A stretch of DNA of 64,000 bases from Chiridota heheva (taxonomy: Eukaryota > Echinodermata > Holothuroidea > Apodida > Chiridotidae), in assembly GCA_020152595.1 (NCBI GenBank), contig JAIGNY010000085.1, positions 1 to 64,000 on the forward strand, written 5' to 3'. The notes beneath the pieces are model-generated. The model ran no database searches and was not told where the DNA came from. It worked only from the letters and a program-made list of their open reading frames with translations. Numbering within the stretch: position 1 is the stretch's first letter; each line of letters opens with the position of its first letter. Of this stretch, positions 1-64,000 are shown in pieces. Position numbers and translations under genes: made by a program.

Positions 1-300
1 TATGTTAATAATTTGTGGCGCAATCCATTTTTAAAACAAATCAGTATGGAATTTTTAGCACTTTGAAGATAGTATGAAATTAGGTGTCAGATCTGTAAAA
101 CTTCTCAAGCGCCATCTTAAATGAAAGATTTTCATGTTGATAGCAAAAACGTTTAAGTTCGTGTGTTAAGGTTCTCAAACGCGACCTGTGTCCTTAATAC
201 GATTAGTGTGTTGTCAGATCAAGGTCCTTAAATGAATATCAAAGTAAACGCACACACACACACACACTCACACACACACAAAGGCACTCAAGGGTATTTC
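1..300. other. Intergenic, with short (CA)n tract
   Basis: No gene is visible. The only structure is an interrupted CA dinucleotide tract at about 250-280. Confidence 0.6.
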
Positions 301-1570
301 GAAGGGACCACAAACTTCAAAGGATTCCAATTGTAACATGCCAAAGGGAATCGAAGGGACCATAAAGCTGTAAAGTGATAAACTCCAAAGGATTTCTTTT
401 GTAACATGTCTTAGGTACCTCAAACTTCAAAGGGTTCCTTTTGTAACATGTCAAAGGGACCCAAAAGGATTTGAAAGGACCACTAACTCCAAAGAGTCCC
501 AAAGGGATCCCTTTGGAATCCTTTTGAAGGATTTTCCAGTGTGACAATGACAATTTACATATGTAAATTTATATTAAGAATTAAAAAAAGAGAGCAATTT
601 CACGATTAAAAAGCAAATATAAATAATTTATTGTGATGCAGCATGCAGATATGAAGGCTCGGTACTTTTTGTGTTACTCTTTATTGACTAGAAGTATTCA
701 GTACGCATCTATCAACAAAATATCAGTAATGTGATGGGCGGAGTTACATTAATTGACACCAATAAATATGGGCGGAGTCACATTAATTGACACCAATGTG
801 CATTCAGAAATGGAGATTAATAATTGCATTAGTATTTCTATTTTGCAAATTCATATGATCAATCTAGTGTGTATTTACACAATCCTTGCGCTTTCATTCC
901 TGAAATTATTTAAGTTTAATTTTTAGGGAATTTTAGTTCTAAGAAAGTGATAAAGCAAGCTCAATCATGCTCACATTCCTTTATTGATAAAACGTCTCAT
1001 TCATAAAGGCAAAAGTCAGTTTCGACATATGAAAGTAAAATCCCTTTGAGATTGTAAAACTGTCAAAACGGACAAAAAGGGGTTTCAAAAGATTTCCTTT
1101 GTAACATGTTAAAGAGATTCCAAAGGACCACAAACTTCAAAGGGTCTTAAAAGGATCCTCTTAGAGGACTTTCCAGTCAGTCAATTTACATATATGTAAT
1201 TTATATTAAGAATAAAATACGTATTTTCAAGATAACAAGCAAATAAAATTTGATATGATAGATTCAGCATGCAGATATGACTGTATGAGGGTTTGGTACG
1301 TTTTTGTGGCTCTGCATTGGCTGGGAATATTTCTTAAGCATCTGCCAACAAAATATTCATAATGTGATGGGCGGAGCCACGTTTATTGACACCAATAAAT
1401 GTTCATGCAGAAATCAAGATTCAGATTGATCAGCCTAGTGTCTAAGTTACCTTATCCTTGTGGTTTCATTCCTTTAATATTTTGATTCAATCATTTATGT
1501 TGATTTTGATTTTTTTCCTGACGAATTTATAGGAAATAAATCAATATAGAGAAAGCTCATGCTCGAACTA
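300..1570. repeat. Ancient tandem duplication of a ~0.6-kb segment
   Basis: The segment at about 480-960 and the one at about 1130-1570 share the same landmarks in the same order: a TTACATATGTAA-like stretch, a CAGCATGCAGATATGA stretch, a 'tgatgggcgga' motif followed by 'ttgacaccaataaat', and a final 'tttcattcct'. They are diverged, so the duplication is old. No coding frame is conserved between the copies. The left flank at 300-540 is rich in degenerate AAAGGGACC and CCAAAGGAT words related to the satellite that follows at 2191. Confidence 0.65.
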
Positions 1571-1794
1571 ATTATTTAAAATACGTCTCATTCAGTTGTT
1601 ACTAATTGGCAGTATTTTGTACATTTTAAGTAGGACTTAGTAAAAGTGCAAATGTTTGTAGTGGACCTCACGTTTTCAATCGTGTTGTTCTCATCGTTAT
1701 GTAGAACAAAGTTTGGACAAATGATTCCTTTATAAAGCTGGTTCACCAATGTCACATATTGAAAGACGGTGGCTTTTTATGCGAACCTTTGATA

Positions 1795-1915
1795 GAACTT
1801 TCAAAGTCTTTTTGGGAAATTAATACAACTTTCAAAGTCCCTTTGGGAAATTAATACAACTTTCAAAGTCCCTTTGGGAAATTAATAAAACTTTCAAAGT
1901 CCCTTTGGGAAATTT
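1795..1915. repeat. 31-bp tandem repeat, about 4 copies
   Basis: Four head-to-tail copies of a unit containing CTTTCAAAGTCCCTTTGGGA followed by aattaata. The CCCTTTGG core is shared with the large 65-bp satellite that starts 280 bp downstream. Confidence 0.85.
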
Positions 1916-2190
1916 GTAATTGCATTAATACTGTAAAAGCATGGTATAATTGGAAACCCAGCTAAAAAATCCCCTTAAGAGTCTTTTGGAAATCCCTTAC
2001 AGATCTGAAAGGGTTTCAAAAGGATCTAAAAGGATTCTCAAAGGGATTCTTACCATAAATTGGAACCATGTCAAAGAGTCCCTTTGAGTCCTTTCAAAAT
2101 CTCTAAAATTATGCCTTTAGGTCCCTTTGAGTCCCTTTGAACATCTTCAAAGGAATTCCTCAAAGGGATCTTTTGAGAGTCCTTTTGAAT

Positions 2191-4787
2191 GTGTGCCAAA
2201 TTACTGTAAGAAACCATTTGACAGTCTCTTTGGGTCCCTTTTGGTCCCTTTGAATGTGTGCCAAATTACTGTAAGAAACCATTTGAGAGTCTCTTTGGGT
2301 CCCTTTTGGTCCCTTTGAATGTGTGCCAAATTACTGTAAGAAACCATTTGAGAGTCTCTTTGGGTCCCTTTTGGTCCCTTTGAATGTGTGCCAAATTACT
2401 GTAAGAAACCATTTGAGAGTCTCTTTGGGTCCCTTTTTGGTCCCTTTGAATGTGTGCCAAATTACTGTAAGAAACCATTTGAGAGTCTCTTTGGGTCCCT
2501 TTTGGTCCCTTTGAATGTGTGCCAAATTACTGTAAGAAACCATTTGAGAGTCTCTTTGGGTCCCTTTTGGTCCCTTTGAATGTGTGCCAAATTACTGTAA
2601 GAAACCATTTGAGAGTCTCTTTGGGTCCCTTTTGGTCCCTTTGAATGTGTGCCAAATTACTGTAAGAAACCATTTGAGAGTCTCTTTGGGTCCCTTTTGG
2701 TCCCTTTGAATGTGTGCCAAATTACTGTAAGAAACCATTTGAGAGTCTCTTTGGGTCCCTTTTGGTCCCTTTGAATGTGTGCCAAATTACTGTAAGAAAC
2801 CATTTGAGAGTCTCTTTGGGTCCCTTTTGGTCCCTTTGAATGTGTGCCAAATTACTGTAAGAAACCATTTGAGAGTCTCTTTGGGTCCTTTTGGTCCCTT
2901 TGAATGTGTGCCAAATTACTGTAAGAAACCATTTGAGAGTCTCTTTGGGTCCCTTTTGGTCCCTTTGAATGTGTGCCAAATTACTGTAAGAAACCATTTG
3001 AGAGTCTCTTTGGGTCCCTTTTGGTCCCTTTGAATGTGTGCCAAATTACTGTAAGAAACCATTTGAGAGTCTCTTTGGGTCCCTTTTGGTCCCTTTGAAT
3101 GTGTGCCAAATTACTGTAAGAAACCATTTGAGAGTCTCTTTGGGTCCCTTTTGGTCCCTTTGAATGTGTGCCAAATTACTGTAAGAAACCATTTGAGAGT
3201 CTCTTTGGGTCCCTTTTGGTCCCTTTGAATGTGTGCCAAATTACTGTAAGAAACCATTTGAGAGTCTCTTTGGGTCCCTTTTGGTCCCTTTGAATGTGTG
3301 CCAAATTACTGTAAGAAACCATTTGAGAGTCTCTTTGGGTCCCTTTTGGTCCCTTTGAATGTGTGCCAAATTACTGTAAGAAACCATTTGAGAGTCTCTT
3401 TGGGTCCCTTTTGGTCCCTTTGAATGTGTGCCAAATTACTGTAAGAAACCATTTGAGAGTCTCTTTGGGTCCCTTTTGGTCCCTTTGAATGTGTGCCAAA
3501 TTACTGTAAGAAACCATTTGAGAGTCTCTTTGGGTCCCTTTTGGTCCCTTTGAATGTGCCAAATTACTGTAAGAAACCATTTGAGAGTCTCTTTGGGTCC
3601 CTTTTGGTCCCTTTGAATGTGTGCCAAATTACTGTAAGAAACCATTTGAGAGTCTCTTTGGGTCCCTTTTGGTCCCTTTGAATGTGTGCCAAATTACTGT
3701 AAGAAACCATTTGAGAGTCTCTTTGGGTCCCTTTTGGTCCCTTTGAATGTGTGCCAAATTACTGTAAGAAACCATTTGAGAGTCTCTTTGGGTCCCTTTT
3801 GGTCCCTTTGAATGTGTGCCAAATTACTGTAAGAAACCATTTGAGAGTCTCTTTGGGTCCCTTTTGGTCCCTTTGAATGTGTGCCAAATTACTGTAAGAA
3901 ACCATTTGAGAGTCTCTTTGGGTCCCTTTTGGTCCCTTTGAATGTGTGCCAAATTACTGTAAGAAACCATTTGAGAGTCTCTTTGGGTCCCTTTTGGTCC
4001 CTTTGAATGTGTGCCAAATTACTGTAAGAAACCATTTGAGAGTCTCTTTGGGTCCCTTTTGGTCCCTTTGAATGTGTGCCAAATTACTGTAAGAAACCAT
4101 TTGAGAGTCTCTTTGGGTCCCTTTTGGTCCCTTTGAATGTGTGCCAAATTACTGTAAGAAACCATTTGAGAGTCTCTTTGGGTCCCTTTTGGTCCCTTTG
4201 AATGTGTGCCAAATTACTGTAAGAAACCATTTGAGAGTCTCTTTGGGTCCCTTTTGGTCCCTTTGAATGTGTGCCAAATTACTGTAAGAAACCATTTGAG
4301 AGTCTCTTTGGGTCCCTTTTGGTCCCTTTGAATGTGTGCCAAATTACTGTAAGAAACCATTTGAGAGTCTCTTTGGGTCCCTTTTGGTCCCTTTGAATGT
4401 GTGCCAAATTACTGTAAGAAACCATTTGAGAGTCTCTTTGGGTCCCTTTTGGTCCCTTTGAATGTGTGCCAAATTACTGTAAGAAACCATTTGAGAGTCT
4501 CTTTGGGTCCCTTTTGGTCCCTTTGAATGTGTGCCAAATTACTGTAAGAAACCATTTGAGAGTCTCTTTGGGTCCCTTTTGGTCCCTTTGAATGTGTGCC
4601 AAATTACTGTAAGAAACCATTTGAGAGTCTCTTTGGGTCCCTTTTGGTCCTTTGAATGTGTGCCAAATTACTGTAAGAAACCATTTGAGAGTCTCTTTGG
4701 GTCCCTTTTGGTCCCTTTGAATGTGTGCCAAATTACTGTAAGAAACCATTTGAGAGTCTCTTTGGGTCCCTTTTGGTCCCTTTGAAT
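2191..4787. repeat. 65-bp satellite array, about 40 copies
   Basis: The array is 2597 bp of head-to-tail units of 65 bp. Each unit begins GTGTGCCAAATTACTGTAAG, passes through CCATTTGAGAGTCTCTTTGG and ends with two GGTCCCTTT words. Copies are almost identical; the few length variants include one 66-bp unit near 2432, a 64-bp unit near 2888, a unit lacking GT near 3556 and one lacking C near 4650. Because 65 is not a multiple of three, open frames cross the units in all phases, and none is a gene. Degenerate related words flank the array on the left (1980-2190) and right (4788-4850), as expected if it expanded out of an older, diverged repeat. Confidence 0.97.
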
Positions 4788-4921
4788 ATGAAAAGGATTT
4801 CCAAAAGGTTTTTCAAAGAGGTACTGAAAGGGACTCTAAAAAGGATTTTTTCAGCTGTGCCGTGCCCCTTCCCTTTATGAAGGTATGTGCTGCCTGGACA
4901 TACAAACTGTTGTAATTGTCA

Positions 4922-5008
4922 AAATATTGTTGTTCAGCCCAGAACGTAAGGAATTTTGTTGTTCAGCCCAGAACGTCAAAATCTTGTTGTTCAGCCCAGA
5001 ACGTAAGG
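4922..5008. repeat. Short tandem repeat, 3 copies
   Basis: Three copies of a ~30-bp unit carrying TTGTTGTTCAGCCCAGAACG. Inserted or variable bases separate the copies. Confidence 0.85.
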
Positions 5009-6700
5009 ACGCATACAGGAAGCATTCATGAGGCATAATTTTCTTGACGTTCCCAGTTTCCTCCAAATCTAACATTGGAAAAGAAGTTGAGGAAGGAAAT
5101 AATCAAAAGAAATAGACTAAACAACTCTTATAAACTGAATTATTCACACAGCTTTGTCCTATATTGTAGATAGAGCTTGCACGCTCACAAGAGTATCGAT
5201 TCTCTAACCTTTCATCCAGTCGTTTTTATATCATTCTTTAAGTTTCCTTTGCATCTTTTCATTCCTTCAATTTCAGTAAGCCTATGAGTTATGTATACCA
5301 GACCCCTAGCTTGATTTAAAAGGGGTAGGGTGCTAGACTTGTTGAGGAGCACATTAATGCGCACGCGAAGCGCTGCGTCTTTTCGGCATTGAGTCCAGGG
5401 GCTCAATCCCATGGTGAAGAAGCTCTGAGATTTCAGCTATAATCATACCTCAGAATGAAACTATTCTGATTGATAAGGACCATCCATGAGCCAAACAGGA
5501 CAATTGCTTACTATGCTATCATTCTGTGTTCTGTATCCATGTAAGGTATTTTATTTATGAGTTTAATTAAGATTATTAGGTTAAAATAAAAAAATCTCAT
5601 GAGGGGCAGGACGGACCCCAGGGGAGGGCGGACCCCAGGGGTGTAGGGCAGGCCCACGGAGGGGTAGAGCGGGCCGCCCTGTAAAACAGCAAAGCTAGGG
5701 GTCTGTATACAACTTGTATTGCATAGAGATTCTTTCAATGAAAGGTACGGTATGCAGGGTATGGGCGTTCAGTTTGTGTTGCAATTAGATTGTATACAAA
5801 CAACTACAACTTCTTTAATTTCTTCAAAGTCATTTTTGTTTTCAGGTTTTGTAAAAATGCTTAATGTTGACAAGACAAATTTCGTCAAGTCAAGTCACAA
5901 GTCATTTGTTCGCAAGTCAAGTCAGATTACAAGTTAGTCCTTTGTTTGCAATCAAGTCAAGAAACAAGTCAAGAAAAATGTGACTCGAGTCCAAGTCAGC
6001 GACTCGAGCCAACAACTCTGGTCAAAACAGGGACAACTTGACTATAATAAAGCATTAACATTTCAAGCTCTGTAAAACGGTCAATTTGTTACCGTCTTTG
6101 ACTATATAATTTGCTATTTTGCTATTTTCATGGTCTATATGGCATATTGTCTTCCAACTGAGCTCAACTTGCTACGTGTCAACAGATCCTTAAATGGTAA
6201 AATAAGAATATCGTATGCTTGACACGCCACCAGTAAATCAACCCATTATTATCATCATTATCATTAATACCATCCCCATCATCATCACAACCGTCACTTT
6301 TATCGTCGTGACCCTTTGACCCCATATTGGCGACTAGTAAAATATTTTAAATCGGTTTGAATATTACATAAATCTTGATTCTTGATTATATAATAGTAAT
6401 CTTAGTCATCACGAACAAAGGCGGGATTTGGGGAATGAAGGGGGGCACTTGGCCACACTTTTTTCCTAATTGATATCTCTTTTATGGTGACCATTTGCAT
6501 TTTAGAGTAATTTTGCCCCTCCTACTTTCAATCTAGGCAAATCCCGCCTATGATCACGAACACCATCTTCACCATCCTTATCATTCCCAGTTAGCATCGG
6601 CAACTGCAAGCCGCTTGCTGCAAGCTCTTTGGTTCTAAGTCCGTATGACCCTCACTGATCTCGTTCAAATAAAACAGTAGATTCTTATTTTAAAGAATGA
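5009..6700. other. Intergenic region upstream of the reductase gene
   Basis: I see no supported gene here. A G-rich stretch with GGGGAGGGCGGACCCCAGGG words lies at 5600-5690. A degenerate (CAAGT)-type repeat lies at 5865-6015. ATC/CAT trinucleotide-rich sequence lies at 6240-6310. The promoter and any 5' untranslated exon of the downstream gene presumably lie here, but I could not identify them. Confidence 0.5.
5865..6015. repeat. Degenerate AAGTCAAGTCACAAGTC repeat
   Basis: Many copies of CAAGTC and AAGTCAAG words occur at irregular spacing, ending in gactcgag-containing sequence. It looks like a decayed simple repeat. Confidence 0.7.
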
Positions 6701-6719
6701 CTTTCATGCTTATTTACAG

Positions 6720-6833
6720 GCTAAAAGTTCCAAGATGGCAGAAGACATGCGAAAAGCGTATCGTTACCTTGGAAACAGTGGAGTGAAGGTGTCTCCACTT
6801 TGCCTCGGTACCATGACATTTGGAGAACATTGG
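6720..6833 (+). CDS. Aldo-keto reductase exon 1 (coding from 6735)
   Basis: A pyrimidine-rich acceptor (ttatttacag) ends at 6719, so the ATG at 6735 sits 15 bases into an internal exon. At least one upstream untranslated exon is therefore implied. The exon codes for 33 residues ending GEHW and stops at a strong donor (gtaagta) in phase 0. The ATG is chosen because the protein begins [13 protein letters not shown], just ahead of the first conserved strand. Confidence 0.85.
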
Positions 6834-9800
6834 GTAAGTAGCAGCATCACAATGTCAATGGACAATACACAAATGCCAGTTTTGGTTCCGATGCGATCAG
6901 CATCAGGAACCTATGCGGTCATGAATGCATAATGGTGTGTATGCATGTGTGTAACGCTAGCTAGTAAACACAATATCTCAAGAACCAGAACAACACACTG
7001 GATTCATGTCTTATGTGGTACACAGATAGCTCATGGTCCGTATATGTGAACTATTGTTTTTAGTGTATAGTGCATATTAATAAGTAGGCGGGGCTTAATG
7101 TTAAAATCTTAAAATGTTCATATTTAGATAACCACATGTCTGTTTTGTGTCATACTTACTGTAATCATGTTGTTAGCTAGTGCCTACATGTTCATGGCAC
7201 AGAAATGTTGAATTTAATTAAAATGCATAGTGGGCGGGACTTAACATGATTTTGTTGAAAAGGGCCTCTTAATACAGTATCACATAAACTATACATGATA
7301 TTCAGTTCATATTTGGTACACAAATAGCCCATGGTCCGCAGATGAGCCCTACTGTTTTTGGTGTTGATGTCGTACATATTAATGAGTAGGCGGGGTTTAA
7401 TGTTAAAATCTGGTCCGCAGATCTGCCTTATTGTTTTAGGTGGCGATGTCATGCATATTATAAGCGGGGATTTATGTTAAAATGCTAATATTTAAACAAC
7501 CAAATATCTGTTTTGTTTCATATTTGAAATAATTATGTTGTTAGCAAGTGTAAACATGTTTATAGGATAAAAATGATTGAATTTAATTGATTATGAAATT
7601 CCGTTCTTCTGATAACTGTAAGTTATTTGGTTGTCAATGTAACATTTAGCCTATTGTGTTATGACATTTATTATACAATAGTTAAACATAACTTCATATA
7701 TCGCGTCGGAATCTCAAAACATTTGGTTTTCTGTCATTTGACAAAGAACATCATATTCTAAGAAGAACAATCTTTAAGTCGTGAAGATAACTTATGGAAC
7801 GTATGAGCAAAACATGTGCTTATGGAACGTATGAGCAAAACATGTGCTTATGGAACGTATGGGCAAAACATGTGCTTATGGAACGTATGGGCAAAACATG
7901 TGCTTATGGAACGTATGAGCAAAACATGTGCTTATGGAACGTATGAGCAAAACATGTGCTTATGGAACGTATAAGCAAAACATGTGCTTATGGAACGTAT
8001 GAGCAAAACATGTGCTTATGGAACGTATGAGCAAAACATGTGCTTATGGAACGTATGAGCAAAACATGTGCTTATGGAACGTATGAACAAACATGTGCTT
8101 ATGGAACGTATGAGCAAAAATGTGTTTATATTGAGCAAAAATTTCAATGGAACGTAAAAAACATTGCTTAAAAGTACAAATGGTTCCCATATACAATTTC
8201 AATTTTAAAAACCATTGCTAAAAAAAGTACAAATACAACAAATGAAAATAAACATCTAGGCGGGGAATGTAGTCCCTCTCCTCCGAAGGCGTTGGCCCGT
8301 TAGCGCCGCAAAGAACAGTGTGACCAGGGATAGGGTACTAAATACCTGGTGTGACGCTCTTAATAAATTGTTGGCATCTTCCTTGTATGTTGCAAGAGGA
8401 AGTCGGTATTCGAACCGTTAAAACCATACAAAAAAATAGATTGAATAACATTTACAAAGTCTGATAGTGTTTAACTATATTAGAGAAATCGTATGACTGT
8501 ATAAAGTTTCATGTCTTGAAACGGAATCCATAAAATTTAATTCTGCACCGTGTGATTATTATGAATTAATAAATATTGAATGGCGTCACATAAAACGAAA
8601 TATATTTTCATACAGGGGTTTCCAGGCCAATGCAATGAAGAACTTTCGTTCCAACTCCTCGACCGTTTTGCTGAGCTTGGTGGTAATTTCATCGATACTG
8701 CAAACATGTACGCAGCCGGGACATCGGAGACAACGATCGGGAAATGGTTGTCAAAGTAAGAACTTAATCCGAGTCTAATTTGGGGATGACATCATAATAT
8801 GCCCGACGAGTTGGGGTATATCCGACGAGTTTAGGGCTATATCCGAGCAAAACAGGTCAAACGTTTGTAAAGGACAATTAAAACCATTGGAATGGAACTA
8901 TATATACAAATTGAAAGGTATTGATATTCTCAAATTAAAAATCTCTATGCCAGCAAGTTGAAACAGCTTAAAACTACTGAGTGGTCAATTTCTAACCGAT
9001 TATCGAGCCATTTGTTGCAAAAAAAAAGCAATCCATGAAAGGATTACAAATTTGTCCACATTTCAATCTGGTAATCAAGTAATATATTAAGTACACATTG
9101 GCGTGAATCTACCAGCTTTCCGAATATCCAACCCAAACATTTAACAAACTGAAGGCCAAAGCACATCAACACGGCCTCTCAGATTTTAAATATTTAAGAT
9201 GAATTGTCAGCCTTGGAGAATGCAACAATCAGCGTGTATTTTCTAAAACTTATTGTTTCCAGACGTGACAGACAGCAGTTCGTTATTGCAACCAAAGTGT
9301 TTGCGGAGATGGATAAAAGCAACCCGAACTCGGGAGGACTGAGTCGCAAATCTATTATGTGGAACATTGATGAAAGCTTAAAACGTCTGCAAACAGACTA
9401 CGTCGATCTTTTCCAAGTAAGAAAAAAGAAAATTACCATGTCAGTTCAACATACGTGCGCTTACATAGAGTTTTGGATTTAGGACATTTTGAATTTACAT
9501 GCACATCAGCATGTAGGCTACCATAACATGCTGGATTTGTAGGCTACTATAACATGCTGGATTTAGTCTATAGCTATGAGGCGTAAATAGTACCAGCCCC
9601 GTTGCCAGCAGGCACAAATTGACGGACTCCAATATTTCGACTGGTCATTCAAAAAACTTTGATACGAGCCTCTTATTAATTATGCAGTCAACAATTGTTC
9701 AATTATTTTTTTGCATTTTAGTCTCTTTGTCATGGATATGGACCGAACTGTATTGAAAACCCATAACATTTTCTCTTTTCTATAGAGTTTGGGTCCCGCC

Positions 9801-12800
9801 CTGTGACCCTCATTTCCTTCCCCGTTGGTAAGCAGTACAAAGAGGATAAAAGAACAACAATCAATGAAACCAGAATCGCAGTTGCATTATTAATAGCTTG
9901 TCACCTTGCTATCAAAAACCCACAAAGTTCAAGACAAATGGCATGACTTTTTTCTTAGGTCAATTACAAGCTGGCAAGACCATTAACCCTGGGCCCCAAT
10001 GTTATCGATGACACGGGGTAAGCTTTCCTTCTGCTAAAAAAAGATACTTTTTAACGTCTACAAATCTAAGCGAAACAGCAACATACCACCTGACTACTAA
10101 CAACATAAGACCTATAACTGTCGGAAGGACAGTATGCTGGACTAAAATCTTTGTCCTTGTGTACAAATCCATTCATGAACAAAGTCCCAGATACATCTCC
10201 AACATGCTTCAAATTCTAACTGGTTCTAAACAGCTCCGATCTACATCTACATCAGCACCCAGATTGATTGAACTCCGTACTCAACATACAACATTTGCCG
10301 ATAGGTCATTTTCATGTAATGCTCCCCGCACCTGGAACCTCCTACCTGACCACATCAAGCTTGCCAATTCCTTTGCTATATTCAAAAAAAAATGTTAAAA
10401 CACCATCTTTTTCAAGTTGCCTACCATCGCTAACTGTTTTTTTTTTTTCTTGTGAAGTTGTGCTTATGTACTTGTAAGCGCCTTAGTACAAAACTGTTTT
10501 GGTGTTTGGCGCTATATAAATGTGACTGATTGATTGATTGATATGCTGGACTTTTCGAAGCTAGTCTAGAGAATGGGCTTATAGAGGAAGTATGTACAAA
10601 AATAGGGTAGTAGGGGCAGATGATTTCAAATTACTTGAGCTTTGAAAGATGCACTTACATTTTCTTTTGCATTACAAGCTTCAAAATATCTTTGAGTTTT
10701 CCTAGATATTTTAAGACAAAAAAAGCTAAAGTAACTCAGAAAACATGTAAAACCTAGCAGTCTTTATAACTACAACACCTCGTTTAGTTCTATCAATTGA
10801 ATAACAAAGATAGGAGAGGCCCTGACTTGCCAATGTCAATAAAAGAATGTCATTACGCCTCCTATACAACCTGTACCATCCCCAACCCCTACATATACCC
10901 AGAACTACATCCTGGATTGTAATACAACTTCCAAATTAAGAAAATATGTGTGTCAAGCAAAGTCAAGCAGCATGAAAAATGTACAATAACATTAAAGCAA
11001 AATTATGCGAAACAATATTGCTTAAGGTATGACAAACTAGACATTGGAAACGATACAAATCCCCTCACCGCTAATAATGCATATTCCAGACTCCCACATT
11101 CCATCCCAACATGTCCCAAATGTCATCCCACGTCTATACTCCATCACACCTGAAAACCAGATAATGTATGTTGTTCCACCACTTGCATGACCCACATGCC
11201 ATCACAACTGAAATCCAGATGACATCCCACCACATGCCATTCCGCCCTGTCCCACATGTCGACCCACTCTGTTCCACATGCCAACCCGCCCTGTTCCACA
11301 TGACAACCCATCCTGTTCCACATGCCAATCCATCCTGTTCCACATGCCAATCCACCCTGTTCCACATGTCGACCCATCCTGTTCCACATGTCGACCCATC
11401 CTGTTCCACATGCCAACCCATCCTGTTCTACATGCCAATCCACCCTGTTCTACATGCCAATCCATCCAACATCCCACCGCACACTGCCCTACATACAATT
11501 CCACCTTGTCCCACATGACCTCATCCTAATTCCTTCAACTACTTTATCATCATGTCATCTTCTACCCCACATTCTGCTTATTGTTTATATTTCCCATTGC
11601 AAACCCCCAATTTAACATTCTTTAGAAGCGAGAAAACTTTTATTTGCTTCTTTATTCATGGCAAGACAAACATTTTGATTGCTATTTATGTCAGGAATGT
11701 CAATATCATGACAAAACTAGAAATGTGAAGTTAGTATGTCATAAACCATATATTTTTGATCTCAGGTCAAACATGTTGCAGCAAATGCATACTATACCTC
11801 ACCATTAAGAGTGAACAATGCTCTTCAATATACTGTATGATCATTTGTTTAAACAAAATCATCATACCCAAATATTTTCATTGCTATGCAAATAAGCTAA
11901 TTACTATGCACACACAATTCCCCAATCATGCTCAACTGAGCAGTACCAATGCCCTCTACCACTAAACCAAATAGCAAGTTAATATCTAAAGTTAAATATT
12001 TTATGCGAAAGTATATTGTTATGCAAATAACCTAATTATTATGCACATTACACCTCACCATTTAAGTGTAGATAATGGTTTTCACATATACGACCATTTT
12101 TTCAAACAAAATCCCCACTCCCACTTTAATTTAAGAGATATCATATATACAAATGTTTTGCTTGTTATGCAAATAAGCTAATTAGTATGCACACACAAGC
12201 TCCCAGTCATGCTTATTTGAACAGTACCAATGTCCTCTACCCCTGTGCCAAGTTACATGAATGTACATCATTCATAACTTAAGTTATGAAAACTTTAACC
12301 AAAAACTTAAACCAAAACTTTAACCTGACAAATATTTTCATTGTTATGCAAATGAGCTAATTAGTATGCACACACAACCCCCAATTATGCTCATTTAAAC
12401 AGTACCCATGACCTCTACCCCTATGCCAAGTCACATGAATGTACACCATTCATAAGTTATGAAAACCGACGCCGACGCCGGGGTAGTAGAATAGCTCTAC
12501 TATTGTTCGAATAGTCGAGCTAAAAAGGAAAAGGCACAATGTAGAACAATTCTAGTAGTGTAAAAACAAATCACTACTAACATTCCCGCATTTTTACCTG
12601 AAATTTGCCCACATAATCCTTCAAAATTGCTTGCACCATTGAAAAATATAAACCTTTTGGCTTACAATACCCTAAATAATAATCTATTAGATCACGCTTC
12701 AGTATGCTTTAGGAGAACACGGGAATTGCATTTGATATAGAGAGAAAGCAGAAATCAAAAATAGTCAAACGTGGAATAATCTTGGAGGTATTCAATGGCT

Positions 12801-15800
12801 TTGCTTCAGGTGCTGGGAAAATTTCGCCCTGCTTTTTGGCCGACTTTGGAAATAAATCGAACGGTAAATTTGATAATATATTGAGAAAATAGGAAAATGA
12901 ATGGTACAATATAATTATGAAAATACTAAAAAGGTATTGATCATGATCGGAAAACTGTAATACTTTTGGACTCAGAGGGAAATTTTAGCCACACCATTAG
13001 GGAAATCTCCCTTTCCACTACTTTTAAGAAATTATGTCTAGCAAATAATGATATTAGAAATAGAAAAAAGATTATCTATTAAGGAATTAAAAAAAAACTG
13101 ACAATTTGCATTTTGTTCAGATTCATGATGGACCCAGGAACACCGGCAGAAGAGGTTGTGCGGGCGCTAGATGACCTTGTGGGGTCAGGGAAGGTGCGGT
13201 ACATCGGCTCGAGCAATACCTTCGCCTACCAGCTACAGAAGAATATTGACACGTGCAAGCACTTGCGGCTGAATAGATGGATAACTCTTCAGGTAAAGTA
13301 CGGTGTGGGTGGCGCATCAATGGGCCGAGAGTGAAAGCTGTTGTCTCTGATGTAGGGCATGGCAGTAGCATTGGATCTGGAGGAGGGGTAGCAATGAGGC
13401 ATAACGTGCGGGGGTGTTCGCTTTGGTCGATTAATATGAGAGTGTTCGCATACCTTTCTAAAATGGAAGGAATCAAAAATAGGTGAAAGCTTTACTGAGA
13501 GATTGATGAGACTAACAGTATGAACGGCTGAAGATTTTGTTTATAAGACAGCTACTGGCTCCTTAAAAACACACGTAAGTTGCGACATTGGTGTAGAAGC
13601 TAATCCTCTATGTGCTGTATTTAAGAATTTAAGAGGGGGTAGCTAAAATTTCGATATTGGAAGTATAGTGATTATGTTTATTGCATATTTTGTGTGTATA
13701 CACAGATGCAGTACAACTTGATGTCACGTGACTTAGAGAGGGAGCATCTTCATGTTTGCAGGAAGGAGGGACTTGGCCTCCTACCTTATAGTCCACTCTA
13801 CGGGTACGTATAGGGCCACTGTATACAATGGTTTGTTAATTAAAGTAAAGTATTCATAAACGTATTTATGCGAAATGAATAAGATTATTATCATTATTAC
13901 ACGTTGATTTCAATTTACAATATGATTCACAAATTGTTCCAGGATGTGATGCGCAAAGGTGGTGTTGTTATTGTTAGGTGGAGTTGTGGTGGGTACCACA
14001 TATATGATAACTTTTCCTTCAGTCCTTGACACACAACATTTGCCTTTAAGAAGACGATTATTTGCTGACAATTGATGCCATACCATGCCCGTTACCTGCT
14101 TCATGGTCTATGTCTTCAGCCTACCAAATACCAAAGAGCATCAATTTAGCTCAATGAATGGATTGATAAATATGCAAAGATGATTCTACCCCGTGTTTTT
14201 CACCCTAATTCTAACCATTTGTGGTGCACAGATACCTCATTTTGATCTGCAGATGCGACCCATATGGTTTTTGGTGGTGATATACTATGAACTACGAAAA
14301 ATTTAAACTATAATGTACTTTCAAGATTGAAATGGGATTCTCTCCACAACAGTACATCTAATTTCAATCAAACTTGGCACTTACAGGCATACACCTTTAA
14401 AGGAAATCGTTCGGCTCAAGGAATCCATAACAACAACGGGAATAAATCCGGCCACGCTTTCTCTGACGTCACAATCAGCTGCTTCCTACAGGGGGCTTGA
14501 AACAAACACAACGGGCGAAATGTTGTATTAAATCGACACCACATATGTTATGAATGTGTGCGTGATCGGTGATTGGTCAACAGAATACCAATAAGAAAAT
14601 TTAGTATTTGAATTTAAATTGATTTTCTTGAGGCGAGCTATTTTCTTTAATATAAAGCATAGTATGATGAGATAAAATATTACTTTTTACAGTGGATGGC
14701 TGACAGGCAAGTTCAAACGTGACCAAGTCCCGTCTACCGATAGTCGCGTTGGAACAATGGAGAAAGGTCACTTAGCGGAAGTGCTCGGATATAGCGAAAT
14801 CGCAAAGCAGGAATGGGTGTGGAAGCTCTTGGATAAAATGAAAGAATTAGCGCTAGCAAAAGGTAAGGAATTAACTTACAAAAGGGGGTGCACAGAGGCG
14901 TTGGGGACAAGAGGGTGGGTTAGGTCCCCTCTGAGGGGATTTCACCTGCCGGTTGCATACTTTCTGCCCGGTTGAGAGGTACATTAACATTGGCAAATTG
15001 AAGAAGATGAGTAAAATTAATTAAAAAATTAGCATAATTATTGGAAATAGTGGTGAAATTTGCGAAAACCTTTCCCACAACTGAAGGAAATTTTATAGAA
15101 ATTGAAGGAGATTTCCCCCAAAATTGATTTTGGTGGGTTCTTGCCCCTCCCGATGGATCACACTTTCCAAACCTCAGGCGGTGCATGGTGTGCACTGCTG
15201 GCCATTTTGAATGAATTCCATTAACAGACAACATGATCAAACATGTTTATCTTATTCGCATTGGAAACTGGAGGATTTAAAGAGCCAACATGGTACAGTA
15301 ATCAGAATACGCTTTGCTTTTTACAAAACAAATAACTGTTTCAAAGTGGTTGAAAAATGATTTCCATTTGACAGGTTGTTCGATAATCGGATACCTTTAT
15401 AAAACTGTGACGTCAAAACTCTATAGAAACTGCTATGACATACTTGATTTGTAGTACTGTGAAACAATTGGGTGCTCATGCAGGTGAAGAGGTTTTACCC
15501 TGGTGGGAAACAAATTCCATTAGAGCCTATTTATAACACACAAAATTAAACTAGGATTATATTTTATTGGCCTAAAAGCTTTACAAGAAAGGCACTTCTT
15601 GTATCCGATGGGCAGAGAGCCCCTATTGCCCTTGTGTTGTAGGCGTTCTTGGGCAGGGCCCGAGAAAATCGCGAGGCCCTGAAAAACTAACATATGGTGG
15701 CTCCTCATATCTCGAAAAATTATGAAGAGCAAAACAAAGGTCTTCAGCTATTTTAGTCCAAGTTGTCAAACATGAGTTTTCGCCGATTTTTTCCCCTGTG

Positions 15801-18439
15801 GTTATCTTTTTGATAATCATTTTACTTTTTGGGAACGACTTGTACTCAGATTCATTTGGGAACCCGTGATCCCGGGCCACGTGGCAACTTTCCACTGCCC
15901 CCTCTCGGCGGCGCTGCCCTTGGATAAGAACAAAAAAAAACATTTCCTTTGCATTGCCTCTTATAGGAAAAAGTGTACCCCAGGTTGCTCTTCGATGGCT
16001 TCTGCAGAAAGACGTGGTATGCTCAGTCATCATTGGCTGCAAGACCATTAAACAGCTCGAAGACAACGTAGGTGCTGCCACAGGCTGGGAATTATCTAAA
16101 GAAGAGGTACCATTTGAAAATTATTTCCTTATTTACACAATATTTCACTTTCTCTATAATTCGCGTATTAATCAAAATGGCGGGGATTTTGAGTCGTGGC
16201 TACCCTACACTGAATGACTGACATGACTGATAGTGTTAATGTTATAGCTACCCTTAGTGGGGGGTTACACTCCTATAATATTTTTTTCGTAGGGCAATTT
16301 CAGTTTTGACTATTTCGTCGGGGAAAAAATGGCCTAGTATTTTAAAACAAATTGTTGGAAAATTAATATGGTTATACCCTGATGTTTTTGTTTCTTTGCA
16401 AAAAGACAAAATAGTTTTGAAAGTGTTCTGGATAATGCCATAGTTGTTTTGTTATCTTCATGGCCGTACGGCGACACGAGCCTATACCACTTTAAAACAA
16501 GGTTTGTTTAAATTTGTGCAGAAATTATATAAAAAATCAAGATTATCCTATTTTTTGAAAATTTCCTCGAAAAAGTGTGTGTGTGTGTGAGTATGTGTGT
16601 GTGGGTGGGTGGGTGGGGTGCGTGTGTGTGTGTGTGTGGGGGGGGGGGAATTCCCCTGACTACGCCACTGCCCTCAGTTGGCCATCATACTTAGGCGTGC
16701 ACTTAGTCGGGCAGAGATGATGTAAAATGTCGGATGCAGTTTAAGTCAGAGATACATCTCAATCATGCCCGAATCGTCAACAGGTCAAGATATCAAAATA
16801 ATCTCCGCTCGACTCGGCATGATGCTGATTGGGATCGGGTTGGGCAACTGGGACGTTGTCATAAAAGAAAGATGCCCGCACACATACGTTTAAAATCCAG
16901 AGCCCTGATGATCATGGACCATTTTTGATCATCAAAAACTATAAATCTTTATAACTTTTCCAGGCTTCAGGCCCCACTGGACGCTACCAGAGCTGCGTCC
17001 GTGAGCCTAACAATTGGGCCCAAACTTTCTCAATGTTAAGGGGAAATGTTTCCTGTGCCTGTTTAGAAGTGGTAACCCAAATGATATATCTGAGTAAATT
17101 TTAACATTGGAATTTAAAATTGTCTTCTTTTCATCAATTACATTTTGTAGTTTTGTGTTGATTTAAGCCACTTTGATTGTTTGGGGCAAAAGGCAAGACA
17201 TCTTCAGATAGTCAAAAAACCCATGAAATCCTGCATGCCAGAATTATTTTCCCCTTTCAAGGGGCCCCTCCTGGATCCCCACCCTTGCTTTTATCATAAC
17301 CCCACAATTTTTCATTTACATTTTTGAACTTAGGGTGGATTTTAAACCATTTGGGGGCATCAAAAACAATAAATCTTTAGAACAGGGCTGAGCCCAACCA
17401 TTTTGCCCAGAGGAAATTTCTTTTCTGCCTGAAGTTTGGAAATGATAACCTACATTTTAACGTAGGAATTTGAAACTGCATATTCTTTTCATCAATTAAA
17501 TTTTCGAACTTTGTGCTGATTTTCAGCCTTTTTGGGTCAACAAAATTCAAGAAGTTTTCAGAGCTTCCGGAGGTTTTGCCTCCTGGACCCCTACCAAGAG
17601 ATCGTCCCTGGACGCCGCCAGGGGTCCTTGAGCTGGTATATGCAGTTTCGCATTTCCGCGTTTGGTACTTGAGTATTGTGCCCCCAAGCCAAAATGTATG
17701 GGAGGGGGTTCTGTTCCCAATTGTTCTATATTGTGTGATTGTAGACACATATATATATCGCTTATAGATAAGTCGGGCAAGTGCAAATTTTTTCGTATTA
17801 ATTTGTCTTACACACCCTGCGCTCGAAGTCTAGTTACGCACCTGCCCTCACACTTCCAGAATGAGAATTTCGGCCGTTCGTCCATATGATATGTATGATA
17901 AACGAATCTTTAAAAATGAAATACCCGGCCATATAACTGCAGAAAATAACTATGTTTAATCCTTACGCACGCAAATCCAAAGGCGTACGGGACGCATATT
18001 TTCGTCGTGCGGAAGTACGTTTTGCCGGAATAAGATTTTTGTGCGAAATTCGCCCTATTGTCATAACATTTTGCTACAAATATTGACAACCTTCCACCTA
18101 CTTTTGCTATCACGCCCTTCTTGTCTTTTGTGCAGTTTTAGGCTTCAGCAGCTTATATATACACCTTGTATATATATACACTTTGCCCCAAATGTTCTTA
18201 TTTCTCAAGTGTTGTTGTTTGGGGAGAAGGAAGGGGGGGGGTGGAGGGGGTTTCCTCCCCACCAATGTGTGGTTTGCAATAGCTACCGGTATATGCCAGA
18301 CTATATTTCATCTTTTTCAATTTCTCCTTTACTATAGATGGATGCTCTGGATGAACTGAGTGCGCCAAAACCTTCTCATATTGAGATAGTGATGCAAATG
18401 TTCACAGCTAACAGACAGCGGTCAAGTTGTTGTCAATAA
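6735..18439 (+). CDS. Aldo-keto reductase, eight coding exons (whole gene span)
   Basis: Eight exons (6735-6833, 8616-8755, 9263-9416, 13121-13292, 13706-13803, 14693-14862, 15967-16106, 18338-18439) give about 357 residues, normal for the family. Aldo-keto reductases are (beta/alpha)8-barrel NADPH-dependent carbonyl oxidoreductases with an Asp-Tyr-Lys-His catalytic set. Visible here are the N-terminal [19 protein letters not shown] block, FIDTANMY (Asp and Tyr, exon 2), ATKVF (Lys, exon 3), [11 protein letters not shown] (exon 4), [16 protein letters not shown] (exons 5-6), and [10 protein letters not shown] plus SVIIG with KQLEDN (exon 7), the usual cofactor-binding C-terminal part. All introns are GT-AG and all phases agree except exon 3 to exon 4, where two bases are lacking. 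The subfamily looks like the YajO/YghZ-type or fungal-type reductases. The physiological substrate cannot be told. Confidence 0.85.
6955..7600. repeat. Internally repeated intron 1 sequence
   Basis: Two to three diverged copies of a ~200-bp segment recur, marked by a 'tacacagatagctcatggtc' word, 'tattaataagtaggcggg' and 'tttaatgttaaaatc'. A related diverged fragment lies in intron 5 at about 14220-14320. It looks like an old dispersed repeat. Confidence 0.6.
7791..8124. repeat. 28-bp tandem array, about 12 copies, in intron 1
   Basis: Head-to-tail units begin CTTATGGAACGTATGAGCAA and end with AACATGTG. Point variants include gggcaa at 7861-7890, gtataagc near 7970 and one unit short by one A near 8085. 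There is no coding potential. Confidence 0.95.
8616..8755 (+). CDS. Aldo-keto reductase exon 2
   Basis: Acceptor tacag at 8611-8615, donor gtaaga at 8756; enters phase 0 and leaves with two bases of a Lys codon. It encodes [20 protein letters not shown] and then [11 protein letters not shown]. The Asp and Tyr of the catalytic set lie in the DTANMY motif. Confidence 0.9.
9263..9416 (+). CDS. Aldo-keto reductase exon 3
   Basis: Acceptor tttccag at 9256-9262, donor gtaaga at 9417. One base completes the Lys codon and 51 codons follow. It encodes [11 protein letters not shown] with the catalytic Lys and ends [14 protein letters not shown] in phase 0. In the family the next residue pair is normally a hydrophobic residue plus the catalytic His. 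Confidence 0.9.
9495..9562. repeat. Two-copy direct repeat in intron 3
   Basis: A ~30-bp unit with GTAGGCTACCATAACATGCT is repeated once as GTAGGCTACTATAACATGCT. Confidence 0.8.
10144..10541 (+). mobile_element. 5'-truncated CR1-like LINE 3' end
   Basis: The plus strand encodes the end of a non-LTR retrotransposon ORF2: [18 protein letters not shown], then [11 protein letters not shown], then [20 protein letters not shown] followed by FKKK. This YK...L...RSFS.AP..WN.LP..I pattern is the classic CR1/Rex-type reverse transcriptase C-terminus. The 3' UTR ends in a TATATAAATG box and (TGAT)n tail. The insertion is bounded by a perfect 11-bp duplication, TATGCTGGACT, at 10133-10143 and 10542-10552. 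Only about 400 bp survive, consistent with target-primed integration that aborted early. It sits in intron 3 of the reductase, in the same orientation. Confidence 0.92.
11170..11520. repeat. 22-bp tandem repeat array in intron 3
   Basis: About 10-12 units of the type CCTGTTCCACATGCCAACCC occupy 11235-11475, with degenerate units on both sides. All six frames are open through the array, giving Cys/His/Pro-rich or Trp/Gly-rich peptides that are artefacts of composition. Confidence 0.95.
11790..12525. repeat. Multi-copy ~150-bp dispersed repeat with hairpin end
   Basis: Four diverged copies carry TTATGCAAATAAGCTAATTA, then atgcacacacaa, 'acagtacc' and 'cctctacccc' in the same order. The block ends at 12470-12525 with cgacgccgacgccgggg and a short hairpin (tagctc...gagcta). 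A related inverted copy lies at about 41920-42045. This looks like a non-autonomous transposable element cluster. Confidence 0.65.
13121..13292 (+). CDS. Aldo-keto reductase exon 4, entry out of phase
   Basis: Acceptor ttttgttcag ends at 13120 and donor gtaaag begins at 13293. The 172-bp exon exits in phase 0. Read backwards from that exit, its frame gives [19 protein letters not shown] and [18 protein letters not shown], which are clearly family sequence. The frame leaves a single base at the 5' end, whereas exon 3 contributes none, so two bases are missing. The first six bases read in the incoming frame give Ile-His, the expected catalytic pair. This suggests a 2-bp deletion right after the His codon, or an assembly error. 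Confidence 0.85.
13706..13803 (+). CDS. Aldo-keto reductase exon 5
   Basis: Acceptor acacag ends at 13705 and donor gtacgt begins at 13804. It enters phase 0 and encodes [18 protein letters not shown] and [12 protein letters not shown], leaving two bases of the second Gly codon. Confidence 0.9.
14693..14862 (+). CDS. Aldo-keto reductase exon 6
   Basis: Acceptor ttttttacag ends at 14692 and donor gtaagg begins at 14863. The split Gly codon is completed, then [20 protein letters not shown] and [14 protein letters not shown] follow. It ends in KGK-type sequence with one base of the next codon left. Confidence 0.9.
15650..15735 (-). repeat. Dispersed repeat, copy 1 (intron 6)
   Basis: Its reverse complement matches 20058-20140: both contain TTTTTCGAGATATGAGG, a 'gttagttt' variant and a CGCGATTTTCT-like stretch before gccctg. 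The two copies lie in opposite orientation 4.4 kb apart. Confidence 0.7.
15967..16106 (+). CDS. Aldo-keto reductase exon 7
   Basis: Acceptor cttatag ends at 15966 and donor gtacca begins at 16107. It encodes [40 protein letters not shown] and ELSKEE, the conserved C-terminal cofactor-binding stretch, and exits in phase 0. Confidence 0.9.
16571..16649. repeat. (GT)n and G-rich simple repeat
   Basis: Interrupted GT tract followed by a run of nine G bases in intron 7. Confidence 0.9.
17540..17740. repeat. Dispersed repeat with GGAGGTTTTGCCTCCTGGAC motif
   Basis: The stretch GCTTCCGGAGGTTTTGCCTC followed by ctggacccct also occurs at 48567 and 54068. A looser version (gggcttcgcccccagga) is at 39168. 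The word GGAGG-ttttg-CCTCC is itself a short hairpin. Open frames on both strands here are not conserved between copies, so I treat it as a repeat, not a gene. Confidence 0.6.
18338..18439 (+). CDS. Aldo-keto reductase exon 8, terminal
   Basis: Acceptor ttactatag ends at 18337. The exon codes [20 protein letters not shown] and a short tail ending NRQRSSCCQ, then TAA at 18437-18439. The MDALDELS start continues the KEE end of exon 7 as in related reductases (an E-M/L-x-L-DE-x-S pattern). No convincing AATAAA signal was found close downstream. Confidence 0.8.
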   Translation: MDALDELSAPKPSHIEIVMQMFTANRQRSSCCQ

Positions 18440-18739
18440 TCCAGTCATTTATCATAGAGAGGATGATCACTACCACAAATGTTGCATGATACGACTCTTT
18501 TTTTGTTGTAATTTAAATGTACAGTATACAATGAATCACACTAACATGTCTTCGTGCATAGGCAGGATTTGAGGGTGCATTTGGGGCACCCTCTCTTTTC
18601 ATATTGACATCTTTTGTATGGTGCTTTTTATGTGTTTAAAGGTAAATTTATGATTCCCCCCACTTTTGGTTGAAAATCTCGCTTATGGTTGTTCGTATTT
18701 TTTCCTGGGTCTCGGACTGGCTCTCAACATGCCGCAGAA

Positions 18740-19180
18740 ATTATATATTATCAGTTGATAAGCATACAAAAAAAAAATGTAGCGTGCCCCCCCCCCTTAA
18801 TTTTTCCAACAACAAAAAAAATAACAAAAGTGCACCTTTTGAAAATTAAAAGTGCCCCTCAATGTAATCAAATGTAAAGGGAACTGGTAGAATGTGCTCA
18901 CATTTTAAAAACAAATATTACAAAAGTGCCCCCTCTCAATATGAATTGCATCTTACGGGTCTTAATTACTGACCCAATTGTCTGATAGAAGGCAACTGGC
19001 GATTTTTGTCAGTCCTATGTACGGTGGAATGTGTTCCCATTGCAAAAGTGCCCCTTTCTAAAAATGAAGTGCCCCTTTCACGTTACTATGCACAGACTGG
19101 GGACATATGCATATGGCTTGAAAAGTGCCCTCTATTAGGTCATTCCTCCCATTTTTCGAAAGCCTCCTACACCCCTGAAT
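18740..19180 (-). repeat. GGGGCACTTTT-type dispersed repeat, copy 1 (inverted)
   Basis: It contains repeated AAAGTGCCCC / AAGTGCCCCT words, ending in a 'tttttcgaaagcctcctacacccc' stretch. The reverse complement aligns with the plus-oriented copies at 37822 and 40213, which start caggggtgtagaaagctttcg. No coding frame is conserved. Confidence 0.75.
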
Positions 19181-20057
19181 CCAAGGGAGCAGTAGTGGCT
19201 CGCTTTGGGCGATATGATATAGTATCACCTTTTTACAGAGCTGTAGATATGAAAAAAAGATGTTATTCAGGTATTTCTAATTTATCAATTTTCATTTAGC
19301 TCATGAGACATTCAAAACATGTATTTCGCATTTCATGCAGTAAAGCGGTATAGTGAGGCTATCCTTGAAAAGTGTTTTTCTCTTGATTTCCAGCATAAGC
19401 CACCTTGATAAAAGTTTTACATTCAGCTGTAGAATTATTTTATGTCAGACATGAACTAAGAGAGGGGTTAAATATGTTGGTCACCTTTTTTCGTGTAATG
19501 GTGTTTTGTTACATATGAGCACGTAAGAAACATTACAATATCGAGGTATTGCAATTTGGGGTTATTTCAGTTAATCCAAATCACAGAAAAGTAACTTAAC
19601 TCTGTTTTGTTAACCCTGATGACAATGCTGTTTTGCTCAGTTGATAATCAAGTTGCTGGTACCACGTGACCAAAGCCCGCTGAATATGAATAATACCTCT
19701 GAAGTGCATATCTCACTCCTCTTAAAGGTTTCTTTCTCGTGTGAAGGAGGATGATAATGGAAGTGTTGCTCCAGTTTCATTTTTTTACATCTTTATCTTG
19801 CGGCGGCGACCAGCTATTTTCAAATTGATTTGCATGACAACGACCAATGCCGCCGAGAGGGAGGGGCAGGGGAAAGTGGACCCAGTGCTCAAGGGCCAAA
19901 TGTACCTTTGTATCTTTTTGGGGACATGTAAATGAACCATAAAAATATAATCACGGGGGCAACAATCGGCGAAAAATTATGCTTGACAATGCAGACAATG
20001 GCGAAAACGGTACAAAGACTGAAAGAGTACTATAACTGGATACACTTTTTTCGCTTA

Positions 20058-20140
20058 TCAGAATTTTTCGAGATATGAGGGGCTCCCAAATATTAGTTTG
20101 TCCCGGGACTTCGCGATTCTCTAGACGGCCCTGATATCAG
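20058..20140 (+). repeat. Dispersed repeat, copy 2
   Basis: Inverted partner of 15650-15735, sharing TTTTTCGAGATATGAGG and a following cgcgattctct-like block. Confidence 0.7.
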
Positions 20141-20543
20141 CCCTTGTACATTTTGTGATAATGCGTCGAGATACAAGCATCTTTCGATCTGGTAAAAAAA
20201 CTTCCGCGGAATGCCTTTGTCCACATGCAGGTTTCTACCCCCAACTATATAGTTTTCATGCTAAGAAGTTAATAGTCCGTTATAAACCAACAAGTTACTT
20301 GTCCGTCTTAACATGTCTTCTGCACTAATGCATATATTCTTCTGCACTAATGCATATATTAAGTTTAGTCTTGTCATTGAAAATCACATTAAACAAAAAA
20401 ATAAAGATAGTTAGACCAGCATTTTAAAAAGTTACAGCACCTTTTTCCTCACTTTGTATTTTCTGTATAATTTGATATGTGTTTTGCACGGAAGCATAGA
20501 AGGGACATGTAAGAAAAAAAAAGCAAATTCAAAAATTAAAAAT

Positions 20544-20858
20544 GATCTCGTGGCCACGAGATACTAACTCGTTCCCACGACAGACTATCTCGTGACCACG
20601 AGATACTATCTCGTTCCCGCGACATACCATCTCGTTCCCACGACATACTATCTCGTGGCCACGACACACTATATCGTGGCCACGAGATACTATCTCGTTC
20701 CCGCGACATACCATCTCGTTCCCACGACATACTATCTCGTGGCCACGACATACTATCTCGTGGCCACGAGATACTATCTCGTTCCCACGACATACTATCT
20801 CGTTCCCACGACATACTATCTGGTGACCACGAGATACAATCTCGTGGCCACGACATAT
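20544..20858. repeat. Array of GTGGCCACGAGAT / GTTCCCACGACAT palindromic units
   Basis: About 15 units of ~20 bp alternate between the perfect palindrome CTCGTGGCCACGAG and the imperfect CTCGTTCCCACGA, joined by atacTATCT spacers. Because the palindrome is its own reverse complement, both strands show the same words and open frames on both strands are artefacts. A smaller cluster of the same family is at 24838-24930, and an isolated unit is near 21952. Confidence 0.95.
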
Positions 20859-20868
20859 AGTAACTGAA

Positions 20869-21732
20869 CCTAATTTCGTGCACCCCCTATTTCGTGCACT
20901 ACGTAATATGTTCGATTCCACGTAGTTTAGCAACCAATTACGAACAATCGGACTTACGACCCAAAACTAACATTCACAATCGTGAAAATGACGCTTCCTG
21001 GGGTAAGTGATACCAATATTTCTTACTTAAAATGCAATATTACTCCCATCCTAAAAGATATTTTCCTTAAACAAAATTATTGGTCTAGTTGAGCCAACAA
21101 AAACAGTAATTTTTCCTTCTCACTCAAACACACACATCCATCTGCTGTCACTAGGACGTTTTGTTATGTGTAATGATGGCCTAAGCTATATACAAAAAAA
21201 AAAAAAAGTATAAACAAAGGTCACATCAGGTTCAAAACTGATGAATATTTAAGAGCTTAAACTTTTAACTTGGGCCTAAGGCTATAACGTTACAACGGTT
21301 TATTTCCGTCCCTCCCTCGATAGGATGTGAAAATTATATATTTTCTTATAGTATTCTTATTCAAATGAATAATATGTGAGTGTTAATGCACAAAAAAAAA
21401 AGAGATTAAAGAAACAAATGAAAGGTCTAGGTAGATTCTTTTCACCAGATATCACTAAAAATAAGCTATTGAATCAGAATGTGTTTTAGTTCGATTGCTT
21501 GTTAATCTTATGCCCCCATTTTAAAGACTCAGAATGCCCCCATTTTAAAGACTCAGAAGAGTGATTTTTGATCTTTTTTTTTTTTTTTTTTTTTTTGGTT
21601 ACGTTTCAATGTTTTATATACGTTAACTGTTTGAATACAACATTTTGCATACTGTTTTAAAGGATCTCCAAGTTGTCCTAATGGATAAAAGCGGCAAACG
21701 CCAAAGTGCGCAATTAGATGCACGAAATTAGG
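20869..21732. mobile_element. Candidate non-autonomous element with 14-bp inverted ends
   Basis: CCTAATTTCGTGCA at 20869-20882 is exactly the reverse complement of TGCACGAAATTAGG at 21719-21732, bounding 864 bp. A second copy of the right-end word (TGCACGAAATTAGA) lies at about 21915-21928. The element is flanked on both sides by members of the GTGGCCAC palindrome family. No target-site duplication was evident, so this remains a candidate. Confidence 0.4.
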
Positions 21733-22574
21733 CCAACCCTCAAACTTGAACGAACACGCTCGAGTTTTGTTATAATTTGTTATCGCTTGACTTTTCCATG
21801 GAAAAGTGTTTTTTTTTCACTCATCACCCTTACAAAGATGAGAAGTTTAGTGACAAGTTCAACGAATTTTTAAAGGTAAGTTCTCGGTTTTTAATAAAAT
21901 TTTCTTCTGAAGTGCACGAAATTAGATTCCCCCATGCTATTATCTGGTGGCCACGAGGTATTACTTTTTGCAGGTCGACTCGCCAAATAGCGTGCGCGCG
22001 CATAGCTAGTGGCAGATTACGACTGTTATAAGCTAGTTCATGGTAACCAACGCGCATGTCCGGAACTGATCGTGGTGTCAGGTCAAGTGATAATAACAAT
22101 CAGCGCGGTACGGTCTGATCATATGTAAACCAAAGCTTTCTCTGTCTGATCATCGTGAAACAATTTTGATGAATCACATACATTGGTGAAATCAGACAGC
22201 AATGAAATTTCCTGCAATTTACAATGTTAGATAAAAACTGCCTACGATACTGACGCTATATTCTTTGCTTTTTCGTTACAATCATTCCCCTTTCTTAAGT
22301 AGACTTTAATTGTAAGTATTTTCCCTACTAAATACAAAATTTAACCATCTGATCATTCTGAAAAATATTTCAATTGTAAAACTAAATCTGAAAGAATACC
22401 ATGAAAAGTTATTTCGCTATTGTTGAGAAACGTAAGGAAGACTCACTTTATCTGTTACTGAAAACGATATCTGTTATAAAAAACCTATTATTTGAAATTT
22501 AAAAAGATCCCTTTATTTTAATTTGTTCTTTTCCATTTTCTGCGTTTAGTTCAGCTCCGCCTTGACAGTAAATC

Positions 22575-22913
22575 TCACAAAAGTGCATGTACTTCATTTC
22601 TGAGACGAAAATATAAATCCACTGCTTGATTTGCATCTCTTGCCTGATCTAAATTTTCTCTGCTAAGTATTTCATTGCACAGATGAACTATATCAGCGTC
22701 ACTACATGGTATAGCATGTATAGTGGAGCGAAATTTTGCCTCTGTGTTACACACTTCAAGATCGTTGCCCCCTTTTGGAAGCAAGTGCTCCTCTGCTCCC
22801 CAAAGTGTTGGCACTCGGTACATGATTTCAGGCTGACCGAATGGAATATTTTGATTTCTGGACGGTCTTATTTGATGCGAATTCCAAATGTTTGTCACGT
22901 CGTCAAGTTCACG
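22575..22913 (-). CDS. C-terminal exon of an integrase-core-like protein (partial)
   Basis: On the minus strand an acceptor (ccacatttatag) precedes CGTGAACTTGAC at 22913. The exon then runs 112 codons to TGA at 22577-22575. It encodes RELDDVTNIWNSHQIRPSRN, then PFGQPEIMYRVP, then CNTEAKFRS and VDLYFRLRNEVHALL. The E-L-D-x-V-x-x-x-W-N-x-H-x-I-R-x-S-R-N pattern followed by G-x-P-x-x-x-Y-x-x-P is, as I recall it, the end of the large invertebrate/fish family annotated 'integrase core domain-containing', related to transposon integrases. The catalytic DDE domain would lie upstream, at higher coordinates. I did not find it within the next kilobase or so, so the gene is partial, has a long intron, or is a relic. 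Confidence 0.5.
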   Translation of the reverse strand, partial: RELDDVTNIWNSHQIRPSRNQNIPFGQPEIMYRVPTLWGAEEHLLPKGGNDLEVCNTEAKFRSTIHAIPCSDADIVHLCNEILSRENLDQARDANQAVDLYFRLRNEVHALL

Positions 22914-24570
22914 CTATAAATGTGGAAAGAAAGAAACACAATGTACTTCAGACTTCATTTTACTTGTGTCACACCAAAGAGCTCTTTGGTCACACTGACT
23001 GAATTCGAATGAGGGGCGGACAGCTTGACTTGTCCCATGAGAATATTGCTTCTCCGACATGTCCGATGGGCTCAAAGTTGATGCCCAGTCAGGGGCGAAC
23101 CGACCAGGGAGTGTCGGGGTGTCACCCCATCAAATCCAGATTTCGGCGGGAAAATTGACAATCTGTCGGCAAAATTAATATCCTGTCGGGATGTTAGTGT
23201 GTCCTTCCCCAGCTAAGATTTCGTTATAAACTTGAAAAAGTTTGCATACACAACATCAAAGAATAATTATGAATAATAGAAATACAAAAATATATAAATT
23301 TATACAAAACATTATGTTCATTTTTAGTGCATCTAAGAATTCTAAAATGTATAAATTCGTGGAGCCTCCGGGCTTCACCACCTCCTACGATCATGATCGA
23401 ACACAAATGGGCGGCGAAGTATTTCAGCGAAGAGTGAACAGGAAACGTTGTGTCTCAGATCATGAAAACATTTCCATCTTCAGACTTTGTTATTGCATCA
23501 AAATTTACCGGGAATTCTCTTGAGACTACTGAGGACCCAGCCGTTGCTGTGGCAGAGCCGCAGATACGGTCAGCCACACGCATGCAGGAATCTGAAATTT
23601 GAATTAATTTAATTCGAATTTTATTTAAATTTCTTTAATTTAAGCATAGCGGAGGGCGATGCCATTACTACGTAGGCCTACTCCAAACAGTAGGCCAATA
23701 CCCCTTCTCTTCCTCACAACGTCAGAGGTCTAGTCAACTTTTCTGAGTGGGCGGGTCGCAAGGGCGTGTCGTCTTCAGTTGAGGAAATTGCTGTTGGCCT
23801 TCTGCGGAATATAAAGGAGCGAAAGGAAGGAGGGGGAAATCTTCATCCAGAAATGATGGATCTTGCCAGTGCAGGATACCTTTCAAATTGTTTGGGGTCC
23901 AGGGGCGGCAGAGCGTTCAAAATATTCGAGGTGAGAGGAGGAGGGGGATGGGGATGGGGGAGGGGGTGGAGGAGGGGAATAATAAGGTCAGGTTACATGT
24001 GATAACAATATTGGGAGGGGGTTTATAATTATGTCGGGTAACGTGATAACACATGCATGTTCACCTAAAATTGTAGGGGGTTGAATCCCCCAGCCCCTGG
24101 TTTCGCCGCCCCTGGGTTCGTATGACCCCTTCGACTCCCTGGCACTGACACACCAAGGCCCGTCAGTAGCAAGCTGGAAAACTCTCCCACAAGAGCCACT
24201 GTTACCAATTGCCCCTTAGGATTTCAAAAGGTTCAAATTAAACATCAGGGACATTTGAAAAACTGTCGACTTTATCCGCAAAGAATTTTAGAAAACGTTC
24301 TTTACCTCTCCCCCGCTCTTTAAAGTTTTCGAATACATTTTTGTTCTCAGGAAAAATAAAATCCGTTTGAGTGTTTGCCCCCCCTCCCCCCCTCCCCCCT
24401 CCACTTTCTAAATACAATTCTAGTTTCGGGCTTTGACAGCCTCGAACGTCTAGCCCTGATAGCACAATTTGGTTGCGCCAACGTTGGTCAAAGGTGGCAC
24501 TTTACGTTGGGTCTTCGTTGTTAAAATTAAGTTTTAGAGGCCCAGCGGTTGAGCCAACGTTGTCTATTAA

Positions 24571-24826
24571 CTGTGGTGTAGCGGTTATCATACCTGTTTA
24601 CAGACCACGAGGCCCTAGGTTCAAGCCTGGGTTGGGTAGACACGCCAGTGCACCACAACTGGTTATCAAAGGCCGTGGACATTGACTTGGTTGTCGATGT
24701 TATGTCTGTCCGTACGTCGTACCTGTGTTCTCGTCCAGGTCGTATTAAGCGTTTCGTGATAGCATTGTTACTATCAGAACCGAATACGCAGGCGACGACC
24801 CCATCATTGTAATTGTGTGTTCACTC
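24571..24826 (+). mobile_element. tRNA-derived SINE, copy 1
   Basis: The 5' part carries a pol III A box (TGGTGTAGCGG) and, about 45 bp on, a B box (GGTTCAAGCCT), i.e. a tRNA-like head. The ~180-bp body includes GGTTATCAAAGGCCGTGGAC and gtccgtacgtcgtacc and ends at ttgtaattgtgtgttcac. It matches copy 2 at 35124 almost throughout. It is directly followed by (GTC)n and a GTGGCCAC palindrome cluster. Confidence 0.85.
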
Positions 24827-24837
24827 GTCGTCGTCGT

Positions 24838-24930
24838 CGTGGCCACGAGATAGTATGTCTTGGAAACGAGATAGAATCTCGTGGCCACGAGATAGTCTGT
24901 CGTGGGAACGAGATAGTATCTCGTGGCCAC
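24838..24930. repeat. GTGGCCACGAGAT palindrome cluster, small copy
   Basis: About four units of the family seen at 20544-20858, again alternating GTGGCCAC and GGGAACG or GGAAACG cores. It begins at the end of a (GTC)n tract. Confidence 0.9.
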
Positions 24931-24969
24931 CTGTTTTAAGAACGAAACTTGGGTATCACTGCCCAATAG

Positions 24970-25018
24970 GTGATCAAACTGTATATATACCATTATGGTA
25001 TATATACAGTTTGATCAC
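24970..25018. repeat. Perfect 49-nt palindrome (24-bp arms)
   Basis: The left arm GTGATCAAACTGTATATATA-CCAT and the right arm are exact reverse complements around a single T. It could extrude a cruciform in DNA or form a hairpin in RNA. Confidence 0.97.
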
Positions 25019-25297
25019 TTAATATATTACCATTAAACGTGGCTCTTGTCTTTTTACGATCAGACGGATGTACGTTGTGGTCCAATTGGTGGCAAAACGG
25101 GCACTAATACAGACTTTGAATCCCTAAAGCAGAAACAATGCCACCGGTTTAGGGAAAAAGGGAGGAAGGGGCAGGGGGTGGGCTCCACCGGTTTAGGGAT
25201 ATCGGGGAGGGGGAGGGGGCTGGGATGGAGGTGGGTGGTAGTAACAGATCCTCCACTTTTTATATTTTTACAAGAAAATAATGACAACAAAATTGGA

Positions 25298-25620
25298 TCA
25301 AGTGCCCCTTGAATGTAACTTTTCCATTCCAAATTATATGAAATATTTTCCGAAAAAATGACAAAAGTGCCCCTTCTGAAAATAAAAAGTGCCCCTCAGG
25401 TAAAGAAGCAAGGACTGGTGGATTGTGCGCGCACTTTGCATCCAACAAAATATGGCAAAAGCGCCCCTTTCAAAATGAAGTGCCCCTTTGTTGTTTTGGG
25501 CTCACTAATTCTATCTACAGACTAGACTGGGCGGGACATCCTGATGATTTGGGAAGTGCCCCATAAGAGGTCGTATCCCCCTCCTCCCCGAAGAAGTGAT
25601 ATGGTACTTTACCAAGTCAC
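25298..25620 (-). repeat. GGGGCACTTTT-type dispersed repeat, copy 2 (inverted)
   Basis: AAGTGCCCCTT words at 25299, 25362, 25388, 25462 and 25480 are spaced as in the copy at 18740. Shared landmarks include a 'tgacaaaagtgcccctt' stretch. Confidence 0.75.
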
Positions 25621-25705
25621 ATCCCCGAAGCTCAATAATGAGCATGGAACATAACTTTACCGTAACTCGATCACTGAAACTCTACTCCTTCTAGAATATA
25701 TATGT

Positions 25706-26280
<575 letters not shown>

Positions 26281-26502
26281 TATATTTAGTGTTGCGGAGG
26301 CGATATCTCCACCCAGAGGCGGTGGAAGATGTTTGAATAGGAGAAAGGGGAGAGGGGGTAGGGGAGGCACAGCAGCTGAGGCCATTTTCCAACTGTGGTA
26401 TTTTCAAAGCATGCAGCACAGCAGTATTAGGCCTATAGATTTATATTTCCCCCCGCCGAAAAAAAAAAAAAAATAGTTCAAAATTTACCGGTGACCCTTT
26501 TG

Positions 26503-26725
26503 TCTTCTTCTCTCTCTCTCTCTCTCTCGCTCGCTCTCTTTCTTTGCCTGTCTGTCTCTGTCTGTCTGTCTCTGTCTGTCTCTCTCTGTCTGTCTCTGTC
26601 TGTCTCTGTCTGTCTGTCTCTGTCTGTCTCTGTCTGTCTGTCTCTGTTTCTGCCTGTCTCTGTCTGTCTGTCTGTCTCTGTCTCTGTCTGTCTGTCTGTC
26701 TCTGTCTGTCTGTCTGTCTGTCTTT
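26503..26725. repeat. (TC)n then (CTGT)n microsatellite
   Basis: A CT tract at 26505-26540 passes into CTGTCTGTCT-rich sequence to 26723. Ser/Leu/Cys-rich frames here are not genes. Confidence 0.97.
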
Positions 26726-26734
26726 ACATTTACA

Positions 26735-28024
26735 GCTTCAAAAATTCAAGACATTTTTTTCCAAAACTCGTTAAAATAGAACAAATTTATACCAAAATGT
26801 ACAAAAATTTAAAAATTTGTAGATCATAAGTCTTGAAATCGGAGAATTTAGAGTTATAGATTACAATTAGCCAATAATTGTAGAGGAATATATTTGATGA
26901 CTAAAATAAAAAGATAATTATAATCATGGAACCTAAATATATTTTGATATTTCAAATAACACTTTTTTTAATCTCTGTAAAGGAGCACCTATTAATAATT
27001 ACAAAGAAGATGGGAGAGGGCACGTCAGTTGATGTCATGAAAATGGCCCGGGTCCGAATAGTAAGTTTTCCCTGCATGCACCATTTTAAAGATGCCCTTC
27101 TAATAAAATTTGGGGTAGCACACTCTATAAGGCCCTATTTTTTACAGATTACAAGTTGGGAAAATAAGGGTAGGCAGAGATAAAGGCCTTTTAAGTATGA
27201 AAATGTCTAGTAGGAAGGGCTGTTGGGCATCTAACTTTGTCAATAGATGAAATTTAGAATAGTGCATGGCGCGTCAAACTTCACAATTTTAGTCTTTTTA
27301 GGGTCTCGAAGAGACTAGGAAATATTTTCAAATTCTAGGAATTTGGAAATTTTCTTTTATCTCATGGTAATTTACCTTATCATTATTTAAGTATGATTCT
27401 TATTTTAACACATTAACCAGAGAAAATCAACATTAAGTTTTAATTTCCCTCATTTCAATTAAAAATTAAAATTTCACTTGGAAATTACTTATTACACCTT
27501 GTCATACAAACTCCTACGAGTTTGTGGTACGCTGCCACCATTCATTTATACATAAATGAAAAAACAAGTAAAATAATACAAGATAGACATCAAGTACATG
27601 TTGTCCGTTAATCAAAATCAAACTCCAAACACGAGAAATTGCATTGCTCTAATCTATTGCTCTGTTTCATGTACCAATCTTAATCCCACTCAAAAACCTA
27701 AGCCATCGCTGTCTGATGACGAACTCTCTCTTCTATATTACTCCATCCCTTAATAACTTTAGGTCCTAATAACTTTAGGCCAATCAGGCACACACACATA
27801 TCAATACTTGTTAAACTTAAAACCAATCAGCAACAGACACTTTATTCAGGACCCACCCCTTTTGGTTAAATTTACTAGGGAAGATAAATGAGCATCATGC
27901 CTGCCAATCACAAGTGACTTCTCCAACTGAAATGCCAAGGAGAAGATAGGTTCAAGGAAACCTCAAAATAGGTGATTAATTACACAAAGGGCAGGGTCAG
28001 GAAGATGTAGCAAAACCAAAGTAT
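26735..28024. other. Intergenic, AT-rich
   Basis: No recognisable gene or repeat family was seen. A perfectly ordinary AT-rich spacer leads up to the transposon-like element at 28025. Confidence 0.5.
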
Positions 28025-28194
28025 TAGTAGAGTCAAAATATGAAAAAAAGTGACCTTACCCCAAAAAAATTGCAAGAAAAGGTTTTTTGGCAGTTTTATC
28101 AAGTATGGGGTCTGGAGAAGAACATGATAAAAGTTGGCATCAATCGGATCTCCGGAAAAGGTTTAAATATGGCGTCATAAAAAAGATGGCCGCC
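28025..28194 (+). repeat. Left terminal inverted repeat
   Basis: It begins TAGTAGAGTCAAAATATG, contains ACCCCAAAAAAATTGCAAGA at 28058 and later AAAAGTTGGCA and TAAATATGGCGTCATA, and ends GATGGCCGCC. Each of these blocks recurs, inverted and in the same order, in the right repeat. Confidence 0.85.
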
Positions 28195-28330
28195 GATATA
28201 AGAAATCATTAGAAACTAGGCATAAGTCTGTAATTTAATAGTTTCTAATCATTTTAATAATGAAAATTATCACTAAAACTAAATATCTTGGCACCAACAT
28301 AATTTTTGAAACTTTTCTTGGCATCATCAA

Positions 28331-28400
28331 TAACGTCAGGACCTTATCCGTGACGTCAGGACGTGACCTGTGACGTCATGACGTGATCTATGACGTCAGA
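28331..28400 (+). repeat. Left subterminal repeats, 20-bp period, TGACGTCA core
   Basis: Four units at exactly 20-bp spacing start TAACGTCAGG (28331), TGACGTCAGG (28351), TGACGTCATG (28371) and TGACGTCAGA (28391). TGACGTCA is the palindromic CREB/ATF consensus. The array lies just inside the left TIR, the usual place for transposase-binding subterminal repeats or for an element promoter. Confidence 0.8.
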
Positions 28401-28700
28401 ATATGGTTTATTTCTAATATGTGTGTTCCAGTCCAGATTTGATGGCGCAGGGAGACATTTGATGATTTGAAAGAATTTCAAGTCATTTCTGAAGGTGGGA
28501 ACCAAATGTGGAGTACCTCATGAGTTCATTCTGTTTGTTCAGGATCACAATGGGTTGTGTGCATCTTCCCACATGTATTTGCATCTTCAAGACAATAAAG
28601 AGGATATCTTGATTCTTCTTTCTTTCCATGAAGTAAAAGTGTTAAATCATAAAGCAGTTGAAACAGACATTCTGTCAAAGTGAATCAGTCAGTGAGGTAA

Positions 28701-29075
28701 GTTCACCAAGAAGATAGAGTTGAGATTCGTAAGGAAGGAGCTGAAGGGATCAACAAGGCAAGTGTTAAAAGAGGTGATGACGTTATTCTAGAACCTGGAA
28801 CTTGCGTGCACAAATCTTGTCGCATGATTTACGTAAACAAAAAGGAAATAGAGAAACACAAGAGAGCTTAAGTGAACTTTACCTCACCATTAAAGAGGAA
28901 TACACGTGTCTCTATTAGGGCTTTCGATAGAAAAACAGATTGCTTATACTGTGGCAAAAAGGTGGTGTCAAGTACAAAAGGTGCTGACTGTGAAGATTAT
29001 AGTAGTGTAAAAACATATAACTTTGTGGACAAGATCATTTTGCTTTGTAAAACGAACGAAACTGACTTAGTTTAA
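28701..29075 (+). pseudogene. Transposon protein, N-terminal Cys/His region (broken)
   Basis: The frame encodes IRKEGAEGINKASVKRGDDV, CVHKSCRMIYVNKKEI, then after an in-frame TAA (28869-28871) continues in the same frame with TSPLKRNTRVSIRAFDRKTD and CLYCGKKV, ending at TAA 29073-29075. The C-x(2)-H-x(2)-C and C-x(2)-C pairs suggest a zinc-binding head. Because the frame resumes directly past the first stop with family-like sequence, the stop is a lesion rather than a real end. The region before 28701 holds a 62-codon frame (28495-28683) I could not place. Confidence 0.6.
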
Positions 29076-29305
29076 TGACTAAGTTCCACAGCTGCAGGCC
29101 GTGCTACAAAGTCTAACAAAAATTATACAAGCGCAAAAATATGAGCGAGGAATGAGCACGGAAAAGGGTAGCCAAAGGCCACACGAATAAACAAAACCTG
29201 ACAACAGCCAGGGGACACACAAGTAAACGTGAACACAAAAGGAGTCGTTTCAGTAAAAGACGACAAGATGAATGGGCTTTTTCTGTACAAGGGCAAATTG
29301 AATAC

Positions 29306-31437
29306 TTTAGTAGAGATTTGCATGCTGCAGACTGTTTGTACCATCATTCATGTGATGTACACTTTCGCACCTTCAGAAATATTCCTATACAACACGGGAC
29401 AGATCTAGATAGTGACAACAAGCGAAAGAAAGTTGGGCGACCCATGGACACCGACCAAGAATATGCATTTCTCAAGACATGCTCCTACTTCGAGGACAAC
29501 GATGAGGAACAATTAACTGTAACCTTCCTTGCCAACAAGATGAAGGAATATTTACAAGATAGTGACTCTCTTGCTTATGGCAATCAGTATTTGAAGTCTA
29601 AACTGGTAAAACACTACGGAGAGGCTATTTTTGTGGCTGATGGTGATGGATTACATGATATTGTAACTTTGCGGGAGAAAACAAGCAGAATTCTACGCAA
29701 TTACTTCAATATGCCCAAAGGGGATGGAGAGGAAGCTTAAAAGAAAGCTATCATAGAAACTGTCGCAAAGCTGATCAAAAGTGGTATCAAAACTCTTATC
29801 CCACACAAAGGACGAATATCTGAATGTACAGAACTTGAGCTTGATTTTGCGTTAGCGTTTGTTCCTCCGAGCTTGTGTCTAATGCTGCAACACCTTCTCG
29901 TAGGAAATAACACCAGCGGGAAGGAAGCACGCATTGGGCAAGCGATTGTTCAAGCGGTACGTCCAAGAGCAGTGATAGCTCCGTTACAACTGGGGCTGGG
30001 GTTTAAATGCACCATCACTTTCGATCAAGGTTTTTGACAGTCTGTCTGCCATGGGTTATTGCTCCTCATATAGTGAAGTGCAAAGGTTTGAGGAAAACGC
30101 CGCTTCTTCAGTGGCTCCTGATGTTTTAGGTGAGGACAAAGATATGCATGATATAATGCTTTTATTTGCCGCGGATAATGTTGACCACAACATAGTGACC
30201 CTGGATGGAAAGGGAACATTTCATGGTATGGGGATGGTAGCAGCCATAACACCAGGTACACGAACCAGTCACACTATTCCGAGGAGAAAGATGTCTGACT
30301 TGAACATAGTTGATCAGACGAAGATTTAGATCAAGGATTACCGCTTCGCAAAGAACACTCTTCGTAGCATTAAGCTCACGTCTCTGCCACTTTTGAGTGT
30401 TGTTGATCATAAGATTGATGTATTGTGGGAGATGTTCTTCCGCTTCAAGCAAACACTACCAAATTGGCAAGGAATTATGCACCTGCTACACAAGGACTGT
30501 CTCCACCCTGGACAATCATCAGTATTGTTCCTACCAATGATTGATATGAACCCTGCAGATAAGACATGTATCTTCTCTACATGCTACACTCTACTATATA
30601 TGTGCTCTTGCTTCCAAGCAAAGTGTCCTACCAATTGTAACCTTTGATCAGCCACTCTTTTGGAAAGCTTCTGAGATTATACATGAAGTTCAAGATGGTA
30701 GCCCACTCAGAGATGTTATGTTGTTATTGGGGAGCTTTCATACTTTCATGAATTTGTTGGGGGCCATAGGAACACTGATGGATGGAAGTGGAGTTAGGGA
30801 AATCCTGGAGACGGTGTATGGTGAAAACACTGTAACACATATGATGAGTGGCAAAGCTGTGCAACGTGCATTTCGTGGACATCTTCTTGTTAGGCAGTGT
30901 CTCACGCATCAGATAGTGACCAAGGTAATTGAAGCCGATCCAAGTTTTGAAGATCTAGTTAAAGAGCTGGGGGGATTGTATACTCAAAAGGAGACTGGTT
31001 AAATAAGTTTAGATGCACTGCTGAAAGCAGACTGCATGGAAAGAATTTCCAATGCTCTCACTTTAAGAGAGTGTTATCCAACAACTCAAAAACAAGCAAA
31101 TTGTGGATTAACTATCAACGAATGTTGGGAGTTGCACAGGAGCTTATCAAGGCTGATCGCACAGGGTCATGGCAAATGCATCTCCATGCTATATATGACT
31201 GTTTGCCAATATTTGCTGCTGCTGGACACCCTAACTATCTGAAGTCTGCTTATCTTTACTTACAGAAGATGAGGGATCTTGAAAGTGGAAAGTCCCCAGT
31301 GTTTCAGAAATTCAAAAATGGATTCCATGTTATTCGACGCAGCGAAAAATTATGGGCTGGCCTTAGTCCTGACTTGGTGATCGAGCAGACACTAATGCGG
31401 TCGCTCAAAAGCACTGGTGGGCTAACGAGGAAGTGGC
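29306..31437 (+). pseudogene. Transposon protein, central region (broken)
   Basis: Collinear family segments are spread over the three frames. They are LHAADCLYHHSCDVHFR (from 29306, a second Cys/His motif), an in-frame TAA at 29738, and a continuation to TGA at 30035. Then come SYSEVQRFEENAAS with AADNVDHNIVTLDGKGTFHG (from 30051), a TAG at 30327, and FLPMIDMNPADKTCI. The next frame has VTFDQPLFWKASEI with GSFHTFMNLLGAIGTLMDGS and MMSGKAVQRAFRGHLLV, then a TAA at 31000. The last has KADRTGSWQMHLHAIYDCLP with VIRRSEKLWAGLSPDLVIEQ and LMRSLKSTGGLTR. Frame changes fall near 30020, 30035, 30610, 31070 and 31430. These are hallmarks of a family I recognise from many cnidarian and echinoderm genomes, function unproven. 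Confidence 0.75.
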
Positions 31438-32280
31438 ATGGCAGACCATCAGAGGGCCGTTTGGACAATGTCTGCCCCTGTATCTTTCGCCTACAATTAC
31501 GCCATGCAGGAATTCTGTCAGACATCATATGCAACAAGTGAACAGCACAAGGAGGCATCTGCTTCTCGTATGGACAGGGATATGAGAGACTTAGACAAAC
31601 TTGCGACGAAGCTGGAACACTATTCTCCATTTTCCAATGAGGCAACCTTGCGCAACATTATCATAGGGATAAATGCTGATAAGGGTGTCAATGTTGAAGA
31701 ACTTTTCAATGTAGGCACAGACACAGTAAAACAAATGGAAGGACACCCAGTCTTCTCATATTCCCACAAAAAGAACACTTAAGTGAAGACATTAGCACTA
31801 TCTCAAGCTGTCAAAGTTACAGAGGATCGAACCATTGATCCAGCTCTATTGTTTCAGAGGTTCCTTGTGGTATCGCAGTCAGGTGACATTTGCCTTGATA
31901 GAGTGATGCAATATGAGCTCTTCCTTTATACACCATCCTTATTTGAAGAAAAATATCTCTTGCGAAAACCAGATAAAGCACATCTTCTGGAAGCTTTGAA
32001 AGACCATGGAAGTTCCTTATCAGATGGTGATGTTCTTCAGTCCATTCCAAAGACTGATCACTATGCTCTTGACAGAGGTTCCCTCCTACATCGATTGAAA
32101 TGGACCGAGGGGAGCACTTACACTTCAATTGCAGATTCGTATGCATCTTTTACGTCCGAACTGTATGGTAATGCCACTGTTGTCTTTGATGGGTACATGG
32201 AAGACCATCCACAAAAGACAACACCCACCAAAGACGAAGCCGAAATCAGGTCACCGACAAGGTCAACATTGTGGAGTCAA
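31438..32280 (+). pseudogene. Transposon protein, middle-to-C-terminal region (broken)
   Basis: One frame encodes NYAMQEFCQTSYATSEQHKE, then LRNIIIGINADKGVNVEELF, to an in-frame TAA at 31780-31782. It resumes without a frame change: RTIDPALLFQRFLVVSQSGD, YELFLYTPSLFE, LLHRLKWTEGSTYTSIADSY and VVFDGYMEDHP. The order and spacing match the same invertebrate family. The frame is lost near 32270, where the sequence of the next segment switches phase. Confidence 0.75.
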
Positions 32281-32852
32281 CCAAATTTTCTGGGAAAAAA
32301 GAGGATTTTCTTTTAAACACAATGAATAAACAGGCCCTTATTAAGCTGATGACGAAATACTTGCGCCAGAAAGGCTGCAAGGAATTCAGGCTGAGGGTGA
32401 GGCTGATGTCGACATCGTAAAAGCAGCAATCACAATGGCATCCTTCAAGTCAACAACTCTCATCGGGGAAGATACAGATCTTTTGGTTTTGCTCTTGTAT
32501 CATGGAACCACGAATGACTGCAAAGACCTGTACTTTAGATCAGACAAAGGTAAACTAAATGTGTATAACATTAAAGTTCTGAAACTGTTCCTAGGGGAAG
32601 AAGTGTGCTCCGATCTGCTGTTTGCCCATGCGTTTTCCATATGCGACACTACCTCACGAATTTTTGGGGTTGGAAAGAAGTCCATCTTTAGAAAGGTCAT
32701 CAAGGGCGAATCTGTCTTGCGTGCTTGTTCCAAAATCTTTCGCACACCAAAGGCAAATCCAGAGACTGTAGAAACCACCAGCTGCAAAGAAATGCTTTCA
32801 TTGTTTAATGGGACTCATTCTGACTCTCTGGCATCATTGCGCTACAGCTTCC
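32281..32852 (+). pseudogene. Transposon protein, PIN/FEN1-like nuclease motifs (broken)
   Basis: The first part reads GKKEDFLLNTMNKQALIKLM in one frame. After a shift near 32385 it continues DVDIVKAAITMAS and LIGEDTDLLVLLLYH (32459-32503), FRSDKGKLNVYNI and AHAFSICDTTSRIFGVGK. The acidic GEDTDLL and CDTTS blocks are how PIN/FEN1-like metal-dependent nucleases are usually recognised. In the family the second block normally reads SGCDTTS, so Ile replaces Gly here (32636-32656). The frame is lost again after ASLRY near 32845. Confidence 0.7.
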
Positions 32853-33242
32853 TTTGCAAAAAAAGTGGCCACAGCAAAGACTTTTGTGGCACCCGAAAGG
32901 CTGCCCCCAACGACATCAGCCACAAAACTTCACTCACGGAGGGTGTATCTTCAAATTATGGTGTGGATGTGTACGGACGGTGGCATGGATTCTTCAGACT
33001 GGGGCTGGAGTGCACAAGGGGGTCAACTGATTCCACTCATGATGGACAAAAGCCCTGCTCCTAAAAGTCTGTTGAAAATGATACACTGGGACTGCTCGAC
33101 AGGTTGCCGCACACTCAAATGTAGCTGCAAAAAACATGGCCTTGAGTGTACCCAAGCCTGTGGACCTTGTCAAGAAGACCCTTGTGATAATATATCCCTC
33201 AACCCAGTATCAGATGATGATGGTAATGAAGGCTGCATGTAA
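32853..33242 (+). pseudogene. Transposon protein, C-terminal eight-cysteine finger
   Basis: In a new frame the family sequence resumes with FAKKVATAKTFVAPERLPPT and DSSDWGWSAQGGQLIP, then a cysteine cluster at about 33093-33186 with spacing C-x3-C-x4-C-x-C-x6-C-x3-C-x2-C-x4-C. A short acidic tail leads to TAA at 33240-33242. The cluster resembles the tesmin/TSO1 CXC motif, a zinc-binding DNA-contacting fold, and also the Cys8 finger I recall from Academ transposases. All eight cysteines are present, so this part is intact apart from its loss of frame with the upstream domains. Confidence 0.75.
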
Positions 33243-33472
33243 CTGTGAAGGTAAATTACCAAACAAACCAATATGTGCATTTATGTCTTCTAATTTATAA
33301 TTGCATAAGGAAAACATTAAATGTCGATATTAATTCATTAAGTGGTTGATGATGTTGAAATCTAGACTGCAATGAACACGAATAGATGACAAAAAGTTAG
33401 CCATTATAACCACAGCTTATCCAGGACATCACAGTGAAAGAATCATGATATTAAGAAAAATACATGACATAA

Positions 33473-33520
33473 TGACGTCATAGATGACGTCATAGATGAC
33501 ACTATCACAACATAACGTCA
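33473..33520. repeat. Right subterminal repeats, TGACGTCA core
   Basis: TGACGTCA occurs at 33473 and 33485 (12-bp period, joined by TAGA), a half site TGAC follows at 33497 and TAACGTCA at 33513. A further TGACGTCA lies within the right TIR at 33665. The motif thus marks both ends of the element. Confidence 0.75.
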
Positions 33521-33650
33521 CACAGGTACATTGGTCAGATTGAAAAATTAACCAGCATGTAAGATACTGATGCCTTAAACTTGTTTCCATACTTAAAGAT
33601 GCCAGAAACCGTATGCAAATCATTGAAATTGAGCATTTTATTACATTTTG

Positions 33651-33807
33651 GCAGCCATTTTGTATGACGTCATATTTAGACCCTTTCCGTTGGTCAGATT
33701 TTTGCCAACTTTTAGTATGTTAATCTCCAGGTCAAATAGTACCAAAAAATGCAAAAAAACCTTTTCTTGCAATTTTTTTGGGGTTACGTTGTATATTGAC
33801 TCTACTA
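33651..33807 (-). repeat. Right terminal inverted repeat
   Basis: Read inwards from 33807 it gives TAGTAGAGTCAATATAC, then the 31-nt block shared exactly with the left end, then AAAAGTTGGCA, TAAATATGACGTCATA and AAATGGCTGCC. It is shorter than the left repeat by about 13 bp through small gaps. Confidence 0.85.
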
Positions 33808-33810
33808 TAT

Positions 33811-35120
33811 TCAGCCCATGACAATGATAAATTGCTCATGGAGTAAGAGACAGACCACACAGCACAGAGACACCGTGGCTGTGGTCAGTGAAGGAGACAC
33901 AGCCAGTGATTACAGGCAAAATTAGGACAAATGGGATAATTATCTCAAAAGTGAACAATTCTGACATTGAAATAGTACAGGGAGAACCACAATAACTAAT
34001 GGGGTAATAAATAAGTATAGGTTAATGCCCTGTGCTAATTCCATCCACCATCAAAGCTATACTGAATAAATAAATTCTAAGCTAAGAAACAAAATACCAT
34101 CATTAACAATAAGCAAACAAAAAAACCTAAATACAAGATGAATACATAAGCAGATACATGAATAATCAAAATACATGAAGTACCACATATGACACATGTG
34201 AGAAGGGGCTACTTTATGACACACCTCTTCCAATTTAAAGGGCAATGATAATATTAGTGTTACTTTCTTTAATGAAAAGATCAGATATATAGTCTTTGAA
34301 GAAAAAGATTGTCAATGTTTGGAAAGGCAGGTTCCTTCTCTAAAAAGGGCACTTGTTCTCTTTGAAAGGGAACATTTCTATTTTAAAAAGGGCACTTTTC
34401 CTCAGAAAAGGGCATTTTTCCTCTCTGAAAAATGGCACTTTTTAAACTTTTGAGAAAATTGGAGTGCAAGTGACCCCGGTTCAGCCGCCTATGCCCTCAC
34501 CACATGGGGCAAGACTCTTCATGAATTGTTCAACAAGTTCAAAGCGTTATTTACGCCCTTGGCTATAGACTATAGATTACGGCCCTAACTATAGACTACG
34601 CCCCTAACTATAATCTACGCCCCTGGCTATAGACTACGGCCCTAACTATAGACTACGCCCCTGGCTATAGAAATAAAGATTGCTTTACTTCCTGCTTTTC
34701 TGTTGATGTTCTAAAAAAATATATTTTGGCCATTAAAATTGAAATTGCTAATCAATTTCGCTCCACCACGCCATGTGCGTGCGTGACCCATGGGATGTCT
34801 TTTTATAGGACTAATTCTAGATGCACAAGCCTATAAAACTAAACCAAATGTAAGTTGGGCCTATGTTGAACTTCATCAAATTAAAGTTTTAACATATTTC
34901 TCATTTCAAAAATGCAGAATTTCCAACCGGGACTCAAGAAATACTGAATATACCATGTCCTGAGTTCCACAACAGAAAATACCCGCATATGATATAGGGC
35001 TTATTCTATCGTGTGTGAACTCGAGAGCAAAAGTTCTTACGTACAACATGCAGTATGGGAAAACCCGATGCGCACATAAACTGATAAAGAAAGTTGCATA
35101 AGACTTAACCTAAAATCTAC
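33811..35120. other. Intergenic
   Basis: No gene was recognised. A GGGCACTT-rich degenerate stretch at 34340-34500 is loosely like the dispersed repeat family at 37822 and 40213. The 19-bp array at 34553-34673 is listed separately. Confidence 0.5.
34553..34673. repeat. 19-bp tandem repeat, about 6 copies
   Basis: Units of the type GCCCCTAACTATAGACTAC, with 'ggctatag' and 'ataatc' variants. Confidence 0.9.
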
Positions 35121-35123
35121 CTA

Positions 35124-35379
35124 CTGTGGTGTAGCGGTTATATTACCTGTCTACAGACCACGAGGCCCCGGGTTCAATCCTGGGGTGGGTAGACACGCCA
35201 GTGCACCACAACTGGTTATCAAAGGCCGTGGACATTGACTTGGTTGTCGAATGTTATGTCTGTCCGTACGTCGTACCTGTGTTCTCGTCCGGGTCGTATT
35301 AAGCGTTTCGTGATAGCATTTGTACTATCATAACCGAATACGCAGGCGACGACCCCGTCATTGTAATTGTGTGTTCAAC
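35124..35379 (+). mobile_element. tRNA-derived SINE, copy 2
   Basis: A box TGGTGTAGCGG and B box GGTTCAATCCT are both present. The body and 3' end (ttgtaattgtgtgttcaa) match copy 1 with few differences, so the family was active fairly recently. No unambiguous target-site duplication was found. Confidence 0.87.
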
Positions 35380-35977
35380 TGTATTATTTCCCTGCATATT
35401 TCGTAATTGCTCTCGGGTTCAAAAAGTCGGACTTTGGATTGTGTAATAACATGGCCAGAGCCTCATGCACAATGGAAGTATCAATACAATGTGGCACTAT
35501 TAATATCGCGAGCATCCGCGTTACGACGTGAGATCATGTAGTTTCACATTATGACTAGGCCTACTGCAAACAAATTACAGTTGTGATCAAGTAAGCAGTA
35601 GTCTACATATCAGCAGGTAAGTAAAACATTCAACTTTAGCCATCCACTGTGAAAAGAGTATTAACATCTTCAGTTTGATCATAAATGGTTTCTAAAAAGG
35701 CTACAGTTTGTTATTGACATGAATACATGCCAAGAGTTGAAAATAGTTCCCAAACAGTGGCGAAGCAGGCTTTAGGCCTATTCAATGTTTAAAATAATTT
35801 TTTGCCATACAAATTGGTTAGAAGGATATGAGTAACATGGCATGCTCTGTAACAACAACAGTTTCCTAAATCTCATCTGGTAAGTTTCCTACCGAAAACG
35901 ATTTTTTAATATTTTTTATGTAGAAAAAACCCCGATAAGATTAACATATACAGATGTACAGGTGTTTAAAATTAGGT

Positions 35978-36232
35978 TCAGGAATCCTATAGCTCGGAAC
36001 TAATACTGTGGTTCTGCCACCGGGCCTGAGCTGAGCGGCCCTTTGCTCAACCCCTAGAGGGTTATTCTCTGGCTGGTCACACACGTAATGTTCCAGAGAA
36101 TAGCCACAGTGGACCCCTGAGGTCTTACGGGGATCCACCGGGGCCATTCTCTGGCTGGTCACACCCCGGGTCACACACGTAACGTACCAGAGAATGCCCA
36201 TATAGCGGTATAGGATTCTCCTTTCAGGTAAC
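35978..36232. repeat. Nested inverted-repeat (foldback-like) segment
   Basis: Two hairpin modules with ATTCTCTGG and CCAGAGAAT arms lie at 36064-36101 and 36146-36195. Both have TGGTCACAC near the left arm and ACACGTAA near the right arm. An outer pair, AGGAATCCTATA near 35980 and TATAGGATTCTCCT near 36212, encloses both. The structure could fold as nested stem-loops. Confidence 0.6.
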
Positions 36233-36352
36233 TCACTCTTTTGATACCTACTGCATAGGTACCCATAAATGAGGATATCCTTTTTTAGGGGTGAATAATT
36301 AAAATATCAATGGAATCTTAGATATGGAATCTTAGATATGGACATACATATT

Positions 36353-36455
36353 AATGTTAGCTCTCCACGTCCGCCAAAAAGCTTTACTGAATATTTATAA
36401 ATCTTTAGAGAACTGTGCCTTCACTTTGTGGCCTAGTGTCCCAGTAATACTTTTC
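36353..36455. repeat. Dispersed repeat fragment related to 44160-44255
   Basis: It shares ctctccacg, ccaaaaagctttactgaatatt and a final cctagtgtccc with the right part of the MITE candidate at 44005-44259. Confidence 0.6.
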
Positions 36456-36704
36456 ACATTCAGATATTTTGTTTATGTTAAAGGTAATACCTATAACCAT
36501 GCCAGACGTTAGGCCCATTGATCAATGCTGAATGACAAAATACAAAAAATAAACAAAACTGAGAATGGATAGAGTTGTAAGCCAAAACAGTATACTTTTA
36601 GATCATGATATCGATTTTTTCTATATTGCATGAGTGTCTGGATGTGGTGTGTGGGTGAACATGTGTAAGGTCCCATTCAGAGATATTTAATAACACACCT
36701 ACCA

Positions 36705-37005
36705 ATCCAGGACGCTTCCGGTTGATTTTCTTGAAGATTTGGGCTCTCCATGGTGAAGTAATATGCCACCTGAAATCTTACGCATTTTCGTTGCTGTCCC
36801 CATAGTTGGATCTGCGCAGACTGTGTTTCAAATACTCGGTGTGTACTAGATTACATTCCTGTTTTAGGCCAGTAAAAAGAAAACGATGAATGCTAATACA
36901 AATGGGTTGTGAAATGAACATTTTATTTATAGGATGAATTTAACGTACAGGGACGATGTCTGCACGATTGGATGATTCAAAACGCATGTCCCCAGCTGGG
37001 ACTCC
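36705..37005 (+). repeat. Paired dispersed repeat, copy 1
   Basis: It shares TTGATTTTCTTGAAGATTTG, gggctctccatgg, 'atatgccacctgaaat', 'acaaatgggttgtgaaat' and 'ggatgattcaaaacgcatgt' in order with copy 2 at 42556-43222. The two are diverged direct copies 5.9 kb apart. Confidence 0.75.
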
Positions 37006-37008
37006 CTG

Positions 37009-37062
37009 CATGTGTGTGTGTGTGTGTGTGCGTGGGTGGGTGTGCGTGTGTGGGTGTGGATG
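37009..37062. repeat. (GT)n microsatellite
   Basis: Interrupted TG dinucleotide run with gggtgg variants. Confidence 0.9.
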
Positions 37063-37821
37063 GGTTTAGACCCACCAACTTATGACATTCGTATGTTTAC
37101 ACACCTTCAAAGCGATGACACGCTTACAACCGATGACGTCCTCAGTTGTTTTTAGTTCTAAAAATGGCTGTTTTTAAAACTATTATGACTAAAACACTAC
37201 TCTAGTTCAGTATTTTTGTATTTCGGTACATGCCACTTGTTAGATAGGATAAGTTAAAAATACGAGTGTAACTTAATTTCCTAATACCTAATATGTATTT
37301 TGAGCATGAGCTTTTCTCTAGAAGCCTTGCTCAGATGAAATGGTTAGGGTAGGGGATATGAAGTTACATAATTCATTCCGCAAAGGTTACTCCAGTAAAA
37401 CTTGAATCTTTAAGGAATTATTTTTTTTGTTTTCGTGGGAAAGTGAGTCCAAATATTGCCTCAGATATGTTGTCCACCAACCAGCCTCCAACCCCCAACC
37501 ACCCTCACCAAGATGCCATTTATAACATAGTTTTTTTTGTTATCATCATGACCGTACGAGCTCCACCTTCCCATCCCCGCCCCCGTAAAGATGAAGAATG
37601 TTGGATATAATTGTATTAGAGTATATCACAGTCATGCCTGACCCAGCTAGATATCAGAATTATGTCCTCCTAACCGCCATGACAGCCGACTTGGCAAGTT
37701 ATCAAAGGGCGCATGTAATCACGACAAAACAACAAAAAAACCTTTGACAGTTTCTGCATAATACGATTTTATAATGAAGAAGTTAAACAGAGCGGTGGAA
37801 TTCGATGAGCATATTAGGACG

Positions 37822-38140
37822 CGTCAAGGGTGTAGAAAGCTTTCGAAAAGTGGGGGCACGACCTCTTAGGGGGCACTTTTTAAGTCATATGTTCTCCCAT
37901 TTCAATCTGTAGATAAAATAAGTGATCCCAAAACAACAAAGTAAAGTAAACGGGGAATTTTTTTTATAGAATGGGACACTTTTCCAATGGGGACACACTC
38001 ATCCCATACATGAGACTGACAAAAGTCGCCAGTTTTATACTATTGGGTCAGTAATTGAGGGGCACTTTTTATTTTCAAAAGGGGCATTTTTGTAATTTTA
38101 CGGAAAAGTGGGAGGATACCTACCCTCCCCCGTTCACACA
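37822..38140 (+). repeat. GGGGCACTTTT-type dispersed repeat, copy 3
   Basis: It begins GGGTGTAGAAAGCTTTCGAA and contains several GGGGCACTTTT words, 'gactgacaaaagtcgccagtt' and 'gggtcagtaattgaggggca'. It aligns end to end with copy 4 and, inverted, with copies 1 and 2. Confidence 0.85.
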
Positions 38141-39119
38141 CCTAAGGGATGGGCAGTCCACATTAATACAGATACAAAGTGCATCACAAAGATGAATAAA
38201 CACCAATCTATCAAATGAAATTTTCGTTTTTCAAATAAATAAAAACAATCTTCCTTTATTTTAGACTGATTTTTAGCATTCAAAATCAGAAACGCATTTC
38301 AGATATGTTTCAAAATCAATGAGCATTTTCAAACTTTTCCAAGATTTTTACATTCAGTTTCAAGACCCTTTAAAATATGTTCGCGCTTCGTGCAATAACT
38401 TTAATGATATAACAGAAAATGTATCTAATTTCTTGTATTTTTCAAGTACGGTCATTTTTCAACTTCCCGTGAAGTATAGGCCATATATCATTTTTATTTC
38501 TGTTCAAATGCTAAAGCTTTTGAAAAAAATGAAACACCCCCCCCCCTCTCCCCCCTTCCCCCAATATAAAGAGGACAATGCAGTAATCGAAAAATAATCC
38601 CGATCATTTTAATCTTATAATCTAAAATAATCCCGATACATTTAATTTGAATACATGTAAACCCAACCAATCTATACAACTGAATTTAATTTGTAATTTT
38701 ACTTGAGGGCGGTTCCAGGATTTCTGTGATGGGTTGGCTAACCTCCCAAACATTAATGTCTTGAGATCATTCAGTGGCGGCGGAACCAGGGGGACGAAAA
38801 AAGTGGGGCAAATGTGTTGTTTAGCCCCCTCCCCAATATTTGCTTTTAATTTTTCTTAATCTTATAGAAAATATGTTAAAGGGAAAATTCCCGGATTATA
38901 TTCAAAGAATAGAGACATAATCATCAGTGGCGCCATGGGGGCAACATGTCCGAAATGTCGAAAATTGTATTTTGTCCAAAATGGCTATTTTAGACCTTTT
39001 TAATGTGGGGGTAAGGAGGGAGGGGGTAGTCTGTATCATTGCAAAATGGTATGCTGCTATACTAGATCGTTCGTAATTATCCTACTTTAGTTTAGAAAGC
39101 CGTGCATTGCACAAATTCA

Positions 39120-39290
39120 GAGTCTTTTGAGGTATCTACAACTTGAAAATGCGATGTTTTCCTGGGGCTTCGCCCCCAGGACTCCCACCGAGGCTTTGTC
39201 CCGCTTAAGGCGGTCCCTTGACCCTATACCGAAAAGGTCTGTGCCCCCCAATATCAAACTCCTGGCGGCGCCACTGATAATCATGGACGT
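39120..39290. repeat. GGGCTTCGCCCCCAGGA dispersed repeat
   Basis: A relative of the GGAGGTTTTGCCTCC family. The open frames on both strands are compositional. It ends at a ggcgccact word often seen beside it. Confidence 0.45.
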
Positions 39291-40212
39291 AGTTCCTGGG
39301 AAATGTGGGTATTCATACCCCACTTTTTGGCGAACCCCTAACACGTAACGTGTTTCATACAATAAAAGTGAAAGAAAAAAAGTTGGGGACAAAATAGGAC
39401 ATAATCCGGCGCTTTCTAATTCAAAAGGATGAAAATAAACTTACGGATAGTGAGGTTTCTAAGACAATACCCTTCTTTTATATCAATGTTACTTTTTGTT
39501 TTAAAGGTTGGCTTTTAGTAGATCGTTGAGACATATATCATCTCGATCTTTTGTTATCACGCCCAAATTGCTTTATCTTGAAAGAACCACCCCCACGCCC
39601 TCCTTAACTCCTTTGAGGTAATTCAGGGGCCCCCTTATCATAGTCATTGTAAGGCCCCGGATCTTTTTCATACGGTGCCTCATCGGGACTCTTTGGGACC
39701 TCTTATCATGTAATCATAAGGCCCCTTAATTGCCTTCTTGCTGCTAGTACTTTATAGTACTTTATCGAGGCTAGGGCCTTTCGGGTCGGGGTCGGCGTTG
39801 CAGCCAGGGGCGTAACTTGACTTCGAGCCCAGAAGGGGGTGTAAGTCAAATTTTCCTTTGCCCTACTCATTAAAAAACGTAATACATGTGTTTATACAAT
39901 CACACAATATAGAACAGTTGGGAACAGATCACCTCCCACCCCCCACCCCTCCCCCTTCCACCACCGCCAATCCTGTCGCCAGAAATGTTACTGCGTAACA
40001 CCGTGTGCCCATTTACTGGACCTGGCGAGGTATAGGGGTGAAGCCTTGGTTGGGGTCCAGAGGACAAAGCCCTGGGAGCTCCAAAGTAATGCATCAGCGG
40101 AGAAGAAAATTCTCTGCAAACTGTTTGGAGAGATTTTCTTGGTTAATCTATTGTCAAAAAAGGAAAAGAGACGTTTTGCTTTACCTGCCAAAAAGCTGAT
40201 GTACTTGTCCTG

Positions 40213-40620
40213 AAGACAGGGGTGTAGAAAGCTTTCGAAAAGCAGGGGAACGACCTTTTCAAAGTCATATGCATATGCCCGCCCCCTGTCTGTAGATTAT
40301 AAACTAAAGTAAAAGGGGCACTTCATTTTTAGGAAGGGGAAATTTTCCAATGGGAACCCACTTCCCTGTAAATAGGACTGACAAAAGTTGCCAGTTTTCT
40401 ACAATTGGATCAGTAATTAAGGGGCATTTGATTTTGAAAGGGGCACTTTTGTAATATTTTTATTTTTTTAGGTGTGCTCAAATTCCATCAGTTCTTGCAC
40501 CTTTGACAGTAAATGAGGGGAACTTTTCAATTTCAGATGGGGCACTTTTGTCATTTTTCGTAAAAGCTGGGGCCACGTTCCCCCAGTGCCCCACGGTTCC
40601 AAAACCTATGCCAGTAGGGG
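40213..40620 (+). repeat. GGGGCACTTTT-type dispersed repeat, copy 4
   Basis: The longest plus-oriented copy. It begins GGGGTGTAGAAAGCTTTCGA and carries AAAAGTTGCCAGTTTTCTAC and four GGGGCACTT-like words. It ends near cccacggttcc. Confidence 0.85.
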
Positions 40621-40679
40621 TTTAACCCTCCATTGGTTAACGTGTATTTCCAGGATCCATTGAGATAAAGTGTATTTTC

Positions 40680-41090
40680 TTGGGCACTCTGGGTGGTTAA
40701 ATCTTCATTGGGCACGCTAGGTGCTTCTGGTTAATTCTCATTGGGCTTACTGGGTGGTTGGGGTGTAATCCTAATTGGGCGCATTGGATGCTTGGGGCCC
40801 TCATTAGGCGTACTAGGTGCTTCCATTGAGTTTTAACGTGTATTTCTATGGTCCATTGAGATAACGTGTATTTTCTTAGACACTCTGGGTGCTTGGGGTT
40901 TAATCATAATTGGGCACTCTGATTGCTTGGGGTTTAATCATAGTTGGGCGGACTGAGTGCTTGGGGTTTAATCATCATTGGGCGGACTGAGTGCTTGGGT
41001 TTAATCCTCATTGGGCGCGCAGGGTACTTGGGGGTTTAATCCTCATGTTCGCACTGGGTGTTCTTGGGGTTAAAATTTCATTGGGTGCGC
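40680..41090. repeat. Degenerate ~35-bp minisatellite, left part
   Basis: About ten irregular units carry GTGCTTGGGGTTTAATCATC and ATTGGGCG words. It resumes after the LINE tail at 41099-41595. Confidence 0.85.
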
Positions 41091-41098
41091 TAGGCTCT

Positions 41099-41595
41099 AG
41101 ATGAAGTAAACAAGTTCAGATACCTTTGGTACAACAGTAAGCTTACAGGGTGGTGGCGAGAAAGATATTAAAAACAGAATCTTTAAAACAAGAGTAGCAT
41201 TTGTGAAGTTAAATAAGATACGGAACTCATGTTCAAATGCTACAGGAGAACTTTGAAGATCAGATGGCCATATGCAATATCTAACGATGAAATACTGAGA
41301 ATCACTATACATGACAAAATCAGCACTGAAGTAAAAAGAAGAAGGTGGAAGTGGATTTGTCATGTGATGCGCATGAGCACTATTAAGCACTGTGTGACAG
41401 CCATGACGTGGAAACCAGAGAGGAGAAGAAAGGTTGGTCGTCCTAGAACGACCTGAAGAAGGACAGTCGAGGAGAGGAAAGTGATGGGATGGAGCTCGTG
41501 GACAGAAGCCAGACGAGTTGCACAAAACAGAGTATAGTGGAGAGTGCACTGCAGCCTTATGGGCTGGGAGGCCTAAAGAGACTAGGTGAGGTGAA
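41099..41595 (+). mobile_element. LINE ORF2 C-terminal remnant inside the minisatellite
   Basis: The plus strand encodes pieces of a non-LTR retrotransposon ORF2 end: DEVNKFRYL, then FVKLNKI, then RRRWKWICHVMRM, KPERRRKVGRPRTT, and after a TGA at 41454-41456 EARRVAQNRVEWR. The W-(I)-(C/G)-H-V-x-R-M and GRPRTTWR blocks are very typical of endonuclease/reverse-transcriptase LINEs. The first stretch is in another frame and there is an in-frame stop, so it is dead. The copy interrupts the minisatellite. Flanking words GTGCGCTAGGCTCT (41085-41098) and GTGCACTAGGTTCT (41596-41609) could be a diverged 14-bp target-site duplication or simply two repeat units. Confidence 0.85.
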
Positions 41596-41609
41596 GTGCA
41601 CTAGGTTCT

Positions 41610-41835
41610 TTCTTTGAGGTAATGTGTATTTCTATGGTCCATTGAGATAGCATGTATTTTCTTGATTGCTCGGGGTTTAATCATCATTAGGCAGTGGGCA
41701 CTCTGAATGCTTGGGGCTTAATTATCATTGGGCGCACTGGGTGCTTGGGATTTAATCATCGTGTTCTCACTGGGTTCTTGGGGTTTAATCCTCATGTTCG
41801 CACGGGGTGCTTGGGGTTTAATCCTCATGTCCTAA
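41610..41835. repeat. Degenerate ~35-bp minisatellite, right part
   Basis: It continues the unit of 40680-41090, including the shared TTTCTATGGTCCATTGAGAT stretch seen at 40842 and again at 41630. Confidence 0.85.
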
Positions 41836-41919
41836 TAATTATCAATGAAAATTTATGTATCTATATGTTATCTATTAAATGAAAGTGGGTGTGATTTTTT
41901 CGCATACACAAATTATCAT

Positions 41920-42045
41920 AGGCCTACATGTGAAGGGCTTTGTTCACACGTAATGGTGAGGAGTTGTGTGCATATTAATTAGGGATTTTGCATAACAATA
42001 GACTTTCGTGCAAAATGATTAACCTGAGATTGCAGCTTAAACAGG
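41920..42045 (-). repeat. Inverted copy of the 11790-12525 dispersed repeat
   Basis: Its reverse complement carries attgttatgcaaaa, ctaattaatatgcacaca and cctcaccatta in the order found at 11790-12070. Confidence 0.6.
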
Positions 42046-42209
42046 CGGTCTTGTCTCAAAACAAGTCGCAATGACGTCAGTAAACACAGCGGCAGTTCTT
42101 ACACACGTCATCAAAAAATCGACTCGGGCCTATCATATTACAATCGTTTAGAGGAGCGTACATTGGGTAAGGTAGGCCCGCATGCGATGATAGAAAGAGA
42201 GAGAGAGAG

Positions 42210-42362
42210 TTGAACACACAATTACAATAGTTTATTCGGTTATGGACATTATATATAATAAACGACGTACGGATAGACATAACATTCAATGTACGGCCTT
42301 TGATAACCACACACTTTACCCACCCCAACCGGGGCCTCGTGGTCGACAGGTATGATAACCGG
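42210..42362 (-). mobile_element. tRNA-derived SINE, copy 3 (truncated, inverted)
   Basis: The reverse complement of copies 1 and 2: it starts TTGAACACACAATTACAA and ends at caggtatgataacc, so the A-box end and part of the body are missing. The middle is diverged. It is preceded by a short (GA)n tract. Confidence 0.75.
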
Positions 42363-42429
42363 ACAACCTACCATTCAGGGGACATCAGAAATGCCCTACT
42401 TTAGATATTTTTAAGAGTGGTTCCCCCTC

Positions 42430-42556
42430 ATTGGACCTTGTAACTTTATCCTTGTGTCTTTTAAGTATGGTTTTGATTTTCTTGAGACCGTTTGGTATAA
42501 TGCGCTATATAAAAATGTATTATTATTATCATTATTATTATCATTATTATTATTAT
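42430..42556 (+). mobile_element. Retroelement 3' tail with (ATT)n
   Basis: The sequence GCGCTATATAAAAATGTATT leading into (ATT/ATC)n is the usual 3' end of CR1/L2-like LINEs and their SINEs. It resembles the tail at 10510-10541, but with a different terminal repeat. Only the 3' end is recognisable. Confidence 0.6.
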
Positions 42557-43222
42557 CCCTACTTGATTTTCTTCGAGATTTGGGCTCTCCATGGGTGAAA
42601 CAATATGCCACCTGAAATATTACGCATTTTATTGCTGTTCCTTTAAAAATATGTGTCTTTAGGTGTATTATCAGAGAATGAAATTCTAGCACATATGTCT
42701 GCGGTTATGTGATTCAGACTGCATACTGTCCCCAGTTGGGCGAATAAATTCTAACACATTATCTGTTTCCCGATTGGTATCTTTTATGTGGTATAGTGGT
42801 CTTGGTTGGAGGACATACACATGGGTGTACGATGCAGTTAGTATGTACTATAGAGTGCATTCCTGTTTTATGTCATTAAACTGTTAAAAATAATACGATG
42901 AGTAGTAAATGATAAATTGATACAAATGGGTTGTGAAATTATGATCAATCTCACCCAGGGCCGTAATTCCCGGTGGACAGAGGTGGCATATCCCCCTCCC
43001 CCATTTTTTTTAAAATTCAGTACATTTTGGGGAAATTTTGCCATTTGTCCCCCCCCTCCCATTTTTTGGATAAGAGGCCATGTCCCCACCCCCTCCTTCA
43101 CACACACACTTTTCAAATAGGAATTACAGCCCTAATCTCATCTTATCTAATTCGGTTAAAAATAACGTCCATACGATGTCCCCGATCGGATGATTCAAAA
43201 CGCATGTCCCCGGTTGGGACTC
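42556..43222 (+). repeat. Paired dispersed repeat, copy 2, with insertion
   Basis: Partner of 36705-37005. Relative to copy 1 it contains extra sequence at about 42955-43160, including a ccccctccccca-rich stretch, which looks like a later insertion. Confidence 0.7.
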
Positions 43223-44004
43223 AAAACAAGTATGGGTGTGTGTGGAGGGGAGGGTGGAGGGGGTCTTCCTGCCTCCTGGGATTTACGGCCCTGGTTTTTA
43301 TCATCCAAATCGTTTTTGTGAGATGAATATGTCGAACTGTCAGGCTCTTCCATTTCCCCCAGCAGATTGACCTGTCGACTGCCTGAGCCATAGTTTACAG
43401 GCTGCATAAGCGTATAAACCCGTTTTTTCTCAACTTACTACTGCAGATGACCCACGGGCGCAACAAAAATATGTCCTTCTTCTCTAGTTTCGTCCCTGGC
43501 CCTGTTTAGATGGCACCCATGGCCCTACCAATTGGATTTGGTCATTATTCAAGGGGGAATTTAACATAATACATTTAAGTTTTCGAAAAACAGTGATGAG
43601 GAACACTGTTGGCAGGTTGGGGAAAAATTTGCATAATTTATTCAATAAAGCCTAACACTCAAAATGCTGTAAAATGATTTCAGCATCATATATTTCAGCA
43701 CCATATATTTCTTAGCTACGTGTCCATCTGTCCATGGATCTCGATTTAATTGTTCAAATTATTCCTTGATCAGATTACGGAAGGTTGTAAGGTGCATGCA
43801 TGGCAGCTAATTCTTTTAAGCGTGCGTGCGCTGACTAGGGTGTATGGAGATGGGGAAGTATTAAAGGTTATAGCCTTTCCGGCTACCGTACTACGCCGGG
43901 TAAAGCCAATGCAACAATGGGTAGGTGGGCAGCGAACCGGTTCGTTTAATCCCTAAAATGGGCTTTCTGACAAAAGATGCACGAAAATTGGAAAGAAAGA
44001 ACAA

Positions 44005-44259
44005 TTAAAGGTGAACTAAGACCCATATGTCAAGGCGTCTTTTTGGTGAATTTTCAAATATTCATTTAACATATTTTATCTTCCAAAGTGATATAATTAT
44101 CTGATTATATTGATTCTGAATCTCAGAAAGCTACTTTGGATGAAAGTGGTGTTAAAGCAGTTTCGAAGTTCTCCACGACGACCAAAAAGCTCAGTTTTGC
44201 TGAATATTTGTGAGACTCTGGAAAATTGTGTCTCACTTGTCGGTCTAGTGTCCCTTTAA
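44005..44259. mobile_element. MITE candidate with TTAAAGG...CTAGACC ends
   Basis: The left end TTAAAGGTGAACTAAGACC and the reverse complement of the right end, TTAAAGGGACACTAGACC, match over about 18 bp with a few differences, bounding 255 bp. There is no coding sequence. A fragment of the same family is at 36353-36455, and the elements at 53135 and 62195 have similar AAAGGGGCACTAGA ends. Confidence 0.6.
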
Positions 44260-44897
44260 CCTATTGAATAAGATTACATGGGGTCACGATGTTTGCATCA
44301 AATGTCAACGAAAAGCAAATGCGCGGGAAATGTATAATATTTGTTATTCTGGATTTGACCATGGCACTTCGGAGACGTCTTGGAGCTTGTTGCCTGTCAG
44401 GCAGGCGGCCGGGGAAAATCAAACTCTTTAGAAACGGTAATTAAACCTTAATGAATTTGTTATAATAGCACATACTCTAAGAAATAATTTACCATGTTTA
44501 TTCATATTTTTTAATTAACTATTAAAGAAGTTTGACAAACTATTTCAATATAATTTTGGTTTTTTGACAAATCATTAAACACTCTAATTGTACAGCCTTT
44601 AATTCTCCTGGCAGCCTGCATGGCTGCATGGGATGGATTTCATCGCAATATCTTCCATTAGCCCCCTCATGAAAAAAATAAAACTCTTCCCTATTTGAAG
44701 TTGGTCCACAAGGTTTTGAATTTTCTAGTTGTCCTATTAATTCTGAGGTCACAAATTATCGCGCAAGTTATGCTAATCAGCTGATTAGGTATATTTAACT
44801 TTTAACATGCGTGCTGTAAAATGGTCAATTTCTGACTTCTGTTGATGTGACTTATTGCTGTTTTACATAATTACTTTTTAGTATTATTTTAACATTT

Positions 44898-45350
44898 AAG
44901 CTCATGTTTTTGCTACCTGTCCATATACCTTCAATTCATTTGTTGTAGGCCCTATATATTGAACCATTTAAGCTCATGTGTTTGCTACCTGTCCATATAC
45001 CTTCAATTCATTTGTTGTATATATTGAACCATTTAAGCTCATGTGTTTGCTACCTGTCCATATACCTTCAATTCATTTGTTGTATATATTGAACCATTTA
45101 AGCTCATGTGTTTGCTACCTGTCCATATACCTTCAATTCATTTGTTGTATATATTGAACCATTTAAGCTCATGTTTTTGCTACCTGTCCATATATATACC
45201 TTAGATTCATTTGTTGTATATATTGAACCATTTAAGCTCATGTGTTTGCTACCTGTCCATATACCTTCAATTCATTTGTTGTATATATTGAACCATTTAA
45301 GCTCGTGTTTTTACTACCTGTCGATATATATACCTTAAATTCATTTGTTG
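44898..45350. repeat. Tandem array with 65-bp period, about 7 copies
   Basis: Units run AAGCTCATGTGTTTGCTACC, TGTCCATATACCTTCAATTC, then atttgttgta tatattgaaccattt. The first unit has a ggccc insertion, and two later ones have an extra tata. The period equals that of the unrelated satellite at 2191, which is probably chance. Confidence 0.95.
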
Positions 45351-48300
45351 TAAGTTGATGTGTGATGTATGATTAGGCGGGCAGCATAATTTTGTCCTCA
45401 GTAGTATGTAGGAATAACCCACGTTCGTATTGGATAGCAAACACAGAGGGCGGGCACTTAAAATGATGTTTATGGATTGATAAAGAACATTCGTATCTGA
45501 ACAAATCACTTCTTGAATCATTTTGAAAATAGCACTTTCATGTTAATTTGTGACATTGACACAAAATTGTTACGTAATTCTATAACTTGTTATGTAATTG
45601 TTATGTAATTCTATAAGTTTCTTTCTTAAAGGAGACATCAAATCTGGCTTTTTCTTCTTTTAATATTATAGAAATAATAATTATAAGTCATCAGAAGAAA
45701 TTTCACATCGTACAACACAAATTAGCATACATTTTCTAAATATTAAAACATTAAATCTGTTAATATAAAATTTACATGGAGCCTTCATTTTGTCCGTACG
45801 CCCTCTAATAAATGATGTCATTCACCCAGTACAGATTAGAATATTAAAATCTTTATAATCTATTACAAATGTTCTAACTTATAAGAAATATTTTTTCCTT
45901 TGCATGAGTTGATAGATTTGTATTTGTATATGATATTGATGAGTCAAGCCTTTAGAACTTCATGTCAAAGCATTTGTTGGAAAACAAAATTCAAAGAGAA
46001 TCATTCTAAACAAATACATATAATCTATAGCACATAGGGCATATTATGTCATCATTCATAAATGGCATGATTTCAACCCAAAATTAGACACAATGGCAAG
46101 ACTTTGTTTTTTTCCATCTATGCACCTCTCTTGGTCCCAGCTTTCTGACTTTCAGTTCTCGTGTTTCTCTCAATCTGCCCCTGTTTTCTTTCCTTCCTAC
46201 CTCTAGAATGATCTAACCTCTCAGGCACAATTTGACCCTCGTTGTCGTGGTGCCGTTAAGCCCTCATTAAACAAACAAACATAATGGCAGCGAGATGTTA
46301 TACAACTTGGATAACTTGAGAATGGAATAAAATTTTACGTTGCAGGGTTTTTGGTAGTTGGTTTATTGTTTAAATCCGTATCATATATCTAGCTCAAATA
46401 TTTGACCTTATGTATCCTTTAAATTCTCCGAATGACGATGCTGCATACGGGAATTTGATCTATTGATTGGCGAGACTCAAAAGACTTACGATCAGAAACT
46501 ACTGCATGTGCACTTCAAAAGCTTATGATGGACTGGATTTACATAAGAAAATAACAATTAAGGCCATTCAGCCATGAATTATATAAATATATTGATCAGT
46601 CTTGTTGATGACGGATTATCAAAAATTAGTTTTACCTGATTTTGCAGGGCCTGTTTAAATACTCGCTGGGGGGTGGTGCCCCACTCAGCACTTAAAAGTG
46701 AAAAGGTGTTGGTACCGTAATTTGGTGTTGGTGTTTGGGGCTTGAAAGCCCTATACCAAATATAAAATTGTATAAAAAATTAAATAAAAAATGAAACAAA
46801 ATGGTAAGACAGAATATTTTGAGAAACTATCGTAACATTTTTTTTGAACAATTTGTCTACATTTCAAACAAAAAATTGAAGAAAATCTCAAAAAACCCTG
46901 ATATAGGGAAGAAATTTTCAAGAACCCGACATTTCCCTTGGAAAATAAGAGACTCAGAGGCCTTTTGGGGTACAAATTTAGGGCCCATCCCGAAAATATC
47001 TCCAAAGGGCAAAAATATATATGTATATATTTTGAGTTCAAGTGACCGTTTTTTTTTTTTTGCTTCTCTGCTTTTTATTTCTCTGCTTTTGTGGTTGTTT
47101 TTTGTTTTTATGGATTTTTACTTTTTAGTCGCCAAAAGAAATAATCAGGTACTGTATACATTTGGATGCCCACTGAGCCAGGGCTCCGGTGCACCGCCCC
47201 ACCCCCACCCACCCCCATCCACCCGGCGGCATCCTGTTCCTGAAGGCTGTAGAGGTGTTATCTTTTCTTCAAATTAGCACTGAGTGAAACATTGTATTTA
47301 GTTCCAAGGGTCAATCAAACTTTGAGGATATTTTGACATATTCAAAATTTTAAATATTAAATATTAAAAAATATATATATATTTTTTGTATTTCGTTCAT
47401 TAAAATTCAGTTTTTGAAGATATGCGATTGTCTTCTCCTAGATGTTGGTTGGTGGTAGACGTGGGTAAAACAAATATTAAAAAAAACTTTAGAATCACCC
47501 ATTCAAATGTGGTGCATAATAAAAATTAAAACACGTTTCTAATAAGAAAAAAGTCAGTATGCCCGTTAATACATCAAACCAATTTGCATATTGATTTGCA
47601 CATTAAGACGACAAAAACCAAAAAGCTGTAAAATGGGTAATTTGTAGTCGAGCTTGACGGACAAAAGCTTAAAAATTTAAGCTATTTTCATGATTTGTAC
47701 TGGAATATAAATGCCTATATGGACATATAGCAATTTCTATTTTCTATATTTTATCACGTAATTCTAATTCAACTGGACTCCATTTTACCGGGCAGCGGCG
47801 TCGTTGCGTTTCACGCGTCTTCACACAGCTCAGTCCCATCACTCGTATACAACAAACAAACTACATGCTGACCTACCAGTACCACTTCAGCGAATTTTAC
47901 TGATTGCAGTTTTTTGCTCGCTTCCGATTTTTCTTGATATTTTCCTTAAATAATTTATATTTTCACACGGCAGACGAAGAGTAACTATAACGTTGTCTGA
48001 TTGTTCGTTATACTCAGACAAAGCCTCTACCTGATATAAAGTACTCGCTACAAATTTTAGTGTGTAGGTTGGAAGCCGTTGCGTCGTACAGCAGAAACCC
48101 ACTTCAAACGTCGATCAGGATCAGATGGAAATCGAGAAATTGTCTTTTTATTCCCCGCACACATCTATTAGTGCAACCAACGGCACAGCAAGATTCCAAC
48201 AATTATCTTGCAAAATTTATTTTATATATAATAACAACATGCAAACGTATGCAAGTCTAATTATATGTAACACACAGCAGACGACAGTGGTTTTGGCAGT
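45351..48300. other. Intergenic, AT-rich
   Basis: No gene was recognised. At 46225-46290 a stretch ends GTGCCGTTAAGCCCTCATTA followed by (AAAC)n, resembling the 3' end of a retroelement. At 47190-47230 there is a CCACCC-rich run. Open frames on both strands at 46750-47280 have low-complexity content and no recognisable motif. Confidence 0.5.
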
Positions 48301-48304
48301 TTGG

Positions 48305-48560
48305 AAGGTTTTCTTCATTTTTCGTAAAGTTTCGTTCGTTTTCGTGAAAATTCCTTCGTTTTCGGGAAATTTCCTTTATTTTCGTAAAACTTGACTCCAT
48401 TTTCGTGAAATTTGCATCATTTTCGTAATGTTTTCTTCAATTTTGGGAAAATTTCCTTCATTTTCGGGAAATTTCTTTCATTTTCAGGAAATTTCCTTCA
48501 TTTTTCGAAATTTTTCTTTAATGTTTGGGAACTTTTTTTCGATTTTCAGGAAATTTTACC
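48305..48560 (+). repeat. TTTTCGGGAAATTTCCTTCA array, forward arm 1
   Basis: About 12 irregular ~21-bp units carry TTTTCG(T/G)(G/A)AA followed by TTTCCTTCA. It faces the inverse array at 49390-49735 across a ~830-bp non-repeated core. Confidence 0.9.
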
Positions 48561-49390
48561 AAAGCAGCGCTTCCGGAGGTTTTGCCTCCTGGACCCCTCC
48601 CAGGGCTTTGACGGTTCGGTTCCTATATTCGAAACACTGATTTTAGGCAATTTTTTTAACTGTTCATGCCAATTTACTTCTATGTGCTCAATGATTTTAC
48701 TCTTATGAGCTTTTTTCGGGGAGGGGGAAGGGGGCGCCAAAATTCCCTTTCCCCCCAGTAAAACATGACCCACCACGCCACTACAAAAGTATGTTTTTGT
48801 GAACAAAATATAGAGCATAGAGAAGAGAGGCAGTGTGGATCGCCCCTCTGAAATACCGGTGTATTTCTTTTATTGTCAAAACGTGTAACATTTTCTGTTT
48901 CGTCTATATGGCACAGTAAAAGTATATGAGAAGTAGGGTGCAATATGGAAACATGCATCAAGTTTAATGAAAATTAAATTTAAAATCTTGAATTTTAAAG
49001 ATGTGAGCCCTTCGAATTACTCCCCGACTGTTTCGGTAGGCCTCTACCTGCCTGCAAAAAACAAGTATTGATTTAAGATCTATGGACAGTGTCATGTTTC
49101 AACAACATCAACCATGAAAATAGCAACAACAAACAAAAAGTAACATATTTGGTTCAAAAAGCGGCCATTTTACTGCTGCATTTTAAATTTTCAGGTCTTT
49201 ATTATAATAAATTACGCAAATTTGTATAGAAATTGAGACATAGTAACAAATTAACTTTTGACATAATCTAAAGACAATTCTGCAGTGGCGTAGGTAAATA
49301 ATTGAAATTAACGCGGGGTGGGGAATTGATATTTGTCCCAACAGACCTACAAAATGTACGACGGGTCTCTTATCACTATTTGTAAAGGAA
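48560..49390. repeat. Core of the macro-unit, copy 1
   Basis: It begins AGCAGCGCTTCCGGAGGTTT and includes a 'gccaaaattccctttcccc' stretch and a 'tcgaattactccccgactg' stretch. It is nearly identical to 54062-54900 (offset about 5501). Open frames on both strands have no recognisable domain. It is bounded by inverted TTTTCG arrays, like a foldback element. Confidence 0.8.
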
Positions 49391-49735
49391 GGGGGTTCGA
49401 AAATTTTGGTAAAGTTTCCAGAAAATTGATGAAAATTTCCCAAATAGAAAGACAAATTTCCCGAAAATGAAGGAAATTTTACGAAAATTCAAGCACCAGA
49501 ATTGATGTAAAATTCCCGAACATGAAGGAAAATTATCGAAAATGAAGGACATCTCACGTATAAATAAGTTGAAAAATTTTCATGAAAATTGGAAGCAATG
49601 ATAAAATATTCCTGAAAATTTCCCGAAAATGAAAAAGATATCCCGAAAATGAAGGAAATTACAGAAACATTGAAGGAAATTTACCGAAAATTGAAAACGT
49701 TTCGAAAATTGAAGGAGGTTTCTCGAGAACTAAAG
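49390..49735 (-). repeat. TTTTCG array, inverse arm 1
   Basis: Units read TGAAGGAAATTTCCCGAAAA, i.e. the reverse complement of the array at 48305-48560. Confidence 0.9.
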
Positions 49736-49974
49736 ATTGAAGAAAATGCCTTGGAATCTGAATTTGATTTTTCAAAATTAATTCGTTTAGACCTTTATCA
49801 TTTAAAGGGGGTGGGGATTTATCCCCTGGTCCCGGTTCCTACGCCACTGTTCTGTTCAATATCTAGGGACCTTTGTGGTGAATATAACATCTCTATCTGT
49901 CCATATACAGTTAAATAAGGTATTTGTTCTATAACACATGTTAAAATGTAGATCCCGACTTGCTATTATTCAAA

Positions 49975-51265
49975 ATGTGCATGTGGGTCATAGGTGGGAT
50001 GACATGTGGATCATAATGTTGGGTGGCATGTGGGTCATAGGTGGGATGACATGCGGATCATAATGTTGGGTGGCATGTGGGTCATAGGTGGGATGACACG
50101 TGGATCATAATGTTGGGTGGCATGTGGGTCATAGGTGGGATGACACGTGGATCATAATGTTGGGTGGCATGTGGGTCATAGGTGGGATGACACGTGGATC
50201 ATAATGTTGGATGGCATGTGGGTCATAGGTGGGATGACACGTGGATCATAATGTTGGGTGGCATGTGGGTCATAGGTGAGATGACACGTGGATCATAATG
50301 TTGGGTGGCATGTGGGTCATAGGTGGGATGACATGTGGATCATAATGTTGGGTGGCATGTGGGTCATAGGTGGGATGACATGTGGATCATAATGTTGGGT
50401 GGCATGTGGGTCATAGGTGAGATGACATGTGGATCATAATGTTGGGTGGCATGTGGGTCATAGGTGGGATGACATGTGGATCATAATGTTGGGTGGCATG
50501 TGGGTCATAGGTGGGATGACACGTGGATCATAATGTTGGGTGGCATGTGGGTCATAGGTGGGATGACACGTGGATCATAATGTTGGGTGGCATGTGGGTC
50601 ATAGGTGGGATGACACGTGGATCATAATGTTGGGTGGCATGTGGGTCATAGGTGAGATGACACGTGGATCATAATGTTGGGTGGCATGTGGGTCATAGGT
50701 GGGATGACATGTGGATCATAATGTTGGGTGGCATGTGGGTCATAGGTGGGATGACATGTGGATCATAATGTTGGGTGGCATGTGGGTCATAGGTGAGATG
50801 ACATGTGGATCATAATGTTGGGTGGCATGTGGGTCATAGGTGGGATGACATGTGGATCATAATGTTGGGTGGCATGTGGGTCATAGGTGGGATGATACGT
50901 GGATCATAATGTTGGGTGGCATGTGGGTCATAGATGGGATGTCACGTGGATCATAATGTTGGGTGGCATGTGGGTCATAGGTGGGATGATACGTGGATCA
51001 TAATGTTGGGTGGCATGTGGGTCATAGATGGGATGTCACGTGGATCATAATGTTGGGTGGCATGTGGGTCATAGGTGGGATGACATGTGGATCATAATGT
51101 TGGGTTGCATGTGGGTCATAGGTGGAATGACATGTGGATCATAATGTTGGGTGGCACGTGGGTCATAGGTGGGATGACATGTGGATCATAATCTTGGGTG
51201 GCATGTGGGTCATAGGTGGGATGACATGTGGATCATAATGCTGGGTGGCATGTGGGTCATAGGTG
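49975..51265. repeat. 47-bp satellite array, about 27 copies (array 1)
   Basis: Units of exactly 47 bp run TGGGTCATAGGTGGGATGAC, AYGTGGATCATAATGTTGGG, tggcatg. Copies differ mainly at one C/T (ACGTGG or ATGTGG) and one G/A (gggatg or gagatg). Those two sites recur in a shifted order, suggesting block duplication of several units at once. Confidence 0.97.
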
Positions 51266-52830
51266 GGGTGGCATGATAATTGGTAGAGGGTTGAATTGCG
51301 CATACGAAATATGGTGCAGTATAACGTGGGACAGGGTGGGATGGAATAGTGGGTGTAATGGCGAACGTGTTAACTGTCGTATGGGAAATAGTCTCGGGGT
51401 GGTGTGTGAGACAAAGATGGTATGGCTTATGGCGCATAGTATGGAATATCATATGAGGCATAAGGTGAGATGGATGGCATATGGTACATAGGTTGAAATG
51501 CCTGGCACGATGGTATGTTGGGCATATATGGTAGATAGAAAATATTGGATAGAAGATGGGATTGGTTAAAAGAGAAAGGGTGGGATATCATGTGGAACAT
51601 GAGGTGGGTTGGCATAACAGACGTGGGGTGACATAAACGGGATAGTGCGTGTACGACATGGATGGCATATGGTACATAAGTTAAAATGTCACCTGGAGCA
51701 TGTGGGTCGTATGCTGCGATGGAAAATATTGGATAAAGAAGATGGAATTGAAAATACAACATAGGGTGGGATATCATATGGGACATATAGGGTGGAATGC
51801 CATATGGGGAAAAGGGTGAAATGTCACATTGGACACAGGGTGGAATGTCACATGGAGCAGGGTGACATGTACATGATACTGGGTTTGGCGTCCACGTATG
51901 CGACATAGCGTGGATTGTCGTGTGGGACATGGTTTGGGATGGGACATATGGTGAAATAGCATATGGGACATAGGGTGTGTTGTCATACGGAGCATAGGGT
52001 GGTTTGTTATTAGGAGCATAGGGTTGGATGGCATGTGGGACAAAGGGTGGACTGGAACATACTGAATGAAGGTGGGAATGCGCATAAGAAAAAAGTTAGA
52101 TACCATGTGGGACATTGGGTGGGTTCGAATGTGGGATAGGGTGGCATGTGTATAGAGGGTACGATGATATACAAATAAAGGATGGGTTGCGTGGGAGGAT
52201 AACATTGGATAGTATATGGGCATAAGATGAGATAAAGAGTTGGAAGAGTTGGAATGACATATGGAGCATAGGGTGCGATGGAATGTGAGACGTAGGGGTG
52301 GCATAGTGTTTTGAACATATGGGTGAAAGGTATTATATAAGGGTGAGATTGCGTATACAAAATAGCTTGAAATATCATATGTGGATTGTTCGGCATATGG
52401 AATAAGGTAATATGCATGGGATAGTGGGTTTGACATTCACGTAAGCGAAATAGCGTGGGATGTCATATGGGACATAGTTTAGGATGGGGCATATGATAAG
52501 ATGACATGTGAATTAGAATGGAATGACATGTAGGACATATGGTGGGATGGCACGTGGAACATAGGGGACAAAGTGGGATGACATGTGTTGTATGGTGGAT
52601 ATGATTGCGTACATGTATAATACAGAGAGTGGGTTGTAATATGAGTCATGGGTGGAATGGCAAATGAGATATGGATGGGAGGGTATATGAGGCATAATAT
52701 TGTATGGTATATGGAACATATGGTGGGACAGACTCAAGGGTCGGATGTTAAATGGTACATAGGTTTTAGTGACGTATTGGGCATAGGGTGCGATGATATG
52801 GGTGACGTATTGAGGCAGCGTCAATGGTGT
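51265..52830. repeat. Degenerate ~23-bp array (copy 1)
   Basis: Strongly diverged units built on CATATGGGACATAGGGTGGG words, clearly of the same type as the 47-bp satellite but much older. Purine-rich plus-strand composition leaves long minus-strand frames (up to 220 codons) rich in His, Pro, Ser and Met. A near-identical copy occupies 60340-61880. Confidence 0.9.
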
Positions 52831-53134
52831 GTGTGTGTAGGGAGGGGAAGAGGGGGTGGCAACGACTCGAACATAATTTATTGCACAACTCCAAGGTAGT
52901 ATAATTTCATATTGTTGCCTTTTAAGGAGTTTGAAAAACGCTGTCAAATTGTCAATGTTTAACCAATTTTGACGAAAGATTTTGTCACTTTCATCAAAAT
53001 ACAAATTTGTGAAGTATTTGTGGAATTTTCTTTTGTAAATGTTTTTTAATGGGCGTATTTCATTATATATTCACAATACCCACAATCAAGTTTGAGCAAG
53101 ATTAGTCTTTCCCATCATTTTTGCGACATATTTA
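52830..53134. other. Unique spacer of the macro-unit, copy 1
   Basis: Non-repetitive sequence beginning with a short (TG)n and purine run. Duplicated at about 61890-62194. No gene seen. Confidence 0.6.
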
Positions 53135-53366
53135 AAGGGGCACTAGATCAAAAAGTGCGGACGTATTTTTATCCCCCTCTCCATAATCAAATGCTTATCT
53201 AGTACGCAACGGTATAGCAATTTTCTAATTAATATGAATATTCAAGTAAACTTAGCCCTCACGTCTGTGGGCTATTGAGGCATGAAGTTTATCGATCTGT
53301 TGTTGATAATATATCTGTGAAATTTGCATAAACGAGCGCCCCCACTTTTCTTTTTAGTGTTCCCCT
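53135..53366. mobile_element. MITE-like segment with AGGGG(A)CACTA ends, copy 1
   Basis: The left end AAAGGGGCACTAGATCAAAA and the inverted right end (AGGGGAACACTAAAAAGAAA read from 53366) are similar for about 25 bp including an AAAAGTG word. It is duplicated at about 62195-62430 as part of the macro-unit. The target-site duplication is unclear. Confidence 0.45.
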
Positions 53367-53420
53367 AATTAAAAAGCAAAGAGTTGCTTAGTTGCTTTAA
53401 GAAAAAGTTACAACTTTAAA

Positions 53421-53867
53421 GTCGTGTGACTAAAGTCGTGTGACTTTAAAATCGTGTGGCTTTCAGTCGTGTGGCTATAAGTCGTGTGGCTATAAGTCGC
53501 GTGGCTTTAAGTTGCGTGGCTTTAAGTCGTGGGACTTTAAGTCGCATGGCTTTAAGTCGCGTGGCTTTAAGTCGTGTGCATCTAAGTCGTGTGCATCTAA
53601 GTCGTGTGGCACAAAGTCGTGTGGCTCTTTGTCGTGTGGCTCTAAGTCATGTGGCTCTAAGTCGTGTGGCTCTAAGTCGTGTGGCTCTAAGTCGTGTGGC
53701 TCTAAGTCGTGTGGCTCTAAGTCGTGTGACTCTAAGTCGTGTGACTCTAAGTCGGGTGACTCTAAGTCGTGTGACTCTAAGTCGTGTGACTCTAAGTCGT
53801 GTGACTCCAAGTCGTGTGACTCCAAGTCGTGTGACTCCAAGTCGTGTGACTCCAAGTCGTGTGACTC
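53421..53867. repeat. 15-bp array TCGTGTGGCTCTAAG, about 30 copies
   Basis: Perfectly phased 15-bp units drift from GTGTGGCTATAA through GTGTGGCTCTAA to GTGTGACTCTAA and GTGTGACTCCAA. The 15-bp period is a multiple of three, so all frames stay open and give Ser/Lys/Cys, Leu/Ser/Arg and Glu/Ser/His repeats. It abuts the next TTTTCG array directly. Confidence 0.97.
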
Positions 53868-55365
53868 TATTTTCCTTCATTTTCGTAAAACTTGACTCCA
53901 TTTTCGTGAAATTTGCATCATTTTCGGAATGTTTTCTTCAATTTTGGGAAAATTTCCTTTATTTTCGGGGAATTTCCTTCATTTTCAGAAAATTTCCTTT
54001 GATTTTTCGAAATTTTTCTTTAATGTTTGGGAACTTTTCTTCGATTTTCAGGAAATTTTACCAAAGCAGCGCTTCCGGAGGTTTCGCCTCCTGGACCCCT
54101 CCCAGGGCTTTGACGGTTCGGTTCTTATATTCGAAACACTGATTTTAGGCAATTTTTTTAACTGTTCATGCCAATTTACTTCTATGTGCTCAATGATTTT
54201 ACTCTTATGAGCTTTTTCGGGGAGAGGGGGCGCCAAAATTCCCTTTCCCCCAGTAAAACATGACCCACCACGCCACTACAAAAGTATGTTTTTGTGAACA
54301 AAATATAGAGCATAGAGAAGAGAGGCAGTGTGGATCGCCCTCTGAAATACCGGTGTATTTCTTTTATTGTCAAAACGTGTAACATTTTCTGTTTCGTCTA
54401 TATGGCACAGTAAAAGTATATGAGAAGTAGGGTGCAATATGGAAACATGCATCAAGTTTAATGAAAATTAAATTTAAAATCTTGAATTTTAAAGATGTGA
54501 GCCCTTCGAATTACTCCCCGACTGTTTCGGTAGGCCTCTACCTGCCTGCAAAAAACAAGTATTGATTTAAGATCTATGGACAGTGTCATATTTCAACAAC
54601 ATCAACCATGAAAATAGCAACAACAAACAAAAAGTAACATATTCGGTTCAAAAAGCGGCCATTTTACTGCTGCATTTTAAATTTTCAGGTCTTTATTATA
54701 ACAAATTACGCAAATTTGTATAGAAATTGAGACATAGTAACAAATTAACTTTTGACATAATCTAAAGACAATTCTGCAGTGGCGTATGTAAATAATTGAA
54801 ATTAACGCGGGGTGGAGGGGGAGGTTGATATTTGTCCCAACAGACCTACAAAAATGTACGACGGGTCTCTTATCACTATTTGTAAAGGAAGGGGGGGTTG
54901 GGTTGAAAATGGAGGAAATTTCCAGAAAATGAAGAAAATTTCACGAAAATGTAGGAACTTTTACTAAAATTGATGAAAATTTCTCAAATAGGAAGGCAAA
55001 TTTCCCGAAAATTGAAGAAGATATCCCAAAAATGAAGGAAATTTCATGAACATTGAAGGAAATTTACCGAAAATTGAAAACGTTTCGAAAATTGATGGAG
55101 GTTTCTCGAGAACTAAAGATTGAAGAAAATGCCTTGGAATCTGAATTTGATTTTTCAAAATTAATTCGTTAGACCTTTATCATTAAAAGGAGGGGGGGGG
55201 GGGGAATTATCCTCTGGTCCCAGTTCCTACGCCACTGTTCTGTTCAATATCTAAGGAGCTTTGTGGTGAATATAACATCTCTATCTGTCCATATACAGTT
55301 AAATAAGGTATTTGTTCTATAACACATGTTAAAATGTAGATCCCGACTTGCTATTATTCAAAATG
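53868..55365. repeat. Macro-unit copy 2: TTTTCG arm, core, inverse arm, spacer
   Basis: Near-identical duplicate of about 48385-49975. It consists of a forward TTTTCG arm 53868-54062 (shorter than arm 1), a core 54062-54900, an inverse arm 54905-55105 (several units lost relative to copy 1) and a spacer to 55365 that includes TCTATCTGTCCATATACAGT. Confidence 0.92.
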
Positions 55366-55890
55366 TGCGTGTGGGTCATAGGTGGGATGACATGTGGATC
55401 ATAATGTTGGGTGGCATGTGGGTCATAGGTGAGATGACATGTGGATCATAATGTTGGGTGGCATGTGGGTCATAGGTGGGATGACATGTGGATCATAATG
55501 TTGGGTGGCATGTGGGTCATAGGTGGGATGACACGTGGATCATAATGTTGGGTGGCATGTGGGTCATCGTGGATCATAATGTTGGGTGGCATGTGGGTCA
55601 TAGGTGAGATGACATGTGGATCATAATGTTGGGTGGCATGTGGGTCATAGGTGGGATGACATGCGGATCATAATGTTGGGTGGCATGTGGGTCATAGGTG
55701 GGATGACACGTGGATCATAATGTTGGGTGGCATGTGGGTCATAGGTGGGATGACACGTGGATCATAATGTTGGGTGGCATGTGGGTCATAGGTGGGATGA
55801 CATGTGGATCATAATGTTGGGTGGCATGTGGGCCATAGGTGGGATGACATGTGGATCATAATGTTGGGTGGCATGTGGGTCATAGGTGGG
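55365..55890. repeat. 47-bp satellite, array 2
   Basis: About 11 units of the same 47-bp repeat, with one internal deletion at about 55567 (gggtcatcgtgg). Confidence 0.96.
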
Positions 55891-56141
55891 GTGGCATGAT
55901 AATGGGTAGAGGTTGGATTGCGCATACGAAATATGGTGCAGTATAACGTGGGACAGGGTGGGATGGAATAGTGGGTGTAATGGCGAACGTGTTAACTGTC
56001 GTATGTGAAATAGTTTTGGGGTGGTGTGTGAGACAAAGATGGTATGGCTTATGGCGCATAGTATGGAATATCATATGAGGCATAAGGTGAGATGGATGGC
56101 ATATGGTACATAAGTTAAAATGCCTGGCACGATGGTATGTA
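55890..56141. repeat. Fragment of the degenerate ~23-bp array
   Basis: It copies 51265-51510 and then breaks off abruptly at tggtatgtatgaatga into inverse TTTTCG-arm sequence. The same junction recurs at 57373, 58363 and 59600. Confidence 0.9.
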
Positions 56142-58362
56142 TGAATGAAATTTCCAGAAAATGAAGAAAATTTCACGAAAATGTAGAACTTTTACTAAAA
56201 TTGATGAAAATTTCTCAAATAAGAAGACAAATTTCCCGAAAATTGAAGAAGATATCCCAAAAATGAAGGAAATTTCATGAACATTGAAGAAATTTACCGA
56301 AAATTGAAAACGTTTCGAAAATTGATGGAGGTTTCTCGAGAACTAAAGATTGAAGAAAATGCCTTGGAATCTGAATTTGATTTTCAAAATTAATTCGTTA
56401 GACCTTTATCATTAAAAGGAGGGGGAATTATCCTCTGGTCCCAGTTCCTACGCCACTGTTCTGTTCAATATCTAAGGAGCTTTGTGGTGAATATAACATC
56501 TCTATCTGTCCATATACAGTTAAATAAGGTATTTGTTCTATAACACATGTTAAAATGTAGATCCTGACTTGCTATTATTCAAAATGTGCGTGTGGGTCAT
56601 AGGTGGGATGACATGTGGATCATAATGTTGGGTGGCATGTGGGTCATAGGTGAGATGACATGTGGATCATAATGTTGGGTGGCATGTGGGTCATAGGTGG
56701 GATGACATGTGGATCATAATGTTGGGTGGCATGTGGGTCATAGGTGGGATGACACGTGGATCATAATGTTGGGTGGCATGTGGGTCATAGGTGGGATGAC
56801 ACGTGGATCATAATGTTGGGTGGCATGTGGGTCATAGGTGAGATGACATGTGGATCATAATGTTGGGTGGCATGTGGGTCATAGGTGGGATGACATGCGG
56901 ATCATAATGTTGGGTGGCATGTGGGTCATAGGTGGGATGACACGTGGATCATAATGTTGGGTGGCATGTGGGTCATAGGTGGGATGACACGTGGATCATA
57001 ATGTTGGGTGGCATGTGGGTCATAGGTGGGATGACATGTGGATCATAATGTTGGGTGGCATGTGGGCCATAGGTGGGATGACATGTGGATCATAATGTTG
57101 GGTGGCATGTGGGTCATAGGTGGGGTGGCATGATAATGGGTAGAGGGTTGGATTGCGCATACGAAATATGGTGCAGTATAACGTGGGACAGGGTGGGATG
57201 GAATAGTGGGTGTAATGGCGAACGTGTTAACTGTCGTATGTGAAATAGTTTTGGGGTGGTGTGTGAGACAAAGATGGTATGGCTTATGGCGCATAGTATG
57301 GAATATCATATGAGGCATAAGGTGAGATGGATGGCATATGGTACATAAGTTAAAATGCCTGGCACGATGGTATGTATGAATGAAATTTCCAGAAAATGAA
57401 GAAAATTTCACGAAAATGTAGGAACTTTTACTAAAATTGATGAAAATTTCTCAAATAAGAAGACAAATTTCCGAAAATTGAAGAAGATATCCCGAAAATG
57501 AAGGAAATTTCATGAACATTGAAGGAAATTTACCGAAAATTGAAAACGTTTCGAAAATGCGGATCATAATGTTGGGTGGCATGTGGGTCATAGGTGGGAT
57601 GACACGCGGATCATAATGTTGGGTGGCATGTGGGGTCATAGGTGGGATGACACGTGGATCATAATGTTGGGTGGCATGTGGGTCATAGGTGGGATGACAC
57701 GTGGATCATAATGTTGGGTGGCATGTGGGTCATAGGTGGGATGACACGTGGATCATAATGTTGGGTGGCATGTGGGTCATAGGTGAGATGACATGTGGAT
57801 CATAATGTTGGGTGGCATGTGGGTCATAGGTGGGATGACATGCGGATCATAATGTTGGGTGGCATGTGGGTCATAGGTGGGATGACACGTGGATCATAAT
57901 GTTGGGTGGCATGTGGGTCATAGGTGGGATGTTACGTGGATCATAATGTTGGGTGGCATGTGGGTCATAGGTGGGATGACACGTGGATCATAATGTTGGG
58001 TGGCATGTGGGTCATAGGTGGGATGACATGGATCATAATGTTGGGTGGCATGTGGGCCATAGGTGGGATGACATGTGGATCATAATGTTGGGTGGCATGT
58101 GGGTCATAGGTGGGGTGGCATGATAATGGGTAGAGGGTTGGATTGCGCATACGAAATATGGTGCAGTATAACGTGGGACAGGGTGGGATGGAATAGTGGG
58201 TGTAATGGCGAACGTGTTAACTGTCGTATGTGAAATAGTTTTGGGGTGGTGTGTGAGACAAAGATGGTATGGCTTATGGCGCATAGTATGGAATATCATA
58301 TGAGGCATAAGGTGAGATGGATGGCATATGGTACATAAGTTAAAATGCCTGGCACGATGGTA
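56141..58362. repeat. Higher-order repeat, copy 1 (~2.22 kb, two subunits)
   Basis: Subunit A (56141-57372, ~1232 bp) has a TTTTCG arm, the full spacer, a 47-bp array (56580-57130) and a 23-bp-array fragment. Subunit B (57373-58362, ~990 bp) has a shortened arm that jumps at about 57558 (cgaaaatgcggatcataatg) straight into the 47-bp array, lacking the spacer, and then the same fragment. Confidence 0.9.
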
Positions 58363-60590
58363 TGTATGAATGAAATTTCCAGAAAATGAAGAAAATTTCA
58401 CGAAAATGTAGGAACTTTTACTAAAATTGATGAAAATTTCTCAAATAAGAAGACAAATTTCCCGAAAATTGAAGAAGATATCCCAAAAATGAAGGAAATT
58501 TCATGAACATTGAAGGAAATTTACCGAAAATTGAAAACGTTTCGAAAATTGATGGAGGTTTCTCGAGAACTAAAGATTGAAGAAAATGCCTTGGAATCTG
58601 AATTTGATTTTCAAAATTAATTCGTTAGACCTTTATCATTAAAAGGAGGGGGAATTATCCTCTGGTCCCAGTTCCTACGCCACTGTTCTGTTCAATATCT
58701 AAGGAGCTTTGTGGTGAATATAACATCTCTATCTGTCCATATACAGTTAAATAAGGTATTTGTTCTATAACACATGTTAAAATGTAGATCCCGACTTGCT
58801 ATTATTCAAAATGTGCGTGTGGGTCATAGGTGGGATGACATGTGGATCATAATGTTGGGTGGCATGTGGGTCATAGGTGAGATGACATGTGGATCATAAT
58901 GTTGGGTGGCATGTGGGTCATAGGTGGGATGACATGTGGATCATAATGTTGGGTGGCATGTGGGTCATAGGTGGGATGACACGTGGATCATAATGTTGGG
59001 TGGCATGTGGGTCATAGGTGGGATGACACGTGGATCATAATGTTGGGTGGCATGTGGGTCATAGGTGAGATGACATGTGGATCATAATGTTGGGTGGCAT
59101 GTGGGTCATAGGTGGGATGACATGCGGATCATAATGTTGGGTGGCATGTGGGTCATAGGTGGGATGACACGTGGATCATAATGTTGGGTGGCATGTGGGT
59201 CATAGGTGGGATGACACGTGGATCATAATGTTGGGTGGCATGTGGGTCATAGGTGGGATGACATGTGGATCATAATGTTGGGTGGCATGTGGGCCATAGG
59301 TGGGATGACATGTGGATCATAATGTTGGGTGGCATGTGGGTCATAGGTGGGGTGGCATGATAATGGGTAGAGGGTTGGATTGCGCATACGAAATATGGTG
59401 CAGTATAACGTGGGACAGGGTGGGATGGAATAGTGGGTGTAATGGCGAACGTGTTAACTGTCGTATGTGAAATAGTTTTGGGGTGGTGTGTGAGACAAAG
59501 ATGGTATGGCTTATGGCGCATAGTATGGAATATCATATGAGGCATAAGGTGAGATGGATGGCATATGGTACATAAGTTAAAATGCCTGGCACGATGGTAT
59601 GTATGAATGAAATTTCCAGAAAATGAAGAAAATTTCACGAAAATGTAGGAACTTTTACTAAAATTGATGAAAATTTCTCAAATAAGAAGACAAATTTCCC
59701 GAAAATTGAAGAAGATATCCCGAAAATGAAGGAAATTTCATGAACATTGAAGGAAATTTACCGAAAATTGAAAACGTTTCGAAAATGCGGATCATAATGT
59801 TGGGTGGCATGTGGGTCATAGGTGGGATGACACGCGGATCATAATGTTGGGTGGCATGTGGGGTCATAGGTGGGATGACACGTGGATCATAATGTTGGGT
59901 GGCATGTGGGTCATAGGTGGGATGACACGTGGATCATAATGTTGGGTGGCATGTGGGTCATAGGTGGGATGACACGTGGATCATAATGTTGGGTGGCATG
60001 TGGGTCATAGGTGAGATGACATGTGGATCATAATGTTGGGTGGCATGTGGGTCATAGGTGGGATGACATGCGGATCATAATGTTGGGTGGCATGTGGGTC
60101 ATAGGTGGGATGACACGTGGATCATAATGTTGGGTGGCATGTGGGTCATAGGTGGGATGTTACGTGGATCATAATGTTGGGTGGCATGTGGGTCATAGGT
60201 GGGATGACACGTGGATCATAATGTTGGGTGGCATGTGGGTCATAGGTGGGATGACATGTGGATCATAATGTTGGGTGGCATGTGGGCCATAGGTGGGATG
60301 ACATGTGGATCATAATGTTGGGTGGCATGTGGGTCATAGGTGGGGTGGCATGATAATGGGTAGAGGGTTGGATTGCGCATACGAAATATGGTGCAGTATA
60401 ACGTGGGACAGGGTGGGATGGAATAGTGGGTGTAATGGCGAACGTGTTAACTGTCGTATGGGAAATAGTTTTGGGGTGGTGTGTGAGACAAAGATGGTAT
60501 GGCTTATGGCGCATAGTATGGAATATCATATGAGGCATAAGGTGAGATGGATGGCATATGGTACATAGGTTGAAATGCCTGGCACGATGG
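58363..60590. repeat. Higher-order repeat, copy 2 (~2.23 kb)
   Basis: Repeats A (58363-59599) then B (from 59600) of the preceding unit. The distinctive arm-to-array jump recurs at 59785, 2227 bp after the first. Only scattered substitutions and small indels separate the copies, for example a shortened gatgacatgg unit in copy 1 near 58025. Its end runs on into the full ~23-bp array rather than the broken fragment. Confidence 0.9.
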
Positions 60591-62195
60591 TATGTTGGGC
60601 ATATATGGTAGATAGAAAATATTGGATAGAAGATGGGATTGGTTAAAAGAGAAAGGGTGGGATATCATGTGGAACATGAGGTGGGTTGGCATAACAGACG
60701 TGGGGTGACATAAACGGGATAGTGCGTGTACGACATGGATGGCATATGGTACATAAGTTAAAATGTCACCTGGAGCATGTGGGTCGTATGCTGCGATGGA
60801 AAATATTGGATAAAGAAGATGGAATTGAAAATACAACATAGGGTGGGATGTCATATGGGACATGTAGGGTGGAATGCCATATGGGAAAAAGGGTGAAATG
60901 TCACATTGGACACAGGGTGGAATGTCACATGGAGCAGGGTGACATGTACATGATACTGGGTTTGGCGTACACGTATGCGACATAGCGTGGATTGTCGTGT
61001 GGGACATGGTTTGGGATGGTACATATGGTGAAATAGCATATGGGACATAGGGTGTGTTGTCATACGGGATATAGGGTGGTTTGTTATTAGGGGCATAGGG
61101 TTGGATGGCATGTGGGACAAAGGGTGGAATGGAACATACTGAATGAAGGTGGGAATGCGCATAAGAAAAAAGTTTGATACCATGTGGGACATTGGGTGGG
61201 TTCGAATGTGGGATAGGGTGGCATGTGTATAGAGGGTACGATGATATACAAATAAAGGATGGGTTGCGTGGGAGGATAACATTGGATAGTATATGGGCAT
61301 AAGATGAGATAAAGAGTTGGAAGAGTTGGAATGACATATGGAGCATAGGGTGCGATGGAATGTGAGACGTAGGGGTGGCATAGTGTTTTGAACATATGGG
61401 TGAAAGGTATTGTATAAGGGTGAGATTGCGTATACAAAATAGCTTGAAATATCATATGTGGATTGTTCGGCATATGGAATAAGGTAATATGCATGGGATA
61501 GTGGGTTTGACATTCACGTAAGCGAAATAGCGTGGGATGTCATATGGGACATAGTTTGGGATGGGGCATATGATGAGATGACATGTGAATTAGAATGGAA
61601 TGACATGTAGGACATATGGTGGGATGGCACGTGGAACACAGGTATGGTGGATATGATTGCGTACATGTATAATACAGAGAGTGGGTTGTAATATGAGTCA
61701 TGGGTGGAATGGCAAATGAGATATGGATGGGAGGGTATGTGAGGCATAATATTGTATGGTATATGGAACATATGGTGGGACAGACTCAAGGGTCGGATGT
61801 CAAATAGTACATAGGTTTTAGTGACGTATTGGGCATAGGGTGCGATGATATGGGTGACGTATTGTGGCAGCGTCAATGGTGTGTGTGTGTAGGGAGGGGA
61901 AGGAGGGGGGGGGGTGGCAACGACTCGAACATAATTTATTGCACAACTCCAAGGTAGTATAATTTCATATTGTTGCCTTTTAAGGAGTTTAAAAAACGCT
62001 GTCAAATTGTCAATGTTTAACCAATTTTGATGAAAGATTTTGTCACTTTCATCAAAATACAAATTTGTGAAGTATTTGTGGAATTTTCTTTTGTAAATGT
62101 TTTTTTAATGGGCGAATTTCAATATATATTCACAATACCCACAATCAAGTTTGAGCAAGATTAGTCTTTCCCATCATTTTCGCGACATATTTAAA
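60340..62195. repeat. Degenerate ~23-bp array and spacer (copy 2)
   Basis: Near-identical copy of about 51265-53134 (offset about 9070), with a deletion near 61640 relative to copy 1 and point differences. A 280-codon minus-strand frame at 60504-61346 exists only because one or two stop codons present in copy 1 are changed here. It is repeat-derived. Confidence 0.92.
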
Positions 62196-62480
62196 GGGGC
62201 ACTAGATCAAAAAGTGCGGTCGTGATTTCATCCCCCCTCCCCCCTCCAATCAAATGCTTATCTAGTACGCAACGGTATAGCAATTTTCTAATTAATATGA
62301 ATATTCAAGTGAACTTAGCTCTCACGTCTGTGGGCTATTGAGGCATGAAGTTTATCGATCTGTTGTGGAGAATATATCTGTGAAATTTGCATAAACGAGC
62401 GCCCCCACTTTTCAATTTAGTGTTCCCTTGATTAAAAAGCAAAGAGTTGCTTGGTTGGTTAAAGAAAAAGTTACAACTTT
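62195..62480. mobile_element. MITE-like segment, copy 2, and spacer
   Basis: Duplicate of 53135-53420, with AAAGGGGCACTAGATCAAAA at the left and tttagtgttccc at the right. It differs by about a dozen bases. Confidence 0.45.
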
Positions 62481-62483
62481 AAA

Positions 62484-64000
62484 GTCGTGTGACTAAATTC
62501 GTGTGACTTTAAAATCGTGTGGCTTTGAGTCGTGTGGCTTTAAGTCGCGTGGCTTTGAGTCGCGTGGCTTTGAGTAGCGTGGCTTTGAGTCGCGTGGCTC
62601 TGAGTCGCGTGGCTCTTGAGTCGCGTGGATCTGAGTCTCGTGGCTCTGAGTCGTGTGGATCTGAGTCGCGTGGCTCTGAGTCGCGTGGCTCTGAGTCGCG
62701 TTGTTCTGAGTCGCGTGGCTCTGAGTCGCGTTGTTCTGAGTCGCAAGGCTCTGAGTCGCGTGGCTCTGAGTCGCGTGGCTCTGAGTCGCGTGGCTCTGAG
62801 TCGCGTGGCTCTGAGTCGCGTGGCCCTGAGTCGCGTGACTTTTAGTCGTGTGACTCTAAGTCGTGTGACTCTTAAGTATTGTGACTCTTAAGTCTTGTGA
62901 CTCTTAAGTCGTGTGTCTCTAAGTCGTGTGTCTCTAAGTCGTGTGACACTAAGTCGTGTGACTCTTAAGTCGTGTGACTCAATAAGTCTTGTGACTCTAA
63001 GTCGTGTGACTCTAAGTCGTGTGACTCTAAGTCGTGCGACTCTAAGTCGTGCGACTCTAAGTCGTGCGACTCTTAAGTCGTGCGAATCTTCAGTCGTGCG
63101 ACTCTTGGAGTGGTGCGTCTCTTGGAGTCGTGCGACTCTTGGAGTCGTGCGACTCTAAGTCGTGCGACTCTTGGAGTCGTGCGACTCTTGGAGTCTTGCG
63201 ACTCTTGGAGTCGTGCGACTCTTCAGTCGTGCGACTCTTAGGTAAATCGAAGCTTAAGTCGTGCGACTCTTAAGTCGTCGCGACTCTTGTCGTCGTGCGA
63301 CTCTTAAGTCGTCGCGACTCTTAAGTCGTTCGACTCTAAGTCGTGCGACTCTAAGTCGTGCGACTCTTAAGTCGTCGGCGACTCTTAAGTCGCGGCGACT
63401 CTTAAATCGTTCGACTCTAAGTCGTCGTGCGACTCTAAGTCGTCGCGACTCTAAGTCGTGCGACTCTAAGTCGTCGCGACTCTAAGTCGTGCGACTCTAA
63501 GTCGTCGCGACTCTAAGTCGTGCGACTCTTAATCGTCGCGACTCTTAAGTCGATGCGACTCTTAAGTCGTCGCGACTCTTAAGTCGTATGCGACTCTTAA
63601 GTCGTCGCGACTCTTAAGTCGATGCGACTCTTAAGTCGTCGCGACTCTTAAGTCGTGCGACTCTTCGAGTCGTGCGACTCTTCGAGTCGTGCGACTCTTC
63701 GAGTCGTGCGACTCTTCGAGTCGTGCGACTCTTCGAGTCGTGCGGCTCTTCGAGTCGTGCGGCTCTTCGAGTCGTGCGGCTCTTCGAGTCGTGCGGCTCT
63801 TCGAGTCGTGCGACTCTTCGAGTCGTGCGACTCTTCGAGTCGTGCGACTCTTCGAGTCGTGCGACTCTTCGAGTCGTGCGACTCTTCCAGTCGTGCGACT
63901 CTTCGAGTCGTGCGACTCTTCGAGTCGTGCGACTCTTCGAGTCGTGCGACTCTTCGAGTCGTGCGGCTCTTCCAGTCGTCGCGGCTCTTCCAGTCGATGC
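62484..64000. repeat. 15- to 17-bp TCG-rich array, evolving, runs off the window
   Basis: This is homologous to the array at 53421 but much longer and graded. It has 15-bp GAGTCGCGTGGCTCT units to about 62835, TCTAAGTCGTGTGAC units to about 63060, and TCGTGCGACTCTTGGAG units to about 63240. A mixed zone of TTAAGTCGTCGCGACTC follows to about 63650, then regular 17-bp TCGTGCGACTCTTCGAG units to 64000. Many units are palindromic (GAGTCG-TG-CGACTC; AGTCG-TCG-CGACT). Open frames are artefacts of the period. Confidence 0.96.

Follow-up and report, generated by a model that had tools for sequence, protein, structure and literature searches.

A broken copy of a repeated, probably AcademX-type DNA transposon in the genome of Chiridota heheva

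A defunct class II DNA transposon, most likely a member of the AcademX branch of the Academ superfamily, lies in the 64-kb stretch of DNA analysed here (the window). The element spans 28025–33807 (5,783 bp), with both ends confirmed to the single base, and is real but largely ordinary, being a broken copy of a repeated DNA transposon. It most likely represents a new family of AcademX, placed by its architecture, length and target-site duplication (TSD) and not by sequence comparison. The coordinates of its features are given in Table 1.

Results

Boundaries and terminal inverted repeats

The element is bounded by long imperfect terminal inverted repeats (TIRs) of 171–181 nt in the correct orientation. 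Their alignment, comprising 183 columns with 81.7% identity over 169 ungapped pairs, begins at the outermost base on each side (28025 and 33807). The local alignment score of 145 exceeds both the maximum of 35 obtained in 1,000 shuffles and the value of 112, the best among random stretch pairs of the same repeat-rich window. These inverted ends, a 31-nt block identical in both of them and a TAT flank on either side had been claimed in an earlier reading of the sequence alone; the block and the flanks were found to be exact. Subterminal repeats with TGACGTCA-like cores are present near the left and the right ends. No second copy of the element was found inside the 64-kb window.

Table 1. Features of the transposon copy and its immediate flanks (positions in the window).
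Feature	Position	Strand	Basis and remarks
TAT, left copy of 3-bp TSD	28022..28024	.	Flank reading
Left TIR	28025..28205	+	End-to-end alignment; tip TAGTAGAGTC
Exact 31-nt block, longest shared	28058..28088	+	Sequence identity; equals 33754-33784 on the other strand
Subterminal 20-bp tandem repeats, TGACGTCA-like cores	28333..28399	+	Partly inverted at 33458-33500
N-terminal coding piece, Cys/His zinc-finger-like motifs	28722..29052	+	Motifs by eye
Nested young 200-bp repeat in the coding region, not transposon	29053..29252	.	Absent from the seven other full-length copies fetched
Coding piece, one internal stop	29253..30016	+	Collinear reading
Putative D-D-E core, first part	30030..30593	+	Candidate first acid 30174-30176
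Putative D-D-E core, second part	30607..31086	+	Candidate second acid 30646-30648; candidate third acid 30799-30801 or 30808-30810
Downstream transposase part	31095..31427	+	Weak Pfam DUF6589 match of its counterpart in two sister families
Coding piece with XPG-N-like motifs at its end	31456..32244	+	Motifs LDRGSLLHRL, VVFDGY
Coding piece linking the two nuclease-like halves	32253..32375	+	Collinear reading
XPG-I-like half	32384..32800	+	Motifs GEAD, IGEDTDLLVLL, HAFSICDTTS
C-terminal coding piece	32898..33239	+	Collinear reading
Eight-cysteine motif	33093..33185	+	Motif CxxxCx4CxCx6CxxxCxxCx4C
Right TIR	33637..33807	-	End-to-end alignment
TAT, right copy of 3-bp TSD	33808..33810	.	Flank reading

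Copies in the genome and target-site duplications

A whole-genome search, proposed as a check by the sequence-only reading, was run in the 1.10-Gb assembly with the ends and with the protein, and revealed hundreds of candidate places. The left 170 nt of the element gave 354 candidates, 40 of which were scored, all at 95–100% identity; the right 170 nt gave 346, with the 40 scored all at 97–100%. The element is present in at least dozens of copies. Twenty places were fetched (L009–L028), ten of them picked for the presence of both ends in the lists. Both ends were detected in 19; L020, in which the right end was not found and 2,400 bases are N, was left out. Together with the window copy, these formed the set of 20 two-ended copies used for the analysis of TSDs.

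Alignment of the copies, likewise proposed earlier, revealed conserved boundaries at 28025 and 33807 and an exact 3-bp TSD of varied sequence in 19 of the 20 copies. The triplet was TAT in four copies, TAA, CAA and ATA in two each, and GTG, CGA, TGT, TTA, TGA, CCA, AAA, CAG and CTT in one each. The sole copy without an exact TSD, L018, has a damaged right tip. Upon shifting of the right flank by 1–3 bases as a control, matching triplets occurred in 0 to 4 of the 20 copies, and the chance equality of triplets, calculated from those of the window, is 0.019 per copy.

The linkage between the ends and the protein was also approached from the protein side, using 139 aa of the nuclease-like part as a query (721 candidates, 151 matches counted). 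Among 30 loci picked by this piece, which include the window (L029) and three copies of the TSD set (L045, L053, and L057), 26 terminate precisely with the tip TAGTAGAGTC, indicating that the protein belongs to the transposon. The four loci without the exact tip are L031, lacking the right end, L054, with an altered tip, and L039 and L056, where the alignment to the right end begins only at base 41 or 48. Neither of the patterns that the sequence-only reading had set against its own proposal, the protein occurring without these ends or the ends flanking unrelated sequence with no conserved boundary, was seen in the 19 copies and 30 protein loci sampled from several hundred candidates. Its claim of a TIR-bounded DNA transposon with its own protein is thus borne out by the exact ends, the duplications and the protein-picked loci. 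For one divergent relative, C2364, no ends were found around it in the fetched stretch.

Size classes and asymmetry of the ends

The fetched places fall mainly into two size classes. Full-length copies of 5.54–5.93 kb, resembling that of the window, account for 7 of the 20, and the short class, a 4.4-kb deletion form of 4.18–4.56 kb lacking approximately window positions 28508–29967, for 11 of the 20. L024 lacks positions 31423–32436, and its end-to-end alignment stops short of the tips. K2P distances average 0.045 in the full-length group (n = 8, counting the window copy), 0.042 in the short group (n = 11) and 0.051 from one group to the other; the copy nearest to that of the window is L019 (K2P 0.021). 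The left and right ends inside one copy are 79.9–85.2% identical (20 copies), and each end is at least 95% conserved across its 40 scored places, so the difference between left and right characterises the family as a whole and does not result from decay.

Nested repeat in the coding region

The 200-bp sequence interrupting the coding region of the window copy is flanked on both sides by GTAAAA (29047–29052 and 29253–29258), and in other copies the N-terminal coding piece runs directly into the sequence at 29253. A search with 29053–29243 gave 640 candidate places; among the 41 matches listed, its own included, 40 were at 98% identity or above and one at 96%. The possibility that this stretch is an intron was rejected: by eye, once a strict GT-AG unit is excised the downstream frame is lost, and further copies of the stretch occur in the genome. 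It is thus an insertion, to which the N-terminal frame break of the window copy is due. The element span proposed from sequence alone is therefore correct in its ends, but encloses a high-copy repeat foreign to the element.

Gene structure and decay

The coding region is preserved as nine pieces in three frames, from 28722 to 33239, which are collinear as one protein. Other copies, as well as divergent relatives, show them in the same order, in agreement with the earlier view of a single large protein, decayed but collinear. The original gene encoded about 1,400 aa, with no introns visible.

Frames were analysed using column majorities over 19 copies (8 full-length, including the window, and 11 short). 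In the pooled majority the part common to both classes is open for 1,106 aa. Taken separately, the full-length group yields two frames that overlap (822 and 605 aa) and the short group yields frames of 438 and 645 aa, the splits being due to losses shared within groups: 2 nt are absent from all 8 full-length copies and present in 10 of the 11 short ones, and 1 nt is missing in 8 of the 11 short copies. A 4.4-kb form with a single 1,106-aa open frame, considered initially as a candidate, was rejected, since this frame exists only in the pooled majority. Open frames in the 19 measured copies extend to 544 aa at most, and in-frame stops number 2 to 7 per copy. The private single substitutions counted in the pooled frame comprise 143 synonymous, 409 non-synonymous and 25 stop changes, a split that drift would give. 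All 19 measured copies are broken and drifting neutrally.

Frames listed elsewhere in the genome reach 783 aa, besides three of more than 1,800 aa, one of which holds N. The long frames C3116 (1,861 aa) and C926 (1,834 aa) were dismissed as intact genes, being due to runs of N (L020, with 2,400 N, and L077). Further very long frames listed are C2768 (1,832 aa) and C3432 (2,106 aa).

Putative D-D-E core

Between the zinc-finger-like and nuclease-like parts lies a putative D-D-E core, a feature additional to those described in the sequence-only reading. Its motifs are ADN.DHN..TLDG..TFHGMG, containing the candidate first acid, TFDQPL (second) and SG..E.LE.VY (third), with spacings of 154 and then 51 or 54 residues. 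In an alignment whose rows are loci, several from one copy in places, the first acid is kept in 28 of 33 rows, the second in 30 of 35, and the two possible third acids in 26 and 31 of 34. Divergent relatives are present in the same genome: L069 and L073 (one place), L070, L071 and L072. The order of parts in them is the same as in the window, as far as fetched, and the candidate acids are also kept in L069 and, within the part covered, in L070. As judged from this conservation, the acids of the ADN, TFDQPL and SG..E motifs may form a catalytic triad. A search of the core against PDB gave no match, and single-sequence AlphaFold2 models of two open frames were of low confidence (pLDDT 41.4 and 30.3).

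No Pfam match above the cut-off was obtained for the pieces scanned from the window or the sister families. The second half of DUF6589 (PF20231) matched L070 with an E-value of 3.8e-5 (23 bits) and L069 with 0.0025 (17 bits), both under the gathering score of 27; a re-scan of L069 with the adjoining piece gave 0.0039. The read-through cores of the window and L022 did not match DUF6589. As a lead, this domain could be related to the downstream part of the transposase type seen here. In the literature searched, no paper mentioning DUF6589 was found.

Nuclease-like part and cysteine motif

The nuclease-like part contains the motifs LD.GS.LHR, VVFDGY, (E/D)AD, GEDTDLLVLL and HAF.GCDTTS, whose order, by eye, we take to follow that of the metal-binding acids in FEN1/XPG. 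Each of the eight acids is kept in most rows; departures were observed in L070 (two), L072 (two, plus E for the first D), L071 and L073 (one each). Comparison of the region with Pfam and PDB gave no relevant or significant match. XPG_I (PF00867) was detected at 5 places in the genome and XPG_N (PF00752) at 13, none of them at the listed element places. In hhalign comparisons with the host FEN1/EXO1/XPG exons, the (E/D)AD and EDxD motifs were aligned (P 0.17; 8 of 100 column shuffles scored as high), and with a host Asteroid-like protein FDG, (E/D)AD and GxDxD were aligned (P 0.049; 5 of 200 as high). In the PIN/XPG-like nuclease proposed earlier the acids are mostly kept, but the Pfam, PDB and hhalign comparisons are all non-significant; on the motifs, this part is likely of the PIN/XPG type.

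The eight-cysteine motif, also reported earlier, is present in the window, and each of its cysteines is kept in 44–48 of 46–49 rows; exceptions are L072 and L073, which have no cysteine at the second position, and L072 has an alignment gap at the last.

L077 and L078, with XPG_N matches and long frames, were considered as intact relatives and rejected, as they resemble host Asteroid-type genes instead. Weak Pfam matches to AtpR, HAT_Syf1, Ig_TMEM132, TNT, BORCS6 and Exonuc_VII_S were dismissed as chance, as was DUF7110 (E 0.015, and 0.012 in one of six nuclease-region sequences). No helicase family was detected at E-values up to 5 (ten open frames) or 10 (four read-through pieces); AAA_34, found in one of the six nuclease-region sequences with an E-value of 0.065, is at chance level. 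No relatives were found in viral contigs, in prokaryote genome contigs (one pattern scan) or in phages searched with a 239-aa frame, and a search of plasmids and phages for nuclease relatives with the host EXO1 exon gave nothing useful.

Discussion

Proposed mode of transposition

Frame breaks are common to most or all copies of each size class, and both classes have thus probably spread in trans, from founders that already carried a frame break. In the proposed mechanism, the zinc fingers of the protein would bind the imperfect, stably asymmetric ends, and the D-D-E core would cut them and carry out their joining to the target DNA, staggered by 3 nt. On the same chain, the PIN/XPG-like nuclease may trim or cleave intermediates such as hairpins, flaps or the second strand. 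An intact relative would supply the activity in trans, and the sampled full-length and 4.4-kb copies were probably mobilised in this way. A different reading is that the two overlapping frames of the full-length group, one of 822 aa with the zinc finger and D-D-E-like core and the other of 605 aa with the nuclease-like and Cys8 parts, are joined by ribosomal frameshifting, and that DUF6589 is the transposase domain of Academ-like elements. It is based on the 2-nt state that separates the frames in 8 of 8 full-length copies, the fused state being present in 10 of 11 short ones. We regard it as doubtful; the simpler explanation, and the favoured one, is that a dead founder passed on its frame break.

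Alternative explanations

Proteins of this type are often left in annotation as ordinary uncharacterised genes, and remnants of a host gene could by chance lie between inverted repeats, with no transposon involved. The probability of this is negligible, given the exact right tip common to 26 of 30 protein loci, the duplications seen in 19 of 20 copies, 3 bp long and varied in sequence, and the hundreds of candidate places. The nuclease-like, Cys-rich half could alternatively be a captured passenger of an unrelated element that transposes in trans. The trans supply that this explanation involves is itself likely, as the measured copies are all broken, share frame breaks and include a multiplied deletion form; however, the core, the nuclease-like part and the Cys motif follow one order in L069 with L073 and in L070. 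Since families of this genome that have diverged from one another keep this order, the three parts have long travelled together, and a passenger origin is highly improbable.

More weight is due to the possibility that the element belongs to a different DNA transposon superfamily, known or undescribed, that makes 3-bp TSDs, and that it resembles AcademX only in its nuclease-like part and Cys-rich tail. The lack of a Pfam match over the cut-off and the assignment to Academ by architecture, length and TSD alone leave room for it. Set against this, the length, the TSD length, the position of the nuclease-like part behind a transposase-like core and the C-terminal Cys motif all agree with what is known or reported of AcademX, and we consider a different superfamily unlikely. 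Among known superfamilies, Kolobok elements have a TTAA target and TSD and are ruled out by the varied 3-bp TSDs. EnSpm/CACTA elements share the 3-bp TSD and have CACTA-like termini; they were rejected, the termini here being TAGTAGAGTC. Harbinger elements use a TWA target triplet and were likewise rejected, the TSDs here including GTG, CGA, CCA, CAG and CTT.

Significance for annotation

A transposon proposed from sequence now has measured ends and TSDs, and its protein type is a property of the transposon in this genome. Genes of this kind can readily be mistaken for host genes in counts, since the pieces scanned match no Pfam model at the cut-off. The weak DUF6589 link, seen in sister families only, offers a checkable lead for annotation of that domain.

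Comparison with known systems

With the XPG, FEN1, EXO1 and Asteroid nucleases the element shares the motif order VFDG, (E/D)AD, EDxD and GCD, and differs from XPG-type nucleases in the absence of a significant profile match. In the hhalign register, the stretch from (E/D)AD to EDxD in the host EXO1 exon is three residues shorter than that of the element. The likeness to DUF6589 lies in its second half, matched by two sister families, and the difference in scores under the gathering score.

The nuclease of AcademX is XPG-like, and its protein carries a C-terminal Cys8 zinc finger, to which the eight-cysteine C-terminal motif found here bears a likeness. In the literature searched, AcademX is named in one paper, and the terms Academ, XPG and 'Cys8 zinc finger' do not occur in pairs in any. 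AcademX elements are reported to have TSDs of 3 or 4 bp and an encoded nuclease, whereas AcademH elements, reported in the same superfamily, have TSDs of 9 or 10 bp, unlike the 3 bp found here, and an encoded helicase (PMC10045372). The 3-bp TSD, the nuclease-like part and the absence of a detected helicase domain fit AcademX and not AcademH. The length of the full-length copies agrees with the mean of 5,565 bp given for bivalve Academ consensus elements in PMC10294476. Between AcademX and the element described here, the 3-bp TSD, the TIRs and a transposase-like core with a nuclease-like part are common to both systems; the stable asymmetry of the ends and the 4.4-kb derivative are particulars of the present family.

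Copies of the Transposon in the Same Genome

An internal-deletion form of the transposon, 4.2–4.6 kb long and lacking sequence equivalent to approximately window positions 28508–29967, occupies 11 of the 20 places fetched from the same genome (L012–L018, L021, and L025–L027). A 1-nt frame break is common to eight of these 11 copies, and a different frame break is common to all eight full-length copies, including that of the window.

On contig C1530 of the genome assembly (G000:C1530, approximately 392404–398633), the putative D-D-E core and the PIN/XPG-like nuclease part are present twice, with a spacing of exactly 4,204 bp. The listed rows of both copies are nearly or exactly equal, and the pair appears to be arranged as in a head-to-tail duplication.

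Repeats and Other Features of the Window

Nested inside the transposon at 29053–29252, with GTAAAA on either side, is a young repeat, roughly 200 bp long and present in high copy number. The genome search returned 640 candidate places for it; 40 of the 41 matches listed, the window's own counted among these, have at least 98% identity.

Repeat features of the window
Feature	Position	Description
TGACGTCA-like repeats	28333–28399 and 33468–33500	immediately internal to both transposon ends
Tandem array, 65-bp unit	2179–4787	40 copies, 99% matches
47-bp unit, several separate arrays	49979–60352	within larger duplicated blocks

The duplicated blocks enclosing the 47-bp arrays are of kilobase size and near-identical. 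A tRNA-Cys with anticodon ACA was predicted by ARAGORN at 35118–35192; this call is probably spurious, since Rfam at gathering thresholds gave no match anywhere in the window.

The palindrome of the subterminal TGACGTCA-like repeats is similar to a CREB/ATF site. The transposases of two divergent sister families (L070:3–1340 and L069:3–488) match Pfam DUF6589, below threshold yet repeatedly.
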